Source: a virus. Taken from it: a stretch of 64,000 bases of DNA. The translations under genes and the position numbers were made by a program. The stretch is taken from the IMG/VR virus record IMGVR_UViG_3300037193_001172, positions 1 through 64,000 of that record. One strand, written 5' to 3'. This document shows, one piece after another, positions 1 to 64,000 of the stretch. Position 1 is the stretch's first letter. Each line of letters begins with the position of its first letter. Under the pieces are notes generated by a model that saw nothing but the letters and a program-made list of their open reading frames with translations, did no database searches and was not told where the DNA came from.

Positions 1-855
1 GCAAGCCGCACGATCCAAGACGTGATGCACAACTGGGCCAACCGCGGCCCGAGCATGAAGTCGGGCAACGTGAGCTGCGAAGGCCCGCGCCTGTACAGTT
101 ACGCCGAAGTCATCGGCGAGTTCCACGTGGCCCCGAACGGCGAGCCGTTCGTGATTCTCTCCGACAAAAATTGGAGCATGACCACGAGCAGGCATCAGTC
201 CTACGCCGGTCGCGCCTTGTCCCTGCAACACCGCCGCATCCACGTACACCGGCCGCGCGCCACGCCCGCCGAGTGGGTGCAGGAGCTGGCCGAGCGTGTC
301 GCCGAGGCGCTGGGCAAGGCGCGGCGGGCGCGCAGCAACCGCGGCTGGCACCTGGCGGCCGCTGACCACCTGTTCAAGAATTTAACCTTCCTGGCGACCG
401 CCTACAGCCTGCCGGCTCCGGCCAGCATCGAAGGCGTCGCCGACCTGATCCTCGAACACACTGCGGCTATCGAGGCGCAGCGCCGACTCGACGAGGCCGC
501 ACGCCGCGAGCGCCAGCGCCTCAACGAGCTGGAGCAGGCCGAGGCCATCGAGCAATGGCTGCGCGGCGAGCGCACGTACTGCCCGCACACCGAGCACCCG
601 CGCCTGCGGCTCTCCGGTCGGCGCCACCTGATCGAGACGAGCTGGGGCGCAGCGGTGCCGGTTGACGTGGCCGAGCCGCTGGTGCGCCTGTCGCGCGAGC
701 GTCGCGGCACCTTGGACCTGGATATCCCGGTCGGCTCATTCCACCTGACGGAAGTCACTAGCGACGGCAGCCTGCGCATCGGCTGCCACCTGATCCAAGT
801 CTCCGAAGTCGAGCGTATGGCGGCGATCCTCTTCCCCGAGCAGGCCGCAGCATGA
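1..855 (+). CDS. Hypothetical phage protein, 5' end outside window
   Basis: The frame is open from the first base, so the gene very probably begins upstream; in-frame GTG/ATG codons lie at 22 and 25. The first 60 residues contain a segment (SMKSGNVS, RLYSYAEVIGEF, then a Thr-Thr-Ser-Arg-His-Gln-Ser-Tyr stretch) of a kind I associate with uncharacterised phage proteins. Residues about 150-185 are rich in Arg, Glu and Gln and look like a coiled coil. No catalytic motif is visible and the function is unknown. The stop overlaps the next start (ATGA), so it is the first visible member of the long early operon. Confidence 0.75.
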   Translation, partial: ASRTIQDVMHNWANRGPSMKSGNVSCEGPRLYSYAEVIGEFHVAPNGEPFVILSDKNWSMTTSRHQSYAGRALSLQHRRIHVHRPRATPAEWVQELAERVAEALGKARRARSNRGWHLAAADHLFKNLTFLATAYSLPAPASIEGVADLILEHTAAIEAQRRLDEAARRERQRLNELEQAEAIEQWLRGERTYCPHTEHPRLRLSGRRHLIETSWGAAVPVDVAEPLVRLSRERRGTLDLDIPVGSFHLTEVTSDGSLRIGCHLIQVSEVERMAAILFPEQAAA

Positions 856-1055
856 GCGCGCTCCGTGACCTGGAAGAATGCCTAGCGTTCGCCGCCGACT
901 GCGGCGACGCGGGCAGCACCGACGCCGCACAAGCGGCGCTCGCCAACGTGCGCGAGCTGGTAGCGGATTTGTGGAACACGGTAGCAACAGCGCGGCACAC
1001 CGGAGAGCCTATCGACCCGGAACGAATCGCCGCTGCCCTGGAGCCGTTCAAGTGA
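852..1055 (+). CDS. Small hypothetical protein, 67 aa
   Basis: A short, acidic, Ala-rich and probably all-helical protein. The start ATG overlaps the upstream stop by four bases, and its own stop overlaps the GTG of the next gene, which supports it as a real coupled gene. No known motif is seen. Confidence 0.7.
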   Translation: MSALRDLEECLAFAADCGDAGSTDAAQAALANVRELVADLWNTVATARHTGEPIDPERIAAALEPFK

Positions 1056-1150
1056 GCGCGGCCGAGCTGCAAGCGGCCATCGACGCACTGCGCCGGCTGG
1101 TGGACGAGCTGGCGCGGACTAACCACGAGCTGCGGGAGCAAATCGCATGA
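1052..1150 (+). CDS. Very small helical protein, 32 aa
   Basis: GTG start overlapping the previous stop (GTGA), and a stop overlapping the next start (ATGA). The 32-residue product is one amphipathic helix (Leu/Ala heptads, LVDELARTNHELREQ), probably a small coiled coil. Function unknown. The double overlap is the main reason to accept it. Confidence 0.55.
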   Translation: MSAAELQAAIDALRRLVDELARTNHELREQIA

Positions 1151-1446
1151 GCACGCAAGGACTCATGCCGGGCGAGTGCGACCGCTTCGACATCGCCAGC
1201 GCGCACGCGGCGTTCTCCGACTGGTGGAATCGTGACGGTATCACCGCGCGCGACACGGATTCCAAACGTCGCGGGCAGTCTGCAAGCTGCCAGCTGCACG
1301 CTATCAAGTATCGCTACGGCGTCGGCTCCTACTTCGAGCCGAACAGCGCAGCCGCGATGATTTACTGCGAGCTGGTGCGCCGCTATCACCCCGAAGCTTA
1401 CGACGCCGTGTGCGCCGAGCACTGCCCCCAGGAGCAAATCGCATGA
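1147..1446 (+). CDS. Hypothetical protein, 99 aa
   Basis: Unrecognised, with three Cys and several Trp/Tyr residues. It is joined by ATGA overlaps on both sides to its neighbours in the early operon. No membrane segment or signal peptide is visible. Confidence 0.7.
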   Translation: MSTQGLMPGECDRFDIASAHAAFSDWWNRDGITARDTDSKRRGQSASCQLHAIKYRYGVGSYFEPNSAAAMIYCELVRRYHPEAYDAVCAEHCPQEQIA

Positions 1447-1718
1447 GCTTCTTTGTCCCCAGCACCGCCACCGGCAAGACGTGGCAGGTGTATGCAACCA
1501 AGACCACCACCGGCTATGTCATCGGCGGCGCCATCGAAGGCGAGCGCGACGGCGAAGTGTTCTCGTTCGAGCTGCTCGGCAGCCGGTCGCTGCGCATGAC
1601 CACCCAGGCCAAGCGCGCCACGCCGAAGGCCAACGCCGCCGCCATCCGGCTGGCGTTGTCCGAGCTGGTCGAGCGCGGCTATGTCACGGCGCAAGACGCA
1701 GCGAGCGTGCCGGTATGA
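1443..1718 (+). CDS. Hypothetical protein, 91 aa
   Basis: The ATG at 1443 overlaps the upstream stop and is preferred over an in-frame start at 1410 that would run back into the previous gene. The N-terminal half looks beta-rich (SFFVPSTATGKTWQVYATK), the C-terminal half helical. Function unknown. Confidence 0.7.
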   Translation: MSFFVPSTATGKTWQVYATKTTTGYVIGGAIEGERDGEVFSFELLGSRSLRMTTQAKRATPKANAAAIRLALSELVERGYVTAQDAASVPV

Positions 1719-1933
1719 GCGAGACATACGCCCGCATCCCGGCCAAGTTCTACGACGCCCACGCCGCCAGACACACCGCACCGAAGGCACTTGGCCGGCT
1801 GCATCGCGTCGTGCTTGTGGACGCGAACGACCCGCTGTTGCCCGAGCTGCTGACCGCCGCGCTGGCGTCCGCGGCCAAGGGCGACGAGTCAGCGAAGCGC
1901 ACCGTGCAAGCTATCAAGGAAGCCACGTCATGA
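1715..1933 (+). CDS. Hypothetical protein, 72 aa
   Basis: Starts inside the ATGA overlap at 1715 and ends in another ATGA overlap at 1930. Small, with charged helical segments and no recognised domain. The long open frame that begins at 1481 in the same phase is only an extension through the previous gene. Confidence 0.7.
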   Translation: MSETYARIPAKFYDAHAARHTAPKALGRLHRVVLVDANDPLLPELLTAALASAAKGDESAKRTVQAIKEATS

Positions 1934-2316
1934 ACATCACGCAAGCGCTCACCAAGGTTCGCCGGATACTTGGCCCGAAGGCCACGATCCGGGAGAACCG
2001 GAACGCCCCTGTCGGCGACGCGCGCACCGCTGCGCTCGAAGCGGCAAAAGCGGCACGACAGGCCCGCGAGGACGCGCAGCGGCGCATGCACGAGCGCACC
2101 GATGCGCTCCAGAAGGCCGACCCTGAGTACCAGCAGGCATTCGCCGACTGGAAGGCCGCGGGCGCCGCACTGCGCCGTGAGCCTGGCCCGACCGAGCGCC
2201 GCTACTCCGCCGGGCTGCCGATCGACATCGGCTTCGGCCCTGGGTTGAGCGTCAAGGCGCAGGCCGACACGCTCGCCGAGCTGGTGGCCGAGACCGAGCG
2301 GAGATACAAGCTGTGA
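1930..2316 (+). CDS. Hypothetical protein with basic coiled coil, 128 aa
   Basis: ATG at 1930 overlaps the previous stop. Residues about 30-75 are a strongly charged Ala/Arg/Gln helix (EAAKAARQAREDAQRRMHER), followed by a Pro/Gly-rich turn and a C-terminal helix. Possibly nucleic-acid or protein binding, but nothing specific can be claimed. Confidence 0.7.
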   Translation: MNITQALTKVRRILGPKATIRENRNAPVGDARTAALEAAKAARQAREDAQRRMHERTDALQKADPEYQQAFADWKAAGAALRREPGPTERRYSAGLPIDIGFGPGLSVKAQADTLAELVAETERRYKL

Positions 2317-2855
2317 GCCGCCGCGGTATCAACCCCTGCCTCATCTGCGAGACGCCGACCGAAGGCCCGAAGGGCAGCGTGGTGTGCGCCGAGTGCAAGC
2401 GCAAGGTGCGCGACTACGACGAGCTGCGTGCGCGCTCGCTGCAAGGCCGACTGTGCGTCACGCTGCGGCGCTGGCCGTACGTGCCGAGCGGACACGGCAA
2501 CGACAACGGCCGCAAGGCCCTGGAGACGCTGCTGCGCGAGCTGCGCACCGCCCTGGACAAGCCGGCCGAGCACGGCGCGTCGCACTACCTGTATGCCGAA
2601 GGGGAACGCGCACGCACGGCCAAGGAAGCAGGGATCGAGCCGCGCTACAAGCCCATGAACCACTGGTACGACAACCCGGCCAACTACAACGTGCCGGCCG
2701 AGCTCGCGCAGTTCTTCCTGGACCTGGAGCCGCTGATCGTGCTCGCGCTCAACGAGGCCGAGGCCGACGGCAAGCGCGACGGATCTCACCTGCTGTCGCA
2801 GCTGGCTGCGGGCAAAATCACAACCGAAGAATTCGAGAGAAGGTCAGGGCTATGA
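2313..2855 (+). CDS. Zinc-ribbon hypothetical protein, 180 aa
   Basis: GTG start at 2313 in a GTGA overlap. The N-terminus has a CxxC...CxxC zinc-ribbon pattern (Cys9/Cys12 and a second pair about 15 residues later), followed by a helical body with a conserved-looking HWYDNPANY stretch near residue 117. The end overlaps the next ATG. Zinc binding is inferred from the Cys spacing; the role is unknown. Confidence 0.75.
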   Translation: MSRRGINPCLICETPTEGPKGSVVCAECKRKVRDYDELRARSLQGRLCVTLRRWPYVPSGHGNDNGRKALETLLRELRTALDKPAEHGASHYLYAEGERARTAKEAGIEPRYKPMNHWYDNPANYNVPAELAQFFLDLEPLIVLALNEAEADGKRDGSHLLSQLAAGKITTEEFERRSGL

Positions 2856-3136
2856 GCCGCCACTTCCAACGCGGCTCCGGCTGCTTCACCTGTGACGTGT
2901 GCGGCCGCAAGACCCGCATGACGACGCAGGCCATCTGCTCCAAGCTCTGCGGCGACTGCTACGAGCTGGCCGGCATCTACAACGTGTTCCAGGACGGCGG
3001 CGACGTGACCGAGTATGCCAGCGCCATCCGTGCGCACACGGCCAACATCACGGCACACGGCGGCACGCTCGATGAGGCTGCGGCCAAGCTGCTGGAGCTG
3101 ATCGGCGGCAACACTTCCACACCAACCGAGGACTGA
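2852..3136 (+). CDS. Zinc-binding small protein, 94 aa
   Basis: The start is set by the ATGA overlap at 2852. Two Cys pairs (CFTCDVC near residue 11 and CSKLCGDC near residue 30) form a likely treble-clef or zinc-ribbon fold, followed by a helical tail ending in a Thr/Ser-rich stretch. Such small Zn proteins are common among phage early genes; no specific function is assigned. Confidence 0.72.
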   Translation: MSRHFQRGSGCFTCDVCGRKTRMTTQAICSKLCGDCYELAGIYNVFQDGGDVTEYASAIRAHTANITAHGGTLDEAAAKLLELIGGNTSTPTED

Positions 3137-3138
3137 CA

Positions 3139-3549
3139 ATGGACGCGAACCTGTTTGCCGAGTGGCACCCCGAGACTGTGTTGGTAGGCATCAGCCTGCC
3201 GCAAAACTATGCTGCGGGCGGCACCACGAAGGACTACCACTACAAGGCGCTGCGCTCGCAGAACATCGCCGTCGGTGATCGCATCGTGGTCGACACCAGC
3301 GGCAAGCTGTGCGTGCAGACCGTGACCAAAGTCACCGATGCGGTGAACATGCCGGCTCACATCAAATACAAGTGGGTGATCCAGCGCGTGGACACCACCG
3401 TGCACGACGATATCGTGGAGCGCGAGCGCAAGTTCAACGAGCAGCTGCTGGCGATGGAACGTGCCACGAAGAAGGAGCAGGTGCGCGCGCAGATCGAGGC
3501 CAAGGTCGGCGCGGAGGGGCTGGCGAAGCTGACGGCCCTGCTGCAATGA
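3139..3549 (+). CDS. Hypothetical protein, beta domain plus helix, 136 aa
   Basis: The ATG follows a GAGG ribosome-binding site and does not overlap the previous gene. The first 80 residues look like a small beta-barrel (VGDRIVVDTSGKLCVQTVTKV, resembling domains that read as KOW/SH3-like), then residues 90-125 form a charged helix. It contains a KYKWVIQRVD strand. Function unknown. Confidence 0.7.
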   Translation: MDANLFAEWHPETVLVGISLPQNYAAGGTTKDYHYKALRSQNIAVGDRIVVDTSGKLCVQTVTKVTDAVNMPAHIKYKWVIQRVDTTVHDDIVERERKFNEQLLAMERATKKEQVRAQIEAKVGAEGLAKLTALLQ

Positions 3550-3764
3550 AGCTCTCCGAATTGATCGCTGCCGTCGGCGACGAGTATGTGCAGTTCCAGA
3601 GACTGGACGAGACACTGCTCAACGCCGACAGCACCAAGAACGGCACGAAGATCACGTTCGTGACCCAGGCACTGAACCCTGGTCACGTGCTCACGGGAAC
3701 CGGACCGGTTGGTCTCGTGGTGTGGCTGCCACGGGACAAGCTGGCCGAGGCGCTGAAGAAGTGA
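3546..3764 (+). CDS. Hypothetical protein, 72 aa
   Basis: ATGA overlap at 3546. The order helix, short strand, Gly-rich turn and strand (NGTKITFVTQALNPG, then GPVGLVVWLPRDKL) suggests a small alpha/beta fold. Similar short proteins recur in phages without known function. Confidence 0.68.
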   Translation: MKLSELIAAVGDEYVQFQRLDETLLNADSTKNGTKITFVTQALNPGHVLTGTGPVGLVVWLPRDKLAEALKK

Positions 3765-3787
3765 CACCCACAACCAAGGAGTAAGCC

Positions 3788-4012
3788 ATGAGTTTCTGGA
3801 ACTACAGCAACATGCAGGAATATCAGCAGGCAGCGAAGCGCCGACGGATGAATCGAGTGAAGCGTGCGCGCAAGCTCAAGCGCAACCCGGCTCCGGTCGA
3901 GGCCAAGCCCGGCACGCGACCGCTGAGCAAGATGAGCGACCTGCACCCGGTACGGCGTTACGAACCGGGCGACCCGCGGCGCGACAACTACAACCGGCGG
4001 CTCTTCGTATGA
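3788..4012 (+). CDS. Very basic small protein, 74 aa
   Basis: Has its own strong ribosome-binding site (AAGGAG at 3777-3782). The product is highly positively charged (clusters of Lys/Arg around residues 17-33 and at the C-terminus) and probably binds nucleic acid or an acidic partner. A 23-base gap precedes it, unusual among the overlapping genes here. Confidence 0.65.
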   Translation: MSFWNYSNMQEYQQAAKRRRMNRVKRARKLKRNPAPVEAKPGTRPLSKMSDLHPVRRYEPGDPRRDNYNRRLFV

Positions 4013-4326
4013 GCTTCGCCGTCGGGCAAACCGTCGTGTACGCGCCGAACGACAAGCGCGCGAGCGCCAGCGACTTGACCATCACCGCGGTCGGCCGCAA
4101 GTGGGTGACGCTGAGCAACCAGCTGCGCTTCGACCGGGCGACATTGCTTATCGACGACCGCCCCTTCTCGTCTCCTGGGCGCATCTACCGGTCGCGCGAC
4201 GAGTACAACACCGCCGTTGCCATCAAGGATGCGTGGGTCGGGCTGGTGCGAGCGCTGGGCTACGAGCCGGTCGCTGGCGTCACCCTGGCCGACCTCAAGG
4301 CAGCACGCAAACTGTTGAGGGTATGA
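4009..4326 (+). CDS. SH3-like hypothetical protein, 105 aa
   Basis: Opens with a small beta domain (VGQTVVYAPNDKR...ITAVGRKWVTL) of the type found in many phage early proteins, and closes with a helical tail. Joined by ATGA overlaps to both neighbours. Function unknown. Confidence 0.7.
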   Translation: MSFAVGQTVVYAPNDKRASASDLTITAVGRKWVTLSNQLRFDRATLLIDDRPFSSPGRIYRSRDEYNTAVAIKDAWVGLVRALGYEPVAGVTLADLKAARKLLRV

Positions 4327-4622
4327 GCATGCGCCGCGCGACCGTCTTCTTCGTGGACACCAAGAACCTGTGCATGGGCCAGGAGGAAGTCGACATCGAG
4401 TGGACAGGCATGTGCTACCAGATTCCGACTGGCTGCCTAGGTGCGCTCAAGGACTCCAAGCACAAGGTCAACAACGTGTGTTACGAGAGCATCGACGAAG
4501 CACACGAGGCTGTGGTCAAGTTCCTGCTCAAGCGGGATCGTGCGCTGATCCGCGAACACCGCCGCATCAAGAAAGCCATCACCACCTACTGCGGCTCCTA
4601 CAAACCAGGGATGAAAGCATGA
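4323..4622 (+). CDS. Hypothetical protein, 99 aa
   Basis: ATG at 4323 in an ATGA overlap; a second ATG two codons later is also possible. Four Cys are scattered through the protein and the C-terminal half is a basic helix (REHRRIKKAI). No known motif. Confidence 0.68.
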   Translation: MSMRRATVFFVDTKNLCMGQEEVDIEWTGMCYQIPTGCLGALKDSKHKVNNVCYESIDEAHEAVVKFLLKRDRALIREHRRIKKAITTYCGSYKPGMKA

Positions 4623-5023
4623 GAACCGACGACGAAATCCTGGCACGCATCAAGGCTCGCGAGCGCGAAGACTTCTTCGGCTTCGAGCGCAACGATCTCA
4701 TCATTCGGCTGCCGTTCGACAAGGCGCAACCGTTCCTGTTGGAGAACGCAAAAGCAGACATGTGGACCCAGGCGCCCCGTGACCGGGAGAGTGTGCTCGC
4801 TGAAATGCGCGAGTACATGCCGTTCGCCTGGGAGAAGGCCAACGACTGTCGCGGCCTGTCTGCTGGCCGCACGATGCACCACTACATGGCGTGGATCTGG
4901 CTCATCGGTGACGACATGGGCGACCTGACACGCTACGAGTTCTACGGCAAGGAAAACCTGCTGCGGATCTGCGAGAAGTACGGCTTCGAGTCGCACGACG
5001 ACGGCGTACGCACCAATGGGTAG
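4619..5023 (+). CDS. Hypothetical protein, 134 aa
   Basis: Start in an ATGA overlap. Acidic N-terminus, then a central segment with a Trp-rich stretch (HHYMAWIWLIGDD near residue 88). Resembles uncharacterised phage early proteins in composition; no enzyme motif seen. Confidence 0.7.
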   Translation: MRTDDEILARIKAREREDFFGFERNDLIIRLPFDKAQPFLLENAKADMWTQAPRDRESVLAEMREYMPFAWEKANDCRGLSAGRTMHHYMAWIWLIGDDMGDLTRYEFYGKENLLRICEKYGFESHDDGVRTNG

Positions 5024-5240
5024 CATCCGAGTCATGGAAGTGCTCGCCGACGAGAAGAAGCTCACCGTCTCGTTCGTGCGCTACGGCAGCGACGACGCCA
5101 CCATCCGGCGCTTCAATCGGCTGGTGCGCTCGGTGCAGAAGTCGATGAAGAAGTTTGGCAACGTCGATGTGAAGGTGAAGGACATCGACTGGCCGAAGTA
5201 CGAGGACGATGGCCGTGTCGCACCGCTTGACCCTAAGTAA
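5016..5240 (+). CDS. Hypothetical protein, 74 aa
   Basis: Overlaps the upstream gene by eight bases. Predicted beta-alpha-beta with basic helix (RRFNRLVRSVQKSMKKF). An in-frame ATG at 5034 is an alternative start. Function unknown. Confidence 0.65.
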   Translation: MGSIRVMEVLADEKKLTVSFVRYGSDDATIRRFNRLVRSVQKSMKKFGNVDVKVKDIDWPKYEDDGRVAPLDPK

Positions 5241-5433
5241 CCTGCATGCGGCGTTTGCCTTGTTGGCAACGCTGAAAGACAGCCCTGTCTTGGCCCAGGA
5301 CGAACGGGAGGTAGTGATTCGTGCGCGGCCTGAGTACCTGGAGCCGCCACCGCTGGTGTACTCGCCGCGCGACTATCACAACGACACGTGGCGTCGCGAC
5401 TACAAACGCCACAACAAGCCGAGGCGCAAGTGA
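5209..5433 (+). CDS. Small protein with hydrophobic N-terminus, 74 aa
   Basis: The start lies 32 bases inside the previous gene; GTG at 5215 is an alternative. Residues 7-22 are moderately hydrophobic and end in SPVLAQ, so a weak export signal is possible. The C-terminus is very basic with Tyr-Arg/Lys repeats. Function unknown. Confidence 0.55.
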   Translation: MAVSHRLTLSNLHAAFALLATLKDSPVLAQDEREVVIRARPEYLEPPPLVYSPRDYHNDTWRRDYKRHNKPRRK

Positions 5434-5528
5434 CCACTACCTACTGGCTCATCCCGTGGCTCGGACGATGGCAATGGATGGTCGTCGAGCTCTCGCCCAA
5501 TCACTTCGAGGCTGCCAATGACCCCTGA
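5430..5528 (+). CDS. Very small Trp-rich protein, 32 aa
   Basis: GTG start in a GTGA overlap. The product has five Trp in 17 residues (WLIPWLGRWQWMV), which could lie in a membrane interface. Ends eleven bases into the next gene. Accepted because it fills the gap between two coupled genes. Confidence 0.45.
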   Translation: MTTTYWLIPWLGRWQWMVVELSPNHFEAANDP

Positions 5529-5790
5529 CTTCGACGCGCTGCGAAAGGAGCGCAACGACAAGCGCAAGGCGTGGGAAGAGCAGATGCGCGCCGAAGGATT
5601 CGTCCCTCTCGGCAGCGGCTGCGCCTACAACCGCGATGACGCCTGCTACTGCGCATGCAGCAGCGGCGGACCGTGCGAGCACAACTGGAACGGCGAGTGG
5701 CAGACGTTCGCTGACGGACTCGGGTCGAGCGTGACGTGCTCACGCTGCGGCATGCTCGCTTACTCTCACAGCTTGAGGATCGACGAGTGA
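5518..5790 (+). CDS. Cys-rich zinc-binding-like protein, 90 aa
   Basis: Charged N-terminal helix, then a cluster CYCACSSGGPCEH around residues 44-56 and a CSRC pair near residue 75. This can form one or two metal sites. The stop overlaps the GTG of the next gene. Role unknown. Confidence 0.68.
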   Translation: MTPDFDALRKERNDKRKAWEEQMRAEGFVPLGSGCAYNRDDACYCACSSGGPCEHNWNGEWQTFADGLGSSVTCSRCGMLAYSHSLRIDE

Positions 5791-6476
5791 ACTACAAACT
5801 GCAACTCACCGCTGCCGAAGCCGAGATCGTGCGCACGGCGCTGCTGCACTACAGCAACTTCGCGTATCAGAGGGCTGGCTACATCGCACAGAAGGGCGTA
5901 AAGCGTGCCGACGGGACATCGTACAGCGCTGCCGACGTGAGAGCCGCGCAGGACGCTGCAATGCAAGCCAACCTGATCCGCAGCAAGATCGTGCCGATGG
6001 ACCTGGAGGACGTGAAGATCGTCCCGCCTGGCCTGCCGCCGCTGCCGCTGCCCCGCTTCCACGGAACCGGCCCCGAGCAAGGTAGCTTCTGCGCGTTCCA
6101 GATGATCGACTACGCCAGCGCCGCCGTCGCGCACCTGCAAGCGCAGCTCAAGCTGTCCGAGGAAAACTTCAGACACATGCACGCATGCGCGAAGAGCTGG
6201 ATGGAGCGCAGCGACGCCAACCGTGAGCGAGCACAAGCAGCAGACTCGTACGAGAAGGCCATCGACAACTTGCGGCAGCGCCTGACGCACGCCGAGCAAG
6301 TCAAGGATAAGCTGCTCAACACGCTGGTCGGCATCCACATGCTGCTCGATCCACCGGTGCTGACCCTGGGCAGCGTGGCCTACCGCTTCAAGAATCCGAT
6401 GGCGGCCGAAGTGCTGCACGAGCTGTCGAACCGCATCCGTGCGATCCCGGACGCCATCGCCGAGGCCAAGCAATGA
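5787..6476 (+). CDS. Hypothetical protein with coiled coil, 229 aa
   Basis: GTG at 5787 in a GTGA overlap is preferred over an upstream in-frame start at 5736. Residues about 1-60 are helical, 65-95 are Pro-rich, and 120-185 form a long coiled coil (HLQAQLKLSEENFRHMHA and on). Possibly a structural or scaffolding early protein; unrecognised. Confidence 0.7.
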   Translation: MNYKLQLTAAEAEIVRTALLHYSNFAYQRAGYIAQKGVKRADGTSYSAADVRAAQDAAMQANLIRSKIVPMDLEDVKIVPPGLPPLPLPRFHGTGPEQGSFCAFQMIDYASAAVAHLQAQLKLSEENFRHMHACAKSWMERSDANRERAQAADSYEKAIDNLRQRLTHAEQVKDKLLNTLVGIHMLLDPPVLTLGSVAYRFKNPMAAEVLHELSNRIRAIPDAIAEAKQ

Positions 6477-6706
6477 GCGACCAGGCATTCCGGCTTTGCG
6501 CCACCCTGTTCCTGATCCTCACGGTGGGCTGCATCCTGCTCGGCCGGTTCACCGCTGTGCTCCGGCTGGAAGCGGCACAGCTGCGAGCCGCAGAAGCACA
6601 CTGCGCCAACAACGACGGCATCGTCCGCATCTGGGCTCGCACCAACGGCACGGTCACTGTCGAGTGCAACAACGGCATGAAAACTGACGTGAAGGAACCG
6701 CAATGA
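6473..6706 (+). CDS. Single-pass membrane protein, 77 aa
   Basis: ATGA overlap on both sides. Residues 7-30 (RLCATLFLILTVGCILLGRF) make one membrane segment, followed by a short helix and a compact beta tail containing two Cys. Probably anchored in the host inner membrane; function unknown. Confidence 0.68.
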   Translation: MSDQAFRLCATLFLILTVGCILLGRFTAVLRLEAAQLRAAEAHCANNDGIVRIWARTNGTVTVECNNGMKTDVKEPQ

Positions 6707-7185
6707 ACCGAGAGCAAGCCATCGCTGCCAAGCTATCCGTCGAGCAGTTCTCTGGCGTCGAGACGCCGCTGATCCTGGAGATCGTCAAGGCGACGGTTGC
6801 CATGCTCGCCGACGTGCCTCCGACAGCGGCACTGGAGCACGCCGCACGTGTCGTCTGCGAGGAAGCAGAAGAGGATTGGGACCGCCTCTCTGCTTTCGAG
6901 CGCGAGGTACTGATCGAGACGCAACGGAAGGCGCAGGCCCCGCTGGTCGCAGAGATCAAGCGGCTGGAGAGCATCATCGAAACCGATCGAGCCGCCGCAC
7001 CGGACCTGATCTTCATGCGCATGCTTGGCGCTATCCTGCTCGGCCAAGGGCGCCGGATCGAAGTTCTGGCGAGCGACGTGCTGGAAGTCTCGGTGCCCCA
7101 GCGTAACGTGACGTACAACATCACCGTCGAAGAGCGGCAGCAGCAGCACATGTTCATCGTGCGCCTGGTGGAGACTCGGACATGA
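6703..7185 (+). CDS. Hypothetical helical protein, 160 aa
   Basis: Mostly alpha-helical with a predicted coiled coil near residues 60-100 and a hydrophobic patch (FMRMLGAILLGQG) near 105. The C-terminus is beta-like. Coupled to its neighbours by ATGA overlaps. Unrecognised. Confidence 0.68.
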   Translation: MNREQAIAAKLSVEQFSGVETPLILEIVKATVAMLADVPPTAALEHAARVVCEEAEEDWDRLSAFEREVLIETQRKAQAPLVAEIKRLESIIETDRAAAPDLIFMRMLGAILLGQGRRIEVLASDVLEVSVPQRNVTYNITVEERQQQHMFIVRLVETRT

Positions 7186-7451
7186 ATAAGCCTGAAGGTT
7201 TTTACTCCACGTTCCGATTGGAATCCGAGGCGATCGACAACAGCACCGTCGCCACGGAAATCGGGAGGCAAGACCAAGGTGCCAGCAGCGCTGCCGCTGC
7301 GCTAAAGTGCGAGCGCGAATGCCACCTGTCGCAGCTGAAGGCGAACGAAGAGAGCGACCACGACGGCATCGTGGACATCTGGGAGCTTCGCCACGTCGCC
7401 AGCTACCGGATACACGTGCAGCAAAAGCTGGTCGTGGAGAAGCTGCCGTGA
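7182..7451 (+). CDS. Hypothetical protein, 89 aa
   Basis: Starts in an ATGA overlap. Small, mixed composition with two Cys (CERECH near residue 43). The stop overlaps the next GTG. No motif recognised. Confidence 0.62.
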   Translation: MNKPEGFYSTFRLESEAIDNSTVATEIGRQDQGASSAAAALKCERECHLSQLKANEESDHDGIVDIWELRHVASYRIHVQQKLVVEKLP

Positions 7452-7618
7452 AGCGACTGCGCTGTTACATCGGCCTGCATCACTATGCGTGGGTGTGGTC
7501 ATCCGCGATGAAAGTCAGCGGCGGGACCATGTGCATCTTTTGTGGCAAGTCGCCGGGCATCAATCACTACACGCCGGTCATCTTCGTGCAGGATCGCCAA
7601 GCGAGAAACAAGTCATGA
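7448..7618 (+). CDS. Small CxxC protein, 56 aa
   Basis: GTG start in a GTGA overlap. Contains one CxxC (CIFCGK near residue 31) and a Tyr/Trp-rich N-terminus; phages often carry such tiny zinc-binding proteins of unknown role. Ends in an ATGA overlap. Confidence 0.55.
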   Translation: MKRLRCYIGLHHYAWVWSSAMKVSGGTMCIFCGKSPGINHYTPVIFVQDRQARNKS

Positions 7619-7842
7619 GCATCCTCAAACGAGAGCGCGTGGAAGTCTGGGTGACGCGCAAAGGCAAGCCGTCCGGCACGCTGTTCGTCGGCGACCATCA
7701 CGTGCCGCTGCAAGTCGGGCAGACGATCAACGCTGCACGACAGGACTACACCATCAAGCAGATCGACTGGAGCATCGACAACAGCCTCGACGTGATGAAC
7801 TCGGTGCTGCGTCAGAACGTCTACGTGGAGCCCACCAAATGA
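7615..7842 (+). CDS. Hypothetical protein, 75 aa
   Basis: ATG at 7615 from the ATGA overlap. Predicted beta-rich (VEVWVTRKGKPSGTLFVGDHHVPLQVG), perhaps a small barrel, with a helical end. Function unknown. Confidence 0.65.
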   Translation: MSILKRERVEVWVTRKGKPSGTLFVGDHHVPLQVGQTINAARQDYTIKQIDWSIDNSLDVMNSVLRQNVYVEPTK

Positions 7843-8177
7843 AGCACGCACTCAAGATCAAGCTGCTCGTGGCGCTGGCGATCGCACCGACGGTCGACGC
7901 CGCCAACTACAAGGTGACGGTACTGAGCGCCGCCGATCACACGACGTACTTCTACTCGGGCTGCGAAGTCATCTTCGAGTCGAGCGTGCACCATGCGTTC
8001 GAGGCGGGCTGCGAGCAGCGCAAGATCGCCCCGCGTCCGTTCCAGGTCGACCCGAAGATCACGGACTACGCGCTCAAGATCAACGACCTGTTCTTCTACA
8101 ACTGCGAGCTGGTCGGTAGCTGGAGCGGCGATCAGCGGGGCAACCGGATCTTCCACTGCGGAGCGATACTGCCATGA
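7839..8177 (+). CDS. Secreted or periplasmic hypothetical protein, 112 aa
   Basis: The first 21 residues (basic start, hydrophobic core LLVALAIAPTV, then DA/AN) look like a cleavable signal peptide, so the mature product probably enters the periplasm. Four Cys in the remainder could form disulfides there. It sits among cytoplasmic-type early genes. A role at the cell envelope, such as exclusion of other phages, is possible but only inferred. Confidence 0.68.
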   Translation: MKHALKIKLLVALAIAPTVDAANYKVTVLSAADHTTYFYSGCEVIFESSVHHAFEAGCEQRKIAPRPFQVDPKITDYALKINDLFFYNCELVGSWSGDQRGNRIFHCGAILP

Positions 8178-8707
8178 GACTCACCGAAGACATCCGCCAC
8201 AACATCATCAACGCGGTGCTCGATCACCGCTTCAAGGCCGATGAAGAGACAGCCGAGGCGGCGATCCAGCGCACGTCGATGCTGCTGTATAACCGGCTGT
8301 TCCCAACCGTGGATTACTCTCGTGTTCCCGATGCGTTCCTGCGATTCGACAACGAAATGGAGGTCTACTGGAAACAGCAGACCTACCAGGACAAGCTGGA
8401 GCTAAGGCTGACGGACATGATGCTCGTACCACACAATGGTGTGTTCTCGGTGTGCGTCTCCGGCATCCCCGAAGGCGTGGCGCTGCGCAGGGCGCATGAT
8501 GCACGTGACAAGATCGAGAAGGAGCGCAACGCACTGAGGTTCAAGCTGCGCCAGATCCTGAAGCCAATGCACACGACAGCGCAGCTGAAGAAGAGCTGGC
8601 CTGACATCGCCGCGTTCGTGCCGAGCGAACCACCCCCGGTGAAGCAGAAGGCGCTGACCGTGGTGCCGAAGCAGCTGAGCAAAGAACTGCGGTTGCCGCC
8701 GTCATGA
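8174..8707 (+). CDS. Nmad5-like protein (nucleotide-modification associated), 177 aa
   Basis: The N-terminus (MRLTEDIRHNIINAVLDHRF), long helical centre and the LRQILKPMHTTAQLKKSWPDIAAFVP segment near residues 118-145 resemble the phage Nmad5 family, which was named for gene neighbourhoods with DNA-modification enzymes. No catalytic residues are known for that family and no hypermodification enzyme is visible in the window, so its role here is open. The assignment is by pattern memory and is moderate at best. Confidence 0.5.
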   Translation: MRLTEDIRHNIINAVLDHRFKADEETAEAAIQRTSMLLYNRLFPTVDYSRVPDAFLRFDNEMEVYWKQQTYQDKLELRLTDMMLVPHNGVFSVCVSGIPEGVALRRAHDARDKIEKERNALRFKLRQILKPMHTTAQLKKSWPDIAAFVPSEPPPVKQKALTVVPKQLSKELRLPPS

Positions 8708-8916
8708 GAATGCACCGCGTCGAGAGCACCAGCATCCGGTCGGTCGGCTACACCGCGCGATCGCAGACGCTCGGCATCCGCTTCGAGGATGGCTCGCTGT
8801 ATCACTACAGCGCGGTGCCTCGAAAGGTGTTCGACCGGTTGCTCCAGGCCCCGTCGAAGGGTAAGTTCGTTTCGCAAAACGTGGTCGACAAGTTCAAGTT
8901 CAAGGAGATCACATGA
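8704..8916 (+). CDS. KTSC-domain protein, 70 aa
   Basis: The whole protein fits the KTSC domain: V-E-S-T-S-I near residue 6, then a GYTARSQTLGIRF strand, DGSLYHYSAVP, and a helix ending in APSKGKFVSQNV. KTSC proteins are short, common in phages and bacteria, and often fused to nucleic-acid enzymes; their function is not settled. ATG at 8704 overlaps the previous stop; ATG at 8710 is an alternative. Confidence 0.8.
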   Translation: MRMHRVESTSIRSVGYTARSQTLGIRFEDGSLYHYSAVPRKVFDRLLQAPSKGKFVSQNVVDKFKFKEIT

Positions 8917-9428
8917 GCTGGCGACTGCTGGAACCTGGCGAGACGATCCTCCCTGGCGACGAGTGGTGGAGCATCGAGCATCACAACTGGCGCCCGATCT
9001 CCTGGTGCGACAAGGCGAAGCTGGGCGAGGGCGACAACCCGCATCGCCGTCGTATGCCGGAGCAGGTGACAGTCACCCTCGATAATCTCGACCTGACCGA
9101 CGACCAGATGAAGGCCATGCTCGTCTGCTCCCCGCCTCTTCAATCCGGACGCGATGCGCTATGGGAAGCGTTCGGCTTGGGCCGTGCCTCCTGGCTGACG
9201 ATGCCCCGCGTGTTCATGCACGCCATGCCAGACGCCTGGCAGACCCGCATGGCCGCACTGATACGCGAGTGGGATGCCGAGTGGAGCTACGACCGGGAGA
9301 GCCCGCTGCGCGGCCTGGGCATCCCGATCGTGCTGCAACGCAACGGTGGCAAGTTCACCCGCTGGCCGGAGTACGTGCTCAACTACCGCCATCCCGATCG
9401 CCATACCATCGAGCGGTGCCGACGGTGA
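8913..9428 (+). CDS. Hypothetical protein, 171 aa
   Basis: Begins in an ATGA overlap. The N-terminal 40 residues (GETILPGDEWWSIEHHNWRPIS) resemble a short segment recurrent in phage proteins that starts with a Trp-rich beta hairpin. The rest is mixed, with no enzyme motif. Function unknown. Confidence 0.68.
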   Translation: MSWRLLEPGETILPGDEWWSIEHHNWRPISWCDKAKLGEGDNPHRRRMPEQVTVTLDNLDLTDDQMKAMLVCSPPLQSGRDALWEAFGLGRASWLTMPRVFMHAMPDAWQTRMAALIREWDAEWSYDRESPLRGLGIPIVLQRNGGKFTRWPEYVLNYRHPDRHTIERCRR

Positions 9429-9577
9429 TCGAGCCTGACCGCCTCGACGCGATCGAGAAGCAGAACTTCGCGTTTGGCATGACCATCGCGGAGAAGAACG
9501 AGCTGGTGCGTGCGTACCGGCAACTGCACTTTACTCCCAAGGAGACCGAAGCATGCCCGCCCCCCGACCAGCTGTGA
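9425..9577 (+). CDS. Small hypothetical protein, 50 aa
   Basis: GTG start in a GTGA overlap with the upstream stop. One or two helices, acidic. The last 25 bases lie inside the next gene, whose ATG is at 9553. Weakly supported on its own, but consistent with the packing of this operon. Confidence 0.5.
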   Translation: MIEPDRLDAIEKQNFAFGMTIAEKNELVRAYRQLHFTPKETEACPPPDQL

Positions 9578-10047
9578 TCGACTTCAGCCTGTGCTTCAAG
9601 CCGCTGCCGTCACTCGTGTTCGACGCCGATGGCGTTGCTCACTTCACCTACGGCGCCGCCGTGCCCGATGCTCCGGCCGAGAGCGACAGCAACGTGGCAG
9701 CCAACACGCGCTTCGTGAAAGCGGCGCGTCTGCCGGCGATCCTGCCCGCCGTGTTCGATGCTCCTGTTGCAACGGACCAGCGCTGGCTCGTCGTGCCGTT
9801 CGCCGGTACGGTAACGGAAGTCACCATGCTGGCCGATGCCGTTGGCACCGTGGCCTTCAGCGTGTTCAAGGCGGCGTTCGCCGACTACCCGACAGGCACG
9901 CTCGCCGAAACCTTCCTGCTCGATGACTCGAACAAGAACCAGGTCACTTCAGCCATTGAAGTGGCCGCTGGCGACATCCTCATCGTCGAGCTCGACTCGG
10001 CAACGGCGCTCGATCAGTTCGCCGCCTACCTCAAGGTGCAACCGTGA
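9553..10047 (+). CDS. Virion-type beta-domain protein, 164 aa
   Basis: Residues about 45-165 (SNVAANTRFVKAARLPAI, then RWLVVPFAGTVTEVTMLADAVGTVAFSVFKAAFADYPTG) resemble a beta-sandwich module that recurs in phage tail-fibre and adhesion proteins, here standing alone. It overlaps the metallopeptidase gene downstream (GTGA). A structural-looking domain among plus-strand early genes is unexpected. It may belong with the next gene as a small secreted or virion-attached module. Confidence 0.62.
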   Translation: MPAPRPAVIDFSLCFKPLPSLVFDADGVAHFTYGAAVPDAPAESDSNVAANTRFVKAARLPAILPAVFDAPVATDQRWLVVPFAGTVTEVTMLADAVGTVAFSVFKAAFADYPTGTLAETFLLDDSNKNQVTSAIEVAAGDILIVELDSATALDQFAAYLKVQP

Positions 10048-10943
10048 TCGGCTTCCTCGTGTTGCTGTGCGGCTTCGGTAGCACCTACCAGCCGGCGTCG
10101 CAGGCCACGGTCGCGGCGCTCTACGGCAGCGAGATCCGACCGTACTGGTCGTACCAGTCGGCCAACCGCTTCACGCCGGCCTTCGACGTGCGCGACTGGC
10201 AGATCATCCAGGCGCAGACACAAGGCGAGTGGGTCAAGGCGGTGAACGATTGCGTGGCGGCGCACAACCCGCCGCTGGCCTCTGGCTACATCATCCAGGG
10301 CAGCCAGAACCTGCTCGACTACAGCGTGGCGCTGCCCGACATGCCGCTGCTCATCCAGGGCCAGCCGGTGCGCCTGCCGGTGGCGGTGATGCGCTCGACC
10401 GACATCATCAACCCGGCGTCGATCGCGCACGAAATGGGGCACATGCTCTGGCTCGGGCACACCAACAACAACGACGGCGACACCGACACCTACGACAACC
10501 CGTGGGATCTGATGTCTGGCGCGTTCACCTACGCAGTGCAGTACGGCCGCACGTGGACGTGGAAGCCCAAGAGCCTGGCCGCCGTGCATCGGCATCAGCT
10601 CGGCTGGATCGATCACGTCACTACGCTGACGGAAGGCACGCATCGCGTCGGGCTCATGCCGGTCGGCGTGTACGGCACGCAGCTGATCCAGGCCGGCGAG
10701 TACAGCCTCGAAGCCAAGCGCCGGTACGGCGGCGACGCTGCGCTGCCGGACGAGGGCGTCGTCGTCTACAAGGGCGTGCTGTTGCAGGACATCACCGACT
10801 ACTCCAGCGGCTCGGACTCGGTGCTGACCCCCGGCGAGACCGGCGTGTACGGGAACGTCACCATCACCGTGCACAGCCTGTACGACCTCACGGTGACTGT
10901 CTCCAACAACCTGTTCAACAGCGGCTTCGAGGAATCCCAATGA
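10044..10943 (+). CDS. Metzincin-like zinc metallopeptidase, 299 aa
   Basis: Residues 129-139 read HEMGHMLWLGH, a zinc site of the HExxHxxxxxH type. A Met-turn-like NPWDLMSG follows near residue 153-158, a layout seen in M6/M11-type peptidases. The usual Gly at motif position 8 is Trp136. The C-terminal 90 residues (YSLEAKRR...VLTPGETGVYGNVTITVHS) also resemble the beta part of M6-like enzymes. A short hydrophobic N-terminus (FLVLLCGF) may be an export signal. Predicted to cleave protein outside the cytoplasm or on the virion; the substrate is unknown. GTG start in a GTGA overlap. Confidence 0.75.
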   Translation: MIGFLVLLCGFGSTYQPASQATVAALYGSEIRPYWSYQSANRFTPAFDVRDWQIIQAQTQGEWVKAVNDCVAAHNPPLASGYIIQGSQNLLDYSVALPDMPLLIQGQPVRLPVAVMRSTDIINPASIAHEMGHMLWLGHTNNNDGDTDTYDNPWDLMSGAFTYAVQYGRTWTWKPKSLAAVHRHQLGWIDHVTTLTEGTHRVGLMPVGVYGTQLIQAGEYSLEAKRRYGGDAALPDEGVVVYKGVLLQDITDYSSGSDSVLTPGETGVYGNVTITVHSLYDLTVTVSNNLFNSGFEESQ

Positions 10944-11212
10944 GCATTGCACAGACCATCGCTTCCAACCTGCCGGCGATCCTGCAAGCCGCAGCCCCCA
11001 TCGTCGCTTCGCTTGGCGCCGTGGCAATCGCGTGGATTGCCCGGCGTGATGCGAAGAAGGCGACTGCCGACGTGGCGCAGACCAAGGCCGCCACCAACCG
11101 GCTGATCGACGTGAGCCATGCGCTCTACAACAAGACGTACAACGTCCGTCCGTTGAGCAAGGCGAGCGAACCGGTCAAGCCCTTCCCCACCATCCCGGAG
11201 AAACTGCAATGA
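10940..11212 (+). CDS. Membrane-anchored small protein, 90 aa
   Basis: Residues about 12-35 (LPAILQAAAPIVASLGAVAIAWIA) form a membrane segment, followed by a basic RRDAKK and a helical cytoplasmic tail. This looks like the small TM proteins encoded next to phage lysis or exclusion genes. It overlaps the peptidase gene by ATGA, so the two are probably co-translated. Function unknown. Confidence 0.65.
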   Translation: MSIAQTIASNLPAILQAAAPIVASLGAVAIAWIARRDAKKATADVAQTKAATNRLIDVSHALYNKTYNVRPLSKASEPVKPFPTIPEKLQ

Positions 11213-11400
11213 GCAAGCGCCACATCGCCTACAAGTCCCCGTACTGGGCCATCGTCTGCCCGAAGACCAAGCGCCCGCTGCGGAACATGCACGACGACCT
11301 GATGATCTATCCCACACGCAAGGAGGCGATGGAAGTGCTGAAGGGCTACCCGAGCGTCGCACTGCTGGCTCGTCTCTCGATCACCGGAGAGCTGGTGTGA
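11209..11400 (+). CDS. Small hypothetical protein, 63 aa
   Basis: ATGA overlap upstream, GTGA overlap downstream. Basic, with a short beta hairpin and a helix; no motif recognised. Confidence 0.62.
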   Translation: MSKRHIAYKSPYWAIVCPKTKRPLRNMHDDLMIYPTRKEAMEVLKGYPSVALLARLSITGELV

Positions 11401-11621
11401 GTCGAAAGCCCTGGCTGGTAGCGTCGGACGAGGCGGTGCGCGATCGCGTGCGCCGCCTCCCGTCCAATCCGATCACGCGCGAGGCCAAGCGCCTCGTGCG
11501 TGAGGACAACGACACGCTCGGGGCGATGAAGTGGCTGCACGAGCGCAACCTGGTCACGGCCGAGCACGTGGCAGCGCACGAGCGCTGGCTCCAGCAGCAG
11601 AGCGGAGAGGATCTGGCCTGA
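11397..11621 (+). CDS. Small hypothetical protein, 74 aa
   Basis: GTG start at 11397 in a GTGA overlap. Charged and helical throughout, without a recognisable domain. Its stop shares one base with the next start (TGATG). Confidence 0.62.
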   Translation: MSRKPWLVASDEAVRDRVRRLPSNPITREAKRLVREDNDTLGAMKWLHERNLVTAEHVAAHERWLQQQSGEDLA

Positions 11622-12025
11622 TGAACGCCACTACCGGTAGGCGGTACAAGGTGCAGCGCGTGCTGCACAAGCCCTTGACACCGTACGAGCGCGTCATGGC
11701 GAAGACCCAGCGCGAGGGCGACTGCTTGCTCTTCACCGGAGCAGGCAGTGGCTGCCGCTCGCCGGAGGGCGAGGATCACGGTAAGGTGCGCGTCCGGGAG
11801 AACGGTCGCAGCAAGACCCGGTTCGCGCACCGTATCGTGTACATCCACCATCATGGCGAGCCGCCCGAGGGGCTGGTCGTTCGACACCGGTGCCACCGCC
11901 GCCGGTGCGTGAACATCGAGCACCTGGTTCTCGGCACCGAGAGCGAGAACATGCAGGACATGATGGAAGCTGGCCGCGGCAAGGGCCAGTTCGGTTCAGC
12001 CTCAGATGATGACTGCCCCTTCTAG
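11621..12025 (+). CDS. HNH endonuclease-like protein, 134 aa
   Basis: C-terminal half carries an HNH_3-type motif: His70, then H89-x-C91...C96-x-N98-x-x-H101-L, then the GTESEN...DM ending typical of phage HNH homing-type nucleases. Such proteins nick or cut double-stranded DNA with one metal ion. The N-terminal 40 residues are basic. It is the last gene of the first early run and lies just before the 12,046 promoter, so it could be a free-standing homing enzyme or a functional phage gene. Confidence 0.75.
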   Translation: MNATTGRRYKVQRVLHKPLTPYERVMAKTQREGDCLLFTGAGSGCRSPEGEDHGKVRVRENGRSKTRFAHRIVYIHHHGEPPEGLVVRHRCHRRRCVNIEHLVLGTESENMQDMMEAGRGKGQFGSASDDDCPF

Positions 12026-12045
12026 TTGCACTGCATAACCCCTGC

Positions 12046-12074
12046 TTGACACGTGTGTGCCTACTAGGCACACT
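12046..12074 (+). promoter_or_regulatory. Predicted sigma70-type promoter of replication unit 1
   Basis: TTGACA at 12046-12051 is a perfect -35 box. With a 17-base spacer the -10 would be CACACT at 12069-12074, which is weak. The spacer is almost wholly occupied by a palindrome. The region sits in a 77-base gap ahead of the gene at 12103. A near-identical arrangement occurs at 15482. Confidence 0.65.
12055..12073. promoter_or_regulatory. 19-bp palindromic operator, copy 1
   Basis: Perfect inverted repeat GTGTGCCT-ACT-AGGCACAC lying between the -35 and -10 positions. The same arms with a different 3-base centre occur at 15490-15508, also within a TTGACA promoter. A symmetric site in a promoter spacer is the usual layout of a repressor operator. 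The ribbon-helix-helix gene at 12892 is the nearest candidate binder. Confidence 0.7.
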
Positions 12075-12102
12075 GACTTCCCCTCTCTACCCGGACTTGA
12101 CC

Positions 12103-12285
12103 ATGCTCGAAGACGCCATCGGACGTGCCGAGAAGGCACTGGATCACATCGACAAGCAGCGACGCGGCGGTGAGTCGCCCTCCCAGGGCCGCAATCCGCA
12201 AGGCTCATCCTCGCTGGTGTCGCTCTCCTACTCCGACCTCAAGTTCCTGGTCGACGCAGCAAAGGGGGCGCCATGTACTCCGTAG
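12103..12285 (+). CDS. Small hypothetical protein, 60 aa
   Basis: First gene behind the 12,046 promoter; the ATG at 12103 is chosen because an earlier in-frame start at 12046 lies inside the promoter. Helical N-terminus, Ser/Gly-rich middle, helical end. No motif. Overlaps the next gene by 13 bases. Confidence 0.62.
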   Translation: MLEDAIGRAEKALDHIDKQRRGGESPSQGRNPQGSSSLVSLSYSDLKFLVDAAKGAPCTP

Positions 12286-12578
12286 TCGACTTCAGCGCCG
12301 TACCGCAGAAGACCGACCGCGCCGAAGCGGTCGACCTCAAACGAGAGCTGGTGCTCGCCAACCCTGACGCCGACTGGCAACTGGTCAGCACCATCCCTGA
12401 TGTCGAGCCGGACAACAATGCGCTCGAAAGGCTCTACGCTCTTTGCCACCAGCTGCTGACCGTGAGCAAGATCAATCCGGTCAAGCTGGAAATGAAGCTG
12501 ACCAACATGCTCGGCGAAGAGACGACGTACACCGCCGCCCGCATCATGATCGATGCACGGGCCAAGCTCGATGAATAA
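12273..12578 (+). CDS. Hypothetical protein, 101 aa
   Basis: Mostly helical (residues 20-100) with a short beta start. Located in the operator-controlled unit upstream of the primase-helicase. Unrecognised. Confidence 0.65.
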   Translation: MYSVVDFSAVPQKTDRAEAVDLKRELVLANPDADWQLVSTIPDVEPDNNALERLYALCHQLLTVSKINPVKLEMKLTNMLGEETTYTAARIMIDARAKLDE

Positions 12579-12648
12579 GTTTTTCGCCGCCGTGCTCATT
12601 GCCGTGGCGGTCATCGCGGCCGCCATCAAATCACTCTTCGAGGACTGA
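12571..12648 (+). CDS. Tiny membrane peptide, 25 aa
   Basis: The 25 residues are almost a single membrane helix (FFAAVLIAVAVIAAAI) with a short polar tail KSLFED. Its ATG overlaps the previous stop by eight bases, and the next gene starts five bases later. The composition and placement favour a real small gene over chance. Confidence 0.5.
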   Translation: MNKFFAAVLIAVAVIAAAIKSLFED

Positions 12649-12652
12649 TCTC

Positions 12653-12895
12653 GTGGCTCGTATTTTCGAGAATGACATACCTGCTGTTATCGCCTCCCTG
12701 CAAATGCTCTTGGCCGCGAACAACACGCCGGTCATCAGCGGGCTGAGCGAGGATGAAGTAGCACTGCTGCGCGAACACCGTCGCAAGATCCAGATCGACG
12801 AGCTGTTCAAGAAAGGCATCGAGATCGCGCCCCCGCGGAAGATCGAGCCGTCGCCGCTAGGCATCGTAGAGCAGCCGTCGGCGTGCTCACCGTGA
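12653..12895 (+). CDS. Hypothetical protein, 80 aa
   Basis: GTG at 12653 is the likely start; an in-frame ATG at 12599 would run through the preceding peptide gene. Helical with a Pro-rich C-terminus. The stop overlaps the GTG of the ribbon-helix-helix gene. Confidence 0.58.
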   Translation: MARIFENDIPAVIASLQMLLAANNTPVISGLSEDEVALLREHRRKIQIDELFKKGIEIAPPRKIEPSPLGIVEQPSACSP

Positions 12896-13023
12896 GCAGC
12901 ATGACCCGCAAGCACGTGTTCCTGCCGGCGACGCTCGTGCGCAAGCTGCAAGTCGAGGCGCGCAAGAAAGGCATCGGCCTGTCGGAGCTGATCCGAAAGA
13001 TCCTGCTGTCCTACTTCGACTAG
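12892..13023 (+). CDS. Ribbon-helix-helix DNA-binding protein, 43 aa
   Basis: A minimal Arc/CopG-type fold: a short strand (KHVFLP), a first helix (TLVRKLQVEARKKG) and a second helix (LSELIRKILLSYF). Such proteins dimerise, insert the paired strand into the major groove and bind palindromic operators, usually as repressors. It lies in the unit headed by the palindromic promoter at 12,046, so negative autoregulation of this unit and of the 15,482 unit is a reasonable inference. The GTG at 12892 gives a GTGA overlap; ATG at 12901 would give a 40-residue version. Confidence 0.72.
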   Translation: MSSMTRKHVFLPATLVRKLQVEARKKGIGLSELIRKILLSYFD

Positions 13024-13032
13024 CGCGCAGCC

Positions 13033-15240
13033 ATGCCTTACGGCGCAACCCTGGCGGAGTGGGAGGCTTTCGCGTCTCTCGACTTGCCCAACCTGCTGCC
13101 ATACGTGGCAGATCCGGATGTGCCTACGCATCCGAGCAGCAAGGTCAAGGCCGGGCAGAAGATCCCTGGCTTCGTTTACGAAGGCGCGCGCGGCTACGGC
13201 GTGATGGGCTTCCGTGCCTGGAACGACCCGGCCAAGATCACGCGCTCAGTCGACGACTGGAAGAAGGATTCACGTCTGGGCATCTGCTTGCGCATGATGA
13301 CCATCAAGGCGTTCGACATCGATGTGCCGAACCTCGAAGCGGCGATGGAGATCGAGGCGTACATCCGCGAGTTCTTCGGCGTCGATGGCATGATGTTGCC
13401 GGTGCGCACCAGGCAAGGCACCGGCAAGCGCGCGATGATCTACCGTCTGCGCGAGCCCGAGGCGATCAGCCTGCATCGAGTGCACATCGATCGCAACCTG
13501 GGCATGGTCGAGTTCCTGGGCGACAAGCAACACCTGTGCGTCGCTGGCGGCCACCCGGAAGGCGGCCGGTACGAGTGGGACGATGGCCTGCCGACCAAGC
13601 TATCGCAGATCCCCGAGCTCGATCTGGATCAGGTGCTGGAGCTGGCGCGACAACTCGCCGACGACTTCGCACCGAAGGGTTGGCACCGCGAGTGGCGGCA
13701 CAAGACCGAGTACACGCCGCGCTCGTACAAGGCCGATGCGTTCGACGATGACCCGGCCGTCAAGCACATCATCGACACCGAATGGTTCATCGACTTCAGC
13801 GTCAACGGCGGCATCTACGTGCGCTGCCCGTGGACGCACTACCACTCCCGCGACTCGGGGCCGACGGAAGCAGAGTTCTTCCCCGCTGGCAGCAACGGCC
13901 TGGAGAATCCTGGCTTCAAGTGCCTGCACGGGCACAGCCTGTGCCCCACCGGTCCCTTCAGCCCCACCGGTACGGAATTCCTCAACGCGATCGGCTTCAC
14001 TGCGATCGAAGTCACCAAAGAATTCGAGATCGTCGAGGCGCCCAAAGACAACCCAGCGGCGACACGACCGAAGTTCAGTTACAAGGGCAAGACGAATCGC
14101 ATCGAGGCCGTGCTGCCCAACGTGGTCAGCATGCTGCACTGGACCGAAGGCACGCACTACACCGTGCGGTACGACAGCTTCAAAGACACGATCCTATACC
14201 GCAACGGCAGCGGCGGCTGGAAGCCGATCATCGACGAGACCTACACCGAGATCCAGCTGCGCTTCATGGCGCTCGGCATTGAAAGCACCCTGTCGGAAGA
14301 TCTCGTCAAGAAGGGCCTGCGCTTCGTCGCCAAGGATCTTCAGATGGACTCGGCCAAGGAGTGGCTGAACTCGCTGCAATGGGACGGCGTGCCGCGCATC
14401 GAGAATTTCCACCGGCGCGTGCTGAAGCTGCCGAACGATCCTTACTACGTTGCCGTGTGCCGCTATATGTGGACCGCCCTCGCCGGCCGAGTGCTGGAGC
14501 CAGGCTGCAAGGCGGACATGGTACCGATCCTCACCGGGGCGCAGGGCCTGCGCAAGTCATCGCTGGTAGAGGCGCTTGCGCCGAGCCGCGACGAGTACAC
14601 CGTCGTCAGCCTGAATGATCGGGAAGAGAACCTGGCACGCCAGCTGCGCGGCCGCATGGTGCTGGAGTGGGACGAGCTGCGCGGCCTGATGACGCGCGAC
14701 GCCGAGAGCATCAAGGGTTGGGTGTCGCGTCGCAAGGATGACTGGATTCCGAAGTTCAAGGAGTTCGCCACGTCGCTGGAGCGCCGCTTCCTGCTCATCG
14801 GCACCGCCAACCCGCAGCGCTTCCTCAACGATCCGACCGGACACCGGCGCTGGCTGCCGATGTTCATCACCGAAGTGATCGATGTCGACTACGTGACCGA
14901 CAACCGCGAGCAGCTGTGGGCCGAGGCTGCCGTGATGTACCACCGCCACCTGGCCGCCACCAACGGCCGCAGCGGCGTGATGTACGAGGAAGCCGAGCAG
15001 CTGGCGAAAGCCGCGCAGCGCCGGGCCACCGTGCGCGATCCGTGGGTCGATGCGCTCCAGCAGTGGGCCGATGCCGAAGACCGCAACGCCGGTACGTCGT
15101 CGCTCGACATCCTGCATCAAGCGTGCAGCATCGGCACGTCGCAAATCACCTACGGCACGCAGGATCGGTTGATCCGCGCGCTCACCTACCTGGGCTGGGA
15201 TCAGAACGAAGCCGGCCTTTGGTTCCCCCCGCTCGCATAA
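13033..15240 (+). CDS. VirE-family primase-helicase, 735 aa
   Basis: The C-terminal half is a P-loop ATPase of the VirE/D5-like group: Walker A near residues 502-509 (GAQGLRKSS, K508), Walker B LEWDEL with D547/E548, and a TANPQRFLNDPTGHRRWLP sensor region after it. The N-terminal third (YGVMGFRAWNDPAK..., AFDIDVPN) reads as a prim-pol-like primase domain, and Cys residues near 245-300 may bind zinc. Expected to prime and unwind DNA at the replication fork, working with the family A polymerase encoded 3 kb downstream. Usual size for such fusions. A 9-base gap separates it from the previous gene. Confidence 0.85.
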   Translation: MPYGATLAEWEAFASLDLPNLLPYVADPDVPTHPSSKVKAGQKIPGFVYEGARGYGVMGFRAWNDPAKITRSVDDWKKDSRLGICLRMMTIKAFDIDVPNLEAAMEIEAYIREFFGVDGMMLPVRTRQGTGKRAMIYRLREPEAISLHRVHIDRNLGMVEFLGDKQHLCVAGGHPEGGRYEWDDGLPTKLSQIPELDLDQVLELARQLADDFAPKGWHREWRHKTEYTPRSYKADAFDDDPAVKHIIDTEWFIDFSVNGGIYVRCPWTHYHSRDSGPTEAEFFPAGSNGLENPGFKCLHGHSLCPTGPFSPTGTEFLNAIGFTAIEVTKEFEIVEAPKDNPAATRPKFSYKGKTNRIEAVLPNVVSMLHWTEGTHYTVRYDSFKDTILYRNGSGGWKPIIDETYTEIQLRFMALGIESTLSEDLVKKGLRFVAKDLQMDSAKEWLNSLQWDGVPRIENFHRRVLKLPNDPYYVAVCRYMWTALAGRVLEPGCKADMVPILTGAQGLRKSSLVEALAPSRDEYTVVSLNDREENLARQLRGRMVLEWDELRGLMTRDAESIKGWVSRRKDDWIPKFKEFATSLERRFLLIGTANPQRFLNDPTGHRRWLPMFITEVIDVDYVTDNREQLWAEAAVMYHRHLAATNGRSGVMYEEAEQLAKAAQRRATVRDPWVDALQQWADAEDRNAGTSSLDILHQACSIGTSQITYGTQDRLIRALTYLGWDQNEAGLWFPPLA

Positions 15241-15251
15241 GGAGAAGTAAC

Positions 15252-15476
15252 GTGGACAACCAGCATCGTGAAATCAAGGGCTACCGTGAGCTGTCGCAGG
15301 AGGAAATCGACCTGATGAACTCGATCAAGACGGTCGGCCCCTCGCTGGAAGCGCTGGTCGCCAGCCTGCGCAGCAACCCCAGCCTCGACCAGCGCTGGGT
15401 CAGCATCGGCGCCACCGATTTGCAGACGGGCCTCATGGCGTTGACTCGCGCCGTGGCGAAGCCGACGTTCTTCTGA
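15252..15476 (+). CDS. acb2: Acb2-like anti-CBASS cyclic-nucleotide sponge, 74 aa
   Basis: The full length fits the Acb2 family: an N-terminal EIKGYRELSQEEIDLMN segment and the C-terminal QRWVSIGATDLQTGLMALTRAVAKPTFF signature. Counting the GTG as residue 1, Tyr11 and Lys26 fall at the positions reported as essential for ligand binding in characterised Acb2. Those proteins form a small oligomer that sequesters cyclic di- and trinucleotides made by bacterial CBASS, blocking effector activation. Good ribosome-binding site (AAGGAG seven bases upstream). It follows the primase-helicase and precedes the second operator promoter. Confidence 0.85.
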   Translation: MDNQHREIKGYRELSQEEIDLMNSIKTVGPSLEALVASLRSNPSLDQRWVSIGATDLQTGLMALTRAVAKPTFF

Positions 15477-15481
15477 GTCGC

Positions 15482-15516
15482 TTGACAACGTGTGCCTGAC
15501 AGGCACACACTACAAT
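15482..15516 (+). promoter_or_regulatory. Predicted promoter of replication unit 2
   Basis: Perfect TTGACA at 15482-15487. CACACT (15506-15511) is the -10 at an 18-base spacing and matches the hexamer used at 12,069. A better -10, TACAAT at 15511-15516, is too far from the -35 unless another element is used. The strong ribosome-binding site AAAGGAG (15527-15533) and ATG at 15541 follow directly. Confidence 0.65.
15490..15508. promoter_or_regulatory. 19-bp palindromic operator, copy 2
   Basis: Perfect inverted repeat GTGTGCCT-GAC-AGGCACAC, with arms identical to the site at 12055-12073 and the same place between promoter boxes. It would allow one dimeric regulator to control both replication units. 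Confidence 0.7.
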
Positions 15517-15540
15517 TACCAACCAGAAAGGAGATCCACC

Positions 15541-15996
15541 ATGCTGTTCGAGCGTCTTGTTACCGCCCTCGAAGCCATCGCGAAAGCGCTGGCCGAAGGC
15601 AAGTCCATCCCCGGCGTGATCCCCGGTGCGGCCGCCGCTGCTCCGGCTCCCGCCGCTGCGGCCCCGGCCGACGCGAAGCCGACCACGCGCGGCAGCGGCG
15701 GCAAGAAGCAGGAGACGGCTGCTCCGGCTGCTGCTACCACGGCGGCTCCTGCTGCCCCGGCCGCTGCCACCCCGCCTCCGGCTGTCAACACGATCCCGTA
15801 CGACCGGCTGAAGAAGGCGGTGATCGATCTGGCGCAGGTGCCCAACGGCGGCCGCGCCGCTGCCGTCGCGCTGCTCGACAGCTACGGCGTGAAGAAGGCC
15901 GACGCTGCGCCGCCCGAGAAGTGGCCGGAAATGTTCGAGAAGGCCGTCGCGGAAATGACGCGCCTGACGAGCGACACCGGTGGCGATTTCGCGTAA
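15541..15996 (+). CDS. Hypothetical protein with Ala/Pro-rich linker, 151 aa
   Basis: ATG at 15541 follows a strong AAAGGAG. An N-terminal helix (LFERLVTALEAIAKALAEGK) is joined by about 60 residues of Ala/Pro/Thr linker to a helical C-terminal domain (RLKKAVIDLAQVPNGGRAAAVALLDSYGVKKAD) of a type I recall at the ends of phage recombination or single-strand-binding proteins. First gene of unit 2, which otherwise encodes DNA metabolism. Exact role unknown. Confidence 0.72.
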   Translation: MLFERLVTALEAIAKALAEGKSIPGVIPGAAAAAPAPAAAAPADAKPTTRGSGGKKQETAAPAAATTAAPAAPAAATPPPAVNTIPYDRLKKAVIDLAQVPNGGRAAAVALLDSYGVKKADAAPPEKWPEMFEKAVAEMTRLTSDTGGDFA

Positions 15997-16008
15997 CCGG
16001 CATCACCT

Positions 16009-16032
16009 GCCTGGCCCCGCAAGGGGCCAGGC
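16009..16032 (+). terminator. Strong RNA hairpin without T-tract
   Basis: Perfect 10-bp stem GCCTGGCCCC / GGGGCCAGGC with a GCAA tetraloop, placed in the 55-base gap between two genes. No T run follows, so it may be an RNA processing or stability element or a partial terminator rather than a full stop. Confidence 0.5.
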
Positions 16033-16051
16033 TCAACCGAGGGGCTTGGCG

Positions 16052-16243
16052 ATGGACGACCACAAATTCAATCTGCTATTTGAAATGGAACAGACGCGCG
16101 ACGATGCACTGAAAGCCGAACGCGCCGAGCTGCGCGAGTTCCGCCGTGCAATGCTGCACTGGCAAGAGATGATGTTTTCTCTCGCAGCGATCCAGTGCCT
16201 GGCTCTGCTCGGCCTGCTCGTTGCCTACATCGTGAAGGGCTGA
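16052..16243 (+). CDS. Single-pass membrane protein, 63 aa
   Basis: Residues 1-38 are a charged helix or coiled coil and 42-61 a membrane segment (SLAAIQCLALLGLLVAYIV), with a short basic end. An in-frame start at 15980 lies in the previous gene; ATG 16052 is preferred. Unknown role. Confidence 0.62.
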   Translation: MDDHKFNLLFEMEQTRDDALKAERAELREFRRAMLHWQEMMFSLAAIQCLALLGLLVAYIVKG

Positions 16244-16247
16244 AGCC

Positions 16248-17444
16248 ATGAAGCATTCCATCTTCTCCGCATCCGGTGCGTCGCGCTGGTCCGCATGCCC
16301 TGGCTCGCTTGCGCTGAGCCGCGGTGCGCCGCGCACGAGCAACCCGGCCGCGCGCGAGGGTACCGCCGGTCACACCCTGGCCGAGCACTGCCTGGCCGTG
16401 GACGCGCCGCTCCCTGAGCCCGTGGATCACGAGGGCGAGATCATCGAAGTGGAAGGCTTCGAGATCGAAGTCACCGAAGACCTGGCGCTGGCCGTGCAGT
16501 CCTACGTGGACTACGTGCGCGGCTTCAGCGGCCTGCGCTGGACCGAGACGACCAGCAACTACGCCAACCTGCTCGGTGTCGACACCGAGGAAGGCTTCGG
16601 CACGAACGACTGCATCATCCTCGACGGCACGATCCTGCACGTCATCGACCTGAAGCTCGGTCGCGGGTTCGTCGATCCTGTCAAGAACAAGCAGTGCATC
16701 CTCTACGCCGCCGGTGCGGTCGACGCGATCGAGGCGGTCGGCGAAGAGATCACCGAGATCCACATCCATATCTTCCAGCCGCGCGTGAGTGAGAAGCCGA
16801 TCCCGTACGTGCTGACGCGCGACGAGCTGCGCGAGCAAGTAGAGCTGCTGCGCGCCGCTGCACAGCGCGCGCAGGAGGCGATGCTCACGTTCGCGCCTGA
16901 ATCCATCCGCGATTGGAAGTGGGTCAAGGAATACCTGCACGCTGGCGAGACGCAGTGCAAGTATTGCCCGGCCGCTGCGTTCTGCCCGCAGCTGCGCGGC
17001 TACGCCGAAGACCTGACAGGTGACGACATCGATTACATCGGCGGCGCCGGCCCTGGCTTCCTGTCCGAAGCGTTGAGCCGCGTGCCGCTGGTCGAGCGCT
17101 GGATCGAGGCGGTGCAGGAAGCGGCCATGTCGCGGCTCTCCGCCGGCAAGCCGGTCGACGGCTACAAGCTGGTGCTCGGCCGCGAGGGCAACCGCAAGTG
17201 GACCGATGCCGAGAAGGCGGAAGCCGCGTTTGCCGACTTGGATGTTGCACTCACCCATGCACCGGCGAAGCTGCTGAGCCCGGCGCAGATCGAGAAGGCG
17301 CTGAAGAAGGCCAAGATCAAGCGCGACCTCGATCCGCTCATCACCCGCAACCCCGCCAAGCCGACGATGACGGTCGAGACCGACCCGCGTCCGGCCTGGA
17401 GTCCGAACGAAGCGATCGCCGAAGAGTTCGGTATCGTTGAGTGA
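16248..17444 (+). CDS. DUF2800 family PD-(D/E)XK nuclease, 398 aa
   Basis: Cas4/RecB-like fold: EGTAGHTLAE (E37, H42, E46), a GTNDC motif (D121), VIDLKLG (D134-x-K136) and the KNKQCILYAAGA helix. A Cys cluster CKYCPAAAFC (C237, C240, C246) may hold an iron-sulfur or zinc site. This family is found beside DUF2815, family A polymerase and VRR-NUC genes in phages and is thought to process DNA ends in replication or recombination. Length is typical. Confidence 0.82.
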   Translation: MKHSIFSASGASRWSACPGSLALSRGAPRTSNPAAREGTAGHTLAEHCLAVDAPLPEPVDHEGEIIEVEGFEIEVTEDLALAVQSYVDYVRGFSGLRWTETTSNYANLLGVDTEEGFGTNDCIILDGTILHVIDLKLGRGFVDPVKNKQCILYAAGAVDAIEAVGEEITEIHIHIFQPRVSEKPIPYVLTRDELREQVELLRAAAQRAQEAMLTFAPESIRDWKWVKEYLHAGETQCKYCPAAAFCPQLRGYAEDLTGDDIDYIGGAGPGFLSEALSRVPLVERWIEAVQEAAMSRLSAGKPVDGYKLVLGREGNRKWTDAEKAEAAFADLDVALTHAPAKLLSPAQIEKALKKAKIKRDLDPLITRNPAKPTMTVETDPRPAWSPNEAIAEEFGIVE

Positions 17445-17509
17445 CCCTCTGCGCCGTGGGGATCACGGCGCCCGTACTGCCCGGATGGCAGATCAACAGG
17501 AAAAGTGAA

Positions 17510-18118
17510 ATGACCACCAGTGCAACCAAAGTGATGCTGAAGAACGTGCGCCTGGCTTTCCCGGTGCTCGAAACCCCCGAAGCGTTCCAGGGCCAGGGCA
17601 AGCCGCGTTACTCGGCGACGCTGCTGTTCGATCCGGGTAGCGAGAACCACAAGGCCATCGAGGCAGCGATGCTCGCCGCAGCCGGTGCGAAGTGGGGCGT
17701 GAACAAGGCGGCCGCTGCTGTCGCCGGTCTCACCAAGAACGGCAAGGTCGCCCTCGGCGACGGCAACGAGAAGGACAAGTACGAAGGCTTCGAGGGCAAG
17801 CTGTATATCGGCGCGCACTCGAAGGAGAACGCCCCGCCGACGCTGCTCGACGGCCAGCGCAAGACGTTGCCGCGCAACACCGGCATGATCTACGCCGGCT
17901 GCTACGTCAACGCCAGCGTCGAGATCTGGGCACAGGACAACCAGTACGGCAAGCGTCTCAACGCGAGCCTGCGGGGCCTCCAGTTCGTCAAGGATGGCGA
18001 TGCGTTTTCGGGCGGCCGTCCGGCCGACGCCGACGAGTTCGAGCCGGTGGAAGGTGCTACCGCCACCGACGAAGACTTCGACAGCGCTGAGAAGGCGGTC
18101 GACGAAGAGTTCGCGTAA
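17510..18118 (+). CDS. DUF2815 family single-strand-DNA-binding-like protein, 202 aa
   Basis: The sequence KVMLKNVRLAFPVLETPEAFQGQGKPRYSATLLFDP and the central DGNEKDKYEGFEGKLYIGAHSK match the DUF2815 pattern, including the acidic C-terminal tail (ATDEDFDSAEKAVDEEFA) that resembles single-strand-binding protein tips. Probably coats single-stranded DNA for the polymerase and DUF2800 nuclease. ATG at 17510 has an AGGAAAAG ribosome-binding site; an upstream in-frame start at 17441 lies in the previous gene. Confidence 0.82.
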   Translation: MTTSATKVMLKNVRLAFPVLETPEAFQGQGKPRYSATLLFDPGSENHKAIEAAMLAAAGAKWGVNKAAAAVAGLTKNGKVALGDGNEKDKYEGFEGKLYIGAHSKENAPPTLLDGQRKTLPRNTGMIYAGCYVNASVEIWAQDNQYGKRLNASLRGLQFVKDGDAFSGGRPADADEFEPVEGATATDEDFDSAEKAVDEEFA

Positions 18119-18319
18119 GAACAGCTGGGCGGCTCGCCGTCCCCCGAGTGGCTGCAACTTGACAGCCTACCTCCCGCCAGTCTTCTCTCAGGTTGCCCGC
18201 GCTTCGAGAGCCTGAGTTAGTGATCCAAAGCATGGGCGAGCCTTAAACGTCCAACATGCGATGGCTGGAACGAGCGTGTGGCCCCGACGACACCGGGGCA
18301 CTCTTCTCTGGAGCGCCGC
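18119..18319 (+). other. 201-base intergenic stretch with nested inverted repeats
   Basis: No convincing gene. GGCTCGCC (18131-18138) can pair with GGCGAGCC (18235-18242), enclosing CTCAGG...CCTGAG (about 18187-18216). The alternative GCATG...CATGC overlaps the outer arm. A TTGACA at 18159-18164 has no good -10. The region may be a structured leader for the polymerase gene or a regulatory RNA; this is only suggested by the pairing. Confidence 0.4.
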
Positions 18320-20365
18320 GTGACTGTATTCGCCGACTCGGAAACCTTCAGCTGGGTGCCGCTTTCAAAGGGCCTGCTGAACTACGCCGATCAGTCCGAG
18401 ATCCTGATCTTCACGTACGCGTTCGACGATGGCCCAGTGCAGCTGTGGCAGCCGGACATCGAGCCAATGCCAGAGGACTTGCGCGCAGCCATTGAGCGCG
18501 GCGAGCGCTTTGTCTTCCACAACTCGCAATTCGACCGCACGCTGTTGCGTGCCAACGGTGTTTGGATTCCGGTCGAGTGCATCCACGACACGATGATCCA
18601 GGCGTTCGCGCATGGCCTGCCCGGTCAGCTCGAAGAGCTGTGCCGCGTGTTCGGGCTGACTGACGAAGCCAAGAGCAAGGCCGGCAAGCAGCTGATCCAT
18701 CTGTTCTGCAAGCCGAACAAGAAAGGCCAGCGCAACACGCGCGACACGCATCCGAAGCAGTGGGACGAGTTCTGCGTCTATGCGAAGCAGGACGTGGTTG
18801 CAATGCGCGCTCTCTACAGGCTGCTGCCGCGCTGGAACTATCCTGATGGCAGCGACTACCAGGTGTGGCTGCTCGACCAGCGCATCAACGACCGTGGCGT
18901 GGCGATGGATCTGGAGCTGGCGCGCGCGGCGATCGCTGCTGCGGCCGACACCAAGGAAGCGCTGGACGCCGATGTCGTCGAGGCTACCGACGGCGACGTG
19001 CAAGCGGCGACGCAGCGCGATCTTCTGCTCAAGCACATCGCCGAAGCCTACGGCGTCACCCTGCCGGACATGCGCGCCGACACGCTGCAACGCCGGATCG
19101 AGGACGAGTCGCTGCCGCTGGAGCTGCGCCAGCTGCTCGCGCTGCGCGTGCAGTCGAGCCGCAACACCGCATCGAAGTACACCGCGATCCTCGAAATGAC
19201 GGCCAGCGACGGCCGGCTCCATCACTCGCTGCAATTCTGCGGCGCGCCGACCACCGGCCGGTGGAGCGGGCGCAAGCCGCAGTTCCAGAACTTGATGCGC
19301 CCGACGATGGCGCCCAACGACATCGACGAGGCGATCGGCCACATCAAGTCCGGCCACGTGACGATGCTGTACCGGGACGTGGCGCAGGTGCTCGGCAATG
19401 CCGTGCGCGGTACGATCATCGCGCCGCCAGGCCGCAAGCTGATCGCCGCGGATCTATCGTCGATCGAGGGCCGCATGCTGGCGTGGCTCGCGCGCGAGCA
19501 GTTCATCCTCGACTTCTACCGCGACGTGGACATGGGCCTGGTGGCGTACGACAGCTACATGCTGGCCTACGCCATGTGCTTCGGCGTCGACCCGGCGTCG
19601 GTCATCCGTAAGCAGCGCCAGATCGGCAAGCCAATCGAGCTCGCGTTCGGCTACGGCGGCGGCGTTGCGGCGTTCTTGAACTTCGCGATGGTCTACCACT
19701 TGGACTTGCAGGAAGTCGCCGAGGCGGTGTGGGCCACCGGCGACAAGAAGTTCCTGGTGCAGCTGCGCGACGAGAAGTACGAGTGGGCCAAGAGCAAGCG
19801 CTACCACGCCGGCCTCGACCGGTTCCAGTACAGCGCGTTCGAGTACACCAAGCTGAAGTGGCGCGATGCGCGGCCGCTGACGGTGAAGTTCTGGGCCGAT
19901 CTCGCCACGGCTTTCGGCAACGCCGTGCGCACCGAGAAGAAGATCTACTCTGCCGGTCCGATCCAGTTCCTCCGCACCGGCCAGTGGCTGCGCATGCGCC
20001 TGCCGTCCGGTCGGCAGCTGTGCTTCCTCCAGCCGCGCAACGATGCCAAGGGCCTGAGCTATGCCGGCGTCAACAAGTACACGCGCAAGTGGGGCCGCGT
20101 CTCGACGCACGGCGGGAAGCTGGCCGGCATCGCCACCCAGGCCGCGGCAAGCGACGTGCTGCGCGCGGCGCTGCCCCGCCTGGAAGCCGAGCAGTACGAG
20201 ACGGTGATGAGCATCCACGACGAGGGGATCTGCGAGGTACCGGACAGCCCGCTGTTCACCGCCGAGCGGATGAGCGAGCTGCTGACGATGGAGCTGCCGT
20301 GGGCACCGGGGCTGCCGTTGGCGGCCGATGGTTTCGAGACGTACCGCTACAGGAAAGGAGAGTGA
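18320..20365 (+). CDS. Family A DNA polymerase with 3'-5' exonuclease, 681 aa
   Basis: DEDDy proofreading domain: ADSET (D6, E8), HNSQFD (D72) and YAKQD (Y154, D158). Polymerase domain: motif A AADLSSIEGR (D378), motif B RKQRQIGKPIELAFGYGGG (K431 region) and motif C HDE (H633-D634-E635). All catalytic residues are present. No 5'-nuclease domain. GTG at 18320 places the exonuclease motif right at the N-terminus and follows a GGAG; a GTG at 18278 is possible but poorly placed. The replicative polymerase of this phage, acting with the VirE-type primase-helicase. Confidence 0.92.
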   Translation: MTVFADSETFSWVPLSKGLLNYADQSEILIFTYAFDDGPVQLWQPDIEPMPEDLRAAIERGERFVFHNSQFDRTLLRANGVWIPVECIHDTMIQAFAHGLPGQLEELCRVFGLTDEAKSKAGKQLIHLFCKPNKKGQRNTRDTHPKQWDEFCVYAKQDVVAMRALYRLLPRWNYPDGSDYQVWLLDQRINDRGVAMDLELARAAIAAAADTKEALDADVVEATDGDVQAATQRDLLLKHIAEAYGVTLPDMRADTLQRRIEDESLPLELRQLLALRVQSSRNTASKYTAILEMTASDGRLHHSLQFCGAPTTGRWSGRKPQFQNLMRPTMAPNDIDEAIGHIKSGHVTMLYRDVAQVLGNAVRGTIIAPPGRKLIAADLSSIEGRMLAWLAREQFILDFYRDVDMGLVAYDSYMLAYAMCFGVDPASVIRKQRQIGKPIELAFGYGGGVAAFLNFAMVYHLDLQEVAEAVWATGDKKFLVQLRDEKYEWAKSKRYHAGLDRFQYSAFEYTKLKWRDARPLTVKFWADLATAFGNAVRTEKKIYSAGPIQFLRTGQWLRMRLPSGRQLCFLQPRNDAKGLSYAGVNKYTRKWGRVSTHGGKLAGIATQAAASDVLRAALPRLEAEQYETVMSIHDEGICEVPDSPLFTAERMSELLTMELPWAPGLPLAADGFETYRYRKGE

Positions 20366-20367
20366 CG

Positions 20368-20670
20368 ATGAACAACTGGGTCAAATTTGCTATCAACGCC
20401 GCTGAGATCCCGGAGCAGTTCACGAACATCGACATGGCAAAGTCTGATGTCCACAAAATTGAAGACCAGATTTTGGTCTACGTGTCGGAGTGCGACGCGC
20501 CTCCCACCACGGACGTTCCAGCGTGCATCAGCTTCACCCAGGCGCTGCTCGACAAAATGCCTGGGAAGCCTTGCGTCCATCTAGCTTTTAGCTTTGCGTT
20601 GATGGTCGTCGGCTGCTTGCAGGGAATCGATCTGGTACGAATGGAGCAAGCGAAAGCGAAGAAACACTGA
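20368..20670 (+). CDS. Hypothetical protein, 100 aa
   Basis: Strong AAAGGAG upstream and ATG at 20368. Base composition is visibly more AT-rich than that of neighbouring genes, a hint of recent acquisition. Helical, with four Cys and a hydrophobic C-terminal half (VHLAFSFALMVVGCLQGI). Sits between polymerase and VRR-NUC. Unrecognised. Confidence 0.66.
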   Translation: MNNWVKFAINAAEIPEQFTNIDMAKSDVHKIEDQILVYVSECDAPPTTDVPACISFTQALLDKMPGKPCVHLAFSFALMVVGCLQGIDLVRMEQAKAKKH

Positions 20671-20951
20671 TGGGCCGCGCTGAAGCTACCGTCGAAGACT
20701 ATCTGCGCGGGCGCGTCAAAGCGCTCGGCGGCGAAGTGCGGAAGGTTCTCTATCAAGGCCGGCGTGGCGCGCTCGATGCCTGGTGCTTCCTGCCAGGCGG
20801 CCGGCTCATCATCGTGGAGTGCAAGCGCCCCAGCCGCAACAAGCTCGATCCGTTGCAAGAGGACGAGCTGGCGTGGCTGCTGCGCATGGGGTTCAAGGCA
20901 ACATGGGTCAACTCGAAGGAGCAAGTCGATGAAATTCTGCGTAGCGTTTGA
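20670..20951 (+). CDS. VRR-NUC domain nuclease, 93 aa
   Basis: A stand-alone VRR-NUC: helix with Glu5, GALDAW (D36), IIVECKRP (E50-x-K52) and Gln63 in the following helix. Stand-alone phage VRR-NUC proteins cleave DNA junctions or structured ends and dimerise. Overlaps the upstream stop by one base; ends inside the next gene. Confidence 0.88.
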   Translation: MGRAEATVEDYLRGRVKALGGEVRKVLYQGRRGALDAWCFLPGGRLIIVECKRPSRNKLDPLQEDELAWLLRMGFKATWVNSKEQVDEILRSV

Positions 20952-21225
20952 TAAGGCGACACTGGAGGCAGCGATAGGCGTCGTGCCGGACGGTATCGAG
21001 TTCGGCAAGACCGGTTTCTACATCGTCGAGATCAACGACGCTCACGTGGCTGTGTTCGTGGTTTCGCCCGAGACGCTGTTCGAGATCGACCTGGTGCATT
21101 TCACCCTGCACTCGTTGCAGATAATCCACCAGCAGCTCGGCGTCTTGCTCACGCCACCGGTCCTGTTGCACCTGATGCAGCAGATCGGCCAGGGTTCCGT
21201 CATGGCATCGAAGGCGGCGCACTGA
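20929..21225 (+). CDS. Hypothetical protein, 98 aa
   Basis: ATG at 20929, inside the end of the VRR-NUC gene, behind a GGAG. Predicted alpha/beta with two strands (GFYIVEINDAHVAVFVVSPE) and a C-terminal helix. No motif. Shares one base with the next start. Confidence 0.62.
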   Translation: MKFCVAFDKATLEAAIGVVPDGIEFGKTGFYIVEINDAHVAVFVVSPETLFEIDLVHFTLHSLQIIHQQLGVLLTPPVLLHLMQQIGQGSVMASKAAH

Positions 21226-21665
21226 TGACCGTCATCGCGTGGGACGGCAGCCCGCGGCTGGTCGCGGACAAGCAGATGACGATCGCGGACAGCCGCTTCC
21301 CTACGGTGAAGCTGCATCGCGGTCCTCGCGGTGAAGTGTACGGCTTCACCGGCGATCCGTTTCTGTGCATGGCGCGCATGGAGTGGCTGAAGAACGGCGG
21401 CGAGCCGAGCGAGTATCCGAAAGCCGAGGGGGACGCCTTTGCTCGGTTGCTCGTGCTCGATGCCAGCGGCCTGTCGTACTTTGAGAGCAGCCCTTATCGG
21501 ATACAGGTCTACTCTCCTTTCATGGCATTCGGTTCCGGCATGGACTTTGCGATTGCCGCGATGGCAATGGGCGCAGACGCAGTGCGCGCGGTCGAGATCG
21601 CATGCCAGTTCGACACCGGCTGCGGCATGGGCATCGACGTGATGGAGTTCGAGAGTGCTCTTTGA
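21225..21665 (+). CDS. Proteasome/HslV-like Ntn-hydrolase fold protein, 146 aa
   Basis: Starts MTVIAWDGSPRLVADKQMT, the strand order of proteasome beta or HslV-like proteins, with Thr2 at the place of the catalytic nucleophile. The later segments EVYGFTGDP, FLCMARMEWL and GSGMDFAIAAMAMGADAVRAVEIAC match the Gly-Ser-Gly and helix pattern of that fold. Phages carry such stand-alone proteins; whether they are proteases is unknown. Located between VRR-NUC and helicase genes. Confidence 0.7.
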   Translation: MTVIAWDGSPRLVADKQMTIADSRFPTVKLHRGPRGEVYGFTGDPFLCMARMEWLKNGGEPSEYPKAEGDAFARLLVLDASGLSYFESSPYRIQVYSPFMAFGSGMDFAIAAMAMGADAVRAVEIACQFDTGCGMGIDVMEFESAL

Positions 21666-23076
21666 CCCACGCCTGCCGCAGAAGCTGATGATCGCTCACG
21701 GGCTCTCGCGCCCGCGAGTGAACATCCACGCGTCGCCTGGCCTGGGCAAGACGGTCTCTGCGTACACCGTGCTCGACACGCTCTCGCTCGTGGCCGACCC
21801 GTACCCGGCGCTGGTCATTGGCCCGAAGCGCGTGGCGAACAGCGTGTGGACGCGAGAGGCGATGAAGTGGGATCACCTGCATCACCTGACGATCGACAAG
21901 GCGATCGGCACCGAGGTCGAGCGCCGTGCTGCGCTGCGCAACCTGGCCGATGTCACCACAATCCACTACGGACTGCTGAGCTGGTTGATCGAGCAGTACA
22001 AGGGCAAGCCCTGGCCGTTCCGCACCGTGATCCCTGACGAAGCGACGCGCCTGAAGCATGCGCGCCCGTGCTGGCGGCGGAACAAGGGCGGCAAGCCGTT
22101 CCTCCAGATCTCCGGTGGATCGTCGAACGCCGGTGCACTCGCGCGGCGCGCCGACCAGACGGCGTTCTGGATCAACATGACCGGCACGCCTGCGCCGAAC
22201 GGGCTGAAGGATCTCTGGGCGCCGCAGTGGTTCATCGACTTCGGCGAGACGCTGGGCAACTCGTACACCGCATTCACCAACCGCTGGTTCTACCAGCGCC
22301 GGGGCACGGACAAAGAGCAAGCCATCTTCGAGCCGCATGCGCATGCGCACGACGAGATCACGCGCCGCATCAAGCCGACCACGATCAGCCTCAACGCGTA
22401 CGACTACTTCGACATTGCCCGGCCGCGCGAGGTCGACATCGAGATCGAGCTGCCAGAGGATGTGATGAAGCAGTACCGCAAGCTGCATCGCGAAGCAGTG
22501 TTAAAATTGTCAGAAGAGAAGACGATCACGGCGGTCAACGCCGGTGTCGTCACCGGCAAGTGCTTGCAGTTCGCCAGCGGCCACGTGTTCGACAGCGACC
22601 AGGTTGCGCACTTCATCCACGACGAGAAGCTGCAAGCACTGGAGTCGCTGATCGAGAACTTGAACGGCGCGCCGTTGCTGGTGGCCTACAACTTCACCCC
22701 TGATCGCGACGCGATCCTGCGGCGCTTCAAGTTCGCCGAGCTGCTGCCGTCGGATCACCGGCAGCAGGCCGTCGAGGATCGCTGGAACCGCGGCGAGATC
22801 CCGCTGCTACTCGTGCATCCGGCGTCTGCCGGTCACGGGCTCAACCTGCAATACGGCGGCTGCGACCTGTGCGTCTACAGCGGCATGTGGGATCTGGAGC
22901 TGTATGAGCAGATCATCGAACGCATCGGCCCGGTGCGCCAGATGCAGGCCGGGCTGAAGCGCCTGGTCAACGTGTACCGGCTGATCGCGACGCACACCTT
23001 CGACAAGGTGACGTTCGACCGGCTGCGGAGCAAGAGCGATGTTCAGCAGGCAGTGATGGAGGCTACGCGAGCATGA
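21655..23076 (+). CDS. SNF2-type DNA helicase/translocase, 473 aa
   Basis: Motif I ASPGLGKT (K32), motif II PDEAT (D128, E129), motif III TGTPAPN near residue 180, motif V ASAGHGLNLQYGG near 382-394 and motif VI QIIERIGPVRQ near 420. Spacing and length are those of compact phage SNF2 helicases that work with family A polymerases and VRR-NUC nucleases. GTG start; overlaps the HslV-like gene by 11 bases. Confidence 0.88.
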   Translation: MLFDPRLPQKLMIAHGLSRPRVNIHASPGLGKTVSAYTVLDTLSLVADPYPALVIGPKRVANSVWTREAMKWDHLHHLTIDKAIGTEVERRAALRNLADVTTIHYGLLSWLIEQYKGKPWPFRTVIPDEATRLKHARPCWRRNKGGKPFLQISGGSSNAGALARRADQTAFWINMTGTPAPNGLKDLWAPQWFIDFGETLGNSYTAFTNRWFYQRRGTDKEQAIFEPHAHAHDEITRRIKPTTISLNAYDYFDIARPREVDIEIELPEDVMKQYRKLHREAVLKLSEEKTITAVNAGVVTGKCLQFASGHVFDSDQVAHFIHDEKLQALESLIENLNGAPLLVAYNFTPDRDAILRRFKFAELLPSDHRQQAVEDRWNRGEIPLLLVHPASAGHGLNLQYGGCDLCVYSGMWDLELYEQIIERIGPVRQMQAGLKRLVNVYRLIATHTFDKVTFDRLRSKSDVQQAVMEATRA

Positions 23077-23279
23077 GCCGCACTTACGACATCGCATGCG
23101 ATCAATGCAAAGTCGCACTATGGATAGGCCAGGCCGGCTCAGGCAACGAGCGCGGTTATATCTACACTGACGCTGAGCGTCTTCGCGCACTCAATCAGTT
23201 TCTATGGGATCACGTTGAGCATCCGTTGGTGTTCAAGGTGGACTGGCTGAACGAATACAAAGAGGCGCCCCGTGCGTAG
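23073..23279 (+). CDS. Small CxxC protein, 68 aa
   Basis: ATGA overlap with the helicase. CDQC at residues 9-12 is followed by a helical stretch; only one Cys pair is present. Unknown function. Confidence 0.62.
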   Translation: MSRTYDIACDQCKVALWIGQAGSGNERGYIYTDAERLRALNQFLWDHVEHPLVFKVDWLNEYKEAPRA

Positions 23280-23616
23280 ACTCCGTTCCAATCACCCAGC
23301 GCAGCGCACCGAGATCGCGCGCCAGTACCGCGTCAACGAGTTCTACGACGTGGTTGCACCGAACGGTCTCATCATCGGCGCCGTGAAGTACGGTTTCTTC
23401 AACGGCACGCACTGGTGCTTCTCGATCCGGCTCGCCAACGGTTCCGATTGCCACGGCATCGCGCCGACCGAGTACGGCGACTTCGACATGCAGTACGCAC
23501 CGGCGCCCTGGCAAGCGCCGGTTGTGCAGCGGCCCCAGGCCGCACCCGAGCCCAAGGTCACGCACCGCCGTGACGCTGAAGCGTTGTTGTGCCTACCGAA
23601 AGGAGAAAAGACATGA
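23272..23616 (+). CDS. Hypothetical protein, 114 aa
   Basis: Overlaps the upstream gene by eight bases. N-terminal 75 residues look like a beta-rich domain (EFYDVVAPNGLIIGAVKYGFF...HWCFSIRLANGSDCHG) that may bind a ligand; the rest is Pro/Ala-rich. No known match. Confidence 0.62.
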   Translation: MRRLRSNHPAQRTEIARQYRVNEFYDVVAPNGLIIGAVKYGFFNGTHWCFSIRLANGSDCHGIAPTEYGDFDMQYAPAPWQAPVVQRPQAAPEPKVTHRRDAEALLCLPKGEKT

Positions 23617-24215
23617 ACCAGAGTCCGATCTACACCGCCATCCAGCAGCTGATCTCGCAGGGTCGCCTGACAGGCGTCACCGCGGCGCTCAAGCTGGACG
23701 GCGCATCCTTCGTGATCGAGGGGGACGATACCGTCGACCCCGAAGCAGGGAAGTGGCGCGCCGACGGCACGTCCGAAGAAGTCTCGCCGTGGGGCGGCCG
23801 CCAGCTCAAGGCGGTCGAGGATCTGCGCAAGACGCTCCCGCCCGAGCGCGCCGCGGCGATGCCGCAGTGGTTCGTGCGCCCCGACGACACCAGTCTCGAT
23901 CCGAAGCAGAACTTCACCGCCAGCCAGAACAACACCGAGCGGCTGATGATGCGCATGCTCGTGGGCTGGCCGCTGCGCAGCATCGCGACGATGTACGAGT
24001 ACACGCCCTACTTCTTGAAGAAGGGCACCAAGGAACCGGAGTGGAGCTTCACGCCGGCTCGCGGCACGTTCGACCACAATCCGGGTGGCAGCAACCCGAA
24101 GGCCGGCATTCCGAACCACCGTCTCGTGGTCGGCGAGTGGACGAACGATCAGATCGCCGAGTGGGCGCGCACGTTCGACACGCAGAGCATCTACACCGAC
24201 GGCTACTACAACTGA
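23613..24215 (+). CDS. Hypothetical protein, 200 aa
   Basis: ATG at 23613 with AAAGGAG upstream. Last plus-strand gene before the convergent hairpin. The middle (residues 60-110) is Pro/Arg-rich and the C-terminus ends in Tyr-rich TDGYYN. No motif recognised. Its place at the end of unit 2 would give it the expression of the replication genes. Confidence 0.7.
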   Translation: MNQSPIYTAIQQLISQGRLTGVTAALKLDGASFVIEGDDTVDPEAGKWRADGTSEEVSPWGGRQLKAVEDLRKTLPPERAAAMPQWFVRPDDTSLDPKQNFTASQNNTERLMMRMLVGWPLRSIATMYEYTPYFLKKGTKEPEWSFTPARGTFDHNPGGSNPKAGIPNHRLVVGEWTNDQIAEWARTFDTQSIYTDGYYN

Positions 24216-24223
24216 GCCGAAAG

Positions 24224-24250
24224 ACCGAGGGGGCGCAATGCCCCCTCGGT
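24224..24250. terminator. Convergent bidirectional hairpin terminator
   Basis: Perfect 11-bp stem ACCGAGGGGGC / GCCCCCTCGGT with a five-base loop, immediately after the last plus-strand gene and touching the stop codon of the last minus-strand gene. A pyrimidine-rich stretch (TTACTTCTTTCTCTT) follows on the plus strand. It separates the early rightward and late leftward transcripts. Confidence 0.75.
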
Positions 24251-24363
24251 TACTTCTTTCTCTTGCGCCGCTCCATCGACAAGGCGATCGCGATCGCCTG
24301 CTTCTGCGGCTTGCCTTCCTTCATCAGCTTCCGGATCTTCTTGCCGACCGCTTTGCTTTTCAT
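24250..24363 (-). CDS. DUF6496-like small basic protein, 37 aa
   Basis: Very basic peptide ending in GKPQKQAIAIALSMERRKRKK. The KQAIAIAL motif is characteristic of small DUF6496-type proteins found in many phages and bacteria, of unknown function. It is the last gene of the late array, its TAA lying in the terminator stem. Starts seven bases after the preceding stop. Confidence 0.7.
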   Translation of the reverse strand: MKSKAVGKKIRKLMKEGKPQKQAIAIALSMERRKRKK

Positions 24364-24370
24364 TGGCGAG

Positions 24371-24520
24371 CTACCTGATCGCGAAGTGCCCCAGCAGCAG
24401 GGCGAGGATGACGAGGATCTGCGACACGCTCATCAGCAGCTGCCAGCGCGAGCTGCCAGCGGCCGCCATGATGGCGAGGACGAGAGCGACGATGAGCAGC
24501 AAGAGGGTGATGGTAATCAC
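24371..24520 (-). CDS. Two-pass membrane protein, holin-like size, 49 aa
   Basis: GTG start overlaps the stop of the giant gene (GTGA). Two hydrophobic helices (ITLLLLIVALVLAIMAAA and LLMSVSQILVILALLLGHFA) joined by a short GSSRWQ loop. The size and topology would suit a small holin or other membrane peptide, but it lies far from the lysozyme and spanin genes, so this is only one possibility. Confidence 0.6.
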   Translation of the reverse strand: MITITLLLLIVALVLAIMAAAGSSRWQLLMSVSQILVILALLLGHFAIR

Positions 24521-27500
24521 GGCGTACTCCTTTGGTCACGCGGCCGCCAGGCCGAGGGGATCTCGGTGCGCACCGCTGGTTTGCCAGTCAGCACGCGGTA
24601 CTTGTACAGAGCCAGGTACTGCTGCTGCCGGCGTGCTTCTTCGAGCTGTGCGTACGCCTGCGCTGCGGCGGCGTCGCTCAGCGTGCCTTTGTTCTTTTTT
24701 CGCGTGATCGAGGCTTTGTCAGAGCGCAAGTCCTGATCGATTGCATCCCACCGCTCACGCCAAGCGACGAGCGCACCGTCGAACTCTTCTCCGGCATCTT
24801 TCGCCTTGAGCTGATCGTCGGTCGTGTCGATGGCCTTCTTGAATTGGAAGTAGCGAGCATACTCAGAAGGCTCTGCATAGAAGCGATCAGTGAACGCGTC
24901 CCCAAATTCCTTCCCCTTGTGCGGCTTCTCGACCATGCCGGTCAGCACGAGATTGAAGATGCCGGTCGGATAGCCGCGCACCAACGTGCGCACTTCCTCC
25001 GGTGCGAAGTCGGGGCCGCCAGCCTGGCGGATAAACTGCGCGACTTCCTTGTAGAAGGGCGGCGAGAACTTGCCGAACTGCTCCGACCGGTAGCGCGTCG
25101 TGTCTTCCCACTTGTCCTCGACGACCTTGCTGCCCCACGGCGCCGTGTTGAATCCGACAGCGAACATCGGCTTGGCCCACGACGGCGCGAACAGCGTGAA
25201 GAGCGCCTGCACCGGCTTCTCGGTCCAGTCGATGTCGCTGTCTTCGAGCGGCGAGAAGATCGGCACCACGCTGCCAGACGCCACGCGACCGGCTGCTTCG
25301 CCGACCGTCTGCTCGTCGGTGGCGATGCCGACCGATGCGCGCGCGACGCCGTTCGCCAGGCGCGTCAGGCCGTACGCGAGCGGGATCTTCAGGATGCCGT
25401 CGCCGATCGGGATCAGCATGTAGTTGTTCTGGAGGAACGGTGATTCTTGGTCGAGCTTGTTGCCGCCCTCGTCGTCATCGGCCAGCGAGCGGAAGAACGC
25501 CTGCGCCGCAGCGAAGACCAAGGTGTAGCCGACCAGTCGCTTCCAGCCGATGCGATTGATCGAACCGTCGCGATGGAACAGCGCACCGAGCGAGTTGGCT
25601 GCACCGGTGAACGTCGGTCCGGAGAACGCATAGAGCGCGCGCAGGATCGGCGCCTCCGTGCCTTTCTTGCGGAAGTTCATCAGATCCAGGCTGCCGGCGG
25701 CCGCATCCTTCGGGCTCATGCCGTTCTCACGCATCGACATATACGCGGCGAACGCCGGTGCGATGTCGAACGGCTTGTTGTAGATCGACACCAGGTCGCC
25801 CAGCTTGCGCAGTGCCGCGCGCGGACCGCCCCGCTCGGCGGCGATGTCGGCGATGAGCTTCTTGCGCTCGGCGCTGAAGGTCGCGCTGTACAGGCTCGTG
25901 CCACCGGCCGAAATGAACTCTTCGAGCATGTCGGCTTCGTACGACGCGTTCGGCTTCAGGCCCAGGCCCCACTGCCAGAGCGTCTTGGTCAGCGGGAAGT
26001 TGCGACCAGGCTTCGTCAGGATGCCGAGCATGCCGTTCGCGATCTTGCTGGCCTCGATCTCGTTGCCGCTGGCGTCGATGTAGGTGCGCGTACGGATGAT
26101 CTCGCTGCGCTCCCACGAGTCGCGGAAGAAGTTGAACGGGGCGAAGAACGGATTGAGCTGCGTCGCGCCGTACGCGTAAGCGCGCGTCAGCCGCCCGATG
26201 CCCTCGACGAACGGGTTGTCCTGGAAGCGGATGTTGGTGCCGCGCACCGCTTCGAGGATCTTCTTATCGGCGAACTCGTACGCGACCACGGTGCCGCCGC
26301 GCCGCACGACGACGGAATCCGGACCGACGCGGTTGGCCCGCTGCGCACGCACGCCGCCGCGGCTGAGCACCGTGCGGCGGATGCCGGCTGCCTTGCGCTG
26401 GTCCGGCGTCATCGAGCGGTAGGCGTTGACGAGCGCGGTCTGGAAGTCGCGCCAGCCGGCGTAGCTCGCGCTCTTGTTGATCGCCGCCATCGTCGTGCTG
26501 ATCGCGTCGTCCGGGAACGACGAGCGGCCTTCGATGCGCCGGTCCTGCGCCGTGTTGGGCGCGCGGCCACCGGTGTAGAACAGCTCGGCATCGATCGGCG
26601 CGTTGGGGTCGCCCGTCAGCGGCACGTACTTCGAGCGCACCAGCTGCATCACGCGCTCGCGCTGCGCCTCCAGCGCGCGCAGGCTGTTCGCGTTCGCTGC
26701 ATCGGCCGCGAGCGCCAGCTGGCGCAGCGTCACCAGGTCGGCGCGGATCGCCGGATTCTCCAGGAACCTGGTCGCGGTCGACGGCGCCGTCTTGCCGGTC
26801 TCGATGTCGATCGCCAGGCGCCAGGCATTGAGGTCGTACACGTGCGCAGCAGCAGCCTGCAAGTCGGCCAGGTCGATGCGGTTCTCGATCTCGCTGGAGA
26901 GCAGGGCAGCCTGCGCGTTGTTCATGCTGCCGGCCAGCTTGCCGGGGTGGCGCACGTTCGCCGTCTGCGGGTTGTTGATCGCCTGCTGCAACGCGATCAG
27001 CTCGGCCGTGGCCTCGCGCACCGCACGCGGCGTCGGGTTGCCGCGCAGCAGCGCCTGGAGCTCGCGCTGAGCTCGACGCAGCAGGTACGCGTTGCGGTCC
27101 GGGATGCTCTGGGCCGTGATCCAGTTGCCGACCCAATCCTTGGCGGTCTCTTCGGTGATCTTGTACTTCGAGACGATGCGCGCGAGCTGCTTGTTGAGCG
27201 CTTGCGCACCGACGAGCGACGCCTTGCTCAGCAGCTCGTTGCGCACGCCAGGTGCGCGGTACAGCGCGGACAGGAAGCCCTGGGTTTGCAGCGGGTCGAT
27301 CGGCAGCGACTGAATCCAGCGCTTCACGACGATCAGGCTGTCGGCCAGCTTCTCGTTGAGCCAGTCGGCGAAGCCGCCACTCTGCTGGCGCAGCGCCTGC
27401 ACGGCCTGTTGCTGCTGGGCCGGCGTGCCCTGGAGGATCGCCTGGCCGTTCTGCACCACGGCACGGATCGGCGTCGCCGCCGGTGCGCGCTGGCCGCTCT

Positions 27501-30500
27501 GCACGTTCGCCAGCTGCTGCGCGTACGTGCGGCGCTGGCTGATGCTGGTCGGACCGGTCAGGTTCTCGGCGCCCTGGGCGACGACATCCTCCGGTGTCGG
27601 CAGCGGCGTCGCCCCCGGCACCGGGGTCGTGATCGACGCAGTTGGCCCTTCCGTGCTCTCGTCGAGCGACAGCACGTCACTGAATTCCGGGATCTGGTTG
27701 ATGCGCTCGATGAGCTCGTTCTGCCGCGACGAGCCTTGCAGCCGGTTGCTGATGGCGATCAGCGAGACGACGCTGAAGCTGGCAGCCTTTTCGTCGTAGT
27801 TCCGCCGACGACCGGTGAGCTCACGCATTTCCTCGAACGTCATCCGCTGACCGTTGAGCAAGAACGCGTCGAGTTGCGGCGTCAACGTGACGTTGGCGGC
27901 ATCCGCGGAAGTCAGGCCGCGCGATACGACCCGTTGTACGGTGCGCAGCAACCCTGCAAAGCCTACCTCGTGCCGCACCCCGTACGGCGCGGAAGAAATC
28001 AAACCCAACCGGTCGACCGCGTTGGTCAGGTCGCCAGTGATCGTGCCCCACTTCAACGCTGCACGCAGCCGGTTGACCGGCAGACGCCGCACGTTGATTT
28101 CACTCAGGCTGCCTGGGCCGTAGGTAAACCGGACTCGCGCCGATACCGCTGCGCCGTAGGCGATGTCGTAGAACACACCGCCTTCACCAGAGCCGATATC
28201 GAGACCGGATGTAACAGCGCTGACTTCTCCGCCGTTGGGGTACAAGCTGCCGCTGTTGCCATTCCGGAAACGAATACGAGTGTCGCCGGCTGCCATAGGC
28301 ATAAGCCCGTGCGGGTTCGGTCCTGCTACAACAGCGTCGATGCCGTCGCGTACGGCTTGCAGGAAATGACGCTGCCGCTGTGCCGCTGTGGTGTTCTCTG
28401 AGATCAACGTGCCCAGCGCACCAGCGGCTTGCACGCCGCGGAAACGCCCAGTGCGCGACGCGCCGAGTCGCCGCAACGGAGCCGAGTCGGCTCTGTCCGG
28501 AGTCGCAGCCGCAGTCGTTGCAGCCGCAGTATTCACCGGCACGCGGTTTACCGACGGGATGCGCACCCGCTCGGTGTTCGTGCTGGTGCGGCCGACGGCC
28601 TCGCGCACAGCGCGGTAGACCGCCAGCGCGCTGTCGTTGCGCTGTGCCGTGGTGAAGCCGAGGCTGGTCAGCCACGCAACGAAGTCGTTGTGCCGGGCCG
28701 AATCGTTCGAGCGGCCAGGGCGCACGATGTAGAGCGCACGATCCACGTCGTTGTCGAACGTGATCTGATGGCTGTTCCACCGAGGGTTGGAACGGTTGGC
28801 CCATGCCGGTAGCACAGCAGTGTAGACCGGCGCGGCAGTCGGCGTCGGTGCAGCAGGTGCAACAGACACGCCGAACCGCTGACGCAATTCGGTGATGTTG
28901 ATGAGCCCTTGATTGAAATAGCTTAGAGCTGTCCGCTCCCCCGGAGTGAACCCCGGTGGGTTTGCAGCTTCAATCGCCAGCAATTCTTCTCCGCTCAGGC
29001 TTCCGTTCGGGTCGCGCAAGCGGTTCCGCACTTGGTCTGGCGTTAGCGCAGCCGGTGCAGCAGGGGTCGGTGTCGCACCAGAGTCCAGATCGAACGTGCC
29101 AGCGGTATTCGTCATGAAATGCGCTGCGGTTTCCTGCAACACATTGGCGAGCGAAGTAGGCGCCCCCGGCGATACCAGGTTCATCAGGTAATCGACGAGC
29201 CGCGTGATTGCTTCGAGCACGGTGCTGCGTTGACCGGACTGATTCAAGAGTCGGATGGTCGACAGAGCGCGCTTCGCCGCCGGGCTCAGCGTACCCAGCG
29301 GCGTCTGCGCCGCAAGCGCCAGGAACTCGGGGCGCACCAGCTCGGCGTACATTTCCGCGATGTTGTCGTTGCCGTAGGTGTTGCGCCTTACCTGCCGCGC
29401 TTGCGCCCGGAGCTTTTCGTGCAGCTCATTCACCAACGCGAGGATGTCTTGCGAGATCCTGGCCCCTCCACGCGCCAGCCGGATCGTCCTGTTTAGCCCG
29501 CGCAAGGTCAGCGCGTGCATCAACTCGTGCGCGACTGCGTTGAGTGACGTGCGCGGGTTAAACGTGACAGTGTGGGTGTCAGCGTTGTACGTGCCACGCG
29601 GCACGTTGCCGTTGGCATCCGGCTGCGGGTTCGGATCAAACACCACCCGCGGAAGCGGGATGCCGGCGCGAGTGAAGGCGCCGCTAATCCAACGCAGCGA
29701 GTTGGTGTTGCCATCCGAGACCGGTGCCGACGCCAGGATTGTCTGAAGGTCCGCGCCCCGCCGGATGTCGACGGCCCATTGCGCGTGCGGATTGGCGGCA
29801 AGCGACTGTTCGATGCCAAGCGTTCGCACGAAGGTGCGGATCGCCGGCTCGTTGCTGTGTTGCGCGGCCTGCTGCACTTCGAGCGGTGCCGCGCGCAGGA
29901 TGCGTGCAGCGTCTTGCAGCTCGGCGAAGGAAGGCTCGGTGGCCGCTGCCATGCGCTGACGCAACGGTGCGAGCTGCGCTTCGAGCGCCGCGATCCCTGC
30001 GCTCACATCGACATCCGGTTCGGTTCCGGTCAACGCTTCGGCTTCCTGAAGCGTCGCGGCCTCGCGCTGCCCCGCGGCCGTGCGCACCGAGAAGCGGCCG
30101 TCGGCCAGCGGCGTGATCCGGTTGGCGTCCTGCGGCAGCATCCGGGTCAGCCGCGCCTGCACCGCCCGCGGCACCTGGGCGGCGTCGGCCGGTGGCGCCG
30201 AAGGCGTAGCCGGGGGCTCGGCGAGGCCGATCAGCTCCGGCTCGGGCTGAGCCGTGCCCTGCTGTGCCGACTCCAGCGCCGTCTCGGCGTCGACCACGGC
30301 CTGCGCGGCAGCGGCAACGGCATCCGGGTCTCCGCCCTCCAGCGCCGTGTTCAGCGCGGTCGTCGCTGCCTGGAACCCGGCCTGAGCCGTCGCCACGTCC
30401 ACGGGCGGGGCCGCAGGGCTCGCCGGAGCCGCCGGGGTGGACGGTGGCGGCGACTCGGCAGCCGGAGCGGCTGGAGGCGTGCCCAGGACTTCCGCCGCGA

Positions 30501-31932
30501 CGTTCGGTGCCGGGGGCGGCGGCGCCGGTGCTCCACGCGCCAGCGCGCCGCCCCCGCCCACCACGCCACCGCCCAGAAGCCCCGCGAAGAAGGCGTTGGC
30601 GTTTTCCTCCAGCGTCGGCCACGCCCCGGTGGCCGTCAGCCTGGTTACGACATCCTGCGCAACCTCGGTGGCCCCCTCGCCACCGCCCGTGAGCGCCGCC
30701 CCCATGGTCGCACGAGCTACCCGCCCGCCGGTTGTGGCGCGCTCGCGCAGGCTGCCCTTGGCCGGCTTGCCGAACGCCCCGAGCAGCAGCTTGTCGCCCA
30801 CCGTCTCGGCCAAGCCGTACACCGTCGCGCCCAGCGCCACGTCGCTCGTGTCGAGCGTCGTCGGGTCGATGCCGGCCTGCTGCGCCTGCTGCACGATCTC
30901 GCCGACACCGCGCGTCTCGGCCGCGCCGAACAGCGCCAGCGTCGAGCCGAGCGTCTTGCCGGCCTCGGCGTTGAGCTTCTTGGCGACCGCCTCCTGCGCT
31001 GCCTTCTTGGCCGCCGCCTCGGCCATGCCCCCGCGGATCTTCTTGGCCGTGAGCTCGGCGATCTCGCTGGCGACCGCATCGCGGATCTCCTTCTTCACGA
31101 GCGTCTTGCCGAGCAGGCTCGTCGCGCCGGCTGCGATGCCGCCGCCGAGCGTGCCGATGCCAGGGGCCACGGCCGAGCCGGCGATCGCGCCACCTACGGC
31201 GCCCGCTCCGGCGACGGCCAGGCTCTCCAGCAGGTTGCCGGTCAGCTGGCCGGCGACGTACTGCGCCCAGTCGGCCAGCGCACCAGGACCGGCCTTCACT
31301 GACGTGAGGAACTGATCGCTCTCGCGCGAGAGCTTGTTCGCTTCCTCGAAGTAGCCCTGCGCCTGCGTCAACCAGGCTTTGCCCTCTTCCTCGTAGCCGA
31401 GCTTGCTGAGCGCGAGACCCGCGGCACCGGCGAGCGTGCCCTTGGTCTGCGGCAGGTACTGCTTGAGCCCGCGCGCGAAGTCGCCGATCGGCTTCTCGGG
31501 CGCGGGGTTGCGCGTGCGCAGCTCGGTGTCCAGCGTCTCGATGTCGAGCGCCGGATTCCACTGCTTCAGCGTGCCAGCGGCCTGCGAGACGTACTGCTCG
31601 TACAGCTCGTTCTGCTTCGGGAAGTCGAGCTTGTCGAAGTCGGCGATCTGTGAGCGGAACTGCTCCCACGGCGGGATCGTCGGCATCGGTCCACCGGGCG
31701 TCACCGCGATTCCCGGCAAGCCAGTCAGCCCTTCACCCTGCTGCCGCTCCAGCGCTCGCTGCTGCGCACGCACGAGGCGCAGCAACGACGACTGACCCAC
31801 ACCGCCGCCAGCACCGGCCAGGCGCAGCTGCTCGGTCGGCGTCGGGTAGCGAATCGGTGCGGGCTTTGCGAGCCCTTCGTTCAAGTCCGAGAGACGAACG
31901 TCCGCCAGCAGCTTGCCAAAGGGGTCGGCCAT
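24517..31932 (-). CDS. Giant polyvalent virion/ejection protein with zincin motif, 2471 aa
   Basis: Domain order: hydrophobic Gly/Ala region near residues 240-330 that could enter a membrane; Ala/Pro/Gln-rich linker about 455-590; a zincin site AHELMHAL near residue 800 with downstream Glu residues, like the metallopeptidase modules of phage polyvalent proteins; a region near 1030 (ITFDNDVDRALYIVRPG) resembling other polyvalent-protein modules; and about 1900-2250 a segment with NPFFAPFNFFRD that resembles LPD38. Such giants are usually packaged in the head and injected with the DNA, as T7 gp16 is. It is the penultimate long gene of the late array and follows the transglycosylase gene. Function of each domain is inferred. 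Confidence 0.82.
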   Translation of the reverse strand: MADPFGKLLADVRLSDLNEGLAKPAPIRYPTPTEQLRLAGAGGGVGQSSLLRLVRAQQRALERQQGEGLTGLPGIAVTPGGPMPTIPPWEQFRSQIADFDKLDFPKQNELYEQYVSQAAGTLKQWNPALDIETLDTELRTRNPAPEKPIGDFARGLKQYLPQTKGTLAGAAGLALSKLGYEEEGKAWLTQAQGYFEEANKLSRESDQFLTSVKAGPGALADWAQYVAGQLTGNLLESLAVAGAGAVGGAIAGSAVAPGIGTLGGGIAAGATSLLGKTLVKKEIRDAVASEIAELTAKKIRGGMAEAAAKKAAQEAVAKKLNAEAGKTLGSTLALFGAAETRGVGEIVQQAQQAGIDPTTLDTSDVALGATVYGLAETVGDKLLLGAFGKPAKGSLRERATTGGRVARATMGAALTGGGEGATEVAQDVVTRLTATGAWPTLEENANAFFAGLLGGGVVGGGGALARGAPAPPPPAPNVAAEVLGTPPAAPAAESPPPSTPAAPASPAAPPVDVATAQAGFQAATTALNTALEGGDPDAVAAAAQAVVDAETALESAQQGTAQPEPELIGLAEPPATPSAPPADAAQVPRAVQARLTRMLPQDANRITPLADGRFSVRTAAGQREAATLQEAEALTGTEPDVDVSAGIAALEAQLAPLRQRMAAATEPSFAELQDAARILRAAPLEVQQAAQHSNEPAIRTFVRTLGIEQSLAANPHAQWAVDIRRGADLQTILASAPVSDGNTNSLRWISGAFTRAGIPLPRVVFDPNPQPDANGNVPRGTYNADTHTVTFNPRTSLNAVAHELMHALTLRGLNRTIRLARGGARISQDILALVNELHEKLRAQARQVRRNTYGNDNIAEMYAELVRPEFLALAAQTPLGTLSPAAKRALSTIRLLNQSGQRSTVLEAITRLVDYLMNLVSPGAPTSLANVLQETAAHFMTNTAGTFDLDSGATPTPAAPAALTPDQVRNRLRDPNGSLSGEELLAIEAANPPGFTPGERTALSYFNQGLINITELRQRFGVSVAPAAPTPTAAPVYTAVLPAWANRSNPRWNSHQITFDNDVDRALYIVRPGRSNDSARHNDFVAWLTSLGFTTAQRNDSALAVYRAVREAVGRTSTNTERVRIPSVNRVPVNTAAATTAAATPDRADSAPLRRLGASRTGRFRGVQAAGALGTLISENTTAAQRQRHFLQAVRDGIDAVVAGPNPHGLMPMAAGDTRIRFRNGNSGSLYPNGGEVSAVTSGLDIGSGEGGVFYDIAYGAAVSARVRFTYGPGSLSEINVRRLPVNRLRAALKWGTITGDLTNAVDRLGLISSAPYGVRHEVGFAGLLRTVQRVVSRGLTSADAANVTLTPQLDAFLLNGQRMTFEEMRELTGRRRNYDEKAASFSVVSLIAISNRLQGSSRQNELIERINQIPEFSDVLSLDESTEGPTASITTPVPGATPLPTPEDVVAQGAENLTGPTSISQRRTYAQQLANVQSGQRAPAATPIRAVVQNGQAILQGTPAQQQQAVQALRQQSGGFADWLNEKLADSLIVVKRWIQSLPIDPLQTQGFLSALYRAPGVRNELLSKASLVGAQALNKQLARIVSKYKITEETAKDWVGNWITAQSIPDRNAYLLRRAQRELQALLRGNPTPRAVREATAELIALQQAINNPQTANVRHPGKLAGSMNNAQAALLSSEIENRIDLADLQAAAAHVYDLNAWRLAIDIETGKTAPSTATRFLENPAIRADLVTLRQLALAADAANANSLRALEAQRERVMQLVRSKYVPLTGDPNAPIDAELFYTGGRAPNTAQDRRIEGRSSFPDDAISTTMAAINKSASYAGWRDFQTALVNAYRSMTPDQRKAAGIRRTVLSRGGVRAQRANRVGPDSVVVRRGGTVVAYEFADKKILEAVRGTNIRFQDNPFVEGIGRLTRAYAYGATQLNPFFAPFNFFRDSWERSEIIRTRTYIDASGNEIEASKIANGMLGILTKPGRNFPLTKTLWQWGLGLKPNASYEADMLEEFISAGGTSLYSATFSAERKKLIADIAAERGGPRAALRKLGDLVSIYNKPFDIAPAFAAYMSMRENGMSPKDAAAGSLDLMNFRKKGTEAPILRALYAFSGPTFTGAANSLGALFHRDGSINRIGWKRLVGYTLVFAAAQAFFRSLADDDEGGNKLDQESPFLQNNYMLIPIGDGILKIPLAYGLTRLANGVARASVGIATDEQTVGEAAGRVASGSVVPIFSPLEDSDIDWTEKPVQALFTLFAPSWAKPMFAVGFNTAPWGSKVVEDKWEDTTRYRSEQFGKFSPPFYKEVAQFIRQAGGPDFAPEEVRTLVRGYPTGIFNLVLTGMVEKPHKGKEFGDAFTDRFYAEPSEYARYFQFKKAIDTTDDQLKAKDAGEEFDGALVAWRERWDAIDQDLRSDKASITRKKNKGTLSDAAAAQAYAQLEEARRQQQYLALYKYRVLTGKPAVRTEIPSAWRPRDQRSTP

Positions 31933-31933
31933 G

Positions 31934-32779
31934 TCAGGTCATGCTCAGGTAGCGGTTGATGAGCGTGTCGATCTCGGGCGGGATCGCGATGCGCGGCGTC
32001 GGCGTCTCGTTGAAGAACGACGCGAGGGCCTTCTGCCGCTCGGCTTCCATGTCGTCGTCAGCGAGCTGCTGCGCCTGCTCCTGATCCCACCAGGCCGGCG
32101 GCTCGTTCTGCGCCGCCAGCACGGCATCTTGCCACGGCACGCTCTGTGCGCTCGCAGCGGCCGCGGGCGGAGCACTGCGCGAGAGCGACGGCACCGTGAG
32201 CCCGGTGCTCGGTGCAGCAGCCGCCGGTGCGCTCGACGGCGCCACGCGCGCGGCCGAGAGCAGGGATGACACTACGTCTTTGGCAGGTGCTTTTGCTGCG
32301 GCCACGGTCGGAACCTCGGGTAGCGGTTTGCCAGTGAGCGCGGCGAGTGTCTTGTCGACGAACGCTTGGCTCTTCTTCGGTTGGTTGTACGGGCTGCTCG
32401 GCAGGCTCGCCCATTCCTTGCCGAGCTTGCCGATCGCTGACTTGAAGTCGCCCTTCAGCACGGCATCGAGCGCACCACGCTCGGCGATGCGATTGATCGC
32501 GGCCAGATCCTGCGACACCGGGCCGAAGTCCGTGAGCCCGAGCTTCTTCGCCTGCTCGTCCCACGTGCCGGCCAGAAACTGGTAGCGCCCGGCGGCCGTC
32601 GTCTGGCCGCCCTTGAACTTGTGCTTCTCGCGCGGATGATCGTCGAGCGTCTTCAACAGCCCGCCACCGAAGGCGGTGTTGTAGTTGTTCTTCGCCGTCC
32701 CTTCCGTCTCTGCGATCAGGTTGAGGATCGTCTGGACGTTGGGGTTTGCGCGCAGCGCGAGCAGTTCATCGCGTGTCAT
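31934..32779 (-). CDS. Lambda R-like lytic transglycosylase domain protein, 281 aa
   Basis: Residues 15-150 follow the lambda endolysin R (GH104) pattern closely: AETEGT with likely catalytic Glu26, GGGLLKTLDDHPR, TTAAGRYQF, SQDLAAINRIAERGAL and EWASLPSSPY. The remaining 130 residues are Ala/Pro/Ser-rich. Placed among ejection proteins and directly before the giant gene (two-base spacing), it more likely opens peptidoglycan for DNA entry than lyses the cell. A separate GH24 lysozyme serves lysis. ATGA overlap with the upstream gene. Confidence 0.88.
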   Translation of the reverse strand: MTRDELLALRANPNVQTILNLIAETEGTAKNNYNTAFGGGLLKTLDDHPREKHKFKGGQTTAAGRYQFLAGTWDEQAKKLGLTDFGPVSQDLAAINRIAERGALDAVLKGDFKSAIGKLGKEWASLPSSPYNQPKKSQAFVDKTLAALTGKPLPEVPTVAAAKAPAKDVVSSLLSAARVAPSSAPAAAAPSTGLTVPSLSRSAPPAAAASAQSVPWQDAVLAAQNEPPAWWDQEQAQQLADDDMEAERQKALASFFNETPTPRIAIPPEIDTLINRYLSMT

Positions 32780-34131
32780 TTGACTTTCCTGAAGCGCTCG
32801 ATGGCAGCCAGGATCTTGGCCCGGTCATTCGCATATTGCGGCGAGTTCAGCGCATCCTGCAACCGGATCAGGATCGCACGGCGCTGCTCCGGCGATCGGC
32901 GCGCGTAAACCGCAGCGCTCACGTCAGACTGGCCGGCGATGATGTCGTTGGCCGTCTGCATGCGCACGAAGCTGGAGATCGCCGGGGGCACAGCCGGAGT
33001 CGGTGCGCCCGCTTGCATCGCATCGAGCTTCGCCGCGGCGCCGCCGATCACCTGGTTGCCGAATTGCGCTGCTGCACGCACCGCGTTGGCTGTGTTCTCG
33101 AACTGATCGACCATGCCGGTACGGAAATCGCCACCGGTGTTCTGCTGGATCAGTCGACCGATAGCTGTGCCTGCGGCCGCCGCCGGGTTGAGCGTGTTGA
33201 GGATTGTCATCGGATTGATCGGCAACCCGCCACCGGCGGCCTGCGTGACGGCGGCGGCCTCGGGCGTCTCCGGTACCGGTACGTTCGGATCGCGCAGCAC
33301 GGTGTTCAGCCCGACCTGGCCGGTTGCCCCTGGCACGACAGGCGGCGGCACCAGCACGGCCGCACCCTGCTCGTTGATGCGAATCCGGTTGCCGGTGCTG
33401 GGCTGGAGCAGCGTGCCGTCCGGCTGCTTGATGAAGCCGGCGCCGACGACGTACTGCGCCTCGATCTCGGCGATGCGGCTCAGGCGTTGCGCGTCGACCT
33501 GGCCGCGCGTCTGCGCGTCGATGCGTGTCTGTTCGGCCGCTTCGAGCGCACCGGCACGGTTGCGCGTCTGCGCGATGCGCACCGCCAGCATGCTGACCGG
33601 CACCTGCTGCCCGCCGACATCGACGGTCTGCGCACCTGGCTCGACCTTGTAGCCGGCGGCCGTGATGATCGCCGTTGGGTCGCCGCTGTTGATCGCTGCA
33701 TCGAGCGCGCTGACTGGGTTCGTCACGCCGAGGCCGGACGAGAGCTTCTGGATGCCGGCCACGTCGCCCGCCGCCGCGAGCCGCTGCGTGATCGGCACGG
33801 CGAAGCCTTGCACCTGCTCCAGCACCTTGCTCTGCGCCTCGGGCGGCAGCGCCTGGAAGCCGGCGTCGTTCTGGATCAGGCTCAGCCCTTGCAGGTAGGC
33901 GTCGACCTCGCTGAGCCCTTGCTTGGTCAGCTGCTGCATGTTGAGCATCCACGGCGCCGTGTACGTCGTCGCGATGCGGTTGATCTGGTTCTGCTCCCGC
34001 TCCGCGGCACGCTTCTCGCGCTCGAACGCGAACTGCTCCTGCTGCTGCAAGCGCACGATGTCCTTGAAATTGTCGTCGAGAGCCTGCTGCCGGCCTCGCG
34101 CAATTGCCATGAAATCGATGCCCTGTGCCAT
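32776..34131 (-). CDS. Internal virion/ejection-type protein, 451 aa
   Basis: N-terminal 70 residues form a charged coiled coil (RLQQQEQFAFEREKRAAEREQNQ), followed by helical repeats and a Pro/Val-rich section. Good ribosome-binding site (GGAAG). Composition and position, between the structural tail genes and the transglycosylase, match internal core proteins such as those of T7. No sequence-level family is certain. Confidence 0.68.
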   Translation of the reverse strand: MAQGIDFMAIARGRQQALDDNFKDIVRLQQQEQFAFEREKRAAEREQNQINRIATTYTAPWMLNMQQLTKQGLSEVDAYLQGLSLIQNDAGFQALPPEAQSKVLEQVQGFAVPITQRLAAAGDVAGIQKLSSGLGVTNPVSALDAAINSGDPTAIITAAGYKVEPGAQTVDVGGQQVPVSMLAVRIAQTRNRAGALEAAEQTRIDAQTRGQVDAQRLSRIAEIEAQYVVGAGFIKQPDGTLLQPSTGNRIRINEQGAAVLVPPPVVPGATGQVGLNTVLRDPNVPVPETPEAAAVTQAAGGGLPINPMTILNTLNPAAAAGTAIGRLIQQNTGGDFRTGMVDQFENTANAVRAAAQFGNQVIGGAAAKLDAMQAGAPTPAVPPAISSFVRMQTANDIIAGQSDVSAAVYARRSPEQRRAILIRLQDALNSPQYANDRAKILAAIERFRKVK

Positions 34132-34143
34132 AAATTTCTTCCG

Positions 34144-35253
34144 TTAGCCGATCAAGGGCGGGGTGTAATCGCCGTTGTTGTAGTAGTCCACATTCATCAA
34201 CGGGAACCGGGACATATCCACGAGCACAACACCACCGGTGATACCGATGACCTCGAACGGCACGATGCCGCCGCGCGCCAGGTCGTCGATGCCGACTTCA
34301 CCTTCGTTCATTTGCGCTTCGGCCTGGCCCCAGTTGGACGTAGGCATCCACTCGTCGCCGTCGAACTGGTCAGACTTCAGCACGCCGAAGGTGTTGCTTG
34401 CATCTGGGTGCATGAAGCTCTGGTTCGACGAGTCGTAGCCGAACGTCGCAACGCCGTTGACGCCTTGCGGCGTCTGCGATCCAACCGACGGCATCGTGGT
34501 ACCGGCGCGCTGCCGGCTGAAGTATTCGTACTGGCCTTGCGCGATTGTGTTGGCCTCCGCGCTGCCGCTGGCGTTGCGGTAGTCGCGCCGCGCGTAACCG
34601 AATGCTTCGAGCGCGCTGTTCAGCTGACCGGCGTAGATGCCGCTGACCGCCGCCAGCCCCTGTCCGGCCGAAGCGTAGAGCGTTGCAGCCTGCTGCATGA
34701 GCCCGCGACCGACAGCAACGGCTTGTGCTCGGCGCTCGAAGTTCACGTCGTTGCGCGCCTGGAATTCGGCGAACGCAATGTTGCGCCCGAGCACGCGCGC
34801 ATTGGCGATGCCGGTGGCGCGTGCCATCAGCAAGTCCTGCATGATCTTCTTGCTCTGGCTCGTGCAGTAACGAGCGAACGAGCACTTCGCTTCCTTGATC
34901 TGCCGAGCGAATGCAGCTGCCACCGTCGCCACGAGCCGACCGGCGTAACGCCGGCCCATCGCGTCGACCGTCTCGATCGCCTCGGGGTTGGCGAACTCGG
35001 CTAGGAACTGTTGCTCGCGCGGCCAGTACACCGTGCGCAGCTGCTGTTGCTGCTGCTGTGCCAGGTGCAGCGCGCGCTTGGAAATATCGCGCTGGTCTTT
35101 GTAGTTCTTGACCAGCTGGTTCGCGTTGTCGACGGCGATCGCCGCTGCCGCTACCTGGCGAATGGTCGCCGCGGTGTGCACGCCAGCCGTGCGGATGGAT
35201 TCACCGCTGGTGTAGCCGGCGCTGCCGAGACAATAGAGTGAGGAAAATGCCAT
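34144..35253 (-). CDS. Internal virion-type protein, 369 aa
   Basis: Long Ala/Gln-rich helices with a Q-run (QQQQQQLRTVYWP near residue 67). The piece LNSALEAFGYARRDYRNAS near residue 210 corresponds to INSALQAFGYHQTRNDTVG in the neighbouring 295-aa protein, and both carry FWPEE/YWPRE near residue 70, so the two are probably diverged paralogues. Likely a component of the ejected core or tail. Confidence 0.68.
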   Translation of the reverse strand: MAFSSLYCLGSAGYTSGESIRTAGVHTAATIRQVAAAAIAVDNANQLVKNYKDQRDISKRALHLAQQQQQQLRTVYWPREQQFLAEFANPEAIETVDAMGRRYAGRLVATVAAAFARQIKEAKCSFARYCTSQSKKIMQDLLMARATGIANARVLGRNIAFAEFQARNDVNFERRAQAVAVGRGLMQQAATLYASAGQGLAAVSGIYAGQLNSALEAFGYARRDYRNASGSAEANTIAQGQYEYFSRQRAGTTMPSVGSQTPQGVNGVATFGYDSSNQSFMHPDASNTFGVLKSDQFDGDEWMPTSNWGQAEAQMNEGEVGIDDLARGGIVPFEVIGITGGVVLVDMSRFPLMNVDYYNNGDYTPPLIG

Positions 35254-36141
35254 TTACTGCATCCTTGGCCCGAGTCGCTGCATGACATCAAGGTCTTGCT
35301 TCAGCGTGTCCCACTCGTTCTCTTTCGTGATCTTCTGGTTGATCGTCACCGGCTGACGCGCAATCGGCGCCAGCGGCGGCGACTGATCCGACATATTCAC
35401 GCCGTAGCTGCGCTGCTGTTGTGGCATCGTCGCCTGCGGCATGTACGTCTTCGTCCACGTCTCGCGAATACCGCTGCCCCAGCCGACTGTATCGTTGCGC
35501 GTTTGGTGATAGCCAAACGCCTGGAGCGCGCTGTTGATGCTGTTGATGAGCAGCGAACCGGCGCTGGCCGCCGATGCGCCGCCGATGGCCTGGTAGCTCA
35601 GGAAGTCGCGCAGCTGGCCGCGGCCCATCTGCAACACGCCGTACTGCCGCGCGTAGCGCCGATCGTTCACGATCTGCGTGCGCGACTCTTCCTGACGTGC
35701 GCCGTAGTTGCTCAGGTCGACCGTGATGAGGGTCGAGTTGCGCTGCCACCGCGCGTCCTCGCAGCGTGACGGGTCCATACAGGCCGCGCGCATGCGGTTG
35801 ATCCAGTCGGTCCGACCGGTAGCCAGCGAGTTCTGGGCCAGGCCGCTGAACTCGGCCATGAGCGGCACGTAGCTCGGCGTGCGGAGCGATTCACCGAACG
35901 CATCGGCGACGAGCTCGGCTTCCTCCGGCCAGAACAGTTCGGCGTGTGCTTCGACTTCCTCAGCCAGCTGTACCTGCTGGTCCGCAATCTCCTTCTGCAT
36001 TTCTGCGATGGAGTTGCTGGCCTTGCGCTGCCACAACGCGAGCACGACCTGGATGGCCGCGTCGATCGTGGCCTGCGTGATGAGCGCAGTCGCCTGCTTG
36101 GTCGAGGCGCTGATGTAGTCGAATGTGGTGATACATCCCAT
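35254..36141 (-). CDS. Internal virion-type protein, paralogue of neighbour, 295 aa
   Basis: Begins immediately upstream of its likely paralogue (adjacent stop and start). Shares with it a coiled-coil N-terminus, an FWPEEAELVADAF segment and the SALQAFGY motif. The C-terminal 60 residues are Gln/Pro-rich. Role in the ejection apparatus is inferred from place and composition. Confidence 0.68.
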   Translation of the reverse strand: MGCITTFDYISASTKQATALITQATIDAAIQVVLALWQRKASNSIAEMQKEIADQQVQLAEEVEAHAELFWPEEAELVADAFGESLRTPSYVPLMAEFSGLAQNSLATGRTDWINRMRAACMDPSRCEDARWQRNSTLITVDLSNYGARQEESRTQIVNDRRYARQYGVLQMGRGQLRDFLSYQAIGGASAASAGSLLINSINSALQAFGYHQTRNDTVGWGSGIRETWTKTYMPQATMPQQQRSYGVNMSDQSPPLAPIARQPVTINQKITKENEWDTLKQDLDVMQRLGPRMQ

Positions 36142-36145
36142 GATG

Positions 36146-36538
36146 TCACCCGATCTCGTGGCCGATCACGGTGTACTCGCGGTGCTTGGCGCGCTGCTCG
36201 TAGAGCTTGTTCTGCACGAACATTTCAGTCGCACCCATCATGGCGCAGAGCGACTTGAGGTATTCGATCATCGGCTCGCGGCTGGCGCCTTCGAGGATCA
36301 GCACCGTACCGGTGAGCCGATTCTCGGTCCACAGCTTGCCGACCTGCATCATCGCCAGCGTGATGATCTTGCCTTCCGCGTTCCGTTCCACCACTGCGCG
36401 CACTCCGCCGACCCAGGCGTAGAGGAAACCCTCGGGCTGGATGGGCACGCCCAGGTTGAACGCGGCTTGCACCAGTTCCTTGCCGACTTCGGCAAGCAGC
36501 TTTTCGTCTTTCGGAGGCGGGATAACGTGGAAACTCAT
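36146..36538 (-). CDS. Hypothetical virion-region protein, 130 aa
   Basis: Alpha/beta pattern with strands (EGKIITLAMMQVGKLW, GTVLILEGA) and a helix (REPMIEYLKSLCAMMGATEMFV). The topology is reminiscent of GNAT-like proteins that occupy the comparable place in T7-type phages (gp13), but the catalytic signature is not visible. ATGA overlap with the upstream gene. Confidence 0.55.
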   Translation of the reverse strand: MSFHVIPPPKDEKLLAEVGKELVQAAFNLGVPIQPEGFLYAWVGGVRAVVERNAEGKIITLAMMQVGKLWTENRLTGTVLILEGASREPMIEYLKSLCAMMGATEMFVQNKLYEQRAKHREYTVIGHEIG

Positions 36539-38163
36539 GCGCCCAATTCCTTCATGCTAGTGGCGGTGCTGTAGAGACTGACGGTCGCGGTGCCTTGCAG
36601 CGTAACTTGCCAGCGCGTGCCAAGCGCCCACATCGGAAGCGTAAACACACGAGACGAAAGCACTGGGCGGTCGATGGCCGTGCGGCCGTCGACTGTCAGC
36701 TTAACATTCAGGGCCGGACCGCGAAAAACCGCATGCGCCGCAGCGAAGTTGATCGGTACCGGCGACACGATCTCCGGTGACTGCCAGGTGTACGGGCGCT
36801 TCACTGCGCCGCGGTCCCACTGGTACACGCCGTCCGCCTTGACGAGATAGAAGTCACCGGTGCGCGAGACGAACGCATCGATCACGTCGGTGTCGGACAG
36901 CTCGCTGTGCGTGTCGAGCGGCCAGCCTGCTTCCGGTCCGTTGGCGAGCGTGAGCACGAAACTGCCTCCGCGGCCGAACACGAACAGGTGGCCGTTGAAC
37001 GACACCGGCATCACCGTCTCGGGGCGCAGCTTGTGCCAGTCATCCGGTGCGTACAGCGGAGTGGTCACGAGCTGCGGCGCGCTCGCGCCCGAGAGCGCGA
37101 CGAGTCCGTCATGCGTCGGGTACACCGCCCCGCTCGGCGTCTTCGCCATGCGGCGGTTGCCGCAGCCGACCATCGGGTACTTCACCGGTAGACGCACGGC
37201 CTTGCGACAGCCGGCGTTCTGGCATTCCGACGCACCTGGCACGACGTACGGCGAGCCGTCGGTCGCGACGTAGATCAAGCCGTTGTTCTCGATGATCGCG
37301 CAAATATTGTCGTCGAGATCGATGTGGTACGGCCACTCGTGGTAGCTGTTGTTCTCGCTGAAGAACAGCCGATTGCCGACGAAGCCGGCGAGGCAATTCA
37401 TGCTCTCGATCCACACGATGCCGCGCAACTCAGCCGGTGGCGGATCTGCCACGTCCTGCTCCAGCGCCTCGAACAGTTCGTCGTTCGGCAGGCTATCGAC
37501 GAACACGCCGCTGTTAATGAGCGCGTCACCGGCGTGCATCCACACGGTATCGAACACGTTGCCTGGCTCGCGGCCTGTCTGGTGGCCGGACACTGCGCGG
37601 AAGATGCGCACGTGCGTCACGCCCCACGAGATATCTGGCACGGGCCAGTTCGAGACCGTGACTTCCTGGCCGTCCATCACCGTGATCGGTGTCGACGCCA
37701 TCGACAGCGAACCGCGCTCGTTGCGCTCGTTCATGTACTGGTAGGCGTAGACGCGGCTCTCGGTATCCTTCGGAGCATAGGTGCCAGCGACACCGGCGAC
37801 GGCCATCAACGGCTGGTCGCCGCACGGCACGCCGAGTCGACGGATGGTCGGGATGCAGTTGCTCGGATCGAGCGAGACGATCGCCGGCCACGGCTCGTCG
37901 CCGGTCGTATAGAACTCGCGGCACGTCACCGGACCTTGCGCGATGTCGACGCACGTATCCCAGTCGAGCCAGCACTGGTCGTGCAGGAACGAAGTCACCG
38001 TGCCTTCGGATACGGCGCGCACGAGCCGTAGCTCGCGCCACGCATCGAGCGTGCCGTGCCAGAACTTGCAGTCGAGCGCGAGCCCGGCGACGTGATCGCC
38101 GAGCAGGTGATCTGCCACCCGTGGCGATGACCCACCGAACCGCTTGACGGTGTACGCAGCCAT
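36535..38163 (-). CDS. Tail/neck beta-propeller-like structural protein, 542 aa
   Basis: Beta-rich protein with several short repeats such as LVALSGASAPQLV, YVATDGSPYVV and FYLVKADGVYQWDRG that resemble propeller blades. In short-tailed phages a protein of this size and fold (for example P22 gp10 or T7 gp12) closes the tail hub. Assignment rests on composition and on the place between neck and ejection genes. Confidence 0.6.
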   Translation of the reverse strand: MAAYTVKRFGGSSPRVADHLLGDHVAGLALDCKFWHGTLDAWRELRLVRAVSEGTVTSFLHDQCWLDWDTCVDIAQGPVTCREFYTTGDEPWPAIVSLDPSNCIPTIRRLGVPCGDQPLMAVAGVAGTYAPKDTESRVYAYQYMNERNERGSLSMASTPITVMDGQEVTVSNWPVPDISWGVTHVRIFRAVSGHQTGREPGNVFDTVWMHAGDALINSGVFVDSLPNDELFEALEQDVADPPPAELRGIVWIESMNCLAGFVGNRLFFSENNSYHEWPYHIDLDDNICAIIENNGLIYVATDGSPYVVPGASECQNAGCRKAVRLPVKYPMVGCGNRRMAKTPSGAVYPTHDGLVALSGASAPQLVTTPLYAPDDWHKLRPETVMPVSFNGHLFVFGRGGSFVLTLANGPEAGWPLDTHSELSDTDVIDAFVSRTGDFYLVKADGVYQWDRGAVKRPYTWQSPEIVSPVPINFAAAHAVFRGPALNVKLTVDGRTAIDRPVLSSRVFTLPMWALGTRWQVTLQGTATVSLYSTATSMKELGA

Positions 38164-38969
38164 CAGGAGACGATCGCTCGATCGGTGACGCGCAGCCAGT
38201 TGACGCCATCGGAGAACGCGGGCACTGCGCCGCCGACCTCATCGGTCACGTAGACCAGCTGACCAGCGCCAGCAGCGAGCGCACTCGGCAGCGTAGCCAC
38301 CGTGAAGCTCTGCGGCCGGTTGATGACGCTTTCGAGATTGCCGATGCGGGTTTCGTGCCCGCTGATCGCAGTATCCACCGCGGACGCATACGATCCGAGA
38401 TCTACCGTCAACGTCACCGCACCCGTGAGCGGGTCTTTCGACGAGCCGAGTACGACACCCACAACCGCCGACGGCACGAAGCCGATGGTGAGCACGGGCG
38501 GCCACGTAACCGGAATGGTCTTGATGACCCCGTTGTCGAGATCGATGCCGCCGTCGCTGCTGGTTGCGCCCGTGACCGAATCGCCGTCGTCACCAGGCTC
38601 GCCACGCGGGATGCCGAAGTCGAGGATTGCGTTGGTCGGCGAGCCGCTGTTCGTGACCGTCGGCGCCGAGCCATAGGGCAGGCTGGTAACGGTGCCAGGC
38701 GTGACCGTGGCCGCAACGCCAGGCGGTCCCTGGCTGCCGTCGAGACCGGAGCCGCCACCGCCGATGCCGACCGGTGCGCAGCAGACATCGGGCGAGTACA
38801 GCGGCGCGTCGCCGGTCTGCACGCTGACGATGCAGCCGTTCTCGATGACGAGGGTGACGTTGGTGTAGGTGCCGTCGACAAGCGGCGGGCAAGCCGGTAC
38901 GGGTTCACCCGAGAGCGGTGCGCCGCATTCCGTGCAAGGCTGACAGTGGGTCGGGACTACGCATGCCAT
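38163..38969 (-). CDS. Tail fibre/spike-like protein, 268 aa
   Basis: Begins with two Cys clusters (MACVVPTHCQPCTECG), then a Gly-rich section with a short collagen-like FGIPRGEPGDDGDS. The C-terminal signature VYVTDEVGGAVPAFSDGVNWLRVTDR is recurrent at the ends of phage fibre and spike proteins. Start ATG overlaps the upstream stop (TGATG). Confidence 0.72.
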   Translation of the reverse strand: MACVVPTHCQPCTECGAPLSGEPVPACPPLVDGTYTNVTLVIENGCIVSVQTGDAPLYSPDVCCAPVGIGGGGSGLDGSQGPPGVAATVTPGTVTSLPYGSAPTVTNSGSPTNAILDFGIPRGEPGDDGDSVTGATSSDGGIDLDNGVIKTIPVTWPPVLTIGFVPSAVVGVVLGSSKDPLTGAVTLTVDLGSYASAVDTAISGHETRIGNLESVINRPQSFTVATLPSALAAGAGQLVYVTDEVGGAVPAFSDGVNWLRVTDRAIVS

Positions 38970-39652
38970 CACGCTTGCTCCGGGCTCTGAATACGATCTT
39001 CCTGTCTCTGCACCACGCCCAGGATGTCGAAGAACATCCGGAAGTGATACGCCTTGTCGCCGCCCGCTGCATTCGCGAAGCGATCACCGCTGAGCATCGT
39101 CGCGAGAACCCAGTGCCACGCAGCCACGGCGAGCTTGCAGTCGTGGTTGAAGTTCTGCTGCACGTTGTCTTCGAGGATGTCGCACGGGCGCGCGACGCAC
39201 TTGACCATGACGTACGCCTCGACGCCGCACGGCACCGGCGGGCTCACGGTGAAGCGGCCGTTGAGGTTCGGGTCGATGTCGACGCTGCTGAGCCGGTACT
39301 CGCCTTCCGCAGCCGGCGGCGTCAGGCAGCTCGGCTTCTTCCAGTTGCGCCGCGCCATCGTCGGCTTGGCGCGTGCACCAGAGATCTCGCGGATGATGTT
39401 GCCGCGCTCGTCGATCTGGTCGGTGACATCGAGGATGTGCTCGCAGCAGCCACGGAAGTCCTGGTACTTACCAGGCTGCAAACGCACAGCCTTCAGCTCG
39501 GTGAACAGGTCGGGGCGGTAACTCGCCACCATGCACGCGGCCTGGTTGTAGGCCGCGATCATGTCCTTCAGCGCGTACCGCTGGAACGGGCGCAGCGGCT
39601 CGTCGTCGTTGAGCGCAGACGCGATCGTGCGGAGCCAGTCGAAGAAAGTCAT
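38969..39652 (-). CDS. Neck/adaptor-like protein, 227 aa
   Basis: The LNDDEPLRPFQRYALKDMIAAYNQA start, the VRLQPGKYQDF strand and ILDVTDQIDERGNIIREI resemble the DUF6682-type phage adaptor pattern of proteins that sit under the portal. The C-terminus is helical. Coupled by TGATG overlaps to genes on both sides. Moderately supported. Confidence 0.6.
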   Translation of the reverse strand: MTFFDWLRTIASALNDDEPLRPFQRYALKDMIAAYNQAACMVASYRPDLFTELKAVRLQPGKYQDFRGCCEHILDVTDQIDERGNIIREISGARAKPTMARRNWKKPSCLTPPAAEGEYRLSSVDIDPNLNGRFTVSPPVPCGVEAYVMVKCVARPCDILEDNVQQNFNHDCKLAVAAWHWVLATMLSGDRFANAAGGDKAYHFRMFFDILGVVQRQEDRIQSPEQA

Positions 39653-40476
39653 CAGCGGCCCCTCAGATAGTATTGGTCGTCACGCACGCGAGCACCGCCG
39701 CCGCCCCACATGCCAGAGCCGGGCTGCTGCTTGTGCGACGAAGGAGTGCGCATCACCTTGCGCTTGGCGAGCACGATGGCGCGCGTGAAAGATTCGGCCG
39801 TCGGCAGCGAGGCCATCAGCGCACGATCGCGGAAGTGCACCGCGTTGGCGTAGGTGAGCCGCGCACCGATCGTGATGTCGGCGCGGAAGTGGTCGTACAG
39901 GAACCGGTCGTGGAAGCACGCGTCTTCCGTCGGCGCCGAGTAGACCAGCACGCGCAGCAGGCCGCAGCGCGAGTCGCCGTTCACCGTGATCTGGTTACGC
40001 GCGACATCGAGCACCCAGTCGACGCTCTCGACGCGGCCGCCGCAGCAGCCGGTGCTGCATTCCTGCGTCACGCCGTTGTCGATGCGCGCGGCGATCGCGC
40101 CGATGATCTGCTCGCCCTCGTACGGGAACACCGGGTAGGTGTCGACGTTGCGCTGGAGCTCGATCACCACTTCGCGCTGCAACACGCGCGAGCCCTTGGC
40201 GAACTCGATGGCCGCCTGGCGCACGTAGTTGGCTGCGATGTCTTCGTCCGGATCTTCGATGCCGACGATGACTTCGGGCAGCCAGCGTGCCCAGTCATAC
40301 GTGTCGATCGCTTCCTGGATCGGGAGGGGCCGGCAGAACGCAGGCCCCTCTTCCTCTTCCTCTTCGCACGCACGGTGCTCCGGAAGCCCACACAGGTCGA
40401 AGCCTTCCCCGTTGAAACCCCACGATACGATCAGCGAGTTGACCGGGGAATAGCGGAGGTTGAGCGGGAAAGCCAT
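39652..40476 (-). CDS. Head-tail connector region protein, 274 aa
   Basis: Contains a poly-Glu stretch (CEEEEEEGP near residue 37), a helical section (AANYVRQAAIEFAKGSRVLQREVVIELQ) and a Cys-rich STGCCGG. Similar proteins occur next to adaptor genes in other podoviruses; exact role unknown. Confidence 0.6.
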   Translation of the reverse strand: MAFPLNLRYSPVNSLIVSWGFNGEGFDLCGLPEHRACEEEEEEGPAFCRPLPIQEAIDTYDWARWLPEVIVGIEDPDEDIAANYVRQAAIEFAKGSRVLQREVVIELQRNVDTYPVFPYEGEQIIGAIAARIDNGVTQECSTGCCGGRVESVDWVLDVARNQITVNGDSRCGLLRVLVYSAPTEDACFHDRFLYDHFRADITIGARLTYANAVHFRDRALMASLPTAESFTRAIVLAKRKVMRTPSSHKQQPGSGMWGGGGARVRDDQYYLRGR

Positions 40477-40487
40477 GACCTACTCCA

Positions 40488-40721
40488 TCAGGCGATGTCC
40501 GCCTCGTGCTGGTTGCCGGAATCCTTCGACCCCGGATCGGGGGCCTCGGACTTGACCTTGACCGGCTCGTCCTGCTCCTGCATCGCCTTCTGCTTCTGCT
40601 TGGCGTTCTGCTCGAAGATCAGTTCGTTGCCGCCCTGGGTGTGGAATCTGCCGATGACACCGCGGGCATCCGCCGGTACGGTGACGATCAGTCCGTTGTA
40701 GCGACTCTTGACTTGCGGCAT
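40488..40721 (-). CDS. Small head-region protein, 77 aa
   Basis: ATG at 40719-40721 with AAGGAG upstream; an earlier in-frame start runs into the hairpin. N-terminal beta part (SRYNGLIVTVPADARGVIGRF) and a charged Lys/Glu tail. Possibly a minor capsid component. Confidence 0.6.
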   Translation of the reverse strand: MPQVKSRYNGLIVTVPADARGVIGRFHTQGGNELIFEQNAKQKQKAMQEQDEPVKVKSEAPDPGSKDSGNQHEADIA

Positions 40722-40738
40722 GGTTCTGCTCCTTGAAG

Positions 40739-40765
40739 CTGCTCGGGGCACCAGGCCCCGAGCAG
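40739..40765 (-). terminator. Intercistronic hairpin after capsid genes
   Basis: Perfect 11-bp stem CTGCTCGGGGC / GCCCCGAGCAG with a five-base loop, in the gap just after the head decoration-like gene. No T run follows on the minus strand. Such a structure behind capsid genes would reduce downstream expression or protect the capsid mRNA. Confidence 0.6.
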
Positions 40766-40784
40766 GTTGCTTGGAGCGCCGGGC

Positions 40785-41450
40785 TTACTGCTCGGCGCGG
40801 TGGATCACGTCGTAGCTGAGCGCCACGGTGATGTCGAACAGCCCCACGACCGGATCGACCGGGATCGTCGCGACCTGGAGGATGATCTCGTCTGCTTCGA
40901 GCGCGAAGGAGCCGTTGGCCTCGCGCGCGAAAATGTCACGGAAGAGATCGGTGCCGAGCGCGCCGAAGCCAGCGAGCGAACCCGCCGACTGCGTACGCGT
41001 GACCTCGCACGGGAGCGCACCTGCCGCGGCCGCCACCTGGATGACCGAATCGTTCGGCAGCGCCAGGCCGTTGCGCGTGATGATATTGAACGTCAGGCCG
41101 GGCTCTTCCGCCTCGACATGCACGCCGATGCCAGTCACGAAGGCATAGGTGGGCACCGCGAGGACCGAGATCGTCGCACCGACACCGACGGTGTTGATGT
41201 GGTTGATGATCGCGGCGCGATCGGAGTCGAAGCCGTTGCCGCTGGGGAAGCGGTACTTGTCGTTCGCACCGGTCGGATTGCTGTGCGCGAGCGCGTTGTC
41301 GAAACGCGTACGCTCGGCCAGCTTGTCGTACTCGGGAAGCAGGCCGGGATCGCAGCAGCCGATACCGGAGTTGGCAGAGAAGACATCCATCTTCGGGCGC
41401 GAGCCACGGAAGACCTGGATGTTGTTCACGGATTTTGCTACACGGGCCAT
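40785..41450 (-). CDS. Capsid decoration/minor head protein, 221 aa
   Basis: The ATG at 41448-41450 with GGAGAC upstream is chosen; an open frame extends further into the capsid gene. Beta-rich (GVGATISVLAVPTYAFVTGIGVHVEAEEPG; FALEADEIILQVATIPVDP). Ten bases after the major capsid gene and ahead of a strong hairpin, as expected for an abundant head protein. Decoration or head-fibre role is inferred. Confidence 0.65.
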   Translation of the reverse strand: MARVAKSVNNIQVFRGSRPKMDVFSANSGIGCCDPGLLPEYDKLAERTRFDNALAHSNPTGANDKYRFPSGNGFDSDRAAIINHINTVGVGATISVLAVPTYAFVTGIGVHVEAEEPGLTFNIITRNGLALPNDSVIQVAAAAGALPCEVTRTQSAGSLAGFGALGTDLFRDIFAREANGSFALEADEIILQVATIPVDPVVGLFDITVALSYDVIHRAEQ

Positions 41451-41460
41451 GATCGTCTCC

Positions 41461-42438
41461 TTAGACGTGCGTGATGGCGACGACGACGCCATAGGGGTTG
41501 AACACGTGGGTGTCCCAGACGAACTCGCCGACCAGGTAGTCCTCCCACTTGCCCTCGTACCACTTGTTCGTGATGACATCGAACGCGTGGAGAACCGTGT
41601 TCGGATCGATCAGCACGACAGGGGCCAGGATGCCGGCGGCGCCGAAGTCCTGCGGCATCAGCCAGCGCGTCGACATCAGGCGGAAGCCGTACATCGTGCC
41701 CAGCATGCCGGTGACGAGCGCGTTCTGGTCGGAGCAACAGGTGTTGAGCTCCTTCAGGTTCTGGAGCGCCCATTTCTCCAGCTGGAGCGGGATCAGGATC
41801 ACCGGGTCCGACGTGTCGCCGTCGCTGGAGATCTCGCCCTCGCCGCACATCAGGCCGGCTTCCTGCGCCACCAGGCGCATCGCGAGGATCATGTCCTCGA
41901 AGCCTTCCTTCGAGTTGCCGTTCAGCGCGTTCGCGCCCTGGTCGCCCAGGTTGACCGAATGCGTGAGCTTGCCGGCCTGCGTGCCCACGTTGTCGGGATG
42001 CGCCGACGCGATGATCTTCGGGATCGAGTACGCGTCGACCAGCTTGGTGATGTTCTTGCTGATCTGTCGACGGAGGTTCGACTCCCACTTCTCGTAGTTG
42101 TTGCACATCATCCGCTTGTCCTGGTTCGAGATCTTCCACTCGAACTTCTTGGACTGGCAGATGGTCAGGCTGGCCGAGCCGATGCCGGGGCCGCTCAGGG
42201 TCTCGGGGTGCTCGTTGTTGTCGGTTTCCATACCGAAAAAGTCGAGATCCTGCTCGACGCCGAAGATGACCTTGGAACCGCAGAACAGGTCTTCGTCGTT
42301 GAGGAAGTCGGACTTGGCGATCTGCGGCGTGATCGAGCAGATCTGGTAGTTGTACACGATCTTCGCCGCGATTTTCGGCGGCGCCCACAGCGAGCCGGCT
42401 ACGCTCTCATAGCCGACGGCGGACAGATTACGGGACAT
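41461..42438 (-). CDS. Major capsid protein, 325 aa
   Basis: Follows directly on the scaffold-like gene and has the size of a podovirus major head protein. Beta strands and helices typical of a shell subunit, including SASLTICQSKKFEWKI, a central ERW/KWESNLRRQISKNITKLVD helix and a C-terminal WYEGKWEDYLVGEFVWDTHVFNPYGV. Contains 7 Cys. The family is inferred from position and composition. Confidence 0.82.
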   Translation of the reverse strand: MSRNLSAVGYESVAGSLWAPPKIAAKIVYNYQICSITPQIAKSDFLNDEDLFCGSKVIFGVEQDLDFFGMETDNNEHPETLSGPGIGSASLTICQSKKFEWKISNQDKRMMCNNYEKWESNLRRQISKNITKLVDAYSIPKIIASAHPDNVGTQAGKLTHSVNLGDQGANALNGNSKEGFEDMILAMRLVAQEAGLMCGEGEISSDGDTSDPVILIPLQLEKWALQNLKELNTCCSDQNALVTGMLGTMYGFRLMSTRWLMPQDFGAAGILAPVVLIDPNTVLHAFDVITNKWYEGKWEDYLVGEFVWDTHVFNPYGVVVAITHV

Positions 42439-42449
42439 GGCGAAGCTCC

Positions 42450-43403
42450 TTATTGGAGGGAGTTGAGCATCTGCTGCGCCCTCTGGCGGTCAGCAGGGTT
42501 ACGCGATCGGGACAAGGCTTTCGCCTCGTTCAACTTGGCCTGGGTCTCAGCTTCGGTCAGCTTCGGCTTCGGCTCTCTGCGCATATGCCCGCCGAGACCA
42601 GTCTTGGGGTCGGCGGGTCGCTTGTTCCGTTCCTTGAACTTCACGATGCGCTTGGAAACGATCTTGGCGTAACGGTCAACTTCCTCGGTGCTCTTTGCAT
42701 TGAGCAGCGAGTTCACCACGCTATCGATATCGTTTTCGTCTTCCTTCACCCAGGCGATGAATTCCGGGTCGTGGGTCAGAGCACCGAGCTGGTGCAGGCC
42801 CCGAGCCGGATCGTTCAACACCTGAGCACGGTAGTTCTCGACCTTCTTGGCTTCGCGTTCCTCCACCACGCGCAGAGCCTCGGAACGAACATCGAGCTTC
42901 GGTGCACGACGCTTGGCGATGCTATCCGCCAGCTTCACGACGGTGCTGAGCAACGAAGGCTCGATGGCTTCGATCTCTTCCGGCGTCAGAACTTCCGCCG
43001 GATCGAAGGTATTGTTGGCAGATTCCAGCTGTGCACGCAAGGCGTCGATCTGCTGGTTCAACTCCTGCTCACGTGCCAGCCGCGCAGTCTCCGACTTCTG
43101 CCAGAGCGTCTGATACTCGGCCGCCTGCTGTTGGCTGGGTGCAGCGCGGCCGTTGGCCGCTTCGAGCTGGCGTTGCAGCGCCTTGATCTGCTCGCGCAGA
43201 CTCGGTTCGTCACCGGTGTCACCGGCGCCGCGGCCGTCGTCGTTGTCGGGGTCATCGTTGCCGCCGCGATCGTCGTCGTCATCGTCGTCGTTGGCGCCGC
43301 CGGCTCCGCCTCCGTCATCCATCGGCGTTCCGTCCGGATTGAATCCGGCCAGGGCGAGTTTGCGGGCTTCACGTTGCTTGGCGAGTTCGAGAGCGGTAGG
43401 CAT
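42450..43403 (-). CDS. Scaffolding-like protein, 317 aa
   Basis: Low-complexity acidic N-terminus with a run of Asp (DDDDDDD near residue 40), then coiled coil (LREQIKALQRQLEAANG, EQELNQQIDALRAQLESA) and a highly charged helical C-terminus with KxxKxxER and Gln-rich end. This profile and the place right before the capsid gene fit an assembly scaffold. Confidence 0.78.
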   Translation of the reverse strand: MPTALELAKQREARKLALAGFNPDGTPMDDGGGAGGANDDDDDDDRGGNDDPDNDDGRGAGDTGDEPSLREQIKALQRQLEAANGRAAPSQQQAAEYQTLWQKSETARLAREQELNQQIDALRAQLESANNTFDPAEVLTPEEIEAIEPSLLSTVVKLADSIAKRRAPKLDVRSEALRVVEEREAKKVENYRAQVLNDPARGLHQLGALTHDPEFIAWVKEDENDIDSVVNSLLNAKSTEEVDRYAKIVSKRIVKFKERNKRPADPKTGLGGHMRREPKPKLTEAETQAKLNEAKALSRSRNPADRQRAQQMLNSLQ

Positions 43404-43426
43404 TTTCTTCTCCGGTGAGCAAGGTG

Positions 43427-43660
43427 TCAGGCGGGTCGTTCGGGAGCCGCCGAAGGCATCTTGGTGATATCGGCCACGAACTTCTCGACACCTTCAGCCA
43501 TCCCTGATTGCCGGATGATCTGGGCGGCGTCGTTCGTGTTGTAGGTCTTGCGGAAAGCGACGTTGAAGTGGTCGACGCTGTACTCGATCAGCAGCTTCGC
43601 CAGCCGTTCGTTGACGGCCAGCTCCTTGCGGATCTCGTGTAGGCGTTGTTCGCGGGTCAT
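43427..43660 (-). CDS. Small head-region protein, 77 aa
   Basis: ATG at 43658-43660 shares a base with the upstream stop (TGATG). Helical throughout (RKELAVNERLAKLLIEYSVDHFN). Function unknown. Confidence 0.58.
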   Translation of the reverse strand: MTREQRLHEIRKELAVNERLAKLLIEYSVDHFNVAFRKTYNTNDAAQIIRQSGMAEGVEKFVADITKMPSAAPERPA

Positions 43661-43815
43661 CAGCGGCGACCGCAGGACGCGCACTTCTTGACGAGCGGCG
43701 CCGGCTTGGTCGCCGAAGCCTTCGCCCGGTTGCCGTTGGTCGGCACCGTCAGGTTGCTGGTGTTGCTCCCGCTCGACTTGACGACGCGCGTCGGGGTGGT
43801 CTTGAAGTACGACAT
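43660..43815 (-). CDS. Small Ser/Thr-rich protein with CxxC end, 51 aa
   Basis: Strongly basic and Ser/Thr/Asn-rich, ending KKCASCGRR. Starts two bases after the stop region of the muramidase-like gene and ends in a TGATG overlap, so it fits the packing of the operon. No recognised function. Confidence 0.55.
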   Translation of the reverse strand: MSYFKTTPTRVVKSSGSNTSNLTVPTNGNRAKASATKPAPLVKKCASCGRR

Positions 43816-43817
43816 GT

Positions 43818-44315
43818 TCACTCTCCTAGCAGAAAATGCCGCGGCAGCGGCGCCTCGTGATACAGCCGACCGGCTGCACTCCAGTTCCTCGTCTGCAACG
43901 CCTCGTATAGCCGGGGGAACCCCTTGACAAACGCGACGAAAGCAGATTCTTGCGATGCCCTGCCACGATACATCGCGTTGACGAACTCGTGCAAGCTGAC
44001 GAACCCGGCGCGGGCATGGCCCGCGCCAGGTAGCTGGAAAAGCCCCCAGCTAGTCGCACGCCACGCGGCATCCTGGTTGAGCGTCTTGGCTTTCGCCAGC
44101 TTCTCGTGCTCGGCGTCGCCGCCGATGTAGCCGCCTGCATTGGGATTGCTGATGTACGGGTACTTCCGATCGTACTTGCCTTGCGTGAAGCGGCTGAACA
44201 GGTGCCGGTGAAAACGAATCACCGGCTCGCCTGAAGGAAGCATCGCTTCCTCGTCTTCGGTCATGAATGCTTGGATCACCAACGGGTCCAAGTTCAGTTC
44301 CTCCGCCACATTCAT
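43818..44315 (-). CDS. N-acetylmuramidase-like (PF11860/DUF3380) protein, 165 aa
   Basis: The pattern IRFHRHLFSRFTQ, a Tyr/Pro/Asn section (KYPYISNPNAGGYIGG), ATSWGLFQLPG, then a helix with FVAFVKGFP and a C-terminal W-x-x-AGRLYHEAP follows the muramidase domain of phage endolysins. Catalytic Glu is probably in EDEEAML near residue 20-25. It lacks the usual C-terminal NG end (HEAP instead). Located in the structural block, so it may be a virion-associated wall enzyme or an assembly enzyme. Confidence 0.75.
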   Translation of the reverse strand: MNVAEELNLDPLVIQAFMTEDEEAMLPSGEPVIRFHRHLFSRFTQGKYDRKYPYISNPNAGGYIGGDAEHEKLAKAKTLNQDAAWRATSWGLFQLPGAGHARAGFVSLHEFVNAMYRGRASQESAFVAFVKGFPRLYEALQTRNWSAAGRLYHEAPLPRHFLLGE

Positions 44316-47302
44316 CACAAGCACTCGTTGTTGCGGTTCAGCTGGATGCCGCCGACGCTGCCGCTGGCGACGACCGTGCCGTGGTCGCTCGCGAGCGCGA
44401 TCTGGATGTTGTAGGCGTAAACATCGGTACACGTCACTGCGCACGTGTTGCCGCCGAACGTGAAGCTCTGGATCGAGCCCAGGTTCTCCCACACGCCCAG
44501 GTTCGGCGGGCCACCCATCGGATCGCCGAGCGTCATGATGATGCGCACGTCGTAGTCGTTCGGGTCGAACGTGCCGTCCGCCCAACCCGGATCATGCAGC
44601 ACCGGTGCCGAGCAGCTGTCCGACTCGGTGATCGTGCCGCTCGGGTCGAACGTGACCGTGTACGTCGGCATGTTGCCGCCGCTCGGGCCATCCTCGTTGC
44701 AGCAGCCGCCGCCCATGTCGCCGAACGCCTGGCCGAACTCGGCATCGTTGTCGGTGACGTTGCAGCAGACGGCCGCAGACGGCGTGCCGCTGATGCGCGG
44801 GTTGCTGTTGATCGCCAGGCACAGCGAAAGCGTGCTCTCGATCACGGCGTCGTCCGTCGTGTTGACGCACAGCTGGCCGGTGTTCGAGCCGATCGGGATG
44901 ACGACCGACGGCGCCGCGTAGCCATGCACCGCCTGCTCGCTGCCGGACAGCGTGCTGTTGACCGTGAGCGGCGAGCCGGTGACGTTGCTGTTGAGCGTGA
45001 TCGTCCAGCAGAGCGTGCCGCCTTCCTCGACCGGGCCATCACACGTGAGACTGCTGATGGTGTGGGTCGACTCGGCCGGGTCATCGTTCTCGATGGTCAC
45101 GCAGCACAGGTTCGAGGCGAGCGGGATGCGCGGCGGATCAGCCAGCGCCTGCAAGCAGAGCTGACGATCCGGTTCGCTGGTCGAGTCGGCATCGGTCTGC
45201 ACCGTGACGACGCCGCCGGTGCCGCCCACCGGCACGACGAGCGGGTTGTCGCTGACGGTGTAGCTGTGCCCGATCGTCTCGTCGCCCGAGAGCACGAAGC
45301 TGATCGAGAGCGGCACGTCCGCCACCATCGGCGCGACTGTGATCGTCCAGCTGACGAGATCACCTTCGGTCGCCGTGCCGGGGCACGCGATGCTGACGGT
45401 GTAGGTCGTCGGCTCGATCGTGTCGTTGTCGATGACCGAGCAGCAGACGCCAGCCGGCACGACCGGCAGCCGCGCGCTCGTGTTGAGCGTCAGGCACAGG
45501 TCGAGATCGCCTTCCACGTCGCTGTCGTCGATCGTCGTCACGCTGAACACGCCGACCGACGAGCCCACCGGGATCGTGACGGACGGATTCGCGTAGCCGT
45601 GCGCCACCTGCTCGGCGCCGGACAGCACGCCAGTGACCAGCAGGTTGTTGCCGGACACCGGGGCATCGAGCGTGATCTGCCACTGCACGATACCGCCCTC
45701 GACGACCGCGCCCAGGCAGGTGAAGGCAGAGACGGTGTGCGTCGAGTCCGGGGCATCGTTGTCGAGCACGTCGCAGCAGACAGGAGCGAACGGCGTGTTG
45801 GTCACGAGCGCATGCGCATTGATGCTCAGGCACAGCGAGCGCGTGCCGTCGATCACCGCATCGTTGACGGTGTTGATCGTGGCCTGGCCGCTGCTGGCAC
45901 CGGGCAGGATCGTGATCGTCGGCGCCGCGTAGGCGTGGTCGCCCTGCTCGGTGCCCGAGAGCGTGGTGTTGAGCACCAGGCTGCTGCCCGAGACCGGGCC
46001 GTCGAGCGTGACCGTCCAGGTGAGCGGCTGGCCTTCGACGACCGGGCCGTTGCACGTGACGTTGGTGATCGTGTACTCGGTATCCGGTGGCGGTGCTTCG
46101 TCGTCGGTGATCGAGCAGCACACCGGGACCAGCGGCGCCGCCGTGATGCGCGAGGACGGCAGCGCGCGGATGCACAGCGAAGTCGGGTCTTCGAGCACGG
46201 CGTCATCGGCGGTGACGACGCAGACAGTGCCGCTCGATGCGCCGACCGGGATTACTAGCACCGGTGCGATGTAGCCGTGCGCCACCTGCTCGGAACCGGA
46301 AAGCACGAAGTAGATCGTCAGCGGCTCGGCGCCTTGCACCGGGCCATTGAGCGTCACCAGCCAGCAGACTTCGCTGCCCTCGACGCCCCCGCCGGTGCAC
46401 ACGATGCTCGTGATGGTGTGGCGCGATTCGCCGCACGGCTCGCCGGTGTCGATCCAGCGGATGCCGCCGCACTGGTTCGATTCCTGGCGCCGGCAGGTGT
46501 AGTTGATGCAATCGTACGAGCCGGTGGCGGTCCAGACGAGCGGATCGCCAACGACCCAGCGCGTGTCGCCGCACTGGTTGCGCTCTTCGTTCTCGACGTT
46601 GGTCGCCGAGCAGCGCGTGTTGCCGGTGGCCGTCCAGACGACAGGGCCGCCAGCGACCCAGCGCACGCCGCCGCACGGGTTGACTTCCTGCACTTCGGTG
46701 TTGAGGCCGATGCAGCGAATATTGCCCGTGACCGTCCAGTAGACCGCCGGCTGCGTCTCCTGCGCGACCCAGCGGAAGTTGCCGCAGTTCGAGATCTGCT
46801 GGACTTCGACGGTTTCGGTCAGGTCGTCGCAGCGGATCTGCCCGGTGTCTTCCCAGGTCTCCGGCTCATCCTCGCAGCACACGGGCGGGCAGCCGCGCAT
46901 CGCGTCCGTCAGGTTCGGCGTGTCGGTCTGGCTGGCCGTGACCGTGACCAGGCCAAGGTTCACGCCGTCGCCGTGGTAAACCGCGCGCAGCATCACGCCT
47001 TGCGGCGAGTCCAGCACGATCACCGGATTGCGATCGGTGAGGCGCACCGGCTGCGCAGTGTCGCTCTCGCACGTCGGGCACTGGAGCTCCTGCACTGCCA
47101 GGATCGAGGCCGCCATCGCCTCGGTGATGTAGCAGCCGCACGCGATCGGGCGCGCACCAGGCGTGAGCGCCAGTACCTCGAACGTGACGTAGTCGCCCGG
47201 CTGCATGCCAACGGCGAAGATCGTGAGCTGTCCGCCGTCCGGAATCTGGAAGGTCGGCGATTCGTTGACGAGCGAACTGGGGCTGAAAAGGACGATGTTC
47301 AT
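44315..47302 (-). CDS. Calx-beta surface protein, 995 aa
   Basis: Domain order: a beta-sandwich N-terminus (about 1-150) with the PVIVLDSPQGVMLRAVYHG signature; four tandem repeats of about 34 residues (TGNxRC...NxCGGxRWV) near 150-300; then five Calx-beta-like domains (each begins T/ICxGPVVEGxxLxWTITLxxPV and ends VCCxVxDND) to about residue 900; and a C-terminal beta region. Calx-beta domains bind calcium and are used in adhesion. Very Cys-rich. Size is exceptional for a podovirus; probably on the capsid or tail surface. TGATG overlap with the next gene. Confidence 0.82.
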   Translation of the reverse strand: MNIVLFSPSSLVNESPTFQIPDGGQLTIFAVGMQPGDYVTFEVLALTPGARPIACGCYITEAMAASILAVQELQCPTCESDTAQPVRLTDRNPVIVLDSPQGVMLRAVYHGDGVNLGLVTVTASQTDTPNLTDAMRGCPPVCCEDEPETWEDTGQIRCDDLTETVEVQQISNCGNFRWVAQETQPAVYWTVTGNIRCIGLNTEVQEVNPCGGVRWVAGGPVVWTATGNTRCSATNVENEERNQCGDTRWVVGDPLVWTATGSYDCINYTCRRQESNQCGGIRWIDTGEPCGESRHTITSIVCTGGGVEGSEVCWLVTLNGPVQGAEPLTIYFVLSGSEQVAHGYIAPVLVIPVGASSGTVCVVTADDAVLEDPTSLCIRALPSSRITAAPLVPVCCSITDDEAPPPDTEYTITNVTCNGPVVEGQPLTWTVTLDGPVSGSSLVLNTTLSGTEQGDHAYAAPTITILPGASSGQATINTVNDAVIDGTRSLCLSINAHALVTNTPFAPVCCDVLDNDAPDSTHTVSAFTCLGAVVEGGIVQWQITLDAPVSGNNLLVTGVLSGAEQVAHGYANPSVTIPVGSSVGVFSVTTIDDSDVEGDLDLCLTLNTSARLPVVPAGVCCSVIDNDTIEPTTYTVSIACPGTATEGDLVSWTITVAPMVADVPLSISFVLSGDETIGHSYTVSDNPLVVPVGGTGGVVTVQTDADSTSEPDRQLCLQALADPPRIPLASNLCCVTIENDDPAESTHTISSLTCDGPVEEGGTLCWTITLNSNVTGSPLTVNSTLSGSEQAVHGYAAPSVVIPIGSNTGQLCVNTTDDAVIESTLSLCLAINSNPRISGTPSAAVCCNVTDNDAEFGQAFGDMGGGCCNEDGPSGGNMPTYTVTFDPSGTITESDSCSAPVLHDPGWADGTFDPNDYDVRIIMTLGDPMGGPPNLGVWENLGSIQSFTFGGNTCAVTCTDVYAYNIQIALASDHGTVVASGSVGGIQLNRNNECL

Positions 47303-47309
47303 TGGCTAC

Positions 47310-48641
47310 CTACGCGATGGGGATGTTGCCGACGCGGGTTACGCCGTCCGAACCTCGGAAGGCGATCTGAATGTTGGTGTTGCTCGTGGGGTAGATAGCC
47401 ATTTCACCGTTGACGTTCAGCGTCGGCACGGCGAAACCGGTTCCTGGGTACGTGTGCGGAAGACCATGCACGTGGCTGTGTTCGGTATCGACGTTACCGA
47501 TGGTCGACGTGTGCGAGCCCTTGCCTTCAGCGTTGGCGCCGATGACGATCTGGTTCTCATCGGTGGCCGTCGCCGCCAGCGTATTCGAGCCGATGAAGAC
47601 GCTGCTGTCGGGCTGCGTATTGGCGCCGCCGCCGACGATGCTGTTGCCGGCCTGATAGCCAACTGCGGTGACGACGTTGGGCGCCGTTGCCGAGCCCAGC
47701 GCGATCGCACCTACGGCAGTGTTGCCGCTGTTGATCGTGTTGGCGTCGAGCGCACCGGAGCCGATCGCGGTGTTGTGGGCGCCACTCGTGTTCGCGGCAA
47801 GCGCGTTCGCACCGACCGCCGTGACGTTTGCACCGCTTGTATGTGCGGTGAGCGCGTTGTAGCCCACGGCCGTTGCCGCGAGCGCAGTGCTGTTCGCCAG
47901 CGCACTGGCGCCCACGGCCGTCGAGTTGTTGGCCGCTACGTTGGCCCCCAACGCGTTGTAGCCCATCGCCGTGTTGCCATTGCCTTGCGTGTTCGACGCC
48001 AACGCCCCGCGGCCGACAGCAGAGTTCCGCGTGCCGATAGTGTTCGAGAACAGCGTCTCGACGCCGAAAGCGGAATTCTCGTCACCCGTGGTGTTCGAGC
48101 TGAGCGCATACGCGCCCGCCCCGGTATTCATGAACCCTTCGGTGTTCGCGTCCAGCACTAGGTTGCCGAGGGCGGTGTTGTCGTTGCCGGTCGTGTTGGC
48201 CGCGAGCGTGTTGGTGCCGAACGCCGCGTTACCGGTGCCCGTTCCAGCGCCGGCCCACAGATGCAAGGCGGCGATGATGATGCGCTCGTTCTCCGGGTCG
48301 ACGGTGAACCAATCCGACCCCTCGAACGTGTCGTCATCCTTGTGCCATTGCACGGAGTAGTCGGGGCCGCCTGGGATGGCTGTACCGCCAGGGCCTCCAG
48401 GCCCCGCGGCGATCGCGGCTTCCATCTGCGCGCACGACGGGACTGCGGCGCCTGCCGCGTGCGGGTTGCCATCGCAGTCGACCAGGCCGCTCGTGCCGAC
48501 GGCGTTCTCGATCTCTCGCTCGATGCGCTCGACCATCTGCTCGCACGTCGGCACCTGGGCCGTCGGTGAGAGTGGGTAGCCGTTGCAGTCGCGCAGCTGC
48601 CAGTCGCTGGCCGGGCGGGCACAAGGCGGTTTGCAGCTCAT
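47310..48641 (-). CDS. Repeat-rich fibre/adhesin protein, 443 aa
   Basis: About 12 tandem repeats of 14-17 residues with consensus GxxNTAxGxxALxxNT fill residues 145-370. This left-handed beta-roll style of repeat is seen in trimeric autotransporter heads and some phage fibres. The N-terminus has Cys pairs and a Pro-Gly-rich GPGGPGGTAIPGG. C-terminal 70 residues are a beta-rich tail. Likely a trimeric surface fibre that makes receptor or host contact. Confidence 0.78.
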   Translation of the reverse strand: MSCKPPCARPASDWQLRDCNGYPLSPTAQVPTCEQMVERIEREIENAVGTSGLVDCDGNPHAAGAAVPSCAQMEAAIAAGPGGPGGTAIPGGPDYSVQWHKDDDTFEGSDWFTVDPENERIIIAALHLWAGAGTGTGNAAFGTNTLAANTTGNDNTALGNLVLDANTEGFMNTGAGAYALSSNTTGDENSAFGVETLFSNTIGTRNSAVGRGALASNTQGNGNTAMGYNALGANVAANNSTAVGASALANSTALAATAVGYNALTAHTSGANVTAVGANALAANTSGAHNTAIGSGALDANTINSGNTAVGAIALGSATAPNVVTAVGYQAGNSIVGGGANTQPDSSVFIGSNTLAATATDENQIVIGANAEGKGSHTSTIGNVDTEHSHVHGLPHTYPGTGFAVPTLNVNGEMAIYPTSNTNIQIAFRGSDGVTRVGNIPIA

Positions 48642-49036
48642 AGCGCGGCTCCACGCATGTATTCGGACGGGAAGGGCGTCTTGGTCTTCTCGTACGCGAC
48701 GACTTGCGTCGTGAGCGGCAGCGCCAGGGTGTTGACCTGGGCGCGCAGCTTCAGGCCCTGCGGCGCATCCAGGATCACGTACGGCCGGTCACGCGTCAAT
48801 GTGATCGGGTCAGCACCATAGCGCAGCGGCACTTCGTCCGTAACGCTAGGCAGCGTCACGTTGAACGGCGGGCAGATGCACGGGTCCGGAACGAAGCGGC
48901 TGATCGAGACGAGCGAGAAGGTCACGGTATCGCCGACTTCGAGACCGGACGCCGAGACAGTGAACTGCTCGCCAGGTGCGATCTCGAACGTATCCGAGAT
49001 CCCGTCGAGTCGGTTGGCATCGATCAGGACGTTCAT
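48638..49036 (-). CDS. Beta-sandwich protein, paralogue of Calx-beta N-terminus, 132 aa
   Basis: The PYVILDAPQGLKLRAQVN segment and the preceding PITLTRDR match PVIVLDSPQGVMLRAVYH and PVRLTDR of the 995-aa protein encoded 1.3 kb downstream; both begin MNVLID/MNIVLF and share GEQFTVSA/GGQLTIFA with spacing. The two genes therefore share a domain, either by duplication or by exchange. Probably an attachment module. Confidence 0.7.
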   Translation of the reverse strand: MNVLIDANRLDGISDTFEIAPGEQFTVSASGLEVGDTVTFSLVSISRFVPDPCICPPFNVTLPSVTDEVPLRYGADPITLTRDRPYVILDAPQGLKLRAQVNTLALPLTTQVVAYEKTKTPFPSEYMRGAAL

Positions 49037-49767
49037 GCCGGCACCAGCGACACGTTGTCGATCGACACGCTACCACTCGCATCTGTCTGGATGAGAATCG
49101 TGGTGCGAGCGTCCGTCGCTGTGAAGGTTGCCGTGCGGCCAATGCCGTCGGTTGTGCTGTTGTAGATCACCTGCGTACCGGCTCCGCCGGACAGCGTGAT
49201 CGTAATCAGCGCTTCGAGAGCATTGTCCGCATCGAAGGTGATCGTGTAGTTGTTGCCGTTGATGAGCGGCTGCACCAGGGGGCGTTCGAGCGGCAGGGTG
49301 TCCGTCGCTTGATGCGCTTCGCCCGCGCTGATCGACCAGCCTGAACCGAGCGTCCAGCCGGTTGCATCATCGAACGTGCCGTTGGCGACGAACTGCGCCG
49401 GTTCGGCTGCCGCAATCACCAGCGTGACTTCCAGCTCGCTGGTTTCACCTTGCGAGTCGGTGACGGTGATCGTGACGACGAACGTGCCGCTCTCGGTGGG
49501 CGTGCCGCTGATCGTGCCGGTATCCGGATCGAGCGTCAGGCCAGCAGGCAAGTCCTGCTCGCTGGTGATCTCGTAGGTGTACGGCCCGACGCCGCCGAGC
49601 GTCTGCGGCGTCCAGGTGAACGGCTCGTCCGCCGGGATCTCTTCGGGGGGTGGCGTTGCGCCGAGCTGGAGGACGAGCGGGTTGATGATGTCGCACAAGC
49701 AGCGACGATCGGCATCCTCCGGATACTGGACGATGAGCCCGTTGGTTTGCGATACGGTGCGAATCAT
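49033..49767 (-). CDS. Ig-like (putative Ig) plus carbohydrate-binding-like protein, 244 aa
   Basis: Residues 40-110 form a putative Ig domain (GPYTYEITSEQDLPAGLTLDPDTGTISGTPTESG is the He_PIG pattern). Residues 125-240 (GTFDDATGWTLGSGWSISAG...ITFDADN) look like a lectin or carbohydrate-binding beta-sandwich. Similar Ig domains on phage capsids bind glycans or mucus. It overlaps the flanking genes by four bases. Confidence 0.75.
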   Translation of the reverse strand: MIRTVSQTNGLIVQYPEDADRRCLCDIINPLVLQLGATPPPEEIPADEPFTWTPQTLGGVGPYTYEITSEQDLPAGLTLDPDTGTISGTPTESGTFVVTITVTDSQGETSELEVTLVIAAAEPAQFVANGTFDDATGWTLGSGWSISAGEAHQATDTLPLERPLVQPLINGNNYTITFDADNALEALITITLSGGAGTQVIYNSTTDGIGRTATFTATDARTTILIQTDASGSVSIDNVSLVPA

Positions 49768-50045
49768 GATCCGAACTCCGCGATGATGGCGTTGAGGACG
49801 TTTTGGTACTTGGTGATGTTCTGCACCGGCAGATCGAGCACCAGCGGCTCGTGCCAGTACACCGTGCGCGCGCCGTTGACCAGGCCGCCGGCCTGCACGT
49901 GGATGATGCGTGGGATGCCGTTACCGCCGACGATGCTGAGCTTCGCAGCTCCCACATCGAAACCGACGACAGTGCCCCAGGCCCTGAATCTGGTGTCGTA
50001 CAGAACGTCGTTCAGCACGACGGTGCGGCCGGCGATGACGATCAT
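49764..50045 (-). CDS. Small head-region protein, 93 aa
   Basis: Predicted beta-rich (IVIAGRTVVLNDVLYD...VVGFDVGAAKLSIVGG) with a C-terminal helix. Sits just after the portal gene in an ATGA overlap. Unrecognised; position suggests a head completion or connector component. Confidence 0.6.
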   Translation of the reverse strand: MIVIAGRTVVLNDVLYDTRFRAWGTVVGFDVGAAKLSIVGGNGIPRIIHVQAGGLVNGARTVYWHEPLVLDLPVQNITKYQNVLNAIIAEFGS

Positions 50046-52078
50046 AGTTGGACTCCAGGAACGGAGAGCTGGGAGGCGCCGGACGGCGCAGCGACGTTCG
50101 CGGCAGGAACTCCGCTGCGGCCATCGAGAGCGGGGACTTGAGGCCCGCCCGCGGAAGCGCCGGGGACTGCCTGCTGGGCTGCGATGGCGAGGGCATTGTC
50201 CATTTCAGGATCGGACATGCCGAGGGCATCCACGGGGAACCCGGCCTGCTCAAGCAACTTGCGCGCAGCGTAGCGCACGACAGGCTCCGGGTAAATGCCG
50301 GTCTGCGCGCCCTGGAAGACGGCGCCGATGACCGCCTGCTGGCGATTGTTGCGCTGATCCTCTTGCAGCAGGCCCGTCATGCCGCGCACCTGGGCGCCGA
50401 CATCCTGACCAGAAGCCAAATCAGGGTCCGTCTCCAGCTCGTACGCGAACAGGCTCTCGAACGTCGGCTCGATGAAGTTGATGTCCTCGATCAGCGCCGC
50501 CTGCTTGATCGTGCGCAGCGCGTTGCTCATGCGCTGGCTGTACTCGCCGAGCGAGGAACGCCCGAAGTCCTGCGCACCGTACGCGAACGCCGGCACGCCG
50601 CACTCTTCGTCGGCCTGGCGCAGAATGCCGCCGACCTGGGTGAAGATCAGGTGGTACTGCGCCGACACCATCGCCATCGGGCGGATCGGCTCGGGCATCG
50701 AGCCGGAAGTCGCGAAGCGATCCTCGACGTTGTAGTGCCGGCCGGGGTGGATGCGGCTGGCGTCAGCCGGGTTCTCGAACACGCTCGGATTGCTCATCAG
50801 CGGCGGGCGCGACGACCAGTCCATGTTGTGCTCGAATAGGTGCATGATGCGGTTCACGCGCTGCTCGCTGTCCCACAGCATCGCGCCCATGCCGATCGTG
50901 TCGTAGAGGTTGTCGCCGACCTTGTTGAACGGCGCGCCGAAGTACGAACGGTCGGCGCCTCCCGGCATCTTCAGCAGCTGACAGCGGATCGTGCGGCCGC
51001 CGCACACTTCGATGCGCGCCGACACGTAGTCGAGCGTGTCCAGGCCGTTGATGCCGTACTCGCGCAGCTCGTCGCCGCTGAAGTAGCCCTCGTGGATCAG
51101 CACCGGGATCGTGTCATCGAGCTGCCAGAACTGGTCATCGAGGTTGTCGCCGTCGATCCAGTTGCGCGTGCGGTAGGCGAACTCTTCCAGGATCTTGGTG
51201 ATCTCGGACTCGAAGTAGTTTTCCTGCCGCGCCATGCCGATCAGCTCGGCCTTCGTGACGTACGTGTACTCGGTGTTGCCGGTGTTGGTCTGGTAGTCGA
51301 TCGCGTCGGCGATCGGGAAGAAATCCTTGAGCCGCACATGGCGGAACCAGGGCACGGTGTCCCAACGCTGCTGTGCGCGCTTGCCGACGTGCTTGAGCAC
51401 AGGGCGGCGGCGCCAGTCGGGGAAGCGCATGATCGAGTTGCCGTGCAGCATGCGCTCGAAGGTGAAGGGCATGTACGCCTGGCGGAAGTTGCCCTCGATC
51501 AGCCGATCGCGCATGCGACGCTGGATGACCTTGGCCGACTGCGCGGCCGCGCTGACGATGCGCGACTGCTCCACCTGCTTGAGCGCGCGCACCTGCTCGC
51601 GCAGGAACCCCTCGACGCGACGCTGCACCTGGCCGCGTGCATCGAGCAGCAGGTTCGCGTCCACGATGCCGCTGTCGGCCATGCGCCGGCGCAACTCGTC
51701 GCGCACCTGAGCGCGGATGAAGTTGAGCGTCTGCTTGTCGAGCTCGGGCTCGGGCGTCGGACTGACGACGAACATCGAGTCGAGGTTGTTGATGACCAGA
51801 TCGGAGTACCAGGCGACGCTGGCATTGACCTTCTGCGCGACGAGCCCGTAGTAGCGACTCGGGCAGAAGCCGAACGACTCTTCCATGTCGGCCGCGTCTT
51901 GCGTCGTGTACTCGCGGCGGTACTGCTTCTCGGCGCGATCGAGCAGGCTCTGGAAGCTCTTGCCCTGATGGACGATGTGCTGCTCGCGGTACATTTTCGC
52001 TCGACGATAGCGATCGAGCACGACTCCCGCGAGGTCATCGTGTGTTTGCTTGGGGGCAGTTACTTCGGCATCGGCCAT
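50042..52078 (-). CDS. Portal protein, 678 aa
   Basis: Large helical protein directly downstream of the terminase, with typical portal composition: a long alpha-rich stem (residues 120-190), segments such as YGLVAQKVNASVAWYSDLV and the C-terminal Ala/Pro/Gly tail. Forms the dodecameric DNA gate of the head. ATG at 52078 is preferred; a TTG three codons earlier is also in frame. No ribosome-binding site is strong here. Confidence 0.85.
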   Translation of the reverse strand: MADAEVTAPKQTHDDLAGVVLDRYRRAKMYREQHIVHQGKSFQSLLDRAEKQYRREYTTQDAADMEESFGFCPSRYYGLVAQKVNASVAWYSDLVINNLDSMFVVSPTPEPELDKQTLNFIRAQVRDELRRRMADSGIVDANLLLDARGQVQRRVEGFLREQVRALKQVEQSRIVSAAAQSAKVIQRRMRDRLIEGNFRQAYMPFTFERMLHGNSIMRFPDWRRRPVLKHVGKRAQQRWDTVPWFRHVRLKDFFPIADAIDYQTNTGNTEYTYVTKAELIGMARQENYFESEITKILEEFAYRTRNWIDGDNLDDQFWQLDDTIPVLIHEGYFSGDELREYGINGLDTLDYVSARIEVCGGRTIRCQLLKMPGGADRSYFGAPFNKVGDNLYDTIGMGAMLWDSEQRVNRIMHLFEHNMDWSSRPPLMSNPSVFENPADASRIHPGRHYNVEDRFATSGSMPEPIRPMAMVSAQYHLIFTQVGGILRQADEECGVPAFAYGAQDFGRSSLGEYSQRMSNALRTIKQAALIEDINFIEPTFESLFAYELETDPDLASGQDVGAQVRGMTGLLQEDQRNNRQQAVIGAVFQGAQTGIYPEPVVRYAARKLLEQAGFPVDALGMSDPEMDNALAIAAQQAVPGASAGGPQVPALDGRSGVPAANVAAPSGASQLSVPGVQL

Positions 52079-52114
52079 CGTCGTCAAGCCTTGTCGGTCA
52101 GATAGATCATAGCA

Positions 52115-53548
52115 TTAGCCAAAAGCACCGCGTTTTGAGGTAGGTTTTGGCGCGGCCATGATGTCGCGCAGACGCAGGCTGGATGTGCGATCGCTCATCG
52201 CCTGGCCGTCTGCCCCTTGCAGCGGCATCGGTCGACCCACCAGGTTGCGTTCGATCAGCCACGCACCGAACGTCATCAGCGCGTCCGTGGGGTGACTCGT
52301 CCAGTCGTGCACAGGCACCTTGGACATGATCTTGCGTTCCTGGTCGAACTCGAAGCGGTACTGCGACAGCGCATCCATGATGTGCGTGCAGTCCTCGCGC
52401 TCGTCATCGACCGCCTTGTCTTCGATCAGGTTGATTTCCATCTGCCGGATCAGGAAGCTGCCGGCTGCGATGCTCTCGCTCTTGGCGAGCTTGGGCACGC
52501 GATCGAACGTGATGCCGAGCTTCTTGCCCTGCGCGAACCACGAAGTAGCATTGCCGCCACCGCGATGGATCACGTCATGCGGGCCGATGTGCTTGGCGTA
52601 GTAGTACGGCTTCTTGGCCATCACTTCGGCGTAGTGGTCGATGCCGTTGTCGGTAGCCGAGTACCAGTCGATCAGGCGCGGCGTGTTGCCGATGATCTGC
52701 CAGAACAGGATGTAGGTCGGATCGCCAGCGCCCAGATCCCATGACGTGTAGACCGGGTAGCGCGGATCGTACTTGAACTGCGCGCAGCGGCCGGTCTCGC
52801 GAAGGATCTTGATCTCCGCGCCGAACACGGCGCCGATGATCGCGGCATCCCACGAGCTGAGATATTCCTGCTCGAACAGCGCCTCGCCGAACGCGGTACC
52901 GTACGTGCGGAGGTAGAACAGCCGCTCGGCGGCCAGCTGCTCAGGCGTGAACACGTCGGTGTCGCGCGCACTCAGCAGCTCGGCGAAGCCATCAGGATCG
53001 GCTTCGGCACCCTTGAAAATGTCGTGGAAGGTGTTGCGGCCGCGCGTCGAGGAAATGAACCACTCGAAGCCGTTGTTCTCCGAGATAATCGGGCGAAACA
53101 GGCCGAACGCCATCGGATTGGCGAGCGCAGCTTCGGAGTACGCGATGCCAACGGGCGCCGAGCCGACCATGCTGTCTGCGTTGTCGGAGCCGAACAGCTG
53201 ATACGTCGAGCCGTTCTTGAACGTGAGTTTCATCGACTGGTTGTCGACGTGCCCGATGATCTCGTCGGGGAACCAGTCGTTCCAGCGCTTGCGCCCGGTC
53301 TTCGGGTTGATGCCATCCCAGATTGCGCGGCGCGCCTGTTCCTGCTTGACCAGGCAGTGCCAGTAGTTGCCGACGCGCTCCATCGCGCGCACAGCGAACG
53401 CGTGGCCCGCCATGTCGTCCTTGCCCGCGCGACGATGCCAGGCCAGTGCAGCGCGGCGCTTGCGCCGGTTGCCGGCCATCGCGTGCCACGCCGGCAACTG
53501 GTAGTTGCGAGGGCGCCAGCCGCGTGCTGGGAGGTCGATCGCAGTCAT
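52115..53548 (-). CDS. Terminase large subunit, 477 aa
   Basis: Walker A of the WHRRAGKDD type (K43) and Walker B ending GIAYSE (E139), then the RNase H-like nuclease with TSWDLGAGDPT (D271), HIGPHDVIHRGGG and a C-terminal acidic HPTDALMTF. This ATPase-nuclease packages DNA through the portal. Size is normal. Coupled by ATGA to the gene upstream; 36 bases before the portal start. Confidence 0.93.
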   Translation of the reverse strand: MTAIDLPARGWRPRNYQLPAWHAMAGNRRKRRAALAWHRRAGKDDMAGHAFAVRAMERVGNYWHCLVKQEQARRAIWDGINPKTGRKRWNDWFPDEIIGHVDNQSMKLTFKNGSTYQLFGSDNADSMVGSAPVGIAYSEAALANPMAFGLFRPIISENNGFEWFISSTRGRNTFHDIFKGAEADPDGFAELLSARDTDVFTPEQLAAERLFYLRTYGTAFGEALFEQEYLSSWDAAIIGAVFGAEIKILRETGRCAQFKYDPRYPVYTSWDLGAGDPTYILFWQIIGNTPRLIDWYSATDNGIDHYAEVMAKKPYYYAKHIGPHDVIHRGGGNATSWFAQGKKLGITFDRVPKLAKSESIAAGSFLIRQMEINLIEDKAVDDEREDCTHIMDALSQYRFEFDQERKIMSKVPVHDWTSHPTDALMTFGAWLIERNLVGRPMPLQGADGQAMSDRTSSLRLRDIMAAPKPTSKRGAFG

Positions 53549-53880
53549 TCCGCTTCTCGATAGTCGCTCGCGAGTTTTCGGATCAACCCGGAAACTTGCC
53601 GCGTCAGGGACTTCACCTGCGCCAATGTCTGAGCATTAGTAGGCGAGACGTTTGCGAGAAACACCTTGTTGGCTGCAAGCGCCTCACGAAGACGATCTTC
53701 GACTGTGCGCTCATTCTGCTCTGCCGTAAGCGCTGCCGTTTCTTCCGATGTCAGCGTGCGGTCTTCGATTAGCAAAAGCCCCGCACCGTTATCGCGAAAT
53801 AGCCGATATCGATTAGCCGCAAGGTCGATTACCTCGCGTTCGATTAGCGCCCCTTCACGATAGGTTTCGTTAGTTGGCAT
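53545..53880 (-). CDS. Small phage protein downstream of fibre gene, 111 aa
   Basis: Residues 60-105 (EDRLREALAANKVFLANVSPTNAQTLAQVKSLTRQVSGLIRKLA) match a helical module common at the end of small phage proteins next to fibre or tail genes, function unknown. Base composition is less GC-rich than that of the surrounding genes. ATGA overlap with the terminase. Confidence 0.68.
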   Translation of the reverse strand: MPTNETYREGALIEREVIDLAANRYRLFRDNGAGLLLIEDRTLTSEETAALTAEQNERTVEDRLREALAANKVFLANVSPTNAQTLAQVKSLTRQVSGLIRKLASDYREAE

Positions 53881-53883
53881 GGC

Positions 53884-55068
53884 TCACTGAGTCCACTGAG
53901 ACAATAGAACATAGGCCATCGGAGTTGACGAACCGCTCGTATCAACCCAAGCGGTTCCTGGGGACTCCGCTGGTCCCCACGCTACGTTGGCTGACATCGT
54001 ATTCCTCAAGTTGATTACTGAGGACAGGATCGGAGTTCCGCTAATAGGCGATCCTCGGCTGCTGGTAAAAGATGGCGGAGCAGCAGAAGCATCCGTCTGA
54101 AGTCTTCCGAGATAACATCCAGGAGGAAGGACCAAAGACAACCCTGTGATAGAGCGCACTCCGTTCGATACATCCACGGTAACTGTTCCAGCATCGAGCA
54201 ACAGCACGCCGGGTTGCCAGAACTCATCGGCTGCATATACAGAGAAGCGTACTTGCGCTCCAGCCGTGGAAGAGAAGGCTGAGACTCTTCCCATGAGTCC
54301 TGTGATCGTGACTTGTTTCGACACGATGAAAGGATGGTAGTACGCCCTGGACGCAGCTAACGCCAACCCTACGTTGGAAGAGAAGACCACACCAGGCCAA
54401 CCGAAGTCTGCCGGTGCACGTGGGTGCATGAACAACGCATCCGCGCCTTCTGGTCCGGTTGGGCCGGTATCTCCTTGTGGTCCTGTTGCACCCGCCGGGC
54501 CTTGCGCACCCGTGGCCCCTGTTGCGCCTGTGTCTCCTTGTGGCCCTGTTGCGCCCACAGGGCCCTGCGGTCCGGTTGCGCCCTGCGGTCCGGTTGCGCC
54601 CTGCGGCCCTTGCGCACCAGTGTCGCCTTGCGCACCTGTCGGACCTGTTGCGCCTTGCGCACCTGTCGGACCCGTTGCGCCCTGCGGCCCTTGTGCCCCG
54701 GTGTCGCCCTGCGGCCCTGCCGGGCCTGTTGCGCCTTGCGCACCTGTCGCGCCAACAGGGCCTTGCGCACCTGTCGCGCCAACAGGGCCTGTGTCCCCTT
54801 GCGGACCTGCTGGGCCAAACGGTCCACGCGGCCCCGTCGGTCCTACTGCACCTTGCAGTCCCTGCAAGCCTTGCGGTCCGATCGGACCCTGCGGTCCGAC
54901 GGCGAAGGCTTCCTCGCACGGAATATAGAGGCCGTCGGTTTCCAGGCGGATGCAATTGCCTTCGTTTTGCGACACCGGGATATGGATCGGGTCGATCTTC
55001 TCCGAGCAGTCCATCGGCTCGAAGCCAAACGGCGTGCTCTTGACCGGAGTGCGGAACTTGCGAGTCAT
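53884..55068 (-). CDS. Collagen-like fibre protein, 394 aa
   Basis: Residues about 58-210 are fifty uninterrupted Gly-X-Y triplets ([10 protein letters not shown]... ATGPQGDTG...), predicted to form a trimeric collagen helix. The C-terminal 180 residues ([34 protein letters not shown] and on) form a beta domain encoded in visibly less GC-rich DNA, suggesting acquisition. Probably a fibre whose trimer tip contacts a host or surface. ATG overlaps the previous stop (TGATGA). Confidence 0.83.
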
Positions 55069-55673
55069 CAGGCCAGCGGCTCCACGCTCAGCGCGTAGGT
55101 GTCACAGGGCAATGCTTCCTCGAACTCGAACACCACGGTCGTTGTCGCCGCCGGCTGTGTCGAGAGCAAGTCACCGTAGCTGTTGTGCAGCCGCACTGGT
55201 CCGGTTGGCAGCACACTGAAGACCACAGTGAGTGTCGTGCCGGTGACATCGAGCGTCGCGCTCGTCACCGTCTCGCCGTCGACGCCGAGCTGGTACTCGG
55301 CAGCGTACGGCGCGAGTGCGCCGACGATGACGTGGCCGAGTAGCCCCTCGGGATCGCAGCACACCTGCACTTCCGTGCCCACGCCTGGCGTCGGAGTGTG
55401 CGTCGGCACGAAGCCAGGCGCACGGCACAGGTCCAGGAAGACCGTGGCGTTGAAGCAGCCACACGAAGTCTTGACGTTGAGCGTCCAGACGCCGCGCTTC
55501 GCATCCGCTGGGATGCCCGAGATCGCGAGCTGCTGCGTTGGCACGTCGAGCGTCGCGACCAGCGTCAGCGTGTCCGCGCCGCAGCGCGTCAGCGTGGCCT
55601 CGAACGGCCCCGCACCGGCGCAAGCCGGTAGGTACAGCGGCACGGTCAGCGGATCGCAGTCGATGATTACCAC
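55068..55673 (-). CDS. Beta-rich surface-like protein, 201 aa
   Basis: GTG at 55671-55673 overlapped with the stop of the 57-aa gene and preceded by GGGAG. Alternating strands and Cys pairs ([25 protein letters not shown]) in an Ig/fibronectin-like style. No known domain, but it sits in the series of beta-rich surface proteins. Confidence 0.65.
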
Positions 55674-55840
55674 ACCAGTGCTCCCACGACGAGGCCGACC
55701 AGGCCGGTGGCGGTCGCCACTACGATACCGCGAATCGCCGCGCAGCACGGGCACTCGGGCACGAGCGAGGCGAGGAAGTCGCCGATCGGCGCCGTCCACG
55801 CGGGGCGGCCTTCGACGCAGGGGTTGTATTTGCCGAGCAT
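55667..55840 (-). CDS. Small membrane protein, holin candidate, 57 aa
   Basis: Cys-rich centre (ECPCCAA) followed by one membrane segment ([19 protein letters not shown]). Lies 11 bases after the propeller gene and overlaps the GTG of the next. Could be a holin or anchoring peptide; only the membrane segment is direct evidence. Confidence 0.58.
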   Translation of the reverse strand: MLGKYNPCVEGRPAWTAPIGDFLASLVPECPCCAAIRGIVVATATGLVGLVVGALVW

Positions 55841-55851
55841 GACGGGCTCCT

Positions 55852-57849
55852 TTAGACCACGACCATATCGAGGACAGACGACACCGTGTCGGCGCTGAAC
55901 GCCGCGTCGAGCGTGCCGTCTGCGTTGAGGCGTGCGAAGTTGTTGCGTGCCACGCCGTTGACCAGGCTGATGAAGCCACCAATGAGGATCTTGCCGTCGG
56001 GCTGCACCCGGATGTTCTCGACGCGGCTACCGCTCAGCACCGGGTTGAAGCCGGCATCGAGCGTGCCGTCGCTGTTGAGGCGTGCGATGAGCGTGCGTGC
56101 GCTACCGTTGACGTTGGCGAACTCGCCGCCGATGAGGATCTTGCCGTCGGTCTGGATCTGCACCGCGTATAGGAAGCTGTCGGGCGTCGGGTTGAACGCC
56201 GCATCCAGGCTGCCATCGGTGTTGAGCCGTTCGATGAAGCCGGTGAACCAGCCGGCGACGACCGTCTTGCCGTCGGCCTGCTGCGCGATCTCCATCACCG
56301 TGTTGTCGAAGCTAGGCGGGATGAACGTGGCATCGAGGCTGCCGTCGCTGTCGAGCCGCGCGACGCGATCGCGCGATGTCGCGTCGACCGTGGTGAAGTC
56401 GCCGCCGATGACGATCTTGCCGTCGGCTTGCGCTACGAGCGAGCGCACGCCGCCATTGACGTTCGGCGTGAACCCCGCCACGAGCGCACCCGTCGTTGCA
56501 TCGAGCACGGCGACGCGGCTGATCGCACCGATGAAGGTGCCGCCGGCCACGACGTTGTTGTCCGCGCGGATGCCGAGCGCACGCACCGTGAAGCCGCCAG
56601 GAATCGGCGGGTTGAACACCGCATCGAGCGTGCCGTCTGCGTTGATACGCGCGACTTGCGAGCGCGACGTGCCGTTGATGAGCGTGAATCCGCCCCCGAC
56701 GAGGTACTTCCCGTCGGCCTGCTTCGCCACCGCGTTGACCTGGGAGTCCGCCGTCGGGTTGAACGTCGCGTCGTGCGCACCGGTCGTGAGGTTGAGCTTG
56801 GCGATGCGCTGGTGCGCGCCGCCGCCGAGCGTGGTGAACCCGCCGCCGACGAGCAGCGCCGCCGGAGCGGGCGGTGCAGCCGGGGTGACGTTGATCGTGT
56901 CGGTCACGTCGGTGTAGTTGCTGTTCGCATCGGTCACGCTGACCGTCACCACGACGCCAGTCGCGGCCGCGGGCGGCGTACCGGTGATGGCGCCGGTGGC
57001 CGGGTTGACGCTGAGCCAAGCCGGGCCTGCCACCTTGGCGAACGTGTACGGCAGCGTGCCGCCGGTGGCATTTGTGTCGGCCACGTACGCGACGCCAGCC
57101 TGCGCATCGGGCAGCGCGAGCGGGTTGAACACTGCGGCCAGGTTGACGATCTCGACGACGTTGATCGTGTCGGTCACGTCATCGGTCGCGGCCGACTGGT
57201 CCGTGGCGCGCACCGTGACGGTGATCCCCGCGCCGATCACGTCCGGCGTGCCGGTGATGGCACCCGTGTTGAGGTCGACGTTGAGCCAGGCTGGCCCTGC
57301 GATCTTCGTGTACGTCGCCGGCTGGTCGCCGTGGATCGAGCTCGTGCCGGCGTTGTACGGCACGCCGACGGTGCCGTTGAGCAGCGCAGCCGGGTTGAAG
57401 AACGCGGTGAGCGCGAGCGGCGCGGTGATGTCGATCGTCTGCGTCACGACCGCCGTGTCCATATCGGCGTCCGTCACCTGCACCGAGACCGTGGTCCCCA
57501 GACCCGTGGCGTCCGGCGTGCCGGTCAGCGCCCCGGTGACGGGATCGACGCTCAGCCAGGCGGGGCCTGCGAGCTTGGCGAAGGCGTACGGCGCCGTGCC
57601 GTGGGCGCCGCCGGTGTCGGCGACGTACGGCACGCCGACGACGGCATCCGGCAACGTGGTCGGGATGAAGAAAGCGGCGAGTGGGATCTCGCCGCTGCCA
57701 CATCGATCGATACCGAGCAACGCCATCATGAGCCTCGTGATTGAGTAGAAACCAACTGCCAGTACAACGAAGGCTGCGATGACGACGAGAACAGCGCTGA
57801 GCGAATAGCCTGCGAGAGAAGGGACGGCTTCATGGATGATATCCAGCAT
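55852..57849 (-). CDS. Membrane-anchored Ig-propeller adhesin-like protein, 665 aa
   Basis: A hydrophobic segment (residues 16-46, LSAVLVVIAAFVVLAVGFYSI) is followed by three putative Ig (He_PIG) domains of about 90 residues (each with GPAWLSVDPVTGALTGTPDATG). Then eight or so delta-60-type repeats of DGKxLIGGxF...RLNxDGTLDAxFNP make a beta-propeller (about 335-665). Resembles bacterial surface proteins rather than a phage tail fibre. Start overlaps the Rz stop by 20 bases. Function in attachment or cell-surface modification is inferred. Confidence 0.8.
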   Translation of the reverse strand: MLDIIHEAVPSLAGYSLSAVLVVIAAFVVLAVGFYSITRLMMALLGIDRCGSGEIPLAAFFIPTTLPDAVVGVPYVADTGGAHGTAPYAFAKLAGPAWLSVDPVTGALTGTPDATGLGTTVSVQVTDADMDTAVVTQTIDITAPLALTAFFNPAALLNGTVGVPYNAGTSSIHGDQPATYTKIAGPAWLNVDLNTGAITGTPDVIGAGITVTVRATDQSAATDDVTDTINVVEIVNLAAVFNPLALPDAQAGVAYVADTNATGGTLPYTFAKVAGPAWLSVNPATGAITGTPPAAATGVVVTVSVTDANSNYTDVTDTINVTPAAPPAPAALLVGGGFTTLGGGAHQRIAKLNLTTGAHDATFNPTADSQVNAVAKQADGKYLVGGGFTLINGTSRSQVARINADGTLDAVFNPPIPGGFTVRALGIRADNNVVAGGTFIGAISRVAVLDATTGALVAGFTPNVNGGVRSLVAQADGKIVIGGDFTTVDATSRDRVARLDSDGSLDATFIPPSFDNTVMEIAQQADGKTVVAGWFTGFIERLNTDGSLDAAFNPTPDSFLYAVQIQTDGKILIGGEFANVNGSARTLIARLNSDGTLDAGFNPVLSGSRVENIRVQPDGKILIGGFISLVNGVARNNFARLNADGTLDAAFSADTVSSVLDMVVV

Positions 57850-58348
57850 GGCAGATGCTCAGCGCGGTCTGGAGGTCTTTGATTTGGGTGTCGGCGTCTC
57901 GGAAGAGTCGTACAAGATTTGCCGCCCCTTCTTCTCGTAGTCGGGCGAGACCATCAGACTCGGCGGGATCGCTTGCGGCTCCGGACAGACTTCTTTGGCA
58001 ACCTTGCCACTGGGCGCGCAGCTTGAGAGAGCCAGCACGCAGAGCAGCAACATCACGATCATACGCATCTTGACTCTCCTTCTTGTGTGCCTCGAACTGC
58101 TGGGCCAGCTCATCGTACTTCTGGCGCTGTAGCGCTTCCGAATCGCGCGCGACCTTTTCCGCGGCGGCCTGCGCTTCAGCGGCCTCGCGCGCGGCCTTCT
58201 TGTCCGCGGCCAGGTGCTTGTCGAACTTGGCCTGGATCTGCGCGCGACCATCGGCCTCGCCGCGGTTGTACGCCCAGGCGTAGGCGCCGTAGATCAGCCC
58301 GCCCCCGACTGCGAGGATGATGGCCCACTTGATGAGAAAGACGTTCAT
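57830..58348 (-). CDS. Rz: Rz-like inner-membrane spanin subunit, 172 aa
   Basis: A single N-terminal membrane helix (FLIKWAIILAVGGGLIYGAYAWAY) followed by a long periplasmic coiled coil, and Rz1 nested in another frame inside it (57859-58068), the classical arrangement. It joins the outer-membrane partner to fuse the membranes in the final lysis step. ATG at 58346-58348 overlaps a tiny upstream gene. Confidence 0.87.
   Translation of the reverse strand: MNVFLIKWAIILAVGGGLIYGAYAWAYNRGEADGRAQIQAKFDKHLAADKKAAREAAEAQAAAEKVARDSEALQRQKYDELAQQFEAHKKESQDAYDRDVAALRAGSLKLRAQWQGCQRSLSGAASDPAESDGLARLREEGAANLVRLFRDADTQIKDLQTALSICHAGYHP
57859..58068 (-). CDS. Rz1: Rz1-like outer-membrane lipoprotein (nested), 69 aa
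   Basis: Entirely inside Rz in the +1 frame. ATG with AGGAGA upstream. Signal sequence MRMIVMLLLCVLALSSC has a lipobox with Cys17, followed by a Pro-rich tail (PEPQAIPPS). This matches o-spanin lipoproteins that bind the Rz coiled coil. Direct evidence for a Gram-negative host. Confidence 0.88.
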   Translation of the reverse strand: MRMIVMLLLCVLALSSCAPSGKVAKEVCPEPQAIPPSLMVSPDYEKKGRQILYDSSETPTPKSKTSRPR

Positions 58349-58413
58349 CTGTGCCTCCGTAGGCAGTCGATCGCGAGGCGCGCGAGCAGCAAGAGAGTGA
58401 GCAGCTGCTTCAC
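58345..58413 (-). CDS. Tiny hydrophobic peptide, 22 aa
   Basis: VKQLLTLLLLARLAIDCLRRHR, with a hydrophobic core and basic end, overlaps by GTGA with the gene before and ATGA with Rz. Only the two overlaps and the composition support it. A translational linker role is as likely as a functional peptide. Confidence 0.4.
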   Translation of the reverse strand: MKQLLTLLLLARLAIDCLRRHR

Positions 58414-58628
58414 TCGAAGCTCCCGCTGAAGATGCGCGGCTCGTCATGCAGCACGATGCTGCGTGTGCCAGGCGTGTAGGTCAGGCCGCGGACCTTGATG
58501 TGGATGCCGCTCGGCAGCGTGACGGTGAAGGTGGGCGGCGCCTGGGCTTTGGTTTTGGAGGAATACACCGTGCCGATCGCCGCCGCGAAGACGGCGATCA
58601 GCAACAGGATGGTCAGTTTGCGGTTCAT
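58410..58628 (-). CDS. Small secreted or membrane protein in lysis block, 72 aa
   Basis: ATG at 58626-58628 overlaps the upstream stop (TGATG). N-terminal hydrophobic helix (LTILLLIAVFAAAIGTVYS) followed by a beta-like periplasmic section (FTVTLPSGIHIKVRGLTYTPG). Could be a membrane lysis component or a virion part. Unrecognised. Confidence 0.6.
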   Translation of the reverse strand: MNRKLTILLLIAVFAAAIGTVYSSKTKAQAPPTFTVTLPSGIHIKVRGLTYTPGTRSIVLHDEPRIFSGSFE

Positions 58629-59083
58629 CAGTTGACCGTGTAGCCGCCGGTCCAGCCGATGATCCACTGGCCGTTGTGCCCGGTCAGCTTCAGCCCTTCA
58701 CGGTTGACGCCGTTGAACGTGATCGTGTCCTCGGCCGTCGCACTGAACTGGTGCCACAGGATCTCGCTCGGCGTGACGACGGTGTGCGCTTGAGCCGTCG
58801 TGTCGTAGATCTCCAGCTGCTGGCCGTCGAACTGCGGCGCGGCGAGCGTGAAGGCGCCGGCCGTCGGCTTGGTGATGAAGGCGATCTTCGCGTCCGGTGC
58901 GATCGCGCCATCGGCGGCGTACTCGACGAACAGCGGCTCGGGATCATCGAACTGCATGACGAGGCTGTACTCGTCGTCGGTGCGCGTGATGCTGCCGACG
59001 GGGCGGTAGCCGTCGGCCACCAGCGCGTCGATGGACTTCTGGAGCGCAGCGAGCGACTGGCCTTGTGCGATCTTGGTGTTCAT
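58628..59083 (-). CDS. Beta-domain protein, 151 aa
   Basis: Helical N-terminus (residues 5-30), then a beta-rich C-terminal section (AFTLAAPQFDGQQLEIYDTTAQAHTVVTPSE...NGVNREGLKLTGHNGQWII) that looks like the surface modules found in phage fibre proteins. Lies between the lysozyme and the spanin group. Function unknown. Confidence 0.6.
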   Translation of the reverse strand: MNTKIAQGQSLAALQKSIDALVADGYRPVGSITRTDDEYSLVMQFDDPEPLFVEYAADGAIAPDAKIAFITKPTAGAFTLAAPQFDGQQLEIYDTTAQAHTVVTPSEILWHQFSATAEDTITFNGVNREGLKLTGHNGQWIIGWTGGYTVN

Positions 59084-59928
59084 GGTTGCCCCTTCTTGGT
59101 CTGGTGGACGACTGCGTAGATCGTGAGCCCGAGACCGACGAGCACCAGCAGCAGACAGATCAGCTGCACGATCTGCCCTGCGGCGCCGAGCAGGTTCATC
59201 TGCTGCGCAGTCTCGGTGATGGCGGCGCCCGCGACGCCGGCCGTGGTGGCGACGGCGCCGGTGGCCGGGCGCTGCGCCGGGGTGCCCTGCGAGATTGCCG
59301 GCTGCGGCGGCACGGGCGTGATGCGCGTGTCGATCTTGGCAGCGATCTCAGCCTGGACTTCCGGTGGCGTATCGAGCGGCACCGCGGCCTGCTCGCGCGA
59401 CACCGAGGTCTGGTACCCCTGCGTCCACAGCAGTGCCTCGGCCTCGCGCCGGATGGTCAACCCGTTCGACACCACGAGCTTGCCGCTGATCGTGGTCTTG
59501 TTCCAGCGCCGCATCTGGATCGGCACTTCGAGCGCGCGCTCGGGCGACATCAGTGCCTTGATGAAGTTCGTCTGCCGGCCGCCGGGGCTGACGTAGATCT
59601 GCGGCCCGGTGTTGAACGTCATCGAGAACAGCGCATCGTACGCCGACTGCGGCAGCAGCTCGATGACGTGGTGCGGCACATGCCGGTAGATCGTGCGGAT
59701 CGTCTCCTGCACATCCTCGGCGTACAGGCTCTCGGCCTCGGCCGGCGTGATCGTGCGCACCGGCATGGCGTGGCGCACGTTGCCCCAGCCGATCGTCGGC
59801 GTGCCGCGGAATTTGTGCCCTGGCTTGACGCGACGATGCCGCGGATCTGCGTCGTCGTAGGTGTGGAGGACGCGCTTCTCGAAGCGCCGTGCGAGTTCAT
59901 GCCCTGCGTTGGTTACAGCACGTGTCAT
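59080..59928 (-). CDS. GH24 lysozyme with C-terminal membrane segment, 282 aa
   Basis: T4-lysozyme-type (GH24) fold: FEKRVLHTYDD places Glu17 and Asp26 at the T4 E11/D20 spacing, and TPTIGWGN supplies Thr45, with a basic insertion of about 12 residues in between. The ITPAEAESLYAEDV helix and PQSAYDALFSMTFNTG complete the fold. Unusually the protein continues with a Pro/Ala linker and a C-terminal hydrophobic helix (IVQLICLLLVLVGLGLTIYAVVHQ). ATG at 59926-59928 is chosen; the frame is open upstream. Likely the endolysin. Confidence 0.85.
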   Translation of the reverse strand: MTRAVTNAGHELARRFEKRVLHTYDDADPRHRRVKPGHKFRGTPTIGWGNVRHAMPVRTITPAEAESLYAEDVQETIRTIYRHVPHHVIELLPQSAYDALFSMTFNTGPQIYVSPGGRQTNFIKALMSPERALEVPIQMRRWNKTTISGKLVVSNGLTIRREAEALLWTQGYQTSVSREQAAVPLDTPPEVQAEIAAKIDTRITPVPPQPAISQGTPAQRPATGAVATTAGVAGAAITETAQQMNLLGAAGQIVQLICLLLVLVGLGLTIYAVVHQTKKGQP

Positions 59929-59974
59929 GTCGTCCGCCTTTTTGGGTGGGGCGCGCATGGCGCAGGGCATGGTA

Positions 59975-60346
59975 TCAGACGAGCTTGCCGAGACTGAGCG
60001 TCGCGACGATTGTTGACTCCGGCATCGGCGAGAAATCGACCGCGTGGCCGCCGATTGCATTGCGTTCGAGGCTGAGCGTGAGGTCGATGTGGTTCGGGTA
60101 CACCGTCAGCGCCGCCGTGCCGGCGTGCGACTCGATCACGTGCTCGCTCGGCCAGGTGGGGCCATTGGTTGCCGCTGCCCGTCGCCGCGACAGCGCGGCG
60201 GTACCAGCGCCGGAGATCGAGCCTGAGAGCACGAGGTCATCGCCGTCGAGCCCGTGACCGTACAGCGCGAGCCAGATCGGCACGCCGGCTTCGTTGAAGA
60301 GCACGTACGCACCGAGACCAGGAGCGGAATATGCGGAAAGGTTCAT
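59975..60346 (-). CDS. Hypothetical virion-type protein, 123 aa
   Basis: ATG at 60344-60346 follows a GGAG; an in-frame start 30 bases upstream is an alternative. Beta-rich (YVLFNEAGVPIWLALYGHGLDGDDLVLSGSI; AALTVYPNHIDLTLSLE). Second gene of the late transcript, after small terminase. Unrecognised. Confidence 0.6.
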   Translation of the reverse strand: MNLSAYSAPGLGAYVLFNEAGVPIWLALYGHGLDGDDLVLSGSISGAGTAALSRRRAAATNGPTWPSEHVIESHAGTAALTVYPNHIDLTLSLERNAIGGHAVDFSPMPESTIVATLSLGKLV

Positions 60347-60383
60347 GGTGCGCGGCTCCAGGTAGAGAGAAGGCATCGGTGGG

Positions 60384-60887
60384 CTAGGCCAAGTCGTCTG
60401 CGAAGGAATCGACCACGTTTCCGAGCAGACGCGCCTGCGCCACTTGGGTGTGCTCGCCGGTGTGGGTCACGGTGTGGTTGTCGTCGGGCAGCGGGAACGC
60501 GGTGACGCGGATGGTCAGCGGCTCGCCGTCGCCGCCCGTGATCCGGCGCTTGTCGCCGAACACACGCTCGCGCCGGCCCTTGAGCAGCATGGTCAGCAGC
60601 GTGTCGCTGTACTCGATCTGGCTGTCGACGCGCTCGCCCTGGTAGAAGACGCCGCGTTCGATGCCTTCGAGCGCGCGACGGCGCGCTTCGAGCTCCAGGC
60701 GGTCGGCCGCTTCCTCTTCGGCCTCGCGGCACGCGATGTCGAACTCGGCGTTGTCGTCGCGCCACTTCTTCACCTGGCGCGTCGTCGTGCCGACGGCAGC
60801 GGCTGCGGTGCGTTCGAGCCCGTGGCGGCGCAGCTCGATCACGTACGCGTCGAACCAATGCGGAGTTTCTGGTTGGGTCTCGATCAT
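60384..60887 (-). CDS. Terminase small subunit, 167 aa
   Basis: HTH-like LERTAAAAVGTTTRQVKKWRDD, then EFDIACREAEEEAADRLELEARRRALEGIERGVFYQGERVDSQIEYSDTLLTMLLKG, which is the usual TerS arrangement, and a C-terminal tail. Recognises phage DNA and recruits the large subunit. First gene of the late array; the large subunit is 7 kb downstream, an uncommon distance. ATG at 60885-60887; a TTG at 60921-60923 is in frame. Confidence 0.82.
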   Translation of the reverse strand: MIETQPETPHWFDAYVIELRRHGLERTAAAAVGTTTRQVKKWRDDNAEFDIACREAEEEAADRLELEARRRALEGIERGVFYQGERVDSQIEYSDTLLTMLLKGRRERVFGDKRRITGGDGEPLTIRVTAFPLPDDNHTVTHTGEHTQVAQARLLGNVVDSFADDLA

Positions 60888-61025
60888 GGGGGCGAGGGTA
60901 GGGTGTTTCGAGGTTTTTGGCAAATGTCAAGTAGCTGATTGTTAAGGCATACAGTTTAGGTTTTGGGTGCAAATTGTGTTTGCCGCGAAAACCGCGGCCT
61001 AGGGGTATGCGGCACGGGGTAGGGT

Positions 61026-61321
61026 GTACATTTTATCCTTCAGGGCACCCCCTGCGGTCTGTACATTTTAAGTTTAGATTGCGACCTGGGGCTGCGGTGG
61101 AACGCAGGGCAGAAATCAAAATTGACGCATCGTAGATCCAACAACAGGCCGCCCGCTCCACCGGGTAGGGGGTGCACTTCGGCCCGCGCCTGGCCGAGCT
61201 CGCGCGCCTGGTGCCTCCTTCCCCTCGCGTCCCGCGCGCCGCGCCCTCCCGCCTGCGCCCTGCGGCTCGCTGCCTTCTGAAATTTTCTGTTGACTTTTGC
61301 GAAATACCTTCGTACATTTTA
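61026..61321. repeat. Three copies of 10-mer GTACATTTTA
   Basis: Exact copies at 61026-61035, 61061-61070 and 61312-61321; a one-mismatch copy GTACAATTTA lies at 61932-61941. The first two are 35 bases apart. The third is part of a good sigma70 -10 (TACATT). Three exact copies within 300 bases of GC-rich DNA are unlikely by chance. They may be promoter cores or regulator sites. Confidence 0.6.
61290..61318 (+). promoter_or_regulatory. Predicted sigma70 promoter of rightward small genes
   Basis: TTGACT at 61290-61295 and TACATT at 61313-61318 with a 17-base spacer. The AT-rich stretch lies just before the first gene at 61348, giving a leader of about 25-30 bases. The best canonical promoter seen in the divergent region. 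Confidence 0.6.
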
Positions 61322-61347
61322 GACTCACCCAACACGGAGCCCCCGCC

Positions 61348-61530
61348 ATGCGCCCCCGTCCCATCACCCACCGTCTTTCCTTCGAGCAGCGCCAAGCGCT
61401 GCGCGACACTGAGTTCAACCGTCTGCTGCGCCGCGCCCAAGGCCCGCGCTGGTACGACGTGCGCCCCGGCATGGTCTGGCTGATCCCTGCGGCATCGCTG
61501 GTGCTCCTGGCCGTGGAGCTGCTGCCGTGA
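61348..61530 (+). CDS. Single-pass membrane protein, 60 aa
   Basis: ATG at 61348, first gene behind the 61,290 promoter; an earlier in-frame start lies within the promoter. Basic N-terminal part (residues 1-38) and one membrane segment (MVWLIPAASLVLLAVELL) at the C-terminus. GTGA overlap with the next gene. Unknown role. Confidence 0.6.
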   Translation: MRPRPITHRLSFEQRQALRDTEFNRLLRRAQGPRWYDVRPGMVWLIPAASLVLLAVELLP

Positions 61531-61745
61531 GCCGGTTGCAAGAGCTGCGCGCCCGAGGCTTCGACCTGAGCGCGCACGTCCCCTTCACCCGCACGTGGCA
61601 ACCGCGGTGCTCGTGCTGCGTCGTGCTCGTCATCAACGGCACCCCGACCCATGAACACCGCTGTCCGAACGCGACGCACGAATGCGCCGGCTGCAACGCG
61701 CTCGTGCCCGCCCGAGTTCGCTACTGCGAGGACTGCGCCCAATGA
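61527..61745 (+). CDS. Zinc-ribbon small protein, 72 aa
   Basis: GTG start in a GTGA overlap. Cys residues at CSCC, HRCPNATHECAGC and CEDC form two likely zinc sites. Such proteins in phages often bind host factors or nucleic acid. Ends in an ATGA overlap. Confidence 0.62.
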   Translation: MSRLQELRARGFDLSAHVPFTRTWQPRCSCCVVLVINGTPTHEHRCPNATHECAGCNALVPARVRYCEDCAQ

Positions 61746-61942
61746 GCAGCACGGCGAAGCAGATCCCGAACGAGCAAGGCCGGCTAGTGTGGGTTGTCTA
61801 CCTGCCGAACGGCGACGTGGCCCGGCATGCGGCCGCCTATCGAGGCGACCAAGGGCGCGTCCGCACCTTCCGGTCGGAGGATGCAGCGGACCAATGGGCG
61901 CAAGAGCGCGACGCAAGGGTTAACCTGTACAGTACAATTTAG
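61742..61942 (+). CDS. Hypothetical protein, 66 aa
   Basis: Start at 61742 in an ATGA overlap. Contains a beta-like WVVYLPNGDVARHAAAYRGDQG segment and a helical end. Followed by a strong terminator at 61978. Unknown function. Confidence 0.62.
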   Translation: MSSTAKQIPNEQGRLVWVVYLPNGDVARHAAAYRGDQGRVRTFRSEDAADQWAQERDARVNLYSTI

Positions 61943-61977
61943 CTCTGCGCCCTGCCGCCGAGGGTGCGCGGCGCGCT

Positions 61978-62020
61978 AAAAAAGAGCCCACGAGCGGCCC
62001 CCTGCTCGTGGGTTTTTTGT
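61978..62020. terminator. Strong intrinsic terminator
   Basis: 9-bp GC-rich stem CCCACGAGC / GCTCGTGGG with an 8-base loop, flanked by six A on the left and six T on the right, so it could work in both directions. Ends the three-gene rightward unit 61348-61942. Confidence 0.85.
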
Positions 62021-62308
62021 TTTGCTTTAGAAAGGGGGGGTAAAGGAGTCGGCAAAACTTAACTGGAGGGTGTTAATCTTGACCCTAATTCATTTCTATC
62101 GTTTCCTTGATACCCTTTTTAAAGCAAGGTGAAAAAGGTTAAGGATCATAAGGGTTTGCCGCAGGCCCCAATTCCAACATGCAATTTTTCCACGGTTCCG
62201 CCCTGGGAGATTCCACCCCTTGCGTTTAGCGCTGGATCGTGCAACACTACCGCATCGGATAAATTCGATATCGTCCGTTGTACCATCTCGTAAGTTAACG
62301 AGTACACC
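62021..62308. other. AT-rich intergenic region
   Basis: About 290 bases of distinctly lower GC, with no gene. A G-run (GGGGGG at 62034-62039), CTCGT...ACGAG inverted repeat (62287-62302) just before the next gene, CGATATCG near 62265, and a TTTTCCACG sequence (62177-62185) close to a DnaA box. The features would suit a replication origin or a regulatory region for the next gene, but no single promoter stands out. Confidence 0.45.
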
Positions 62309-63151
62309 ATGACCGACTGGACAGATTTGGATGATCTCGACCGCGCCCCGACCGCGCGCGCACCCGCCGCCGCCGCGCCCTCGACCCCTTGCCCGTCGTG
62401 CTCTGGCTCCGGCCGCTGGCGCAGTCCGAGCGGCGCGAGCACCGGCCCTTGCTTCACCTGCCAAGGCACCGGACAAGTAACCCCTGGCCGCATCCGCCGG
62501 CAGCAAGCGGCACGCCGCGGGCGCGTCACGGCCGCCAGCAACAAGGCCGCGCGCATCGCAGCATGGCGCGCCGAGCACCCAGACGCGGCCGCGTGGCTGG
62601 ACGCTGACCGCCCGTTCCCCTTCCGCGATGCCATGCGCGACGCGCTGACGCAATGGGGCGCGCTCACCGACAACCAGCTAGCGGCCGTCCGCCGCTGCAT
62701 CGCGGCCGACACTGACCGGGCCGAGCGCCGCGCCACCGAGCGCACCGCACTGGCCGCCAGCGCGCCGCAGCTGGGGGACTCGTTCGGCGCCATCAAGGAT
62801 GCGCTCGACCGCGCCGCCAGCAAGGGGCTGCGCGCCCCCAGCATGCGAACCGGGCTGTTCACGTTCTCGCGTGCACCCAACACGGGCGCGAACCCTGGCG
62901 CCATCTACGTGAAGGCCCGCAGCGGCGACGCGTACCTAGGCAAGATCGTGCAAGGCGGGCGGTTCCTGGCATCGCGCGAGTGCACGCCCGAGCTAACCGC
63001 CGCGCTCGTGACCGTGGCCGCTGATCCCCTGGCCGCCGCTGTCGCGTACGGTCGGCAGTTCGGGCTGTGCTCGTGCTGCGGCCGCGACCTGAGCGACCCT
63101 GCCAGCGTGGCCGCGGGCATTGGCCCGATCTGCGCCAGCAAATACTTCTGA
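62309..63151 (+). CDS. DnaJ-type zinc finger plus DUF6011-like protein, 280 aa
   Basis: N-terminal CPSCSGSG and CFTCQGTG are DnaJ-like CxxCxGxG zinc motifs at residues 28-53. The C-terminal 35 residues contain CSCCGRDLSDPASVAAGIGPICASKY, the DUF6011 signature (a second zinc site). The middle is a helical, Ala-rich section. Proteins with this pair of ends occur in phages and actinobacterial genomes, probably binding nucleic acid or protein; function unknown. Confidence 0.78.
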   Translation: MTDWTDLDDLDRAPTARAPAAAAPSTPCPSCSGSGRWRSPSGASTGPCFTCQGTGQVTPGRIRRQQAARRGRVTAASNKAARIAAWRAEHPDAAAWLDADRPFPFRDAMRDALTQWGALTDNQLAAVRRCIAADTDRAERRATERTALAASAPQLGDSFGAIKDALDRAASKGLRAPSMRTGLFTFSRAPNTGANPGAIYVKARSGDAYLGKIVQGGRFLASRECTPELTAALVTVAADPLAAAVAYGRQFGLCSCCGRDLSDPASVAAGIGPICASKYF

Positions 63152-63161
63152 GGACACCAAC

Positions 63162-63473
63162 ATGAGCCGCGCACGCTTCAGCATAACGTTTGAAACTGTC
63201 ACCCCGGAAAGCGCCGCACTCGGCGAAGTAGAGGACGCAGGTTTTCGAGAGGAAGGCATCACGTTGCGCGAAGCGCGCGACAGTTTGCGCTTCGAGGGGC
63301 ACGCGGTAGAAGCGGACTGCTGGCCTGTGTCGCAACAGCGGCCGCCGCGCTCGCTGACCTTTGCCGCCAGCGAGAACTATCGTACTGGCGCCTGCACTCG
63401 GCTTAGCCTGCACCTGGACCCGCGCACGACGGCCGCTAGCCGGATGCGGCTCACGCGGCTGTTCGGTTTGTAA
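63162..63473 (+). CDS. Hypothetical protein, 103 aa
   Basis: ATG at 63162 behind AGGACACC; an earlier in-frame start at 63120 runs through the previous gene's end. Mixed alpha/beta with FEGHAVEADCWPVS in the middle. No known domain. Confidence 0.62.
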   Translation: MSRARFSITFETVTPESAALGEVEDAGFREEGITLREARDSLRFEGHAVEADCWPVSQQRPPRSLTFAASENYRTGACTRLSLHLDPRTTAASRMRLTRLFGL

Positions 63474-63502
63474 CCATTCCCCACCACCGAGCCCACACCC
63501 TT

Positions 63503-64000
63503 ATGCGATTTCTCGACCGCTGTCGCGCTTTCAACCTTGACCCCTTCGACCCTGCAAGCCGCGAGATCCACGAGGCTGCGCAGCGTGCCGATATGAAGGC
63601 CAAGCAGCGCAAGCGCTACAACGAAGAACACCCGCAGTCGCGGTGGCTCTCGACCTTGCGCCGCTTGAACGAGGCTTACGAGGACACCGCGCGCCGCGCG
63701 CGGCACTACCGCGATAAGGGCGGAGAATTCCTCCTTTCCAGCGACCGCGAGCAGCGGCGCATTGCCGAGCTGGGAGCCGCGGAGCTGACGGCCGCTGCCG
63801 AGCAGGCTCTTGCGGCCTACAAAGCCCACGGCGCCGAGCACCCTGAGCTATTCGACGAGTTCGAGCTGCGGCTAGAGCTGCGCGACCTGGAGCGCGAGGC
63901 CGCGACCCTGGCCCCGCGGGTTGCGTTCGAGCAGCGCATGTGCCGCACGCCGCCGCCCGAGCTGCCGCAGCCCGACACGCTGGCCCAGGTGCAAGCACAG
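63503..64000 (+). CDS. Hypothetical helical protein, 3' end outside window
   Basis: ATG at 63503 and the frame is open to the last base, at least 166 codons. Charged, mostly helical, rich in Arg, Glu and Ala (RELLELRDLEREA and similar), resembling long coiled-coil phage proteins. Cut by the window edge. It is probably followed by the gene cut at the left edge or lies near it. Confidence 0.65.
   Translation, partial: MRFLDRCRAFNLDPFDPASREIHEAAQRADMKAKQRKRYNEEHPQSRWLSTLRRLNEAYEDTARRARHYRDKGGEFLLSSDREQRRIAELGAAELTAAAEQALAAYKAHGAEHPELFDEFELRLELRDLEREAATLAPRVAFEQRMCRTPPPELPQPDTLAQVQAQ

Follow-up and report, generated by a model that had tools for sequence, protein, structure and literature searches.

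A predicted M6-type zinc metallopeptidase encoded in a phage genome as a lone catalytic domain lacking pro-region and signal peptide

The DNA under study comes from the IMG/VR virus record IMGVR_UViG_3300037193_001172. The window, meaning the whole stretch of DNA that was analysed, represents positions 1-64,000 of this 64,739-base record, in which no terminal repeats were found. The plus strand of the window contains an open reading frame, 10044-10943, which opens with GTG and encodes 299 amino acids. The sequence AAGG stands just ahead of the start codon. The gene shares four bases with each of its neighbours: at the front the GTG runs into the stop of the preceding gene (GTGA), and at the end the stop codon runs into the ATG that opens the next gene (ATGA). 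Its GC content at codon positions 1, 2 and 3 is 0.61, 0.43 and 0.93, respectively. The high third-position value and the coupling to the neighbours indicate that the frame is a real gene. The gene, its parts and its surroundings are as follows.

9553..10047, plus strand: gene of 164 aa, coupled to the peptidase from upstream, with a weak match to virion proteins (phrog_35197 4e-5, phrog_10330 0.0032, GTGA overlap)
10044..10943, plus strand: predicted M6-type zinc metallopeptidase, a catalytic domain that lacks both signal peptide and pro-region (translation, TIGR03296, alignment A2, model, InhA2 fold match)
10047..10076, plus strand: residues 2-11 (IGFLVLLCGF), a hydrophobic start that represents strand 1 and not a signal peptide (model, alignment, hydropathy)
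10428..10460, plus strand: zinc-binding motif HEMGHMLWLGH, residues 129-139 (invariant residues in 31 aligned sequences)
10491..10520, plus strand: YDNPWDLMSG, residues 150-159, with the Met-turn M157 (alignment of 31 sequences)
10911..10940, plus strand: C-terminal tail LFNSGFEESQ (alignment and C-terminal listing; relatives have LFRNGFE, IFADGFE)
10940..11212, plus strand: gene of 90 aa, coupled on the downstream side, with a single predicted membrane segment (ATGA overlap, hydropathy 1.98 at residue 12, phrog_9090 membrane protein 0.01)
11531-12025, plus strand: HNH endonuclease (phrog_1872, 7e-26)

The first-pass annotation of this DNA had read HEMGHMLWLGH and a downstream NPWDLMSG in the frame, and the translation bears this out, including the numbering of E130. 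The metzincin zinc motif is given as HExxHxxG/NxxH/D (PMC12237041). Compared with this pattern, the phage peptidase possesses all the ligands and the Glu (H129, E130, H133 and H139), and bears W for G/N at position 8, as in clear relatives. The Met-turn of metzincins is present as M157 in NPWDLMSG. Across 31 aligned sequences, H129, E130, G132, H133, H139, Y150, D151, D155, C9 and C70 are invariant, and M157 and S158 are kept in at least 90%. Absence of the zinc residues from relatives had been named beforehand as the observation that would speak against the assignment; they are invariant in all relatives.

The Trp at position 8 had also been singled out, as a departure from the usual Gly, and this did not survive comparison. 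The position is variable among the relatives, and the 57 distinct motif strings from the fetched loci carry G in 36 cases, W in 7 (the phage included), H in 7, A in 2, F in 2, and S, E and Q in one each. The share of W is inflated, because some loci were fetched with a pattern requiring W; no such bias attaches to the searches that gave H, A, F, S, E and Q. In two Acidimicrobiia proteins (L145, L149), two M6-like domains stand in tandem, and this position is W in the first domain and G in the second. Trp as a special feature was rejected, position 8 being relaxed in the clade. Since relatives carry Trp too, it is no sign of inactivity of the phage peptidase.

The NCBIfam profile TIGR03296 (M6 domain) matches residues 126-242 with an E-value of 1.1e-11 and 45.2 bits, which is below its curated cut-off of 110.8 bits. 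The bacterial relatives also score under this cut-off, and for both reasons the label “M6-type” is used here and not “M6 member”. Matches in Pfam are weak and below cut-off (Reprolysin_4, 0.003; M43, 0.036), and Pfam Peptidase_M6 does not match the protein. Against PDB sequences, phmmer with the peptidase returned weak fragilysin matches and nothing else, and the profiles A1 and A2 returned just short zinc-motif matches. A single-sequence AlphaFold model (pLDDT 35) was useless, and a model built on the 31 aligned sequences was used instead, having a pTM of 0.80 and a mean pLDDT of 77.7, with low confidence at residues 165-170 and 249-251. This model contains strands at residues 2-11, 45-49, 53-55, 83-91 and 95-117, and helices at 20-38, 124-134 (the active-site helix) and 180-185. 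The five-stranded sheet and the backing, active-site and C-terminal helices of the metzincin core are all present, as judged from the number and position of these elements in the model.

A Foldseek search of the PDB with this model ranked chains of the M6 InhA2 zymogen (4yu6/4yu5) in the first four places, with E-values from 3.6e-6 to 7.8e-6. The best of these extends over 346 columns, with a TM-score of about 0.5 and an rmsd of 7-9 A. The next fold match stands at 1.2e-3, and for the other metzincins, among them ADAMs and fragilysin, E-values start at about 1e-3 and get weaker; the closest fold is that of a solved M6 enzyme. No viral fold model matched at 1e-3. The fold search had been proposed as a check on the first reading, with the lack of a metzincin fold as the adverse outcome, and the model is a metzincin fold. 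The M6-like C-terminal beta part was recovered as well, as the TIGR03296 match ends just short of the end of the profile (285 of 286) and a beta region is seen in the model. The predicted product is confirmed, at the level of sequence and model, as a metzincin of M6 type with a complete zinc site and Met-turn, and the resemblance goes well beyond what chance would give. It shares with M6 immune inhibitor A and InhA2 (4yu6) the metzincin core, the zinc motif, the Met-turn, the helix after it and the beta part at the C-terminus. The secreted zymogen InhA2 has several domains and about 700 aa, whereas the phage peptidase is a lone catalytic domain.

Bacterial relatives were gathered by a pattern scan of genome contigs and by searches of whole genomes. 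Acidimicrobiia supplied some of them and a single order of Pseudomonadota the others (33 of the 299 genomes of the order), and they align along the full length of the phage peptidase. Identity to the phage peptidase is 21-29% overall in alignment A2, 29-33% to Acidimicrobiia in alignment A1, and 46-54% around the zinc site for three Pseudomonadota proteins (L215-L217). The secreted M6-like proteases of the Pseudomonadota order (L215-L244), together with those of Acidimicrobiia (L145, L148, L149 and L154), have a catalytic domain homologous to that of the phage throughout, and share with it the loop NNxDGDxDxYDNPWD(V/L)MS. The Pseudomonadota relatives carry a signal peptide, a pro-region and a CCAWGG-like segment, whereas the phage peptidase is without all three; their motif has G at position 8, where the phage has W. 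Compared by eye, the phage tail LFNSGFEESQ is similar to the FxxGF(E/D) ending seen in about 20 of 30 relatives. A kept tail would be expected if the gene was captured from a secreted-protease gene and its front was then lost. On the secreted proteases of the order (L215, L224, L226, L236 and others), the (I/L)FxxGF(E/D) tail has a sorting- or anchoring-like look.

In the tree, the terminal branch of the phage peptidase measures 2.39 changes per column. With a branch this long, either the capture is old or evolution has been fast, and the tree did not place the phage peptidase inside a single bacterial clade. As the source, the Pseudomonadota group would be favoured by three shared features, namely the loop, the tail and a PK(H/S) stretch that follows the Met-turn. 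The phage gene is a singleton in the collections searched, and a strongly diverged, putative capture from a bacterial secreted-protease family. In an attempt at host inference, a phage internal virion protein gave one weak partial match in the order of genome G405.

The term “secreted-type peptidase”, used in the first-pass annotation, is right for the relatives and does not fit the phage protein. About 30 relatives in the Pseudomonadota order have a signal peptide, as judged by eye, and a pro-region of about 85-100 residues before strand 1. In the 30 relatives examined, strand 1 lies at open-frame position 104 or later; in the phage it begins at residue 2, with neither a signal peptide nor a pro-region ahead of the catalytic domain. 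By analogy with metzincins in general, the pro-region of the relatives presumably keeps the enzyme inactive. A hidden signal peptide upstream of the GTG was considered and rejected, because the reading frame there offers 28 codons without ATG, GTG or TTG and without a hydrophobic segment. Residues 2-12 are hydrophobic, and the peptidase might be exported after all by an uncleaved or atypical N-terminal signal (MIGFLVLLCGFGS). This is hardly to be expected, as the N-terminus has no basic n-region and a maximum 19-residue hydropathy of just 1.28, and residues 2-11 are modelled as a strand with a pLDDT of 84 and align with PWVSILCKF, strand 1 of the mature domains of relatives. A target at the host surface, as was first suggested, would need an exit route such as lysis or virion packaging, since the phage protein is without a signal peptide.

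No relative of the peptidase was found in 50,697 phage records or in 72,556 plasmids. None was found in IMG/VR either, where the search patterns were derived from a single sequence and from two alignments; such scans need short conserved stretches and may miss relatives. Close phage relatives were sought via the peptidase, the VirE-type primase and a neighbouring gene, and none was found. Simple metzincin motifs are frequent in the viral contigs of IMG/VR. Other metzincins there (e.g., L042, L087, L136 and L011) present HExxHxx(G/W)xxH as in the phage peptidase, but none scores better than E 2.5e-5 against the M6 alignment, and several have signal-peptide-like starts or other domains. Locus L011 (7274-10017, reverse strand), and also L008 and L014, contain two consecutive metzincin-like genes with signal-peptide-like starts, one bearing HEIGHALWMLH.

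A secreted metzincin of a Listeria prophage has been studied together with its TIMP-like partner (PMC8235301), and nothing closer appeared in a search of the open-access literature on phage M6 or phage-encoded metalloproteases. Both that system and the present gene represent metzincins as phage accessory genes. A Sec signal peptide and a paired TIMP-like lipoprotein characterise the Listeria protein, which acts at the cell surface and whose gene often adjoins the holin-lysin genes (PMC8235301). The present peptidase differs from this mtz-tim arrangement in having no signal peptide, nor does it have an inhibitor lipoprotein beside it, as judged by the absence of lipoprotein-like starts in its neighbours. 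As a clan, metzincins have been seen in phages before; in the collections searched, only this record yielded an M6-type form that lacks its front part.

In the block from 6473 to 11621, most genes share a four-base overlap with the following gene. The plus strand, which carries the peptidase, also carries the HNH endonuclease, a VirE-type primase/helicase, an exonuclease, an annealing protein, a DNA polymerase and an SNF2-type helicase. The minus strand carries the terminases, structural genes, endolysin and spanin. Of the earlier phrase “early small-gene operon”, the setting among small genes that share their strand with the replication module is confirmed, while early expression of the peptidase is suggested only by gene direction and position. 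A scan of 7000-14000 found no sigma-70-like promoter, and none of nine genes from the block matched the PADLOC defence-system library. The HNH endonuclease, about 0.7 kb downstream of the peptidase, is a possible agent of gene movement. Another gene of the same overlapping block (7839-8177, plus strand) encodes 112 aa with a signal-peptide-like start (MKHALKIKLLVALAIAPTVDA/AN) and several cysteines. It has no PHROG match, and its product is likely a periplasmic phage protein.

The two adjoining genes agree with their first description as a virion-style beta-domain gene and a membrane-protein gene. The downstream one has its single membrane segment, and the upstream one matches phrog_35197 and, less well, phrog_10330 (“virion structural protein”); the latter gene has no tblastn match in phages. 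Its translational coupling to the peptidase gives some ground for a virion component, in which the peptidase would be packaged or attached with the upstream beta-rich protein and would act at the onset of infection, either on the cell surface or once ejected. The virion matches of the upstream gene are weak, though, and the virion genes stand in a separate block on the opposite strand, which makes this reading improbable.

A captured gene of this kind may also be idle or decaying, a moron near an HNH endonuclease with no role in infection. The gene is a singleton with a very long terminal branch, the phage, plasmid and viral-contig collections searched contain no relative, and the endonuclease is close. 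On the other hand, the frame, the codon-position signature (GC3 0.93) and the coupling are intact, and every zinc-site residue is kept despite the large divergence, which argues for long selection. We regard an idle gene as very improbable.

The reading that we prefer, with a probability of roughly 0.48 on sequence and model, is a captured, stand-alone M6-type zinc endopeptidase that would need no maturation in the cytoplasm and would cut host or phage proteins during infection. The phage would have captured a secreted-protease gene like those present in one order of Pseudomonadota, and the signal peptide and pro-region would have been lost, so that the domain begins directly at strand 1. The protein would then be synthesised in the host cytoplasm from the operon on the replication-gene strand. 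Cytoplasmic synthesis in a ready form is proposed because the presumably inhibitory pro-region and the export signal are both absent. At least one host or phage protein would be cleaved inside the infected cell. The product is most likely a predicted zinc endopeptidase that would be active on synthesis inside the host.

Several points stand against a cytoplasmic enzyme. Metzincins of this branch are extracellular, a catalytic domain without its pro-region may fold poorly, and the phage form is represented by one sequence. C9, C70 and the Asp-rich, possibly Ca-binding loop ahead of the Met-turn are retained, and from the sequence an extracellular or oxidised setting would fit at least as well as the cytoplasm. 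The same residues, and the secreted nature of the bacterial relatives, agree with the main rival, namely that the peptidase is made in the cytoplasm, set free when endolysin and spanin lyse the cell, and then breaks down surface layers, extracellular matrix or secreted host proteins, aiding the spread of progeny. A signal peptide would be unnecessary for such release, since the phage encodes its own endolysin and spanin. The gene lies on the replication-gene strand, however, outside the lysis and structural cluster, and no binding domain is attached to the peptidase; we consider release at lysis unlikely.

The significance of the gene depends on which of these holds. Few phage-made proteases are known that target the host instead of the phage's own capsid. 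The substrate of an intracellular peptidase would point to a process that it pays to destroy in the host. A metzincin of one domain that lacks export signal and pro-region would also be a natural test of whether enzymes that are normally extracellular and controlled by a pro-region can function in the cytoplasm of bacteria. The stronger form of the preferred reading, a secreted zymogen turned into an always-on intracellular protease that cuts host proteins, would be an M6-type means of host takeover or counter-defence of which we found no description, and we advance it only tentatively. A peptidase that acts only once the cell has lysed would be an exoprotease made by the phage, which is less surprising and still uncommon.

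Two further genes of the minus strand deserve mention. The structural block contains a 2471-aa open frame (24517-31932) with no PHROG match. The gene at 31934-32779, in the virion block, is endolysin- or tail-lysozyme-like and matches the phage “metallo-endopeptidase” family phrog_28672 (8e-19), and its product is a second candidate peptidase of this phage.
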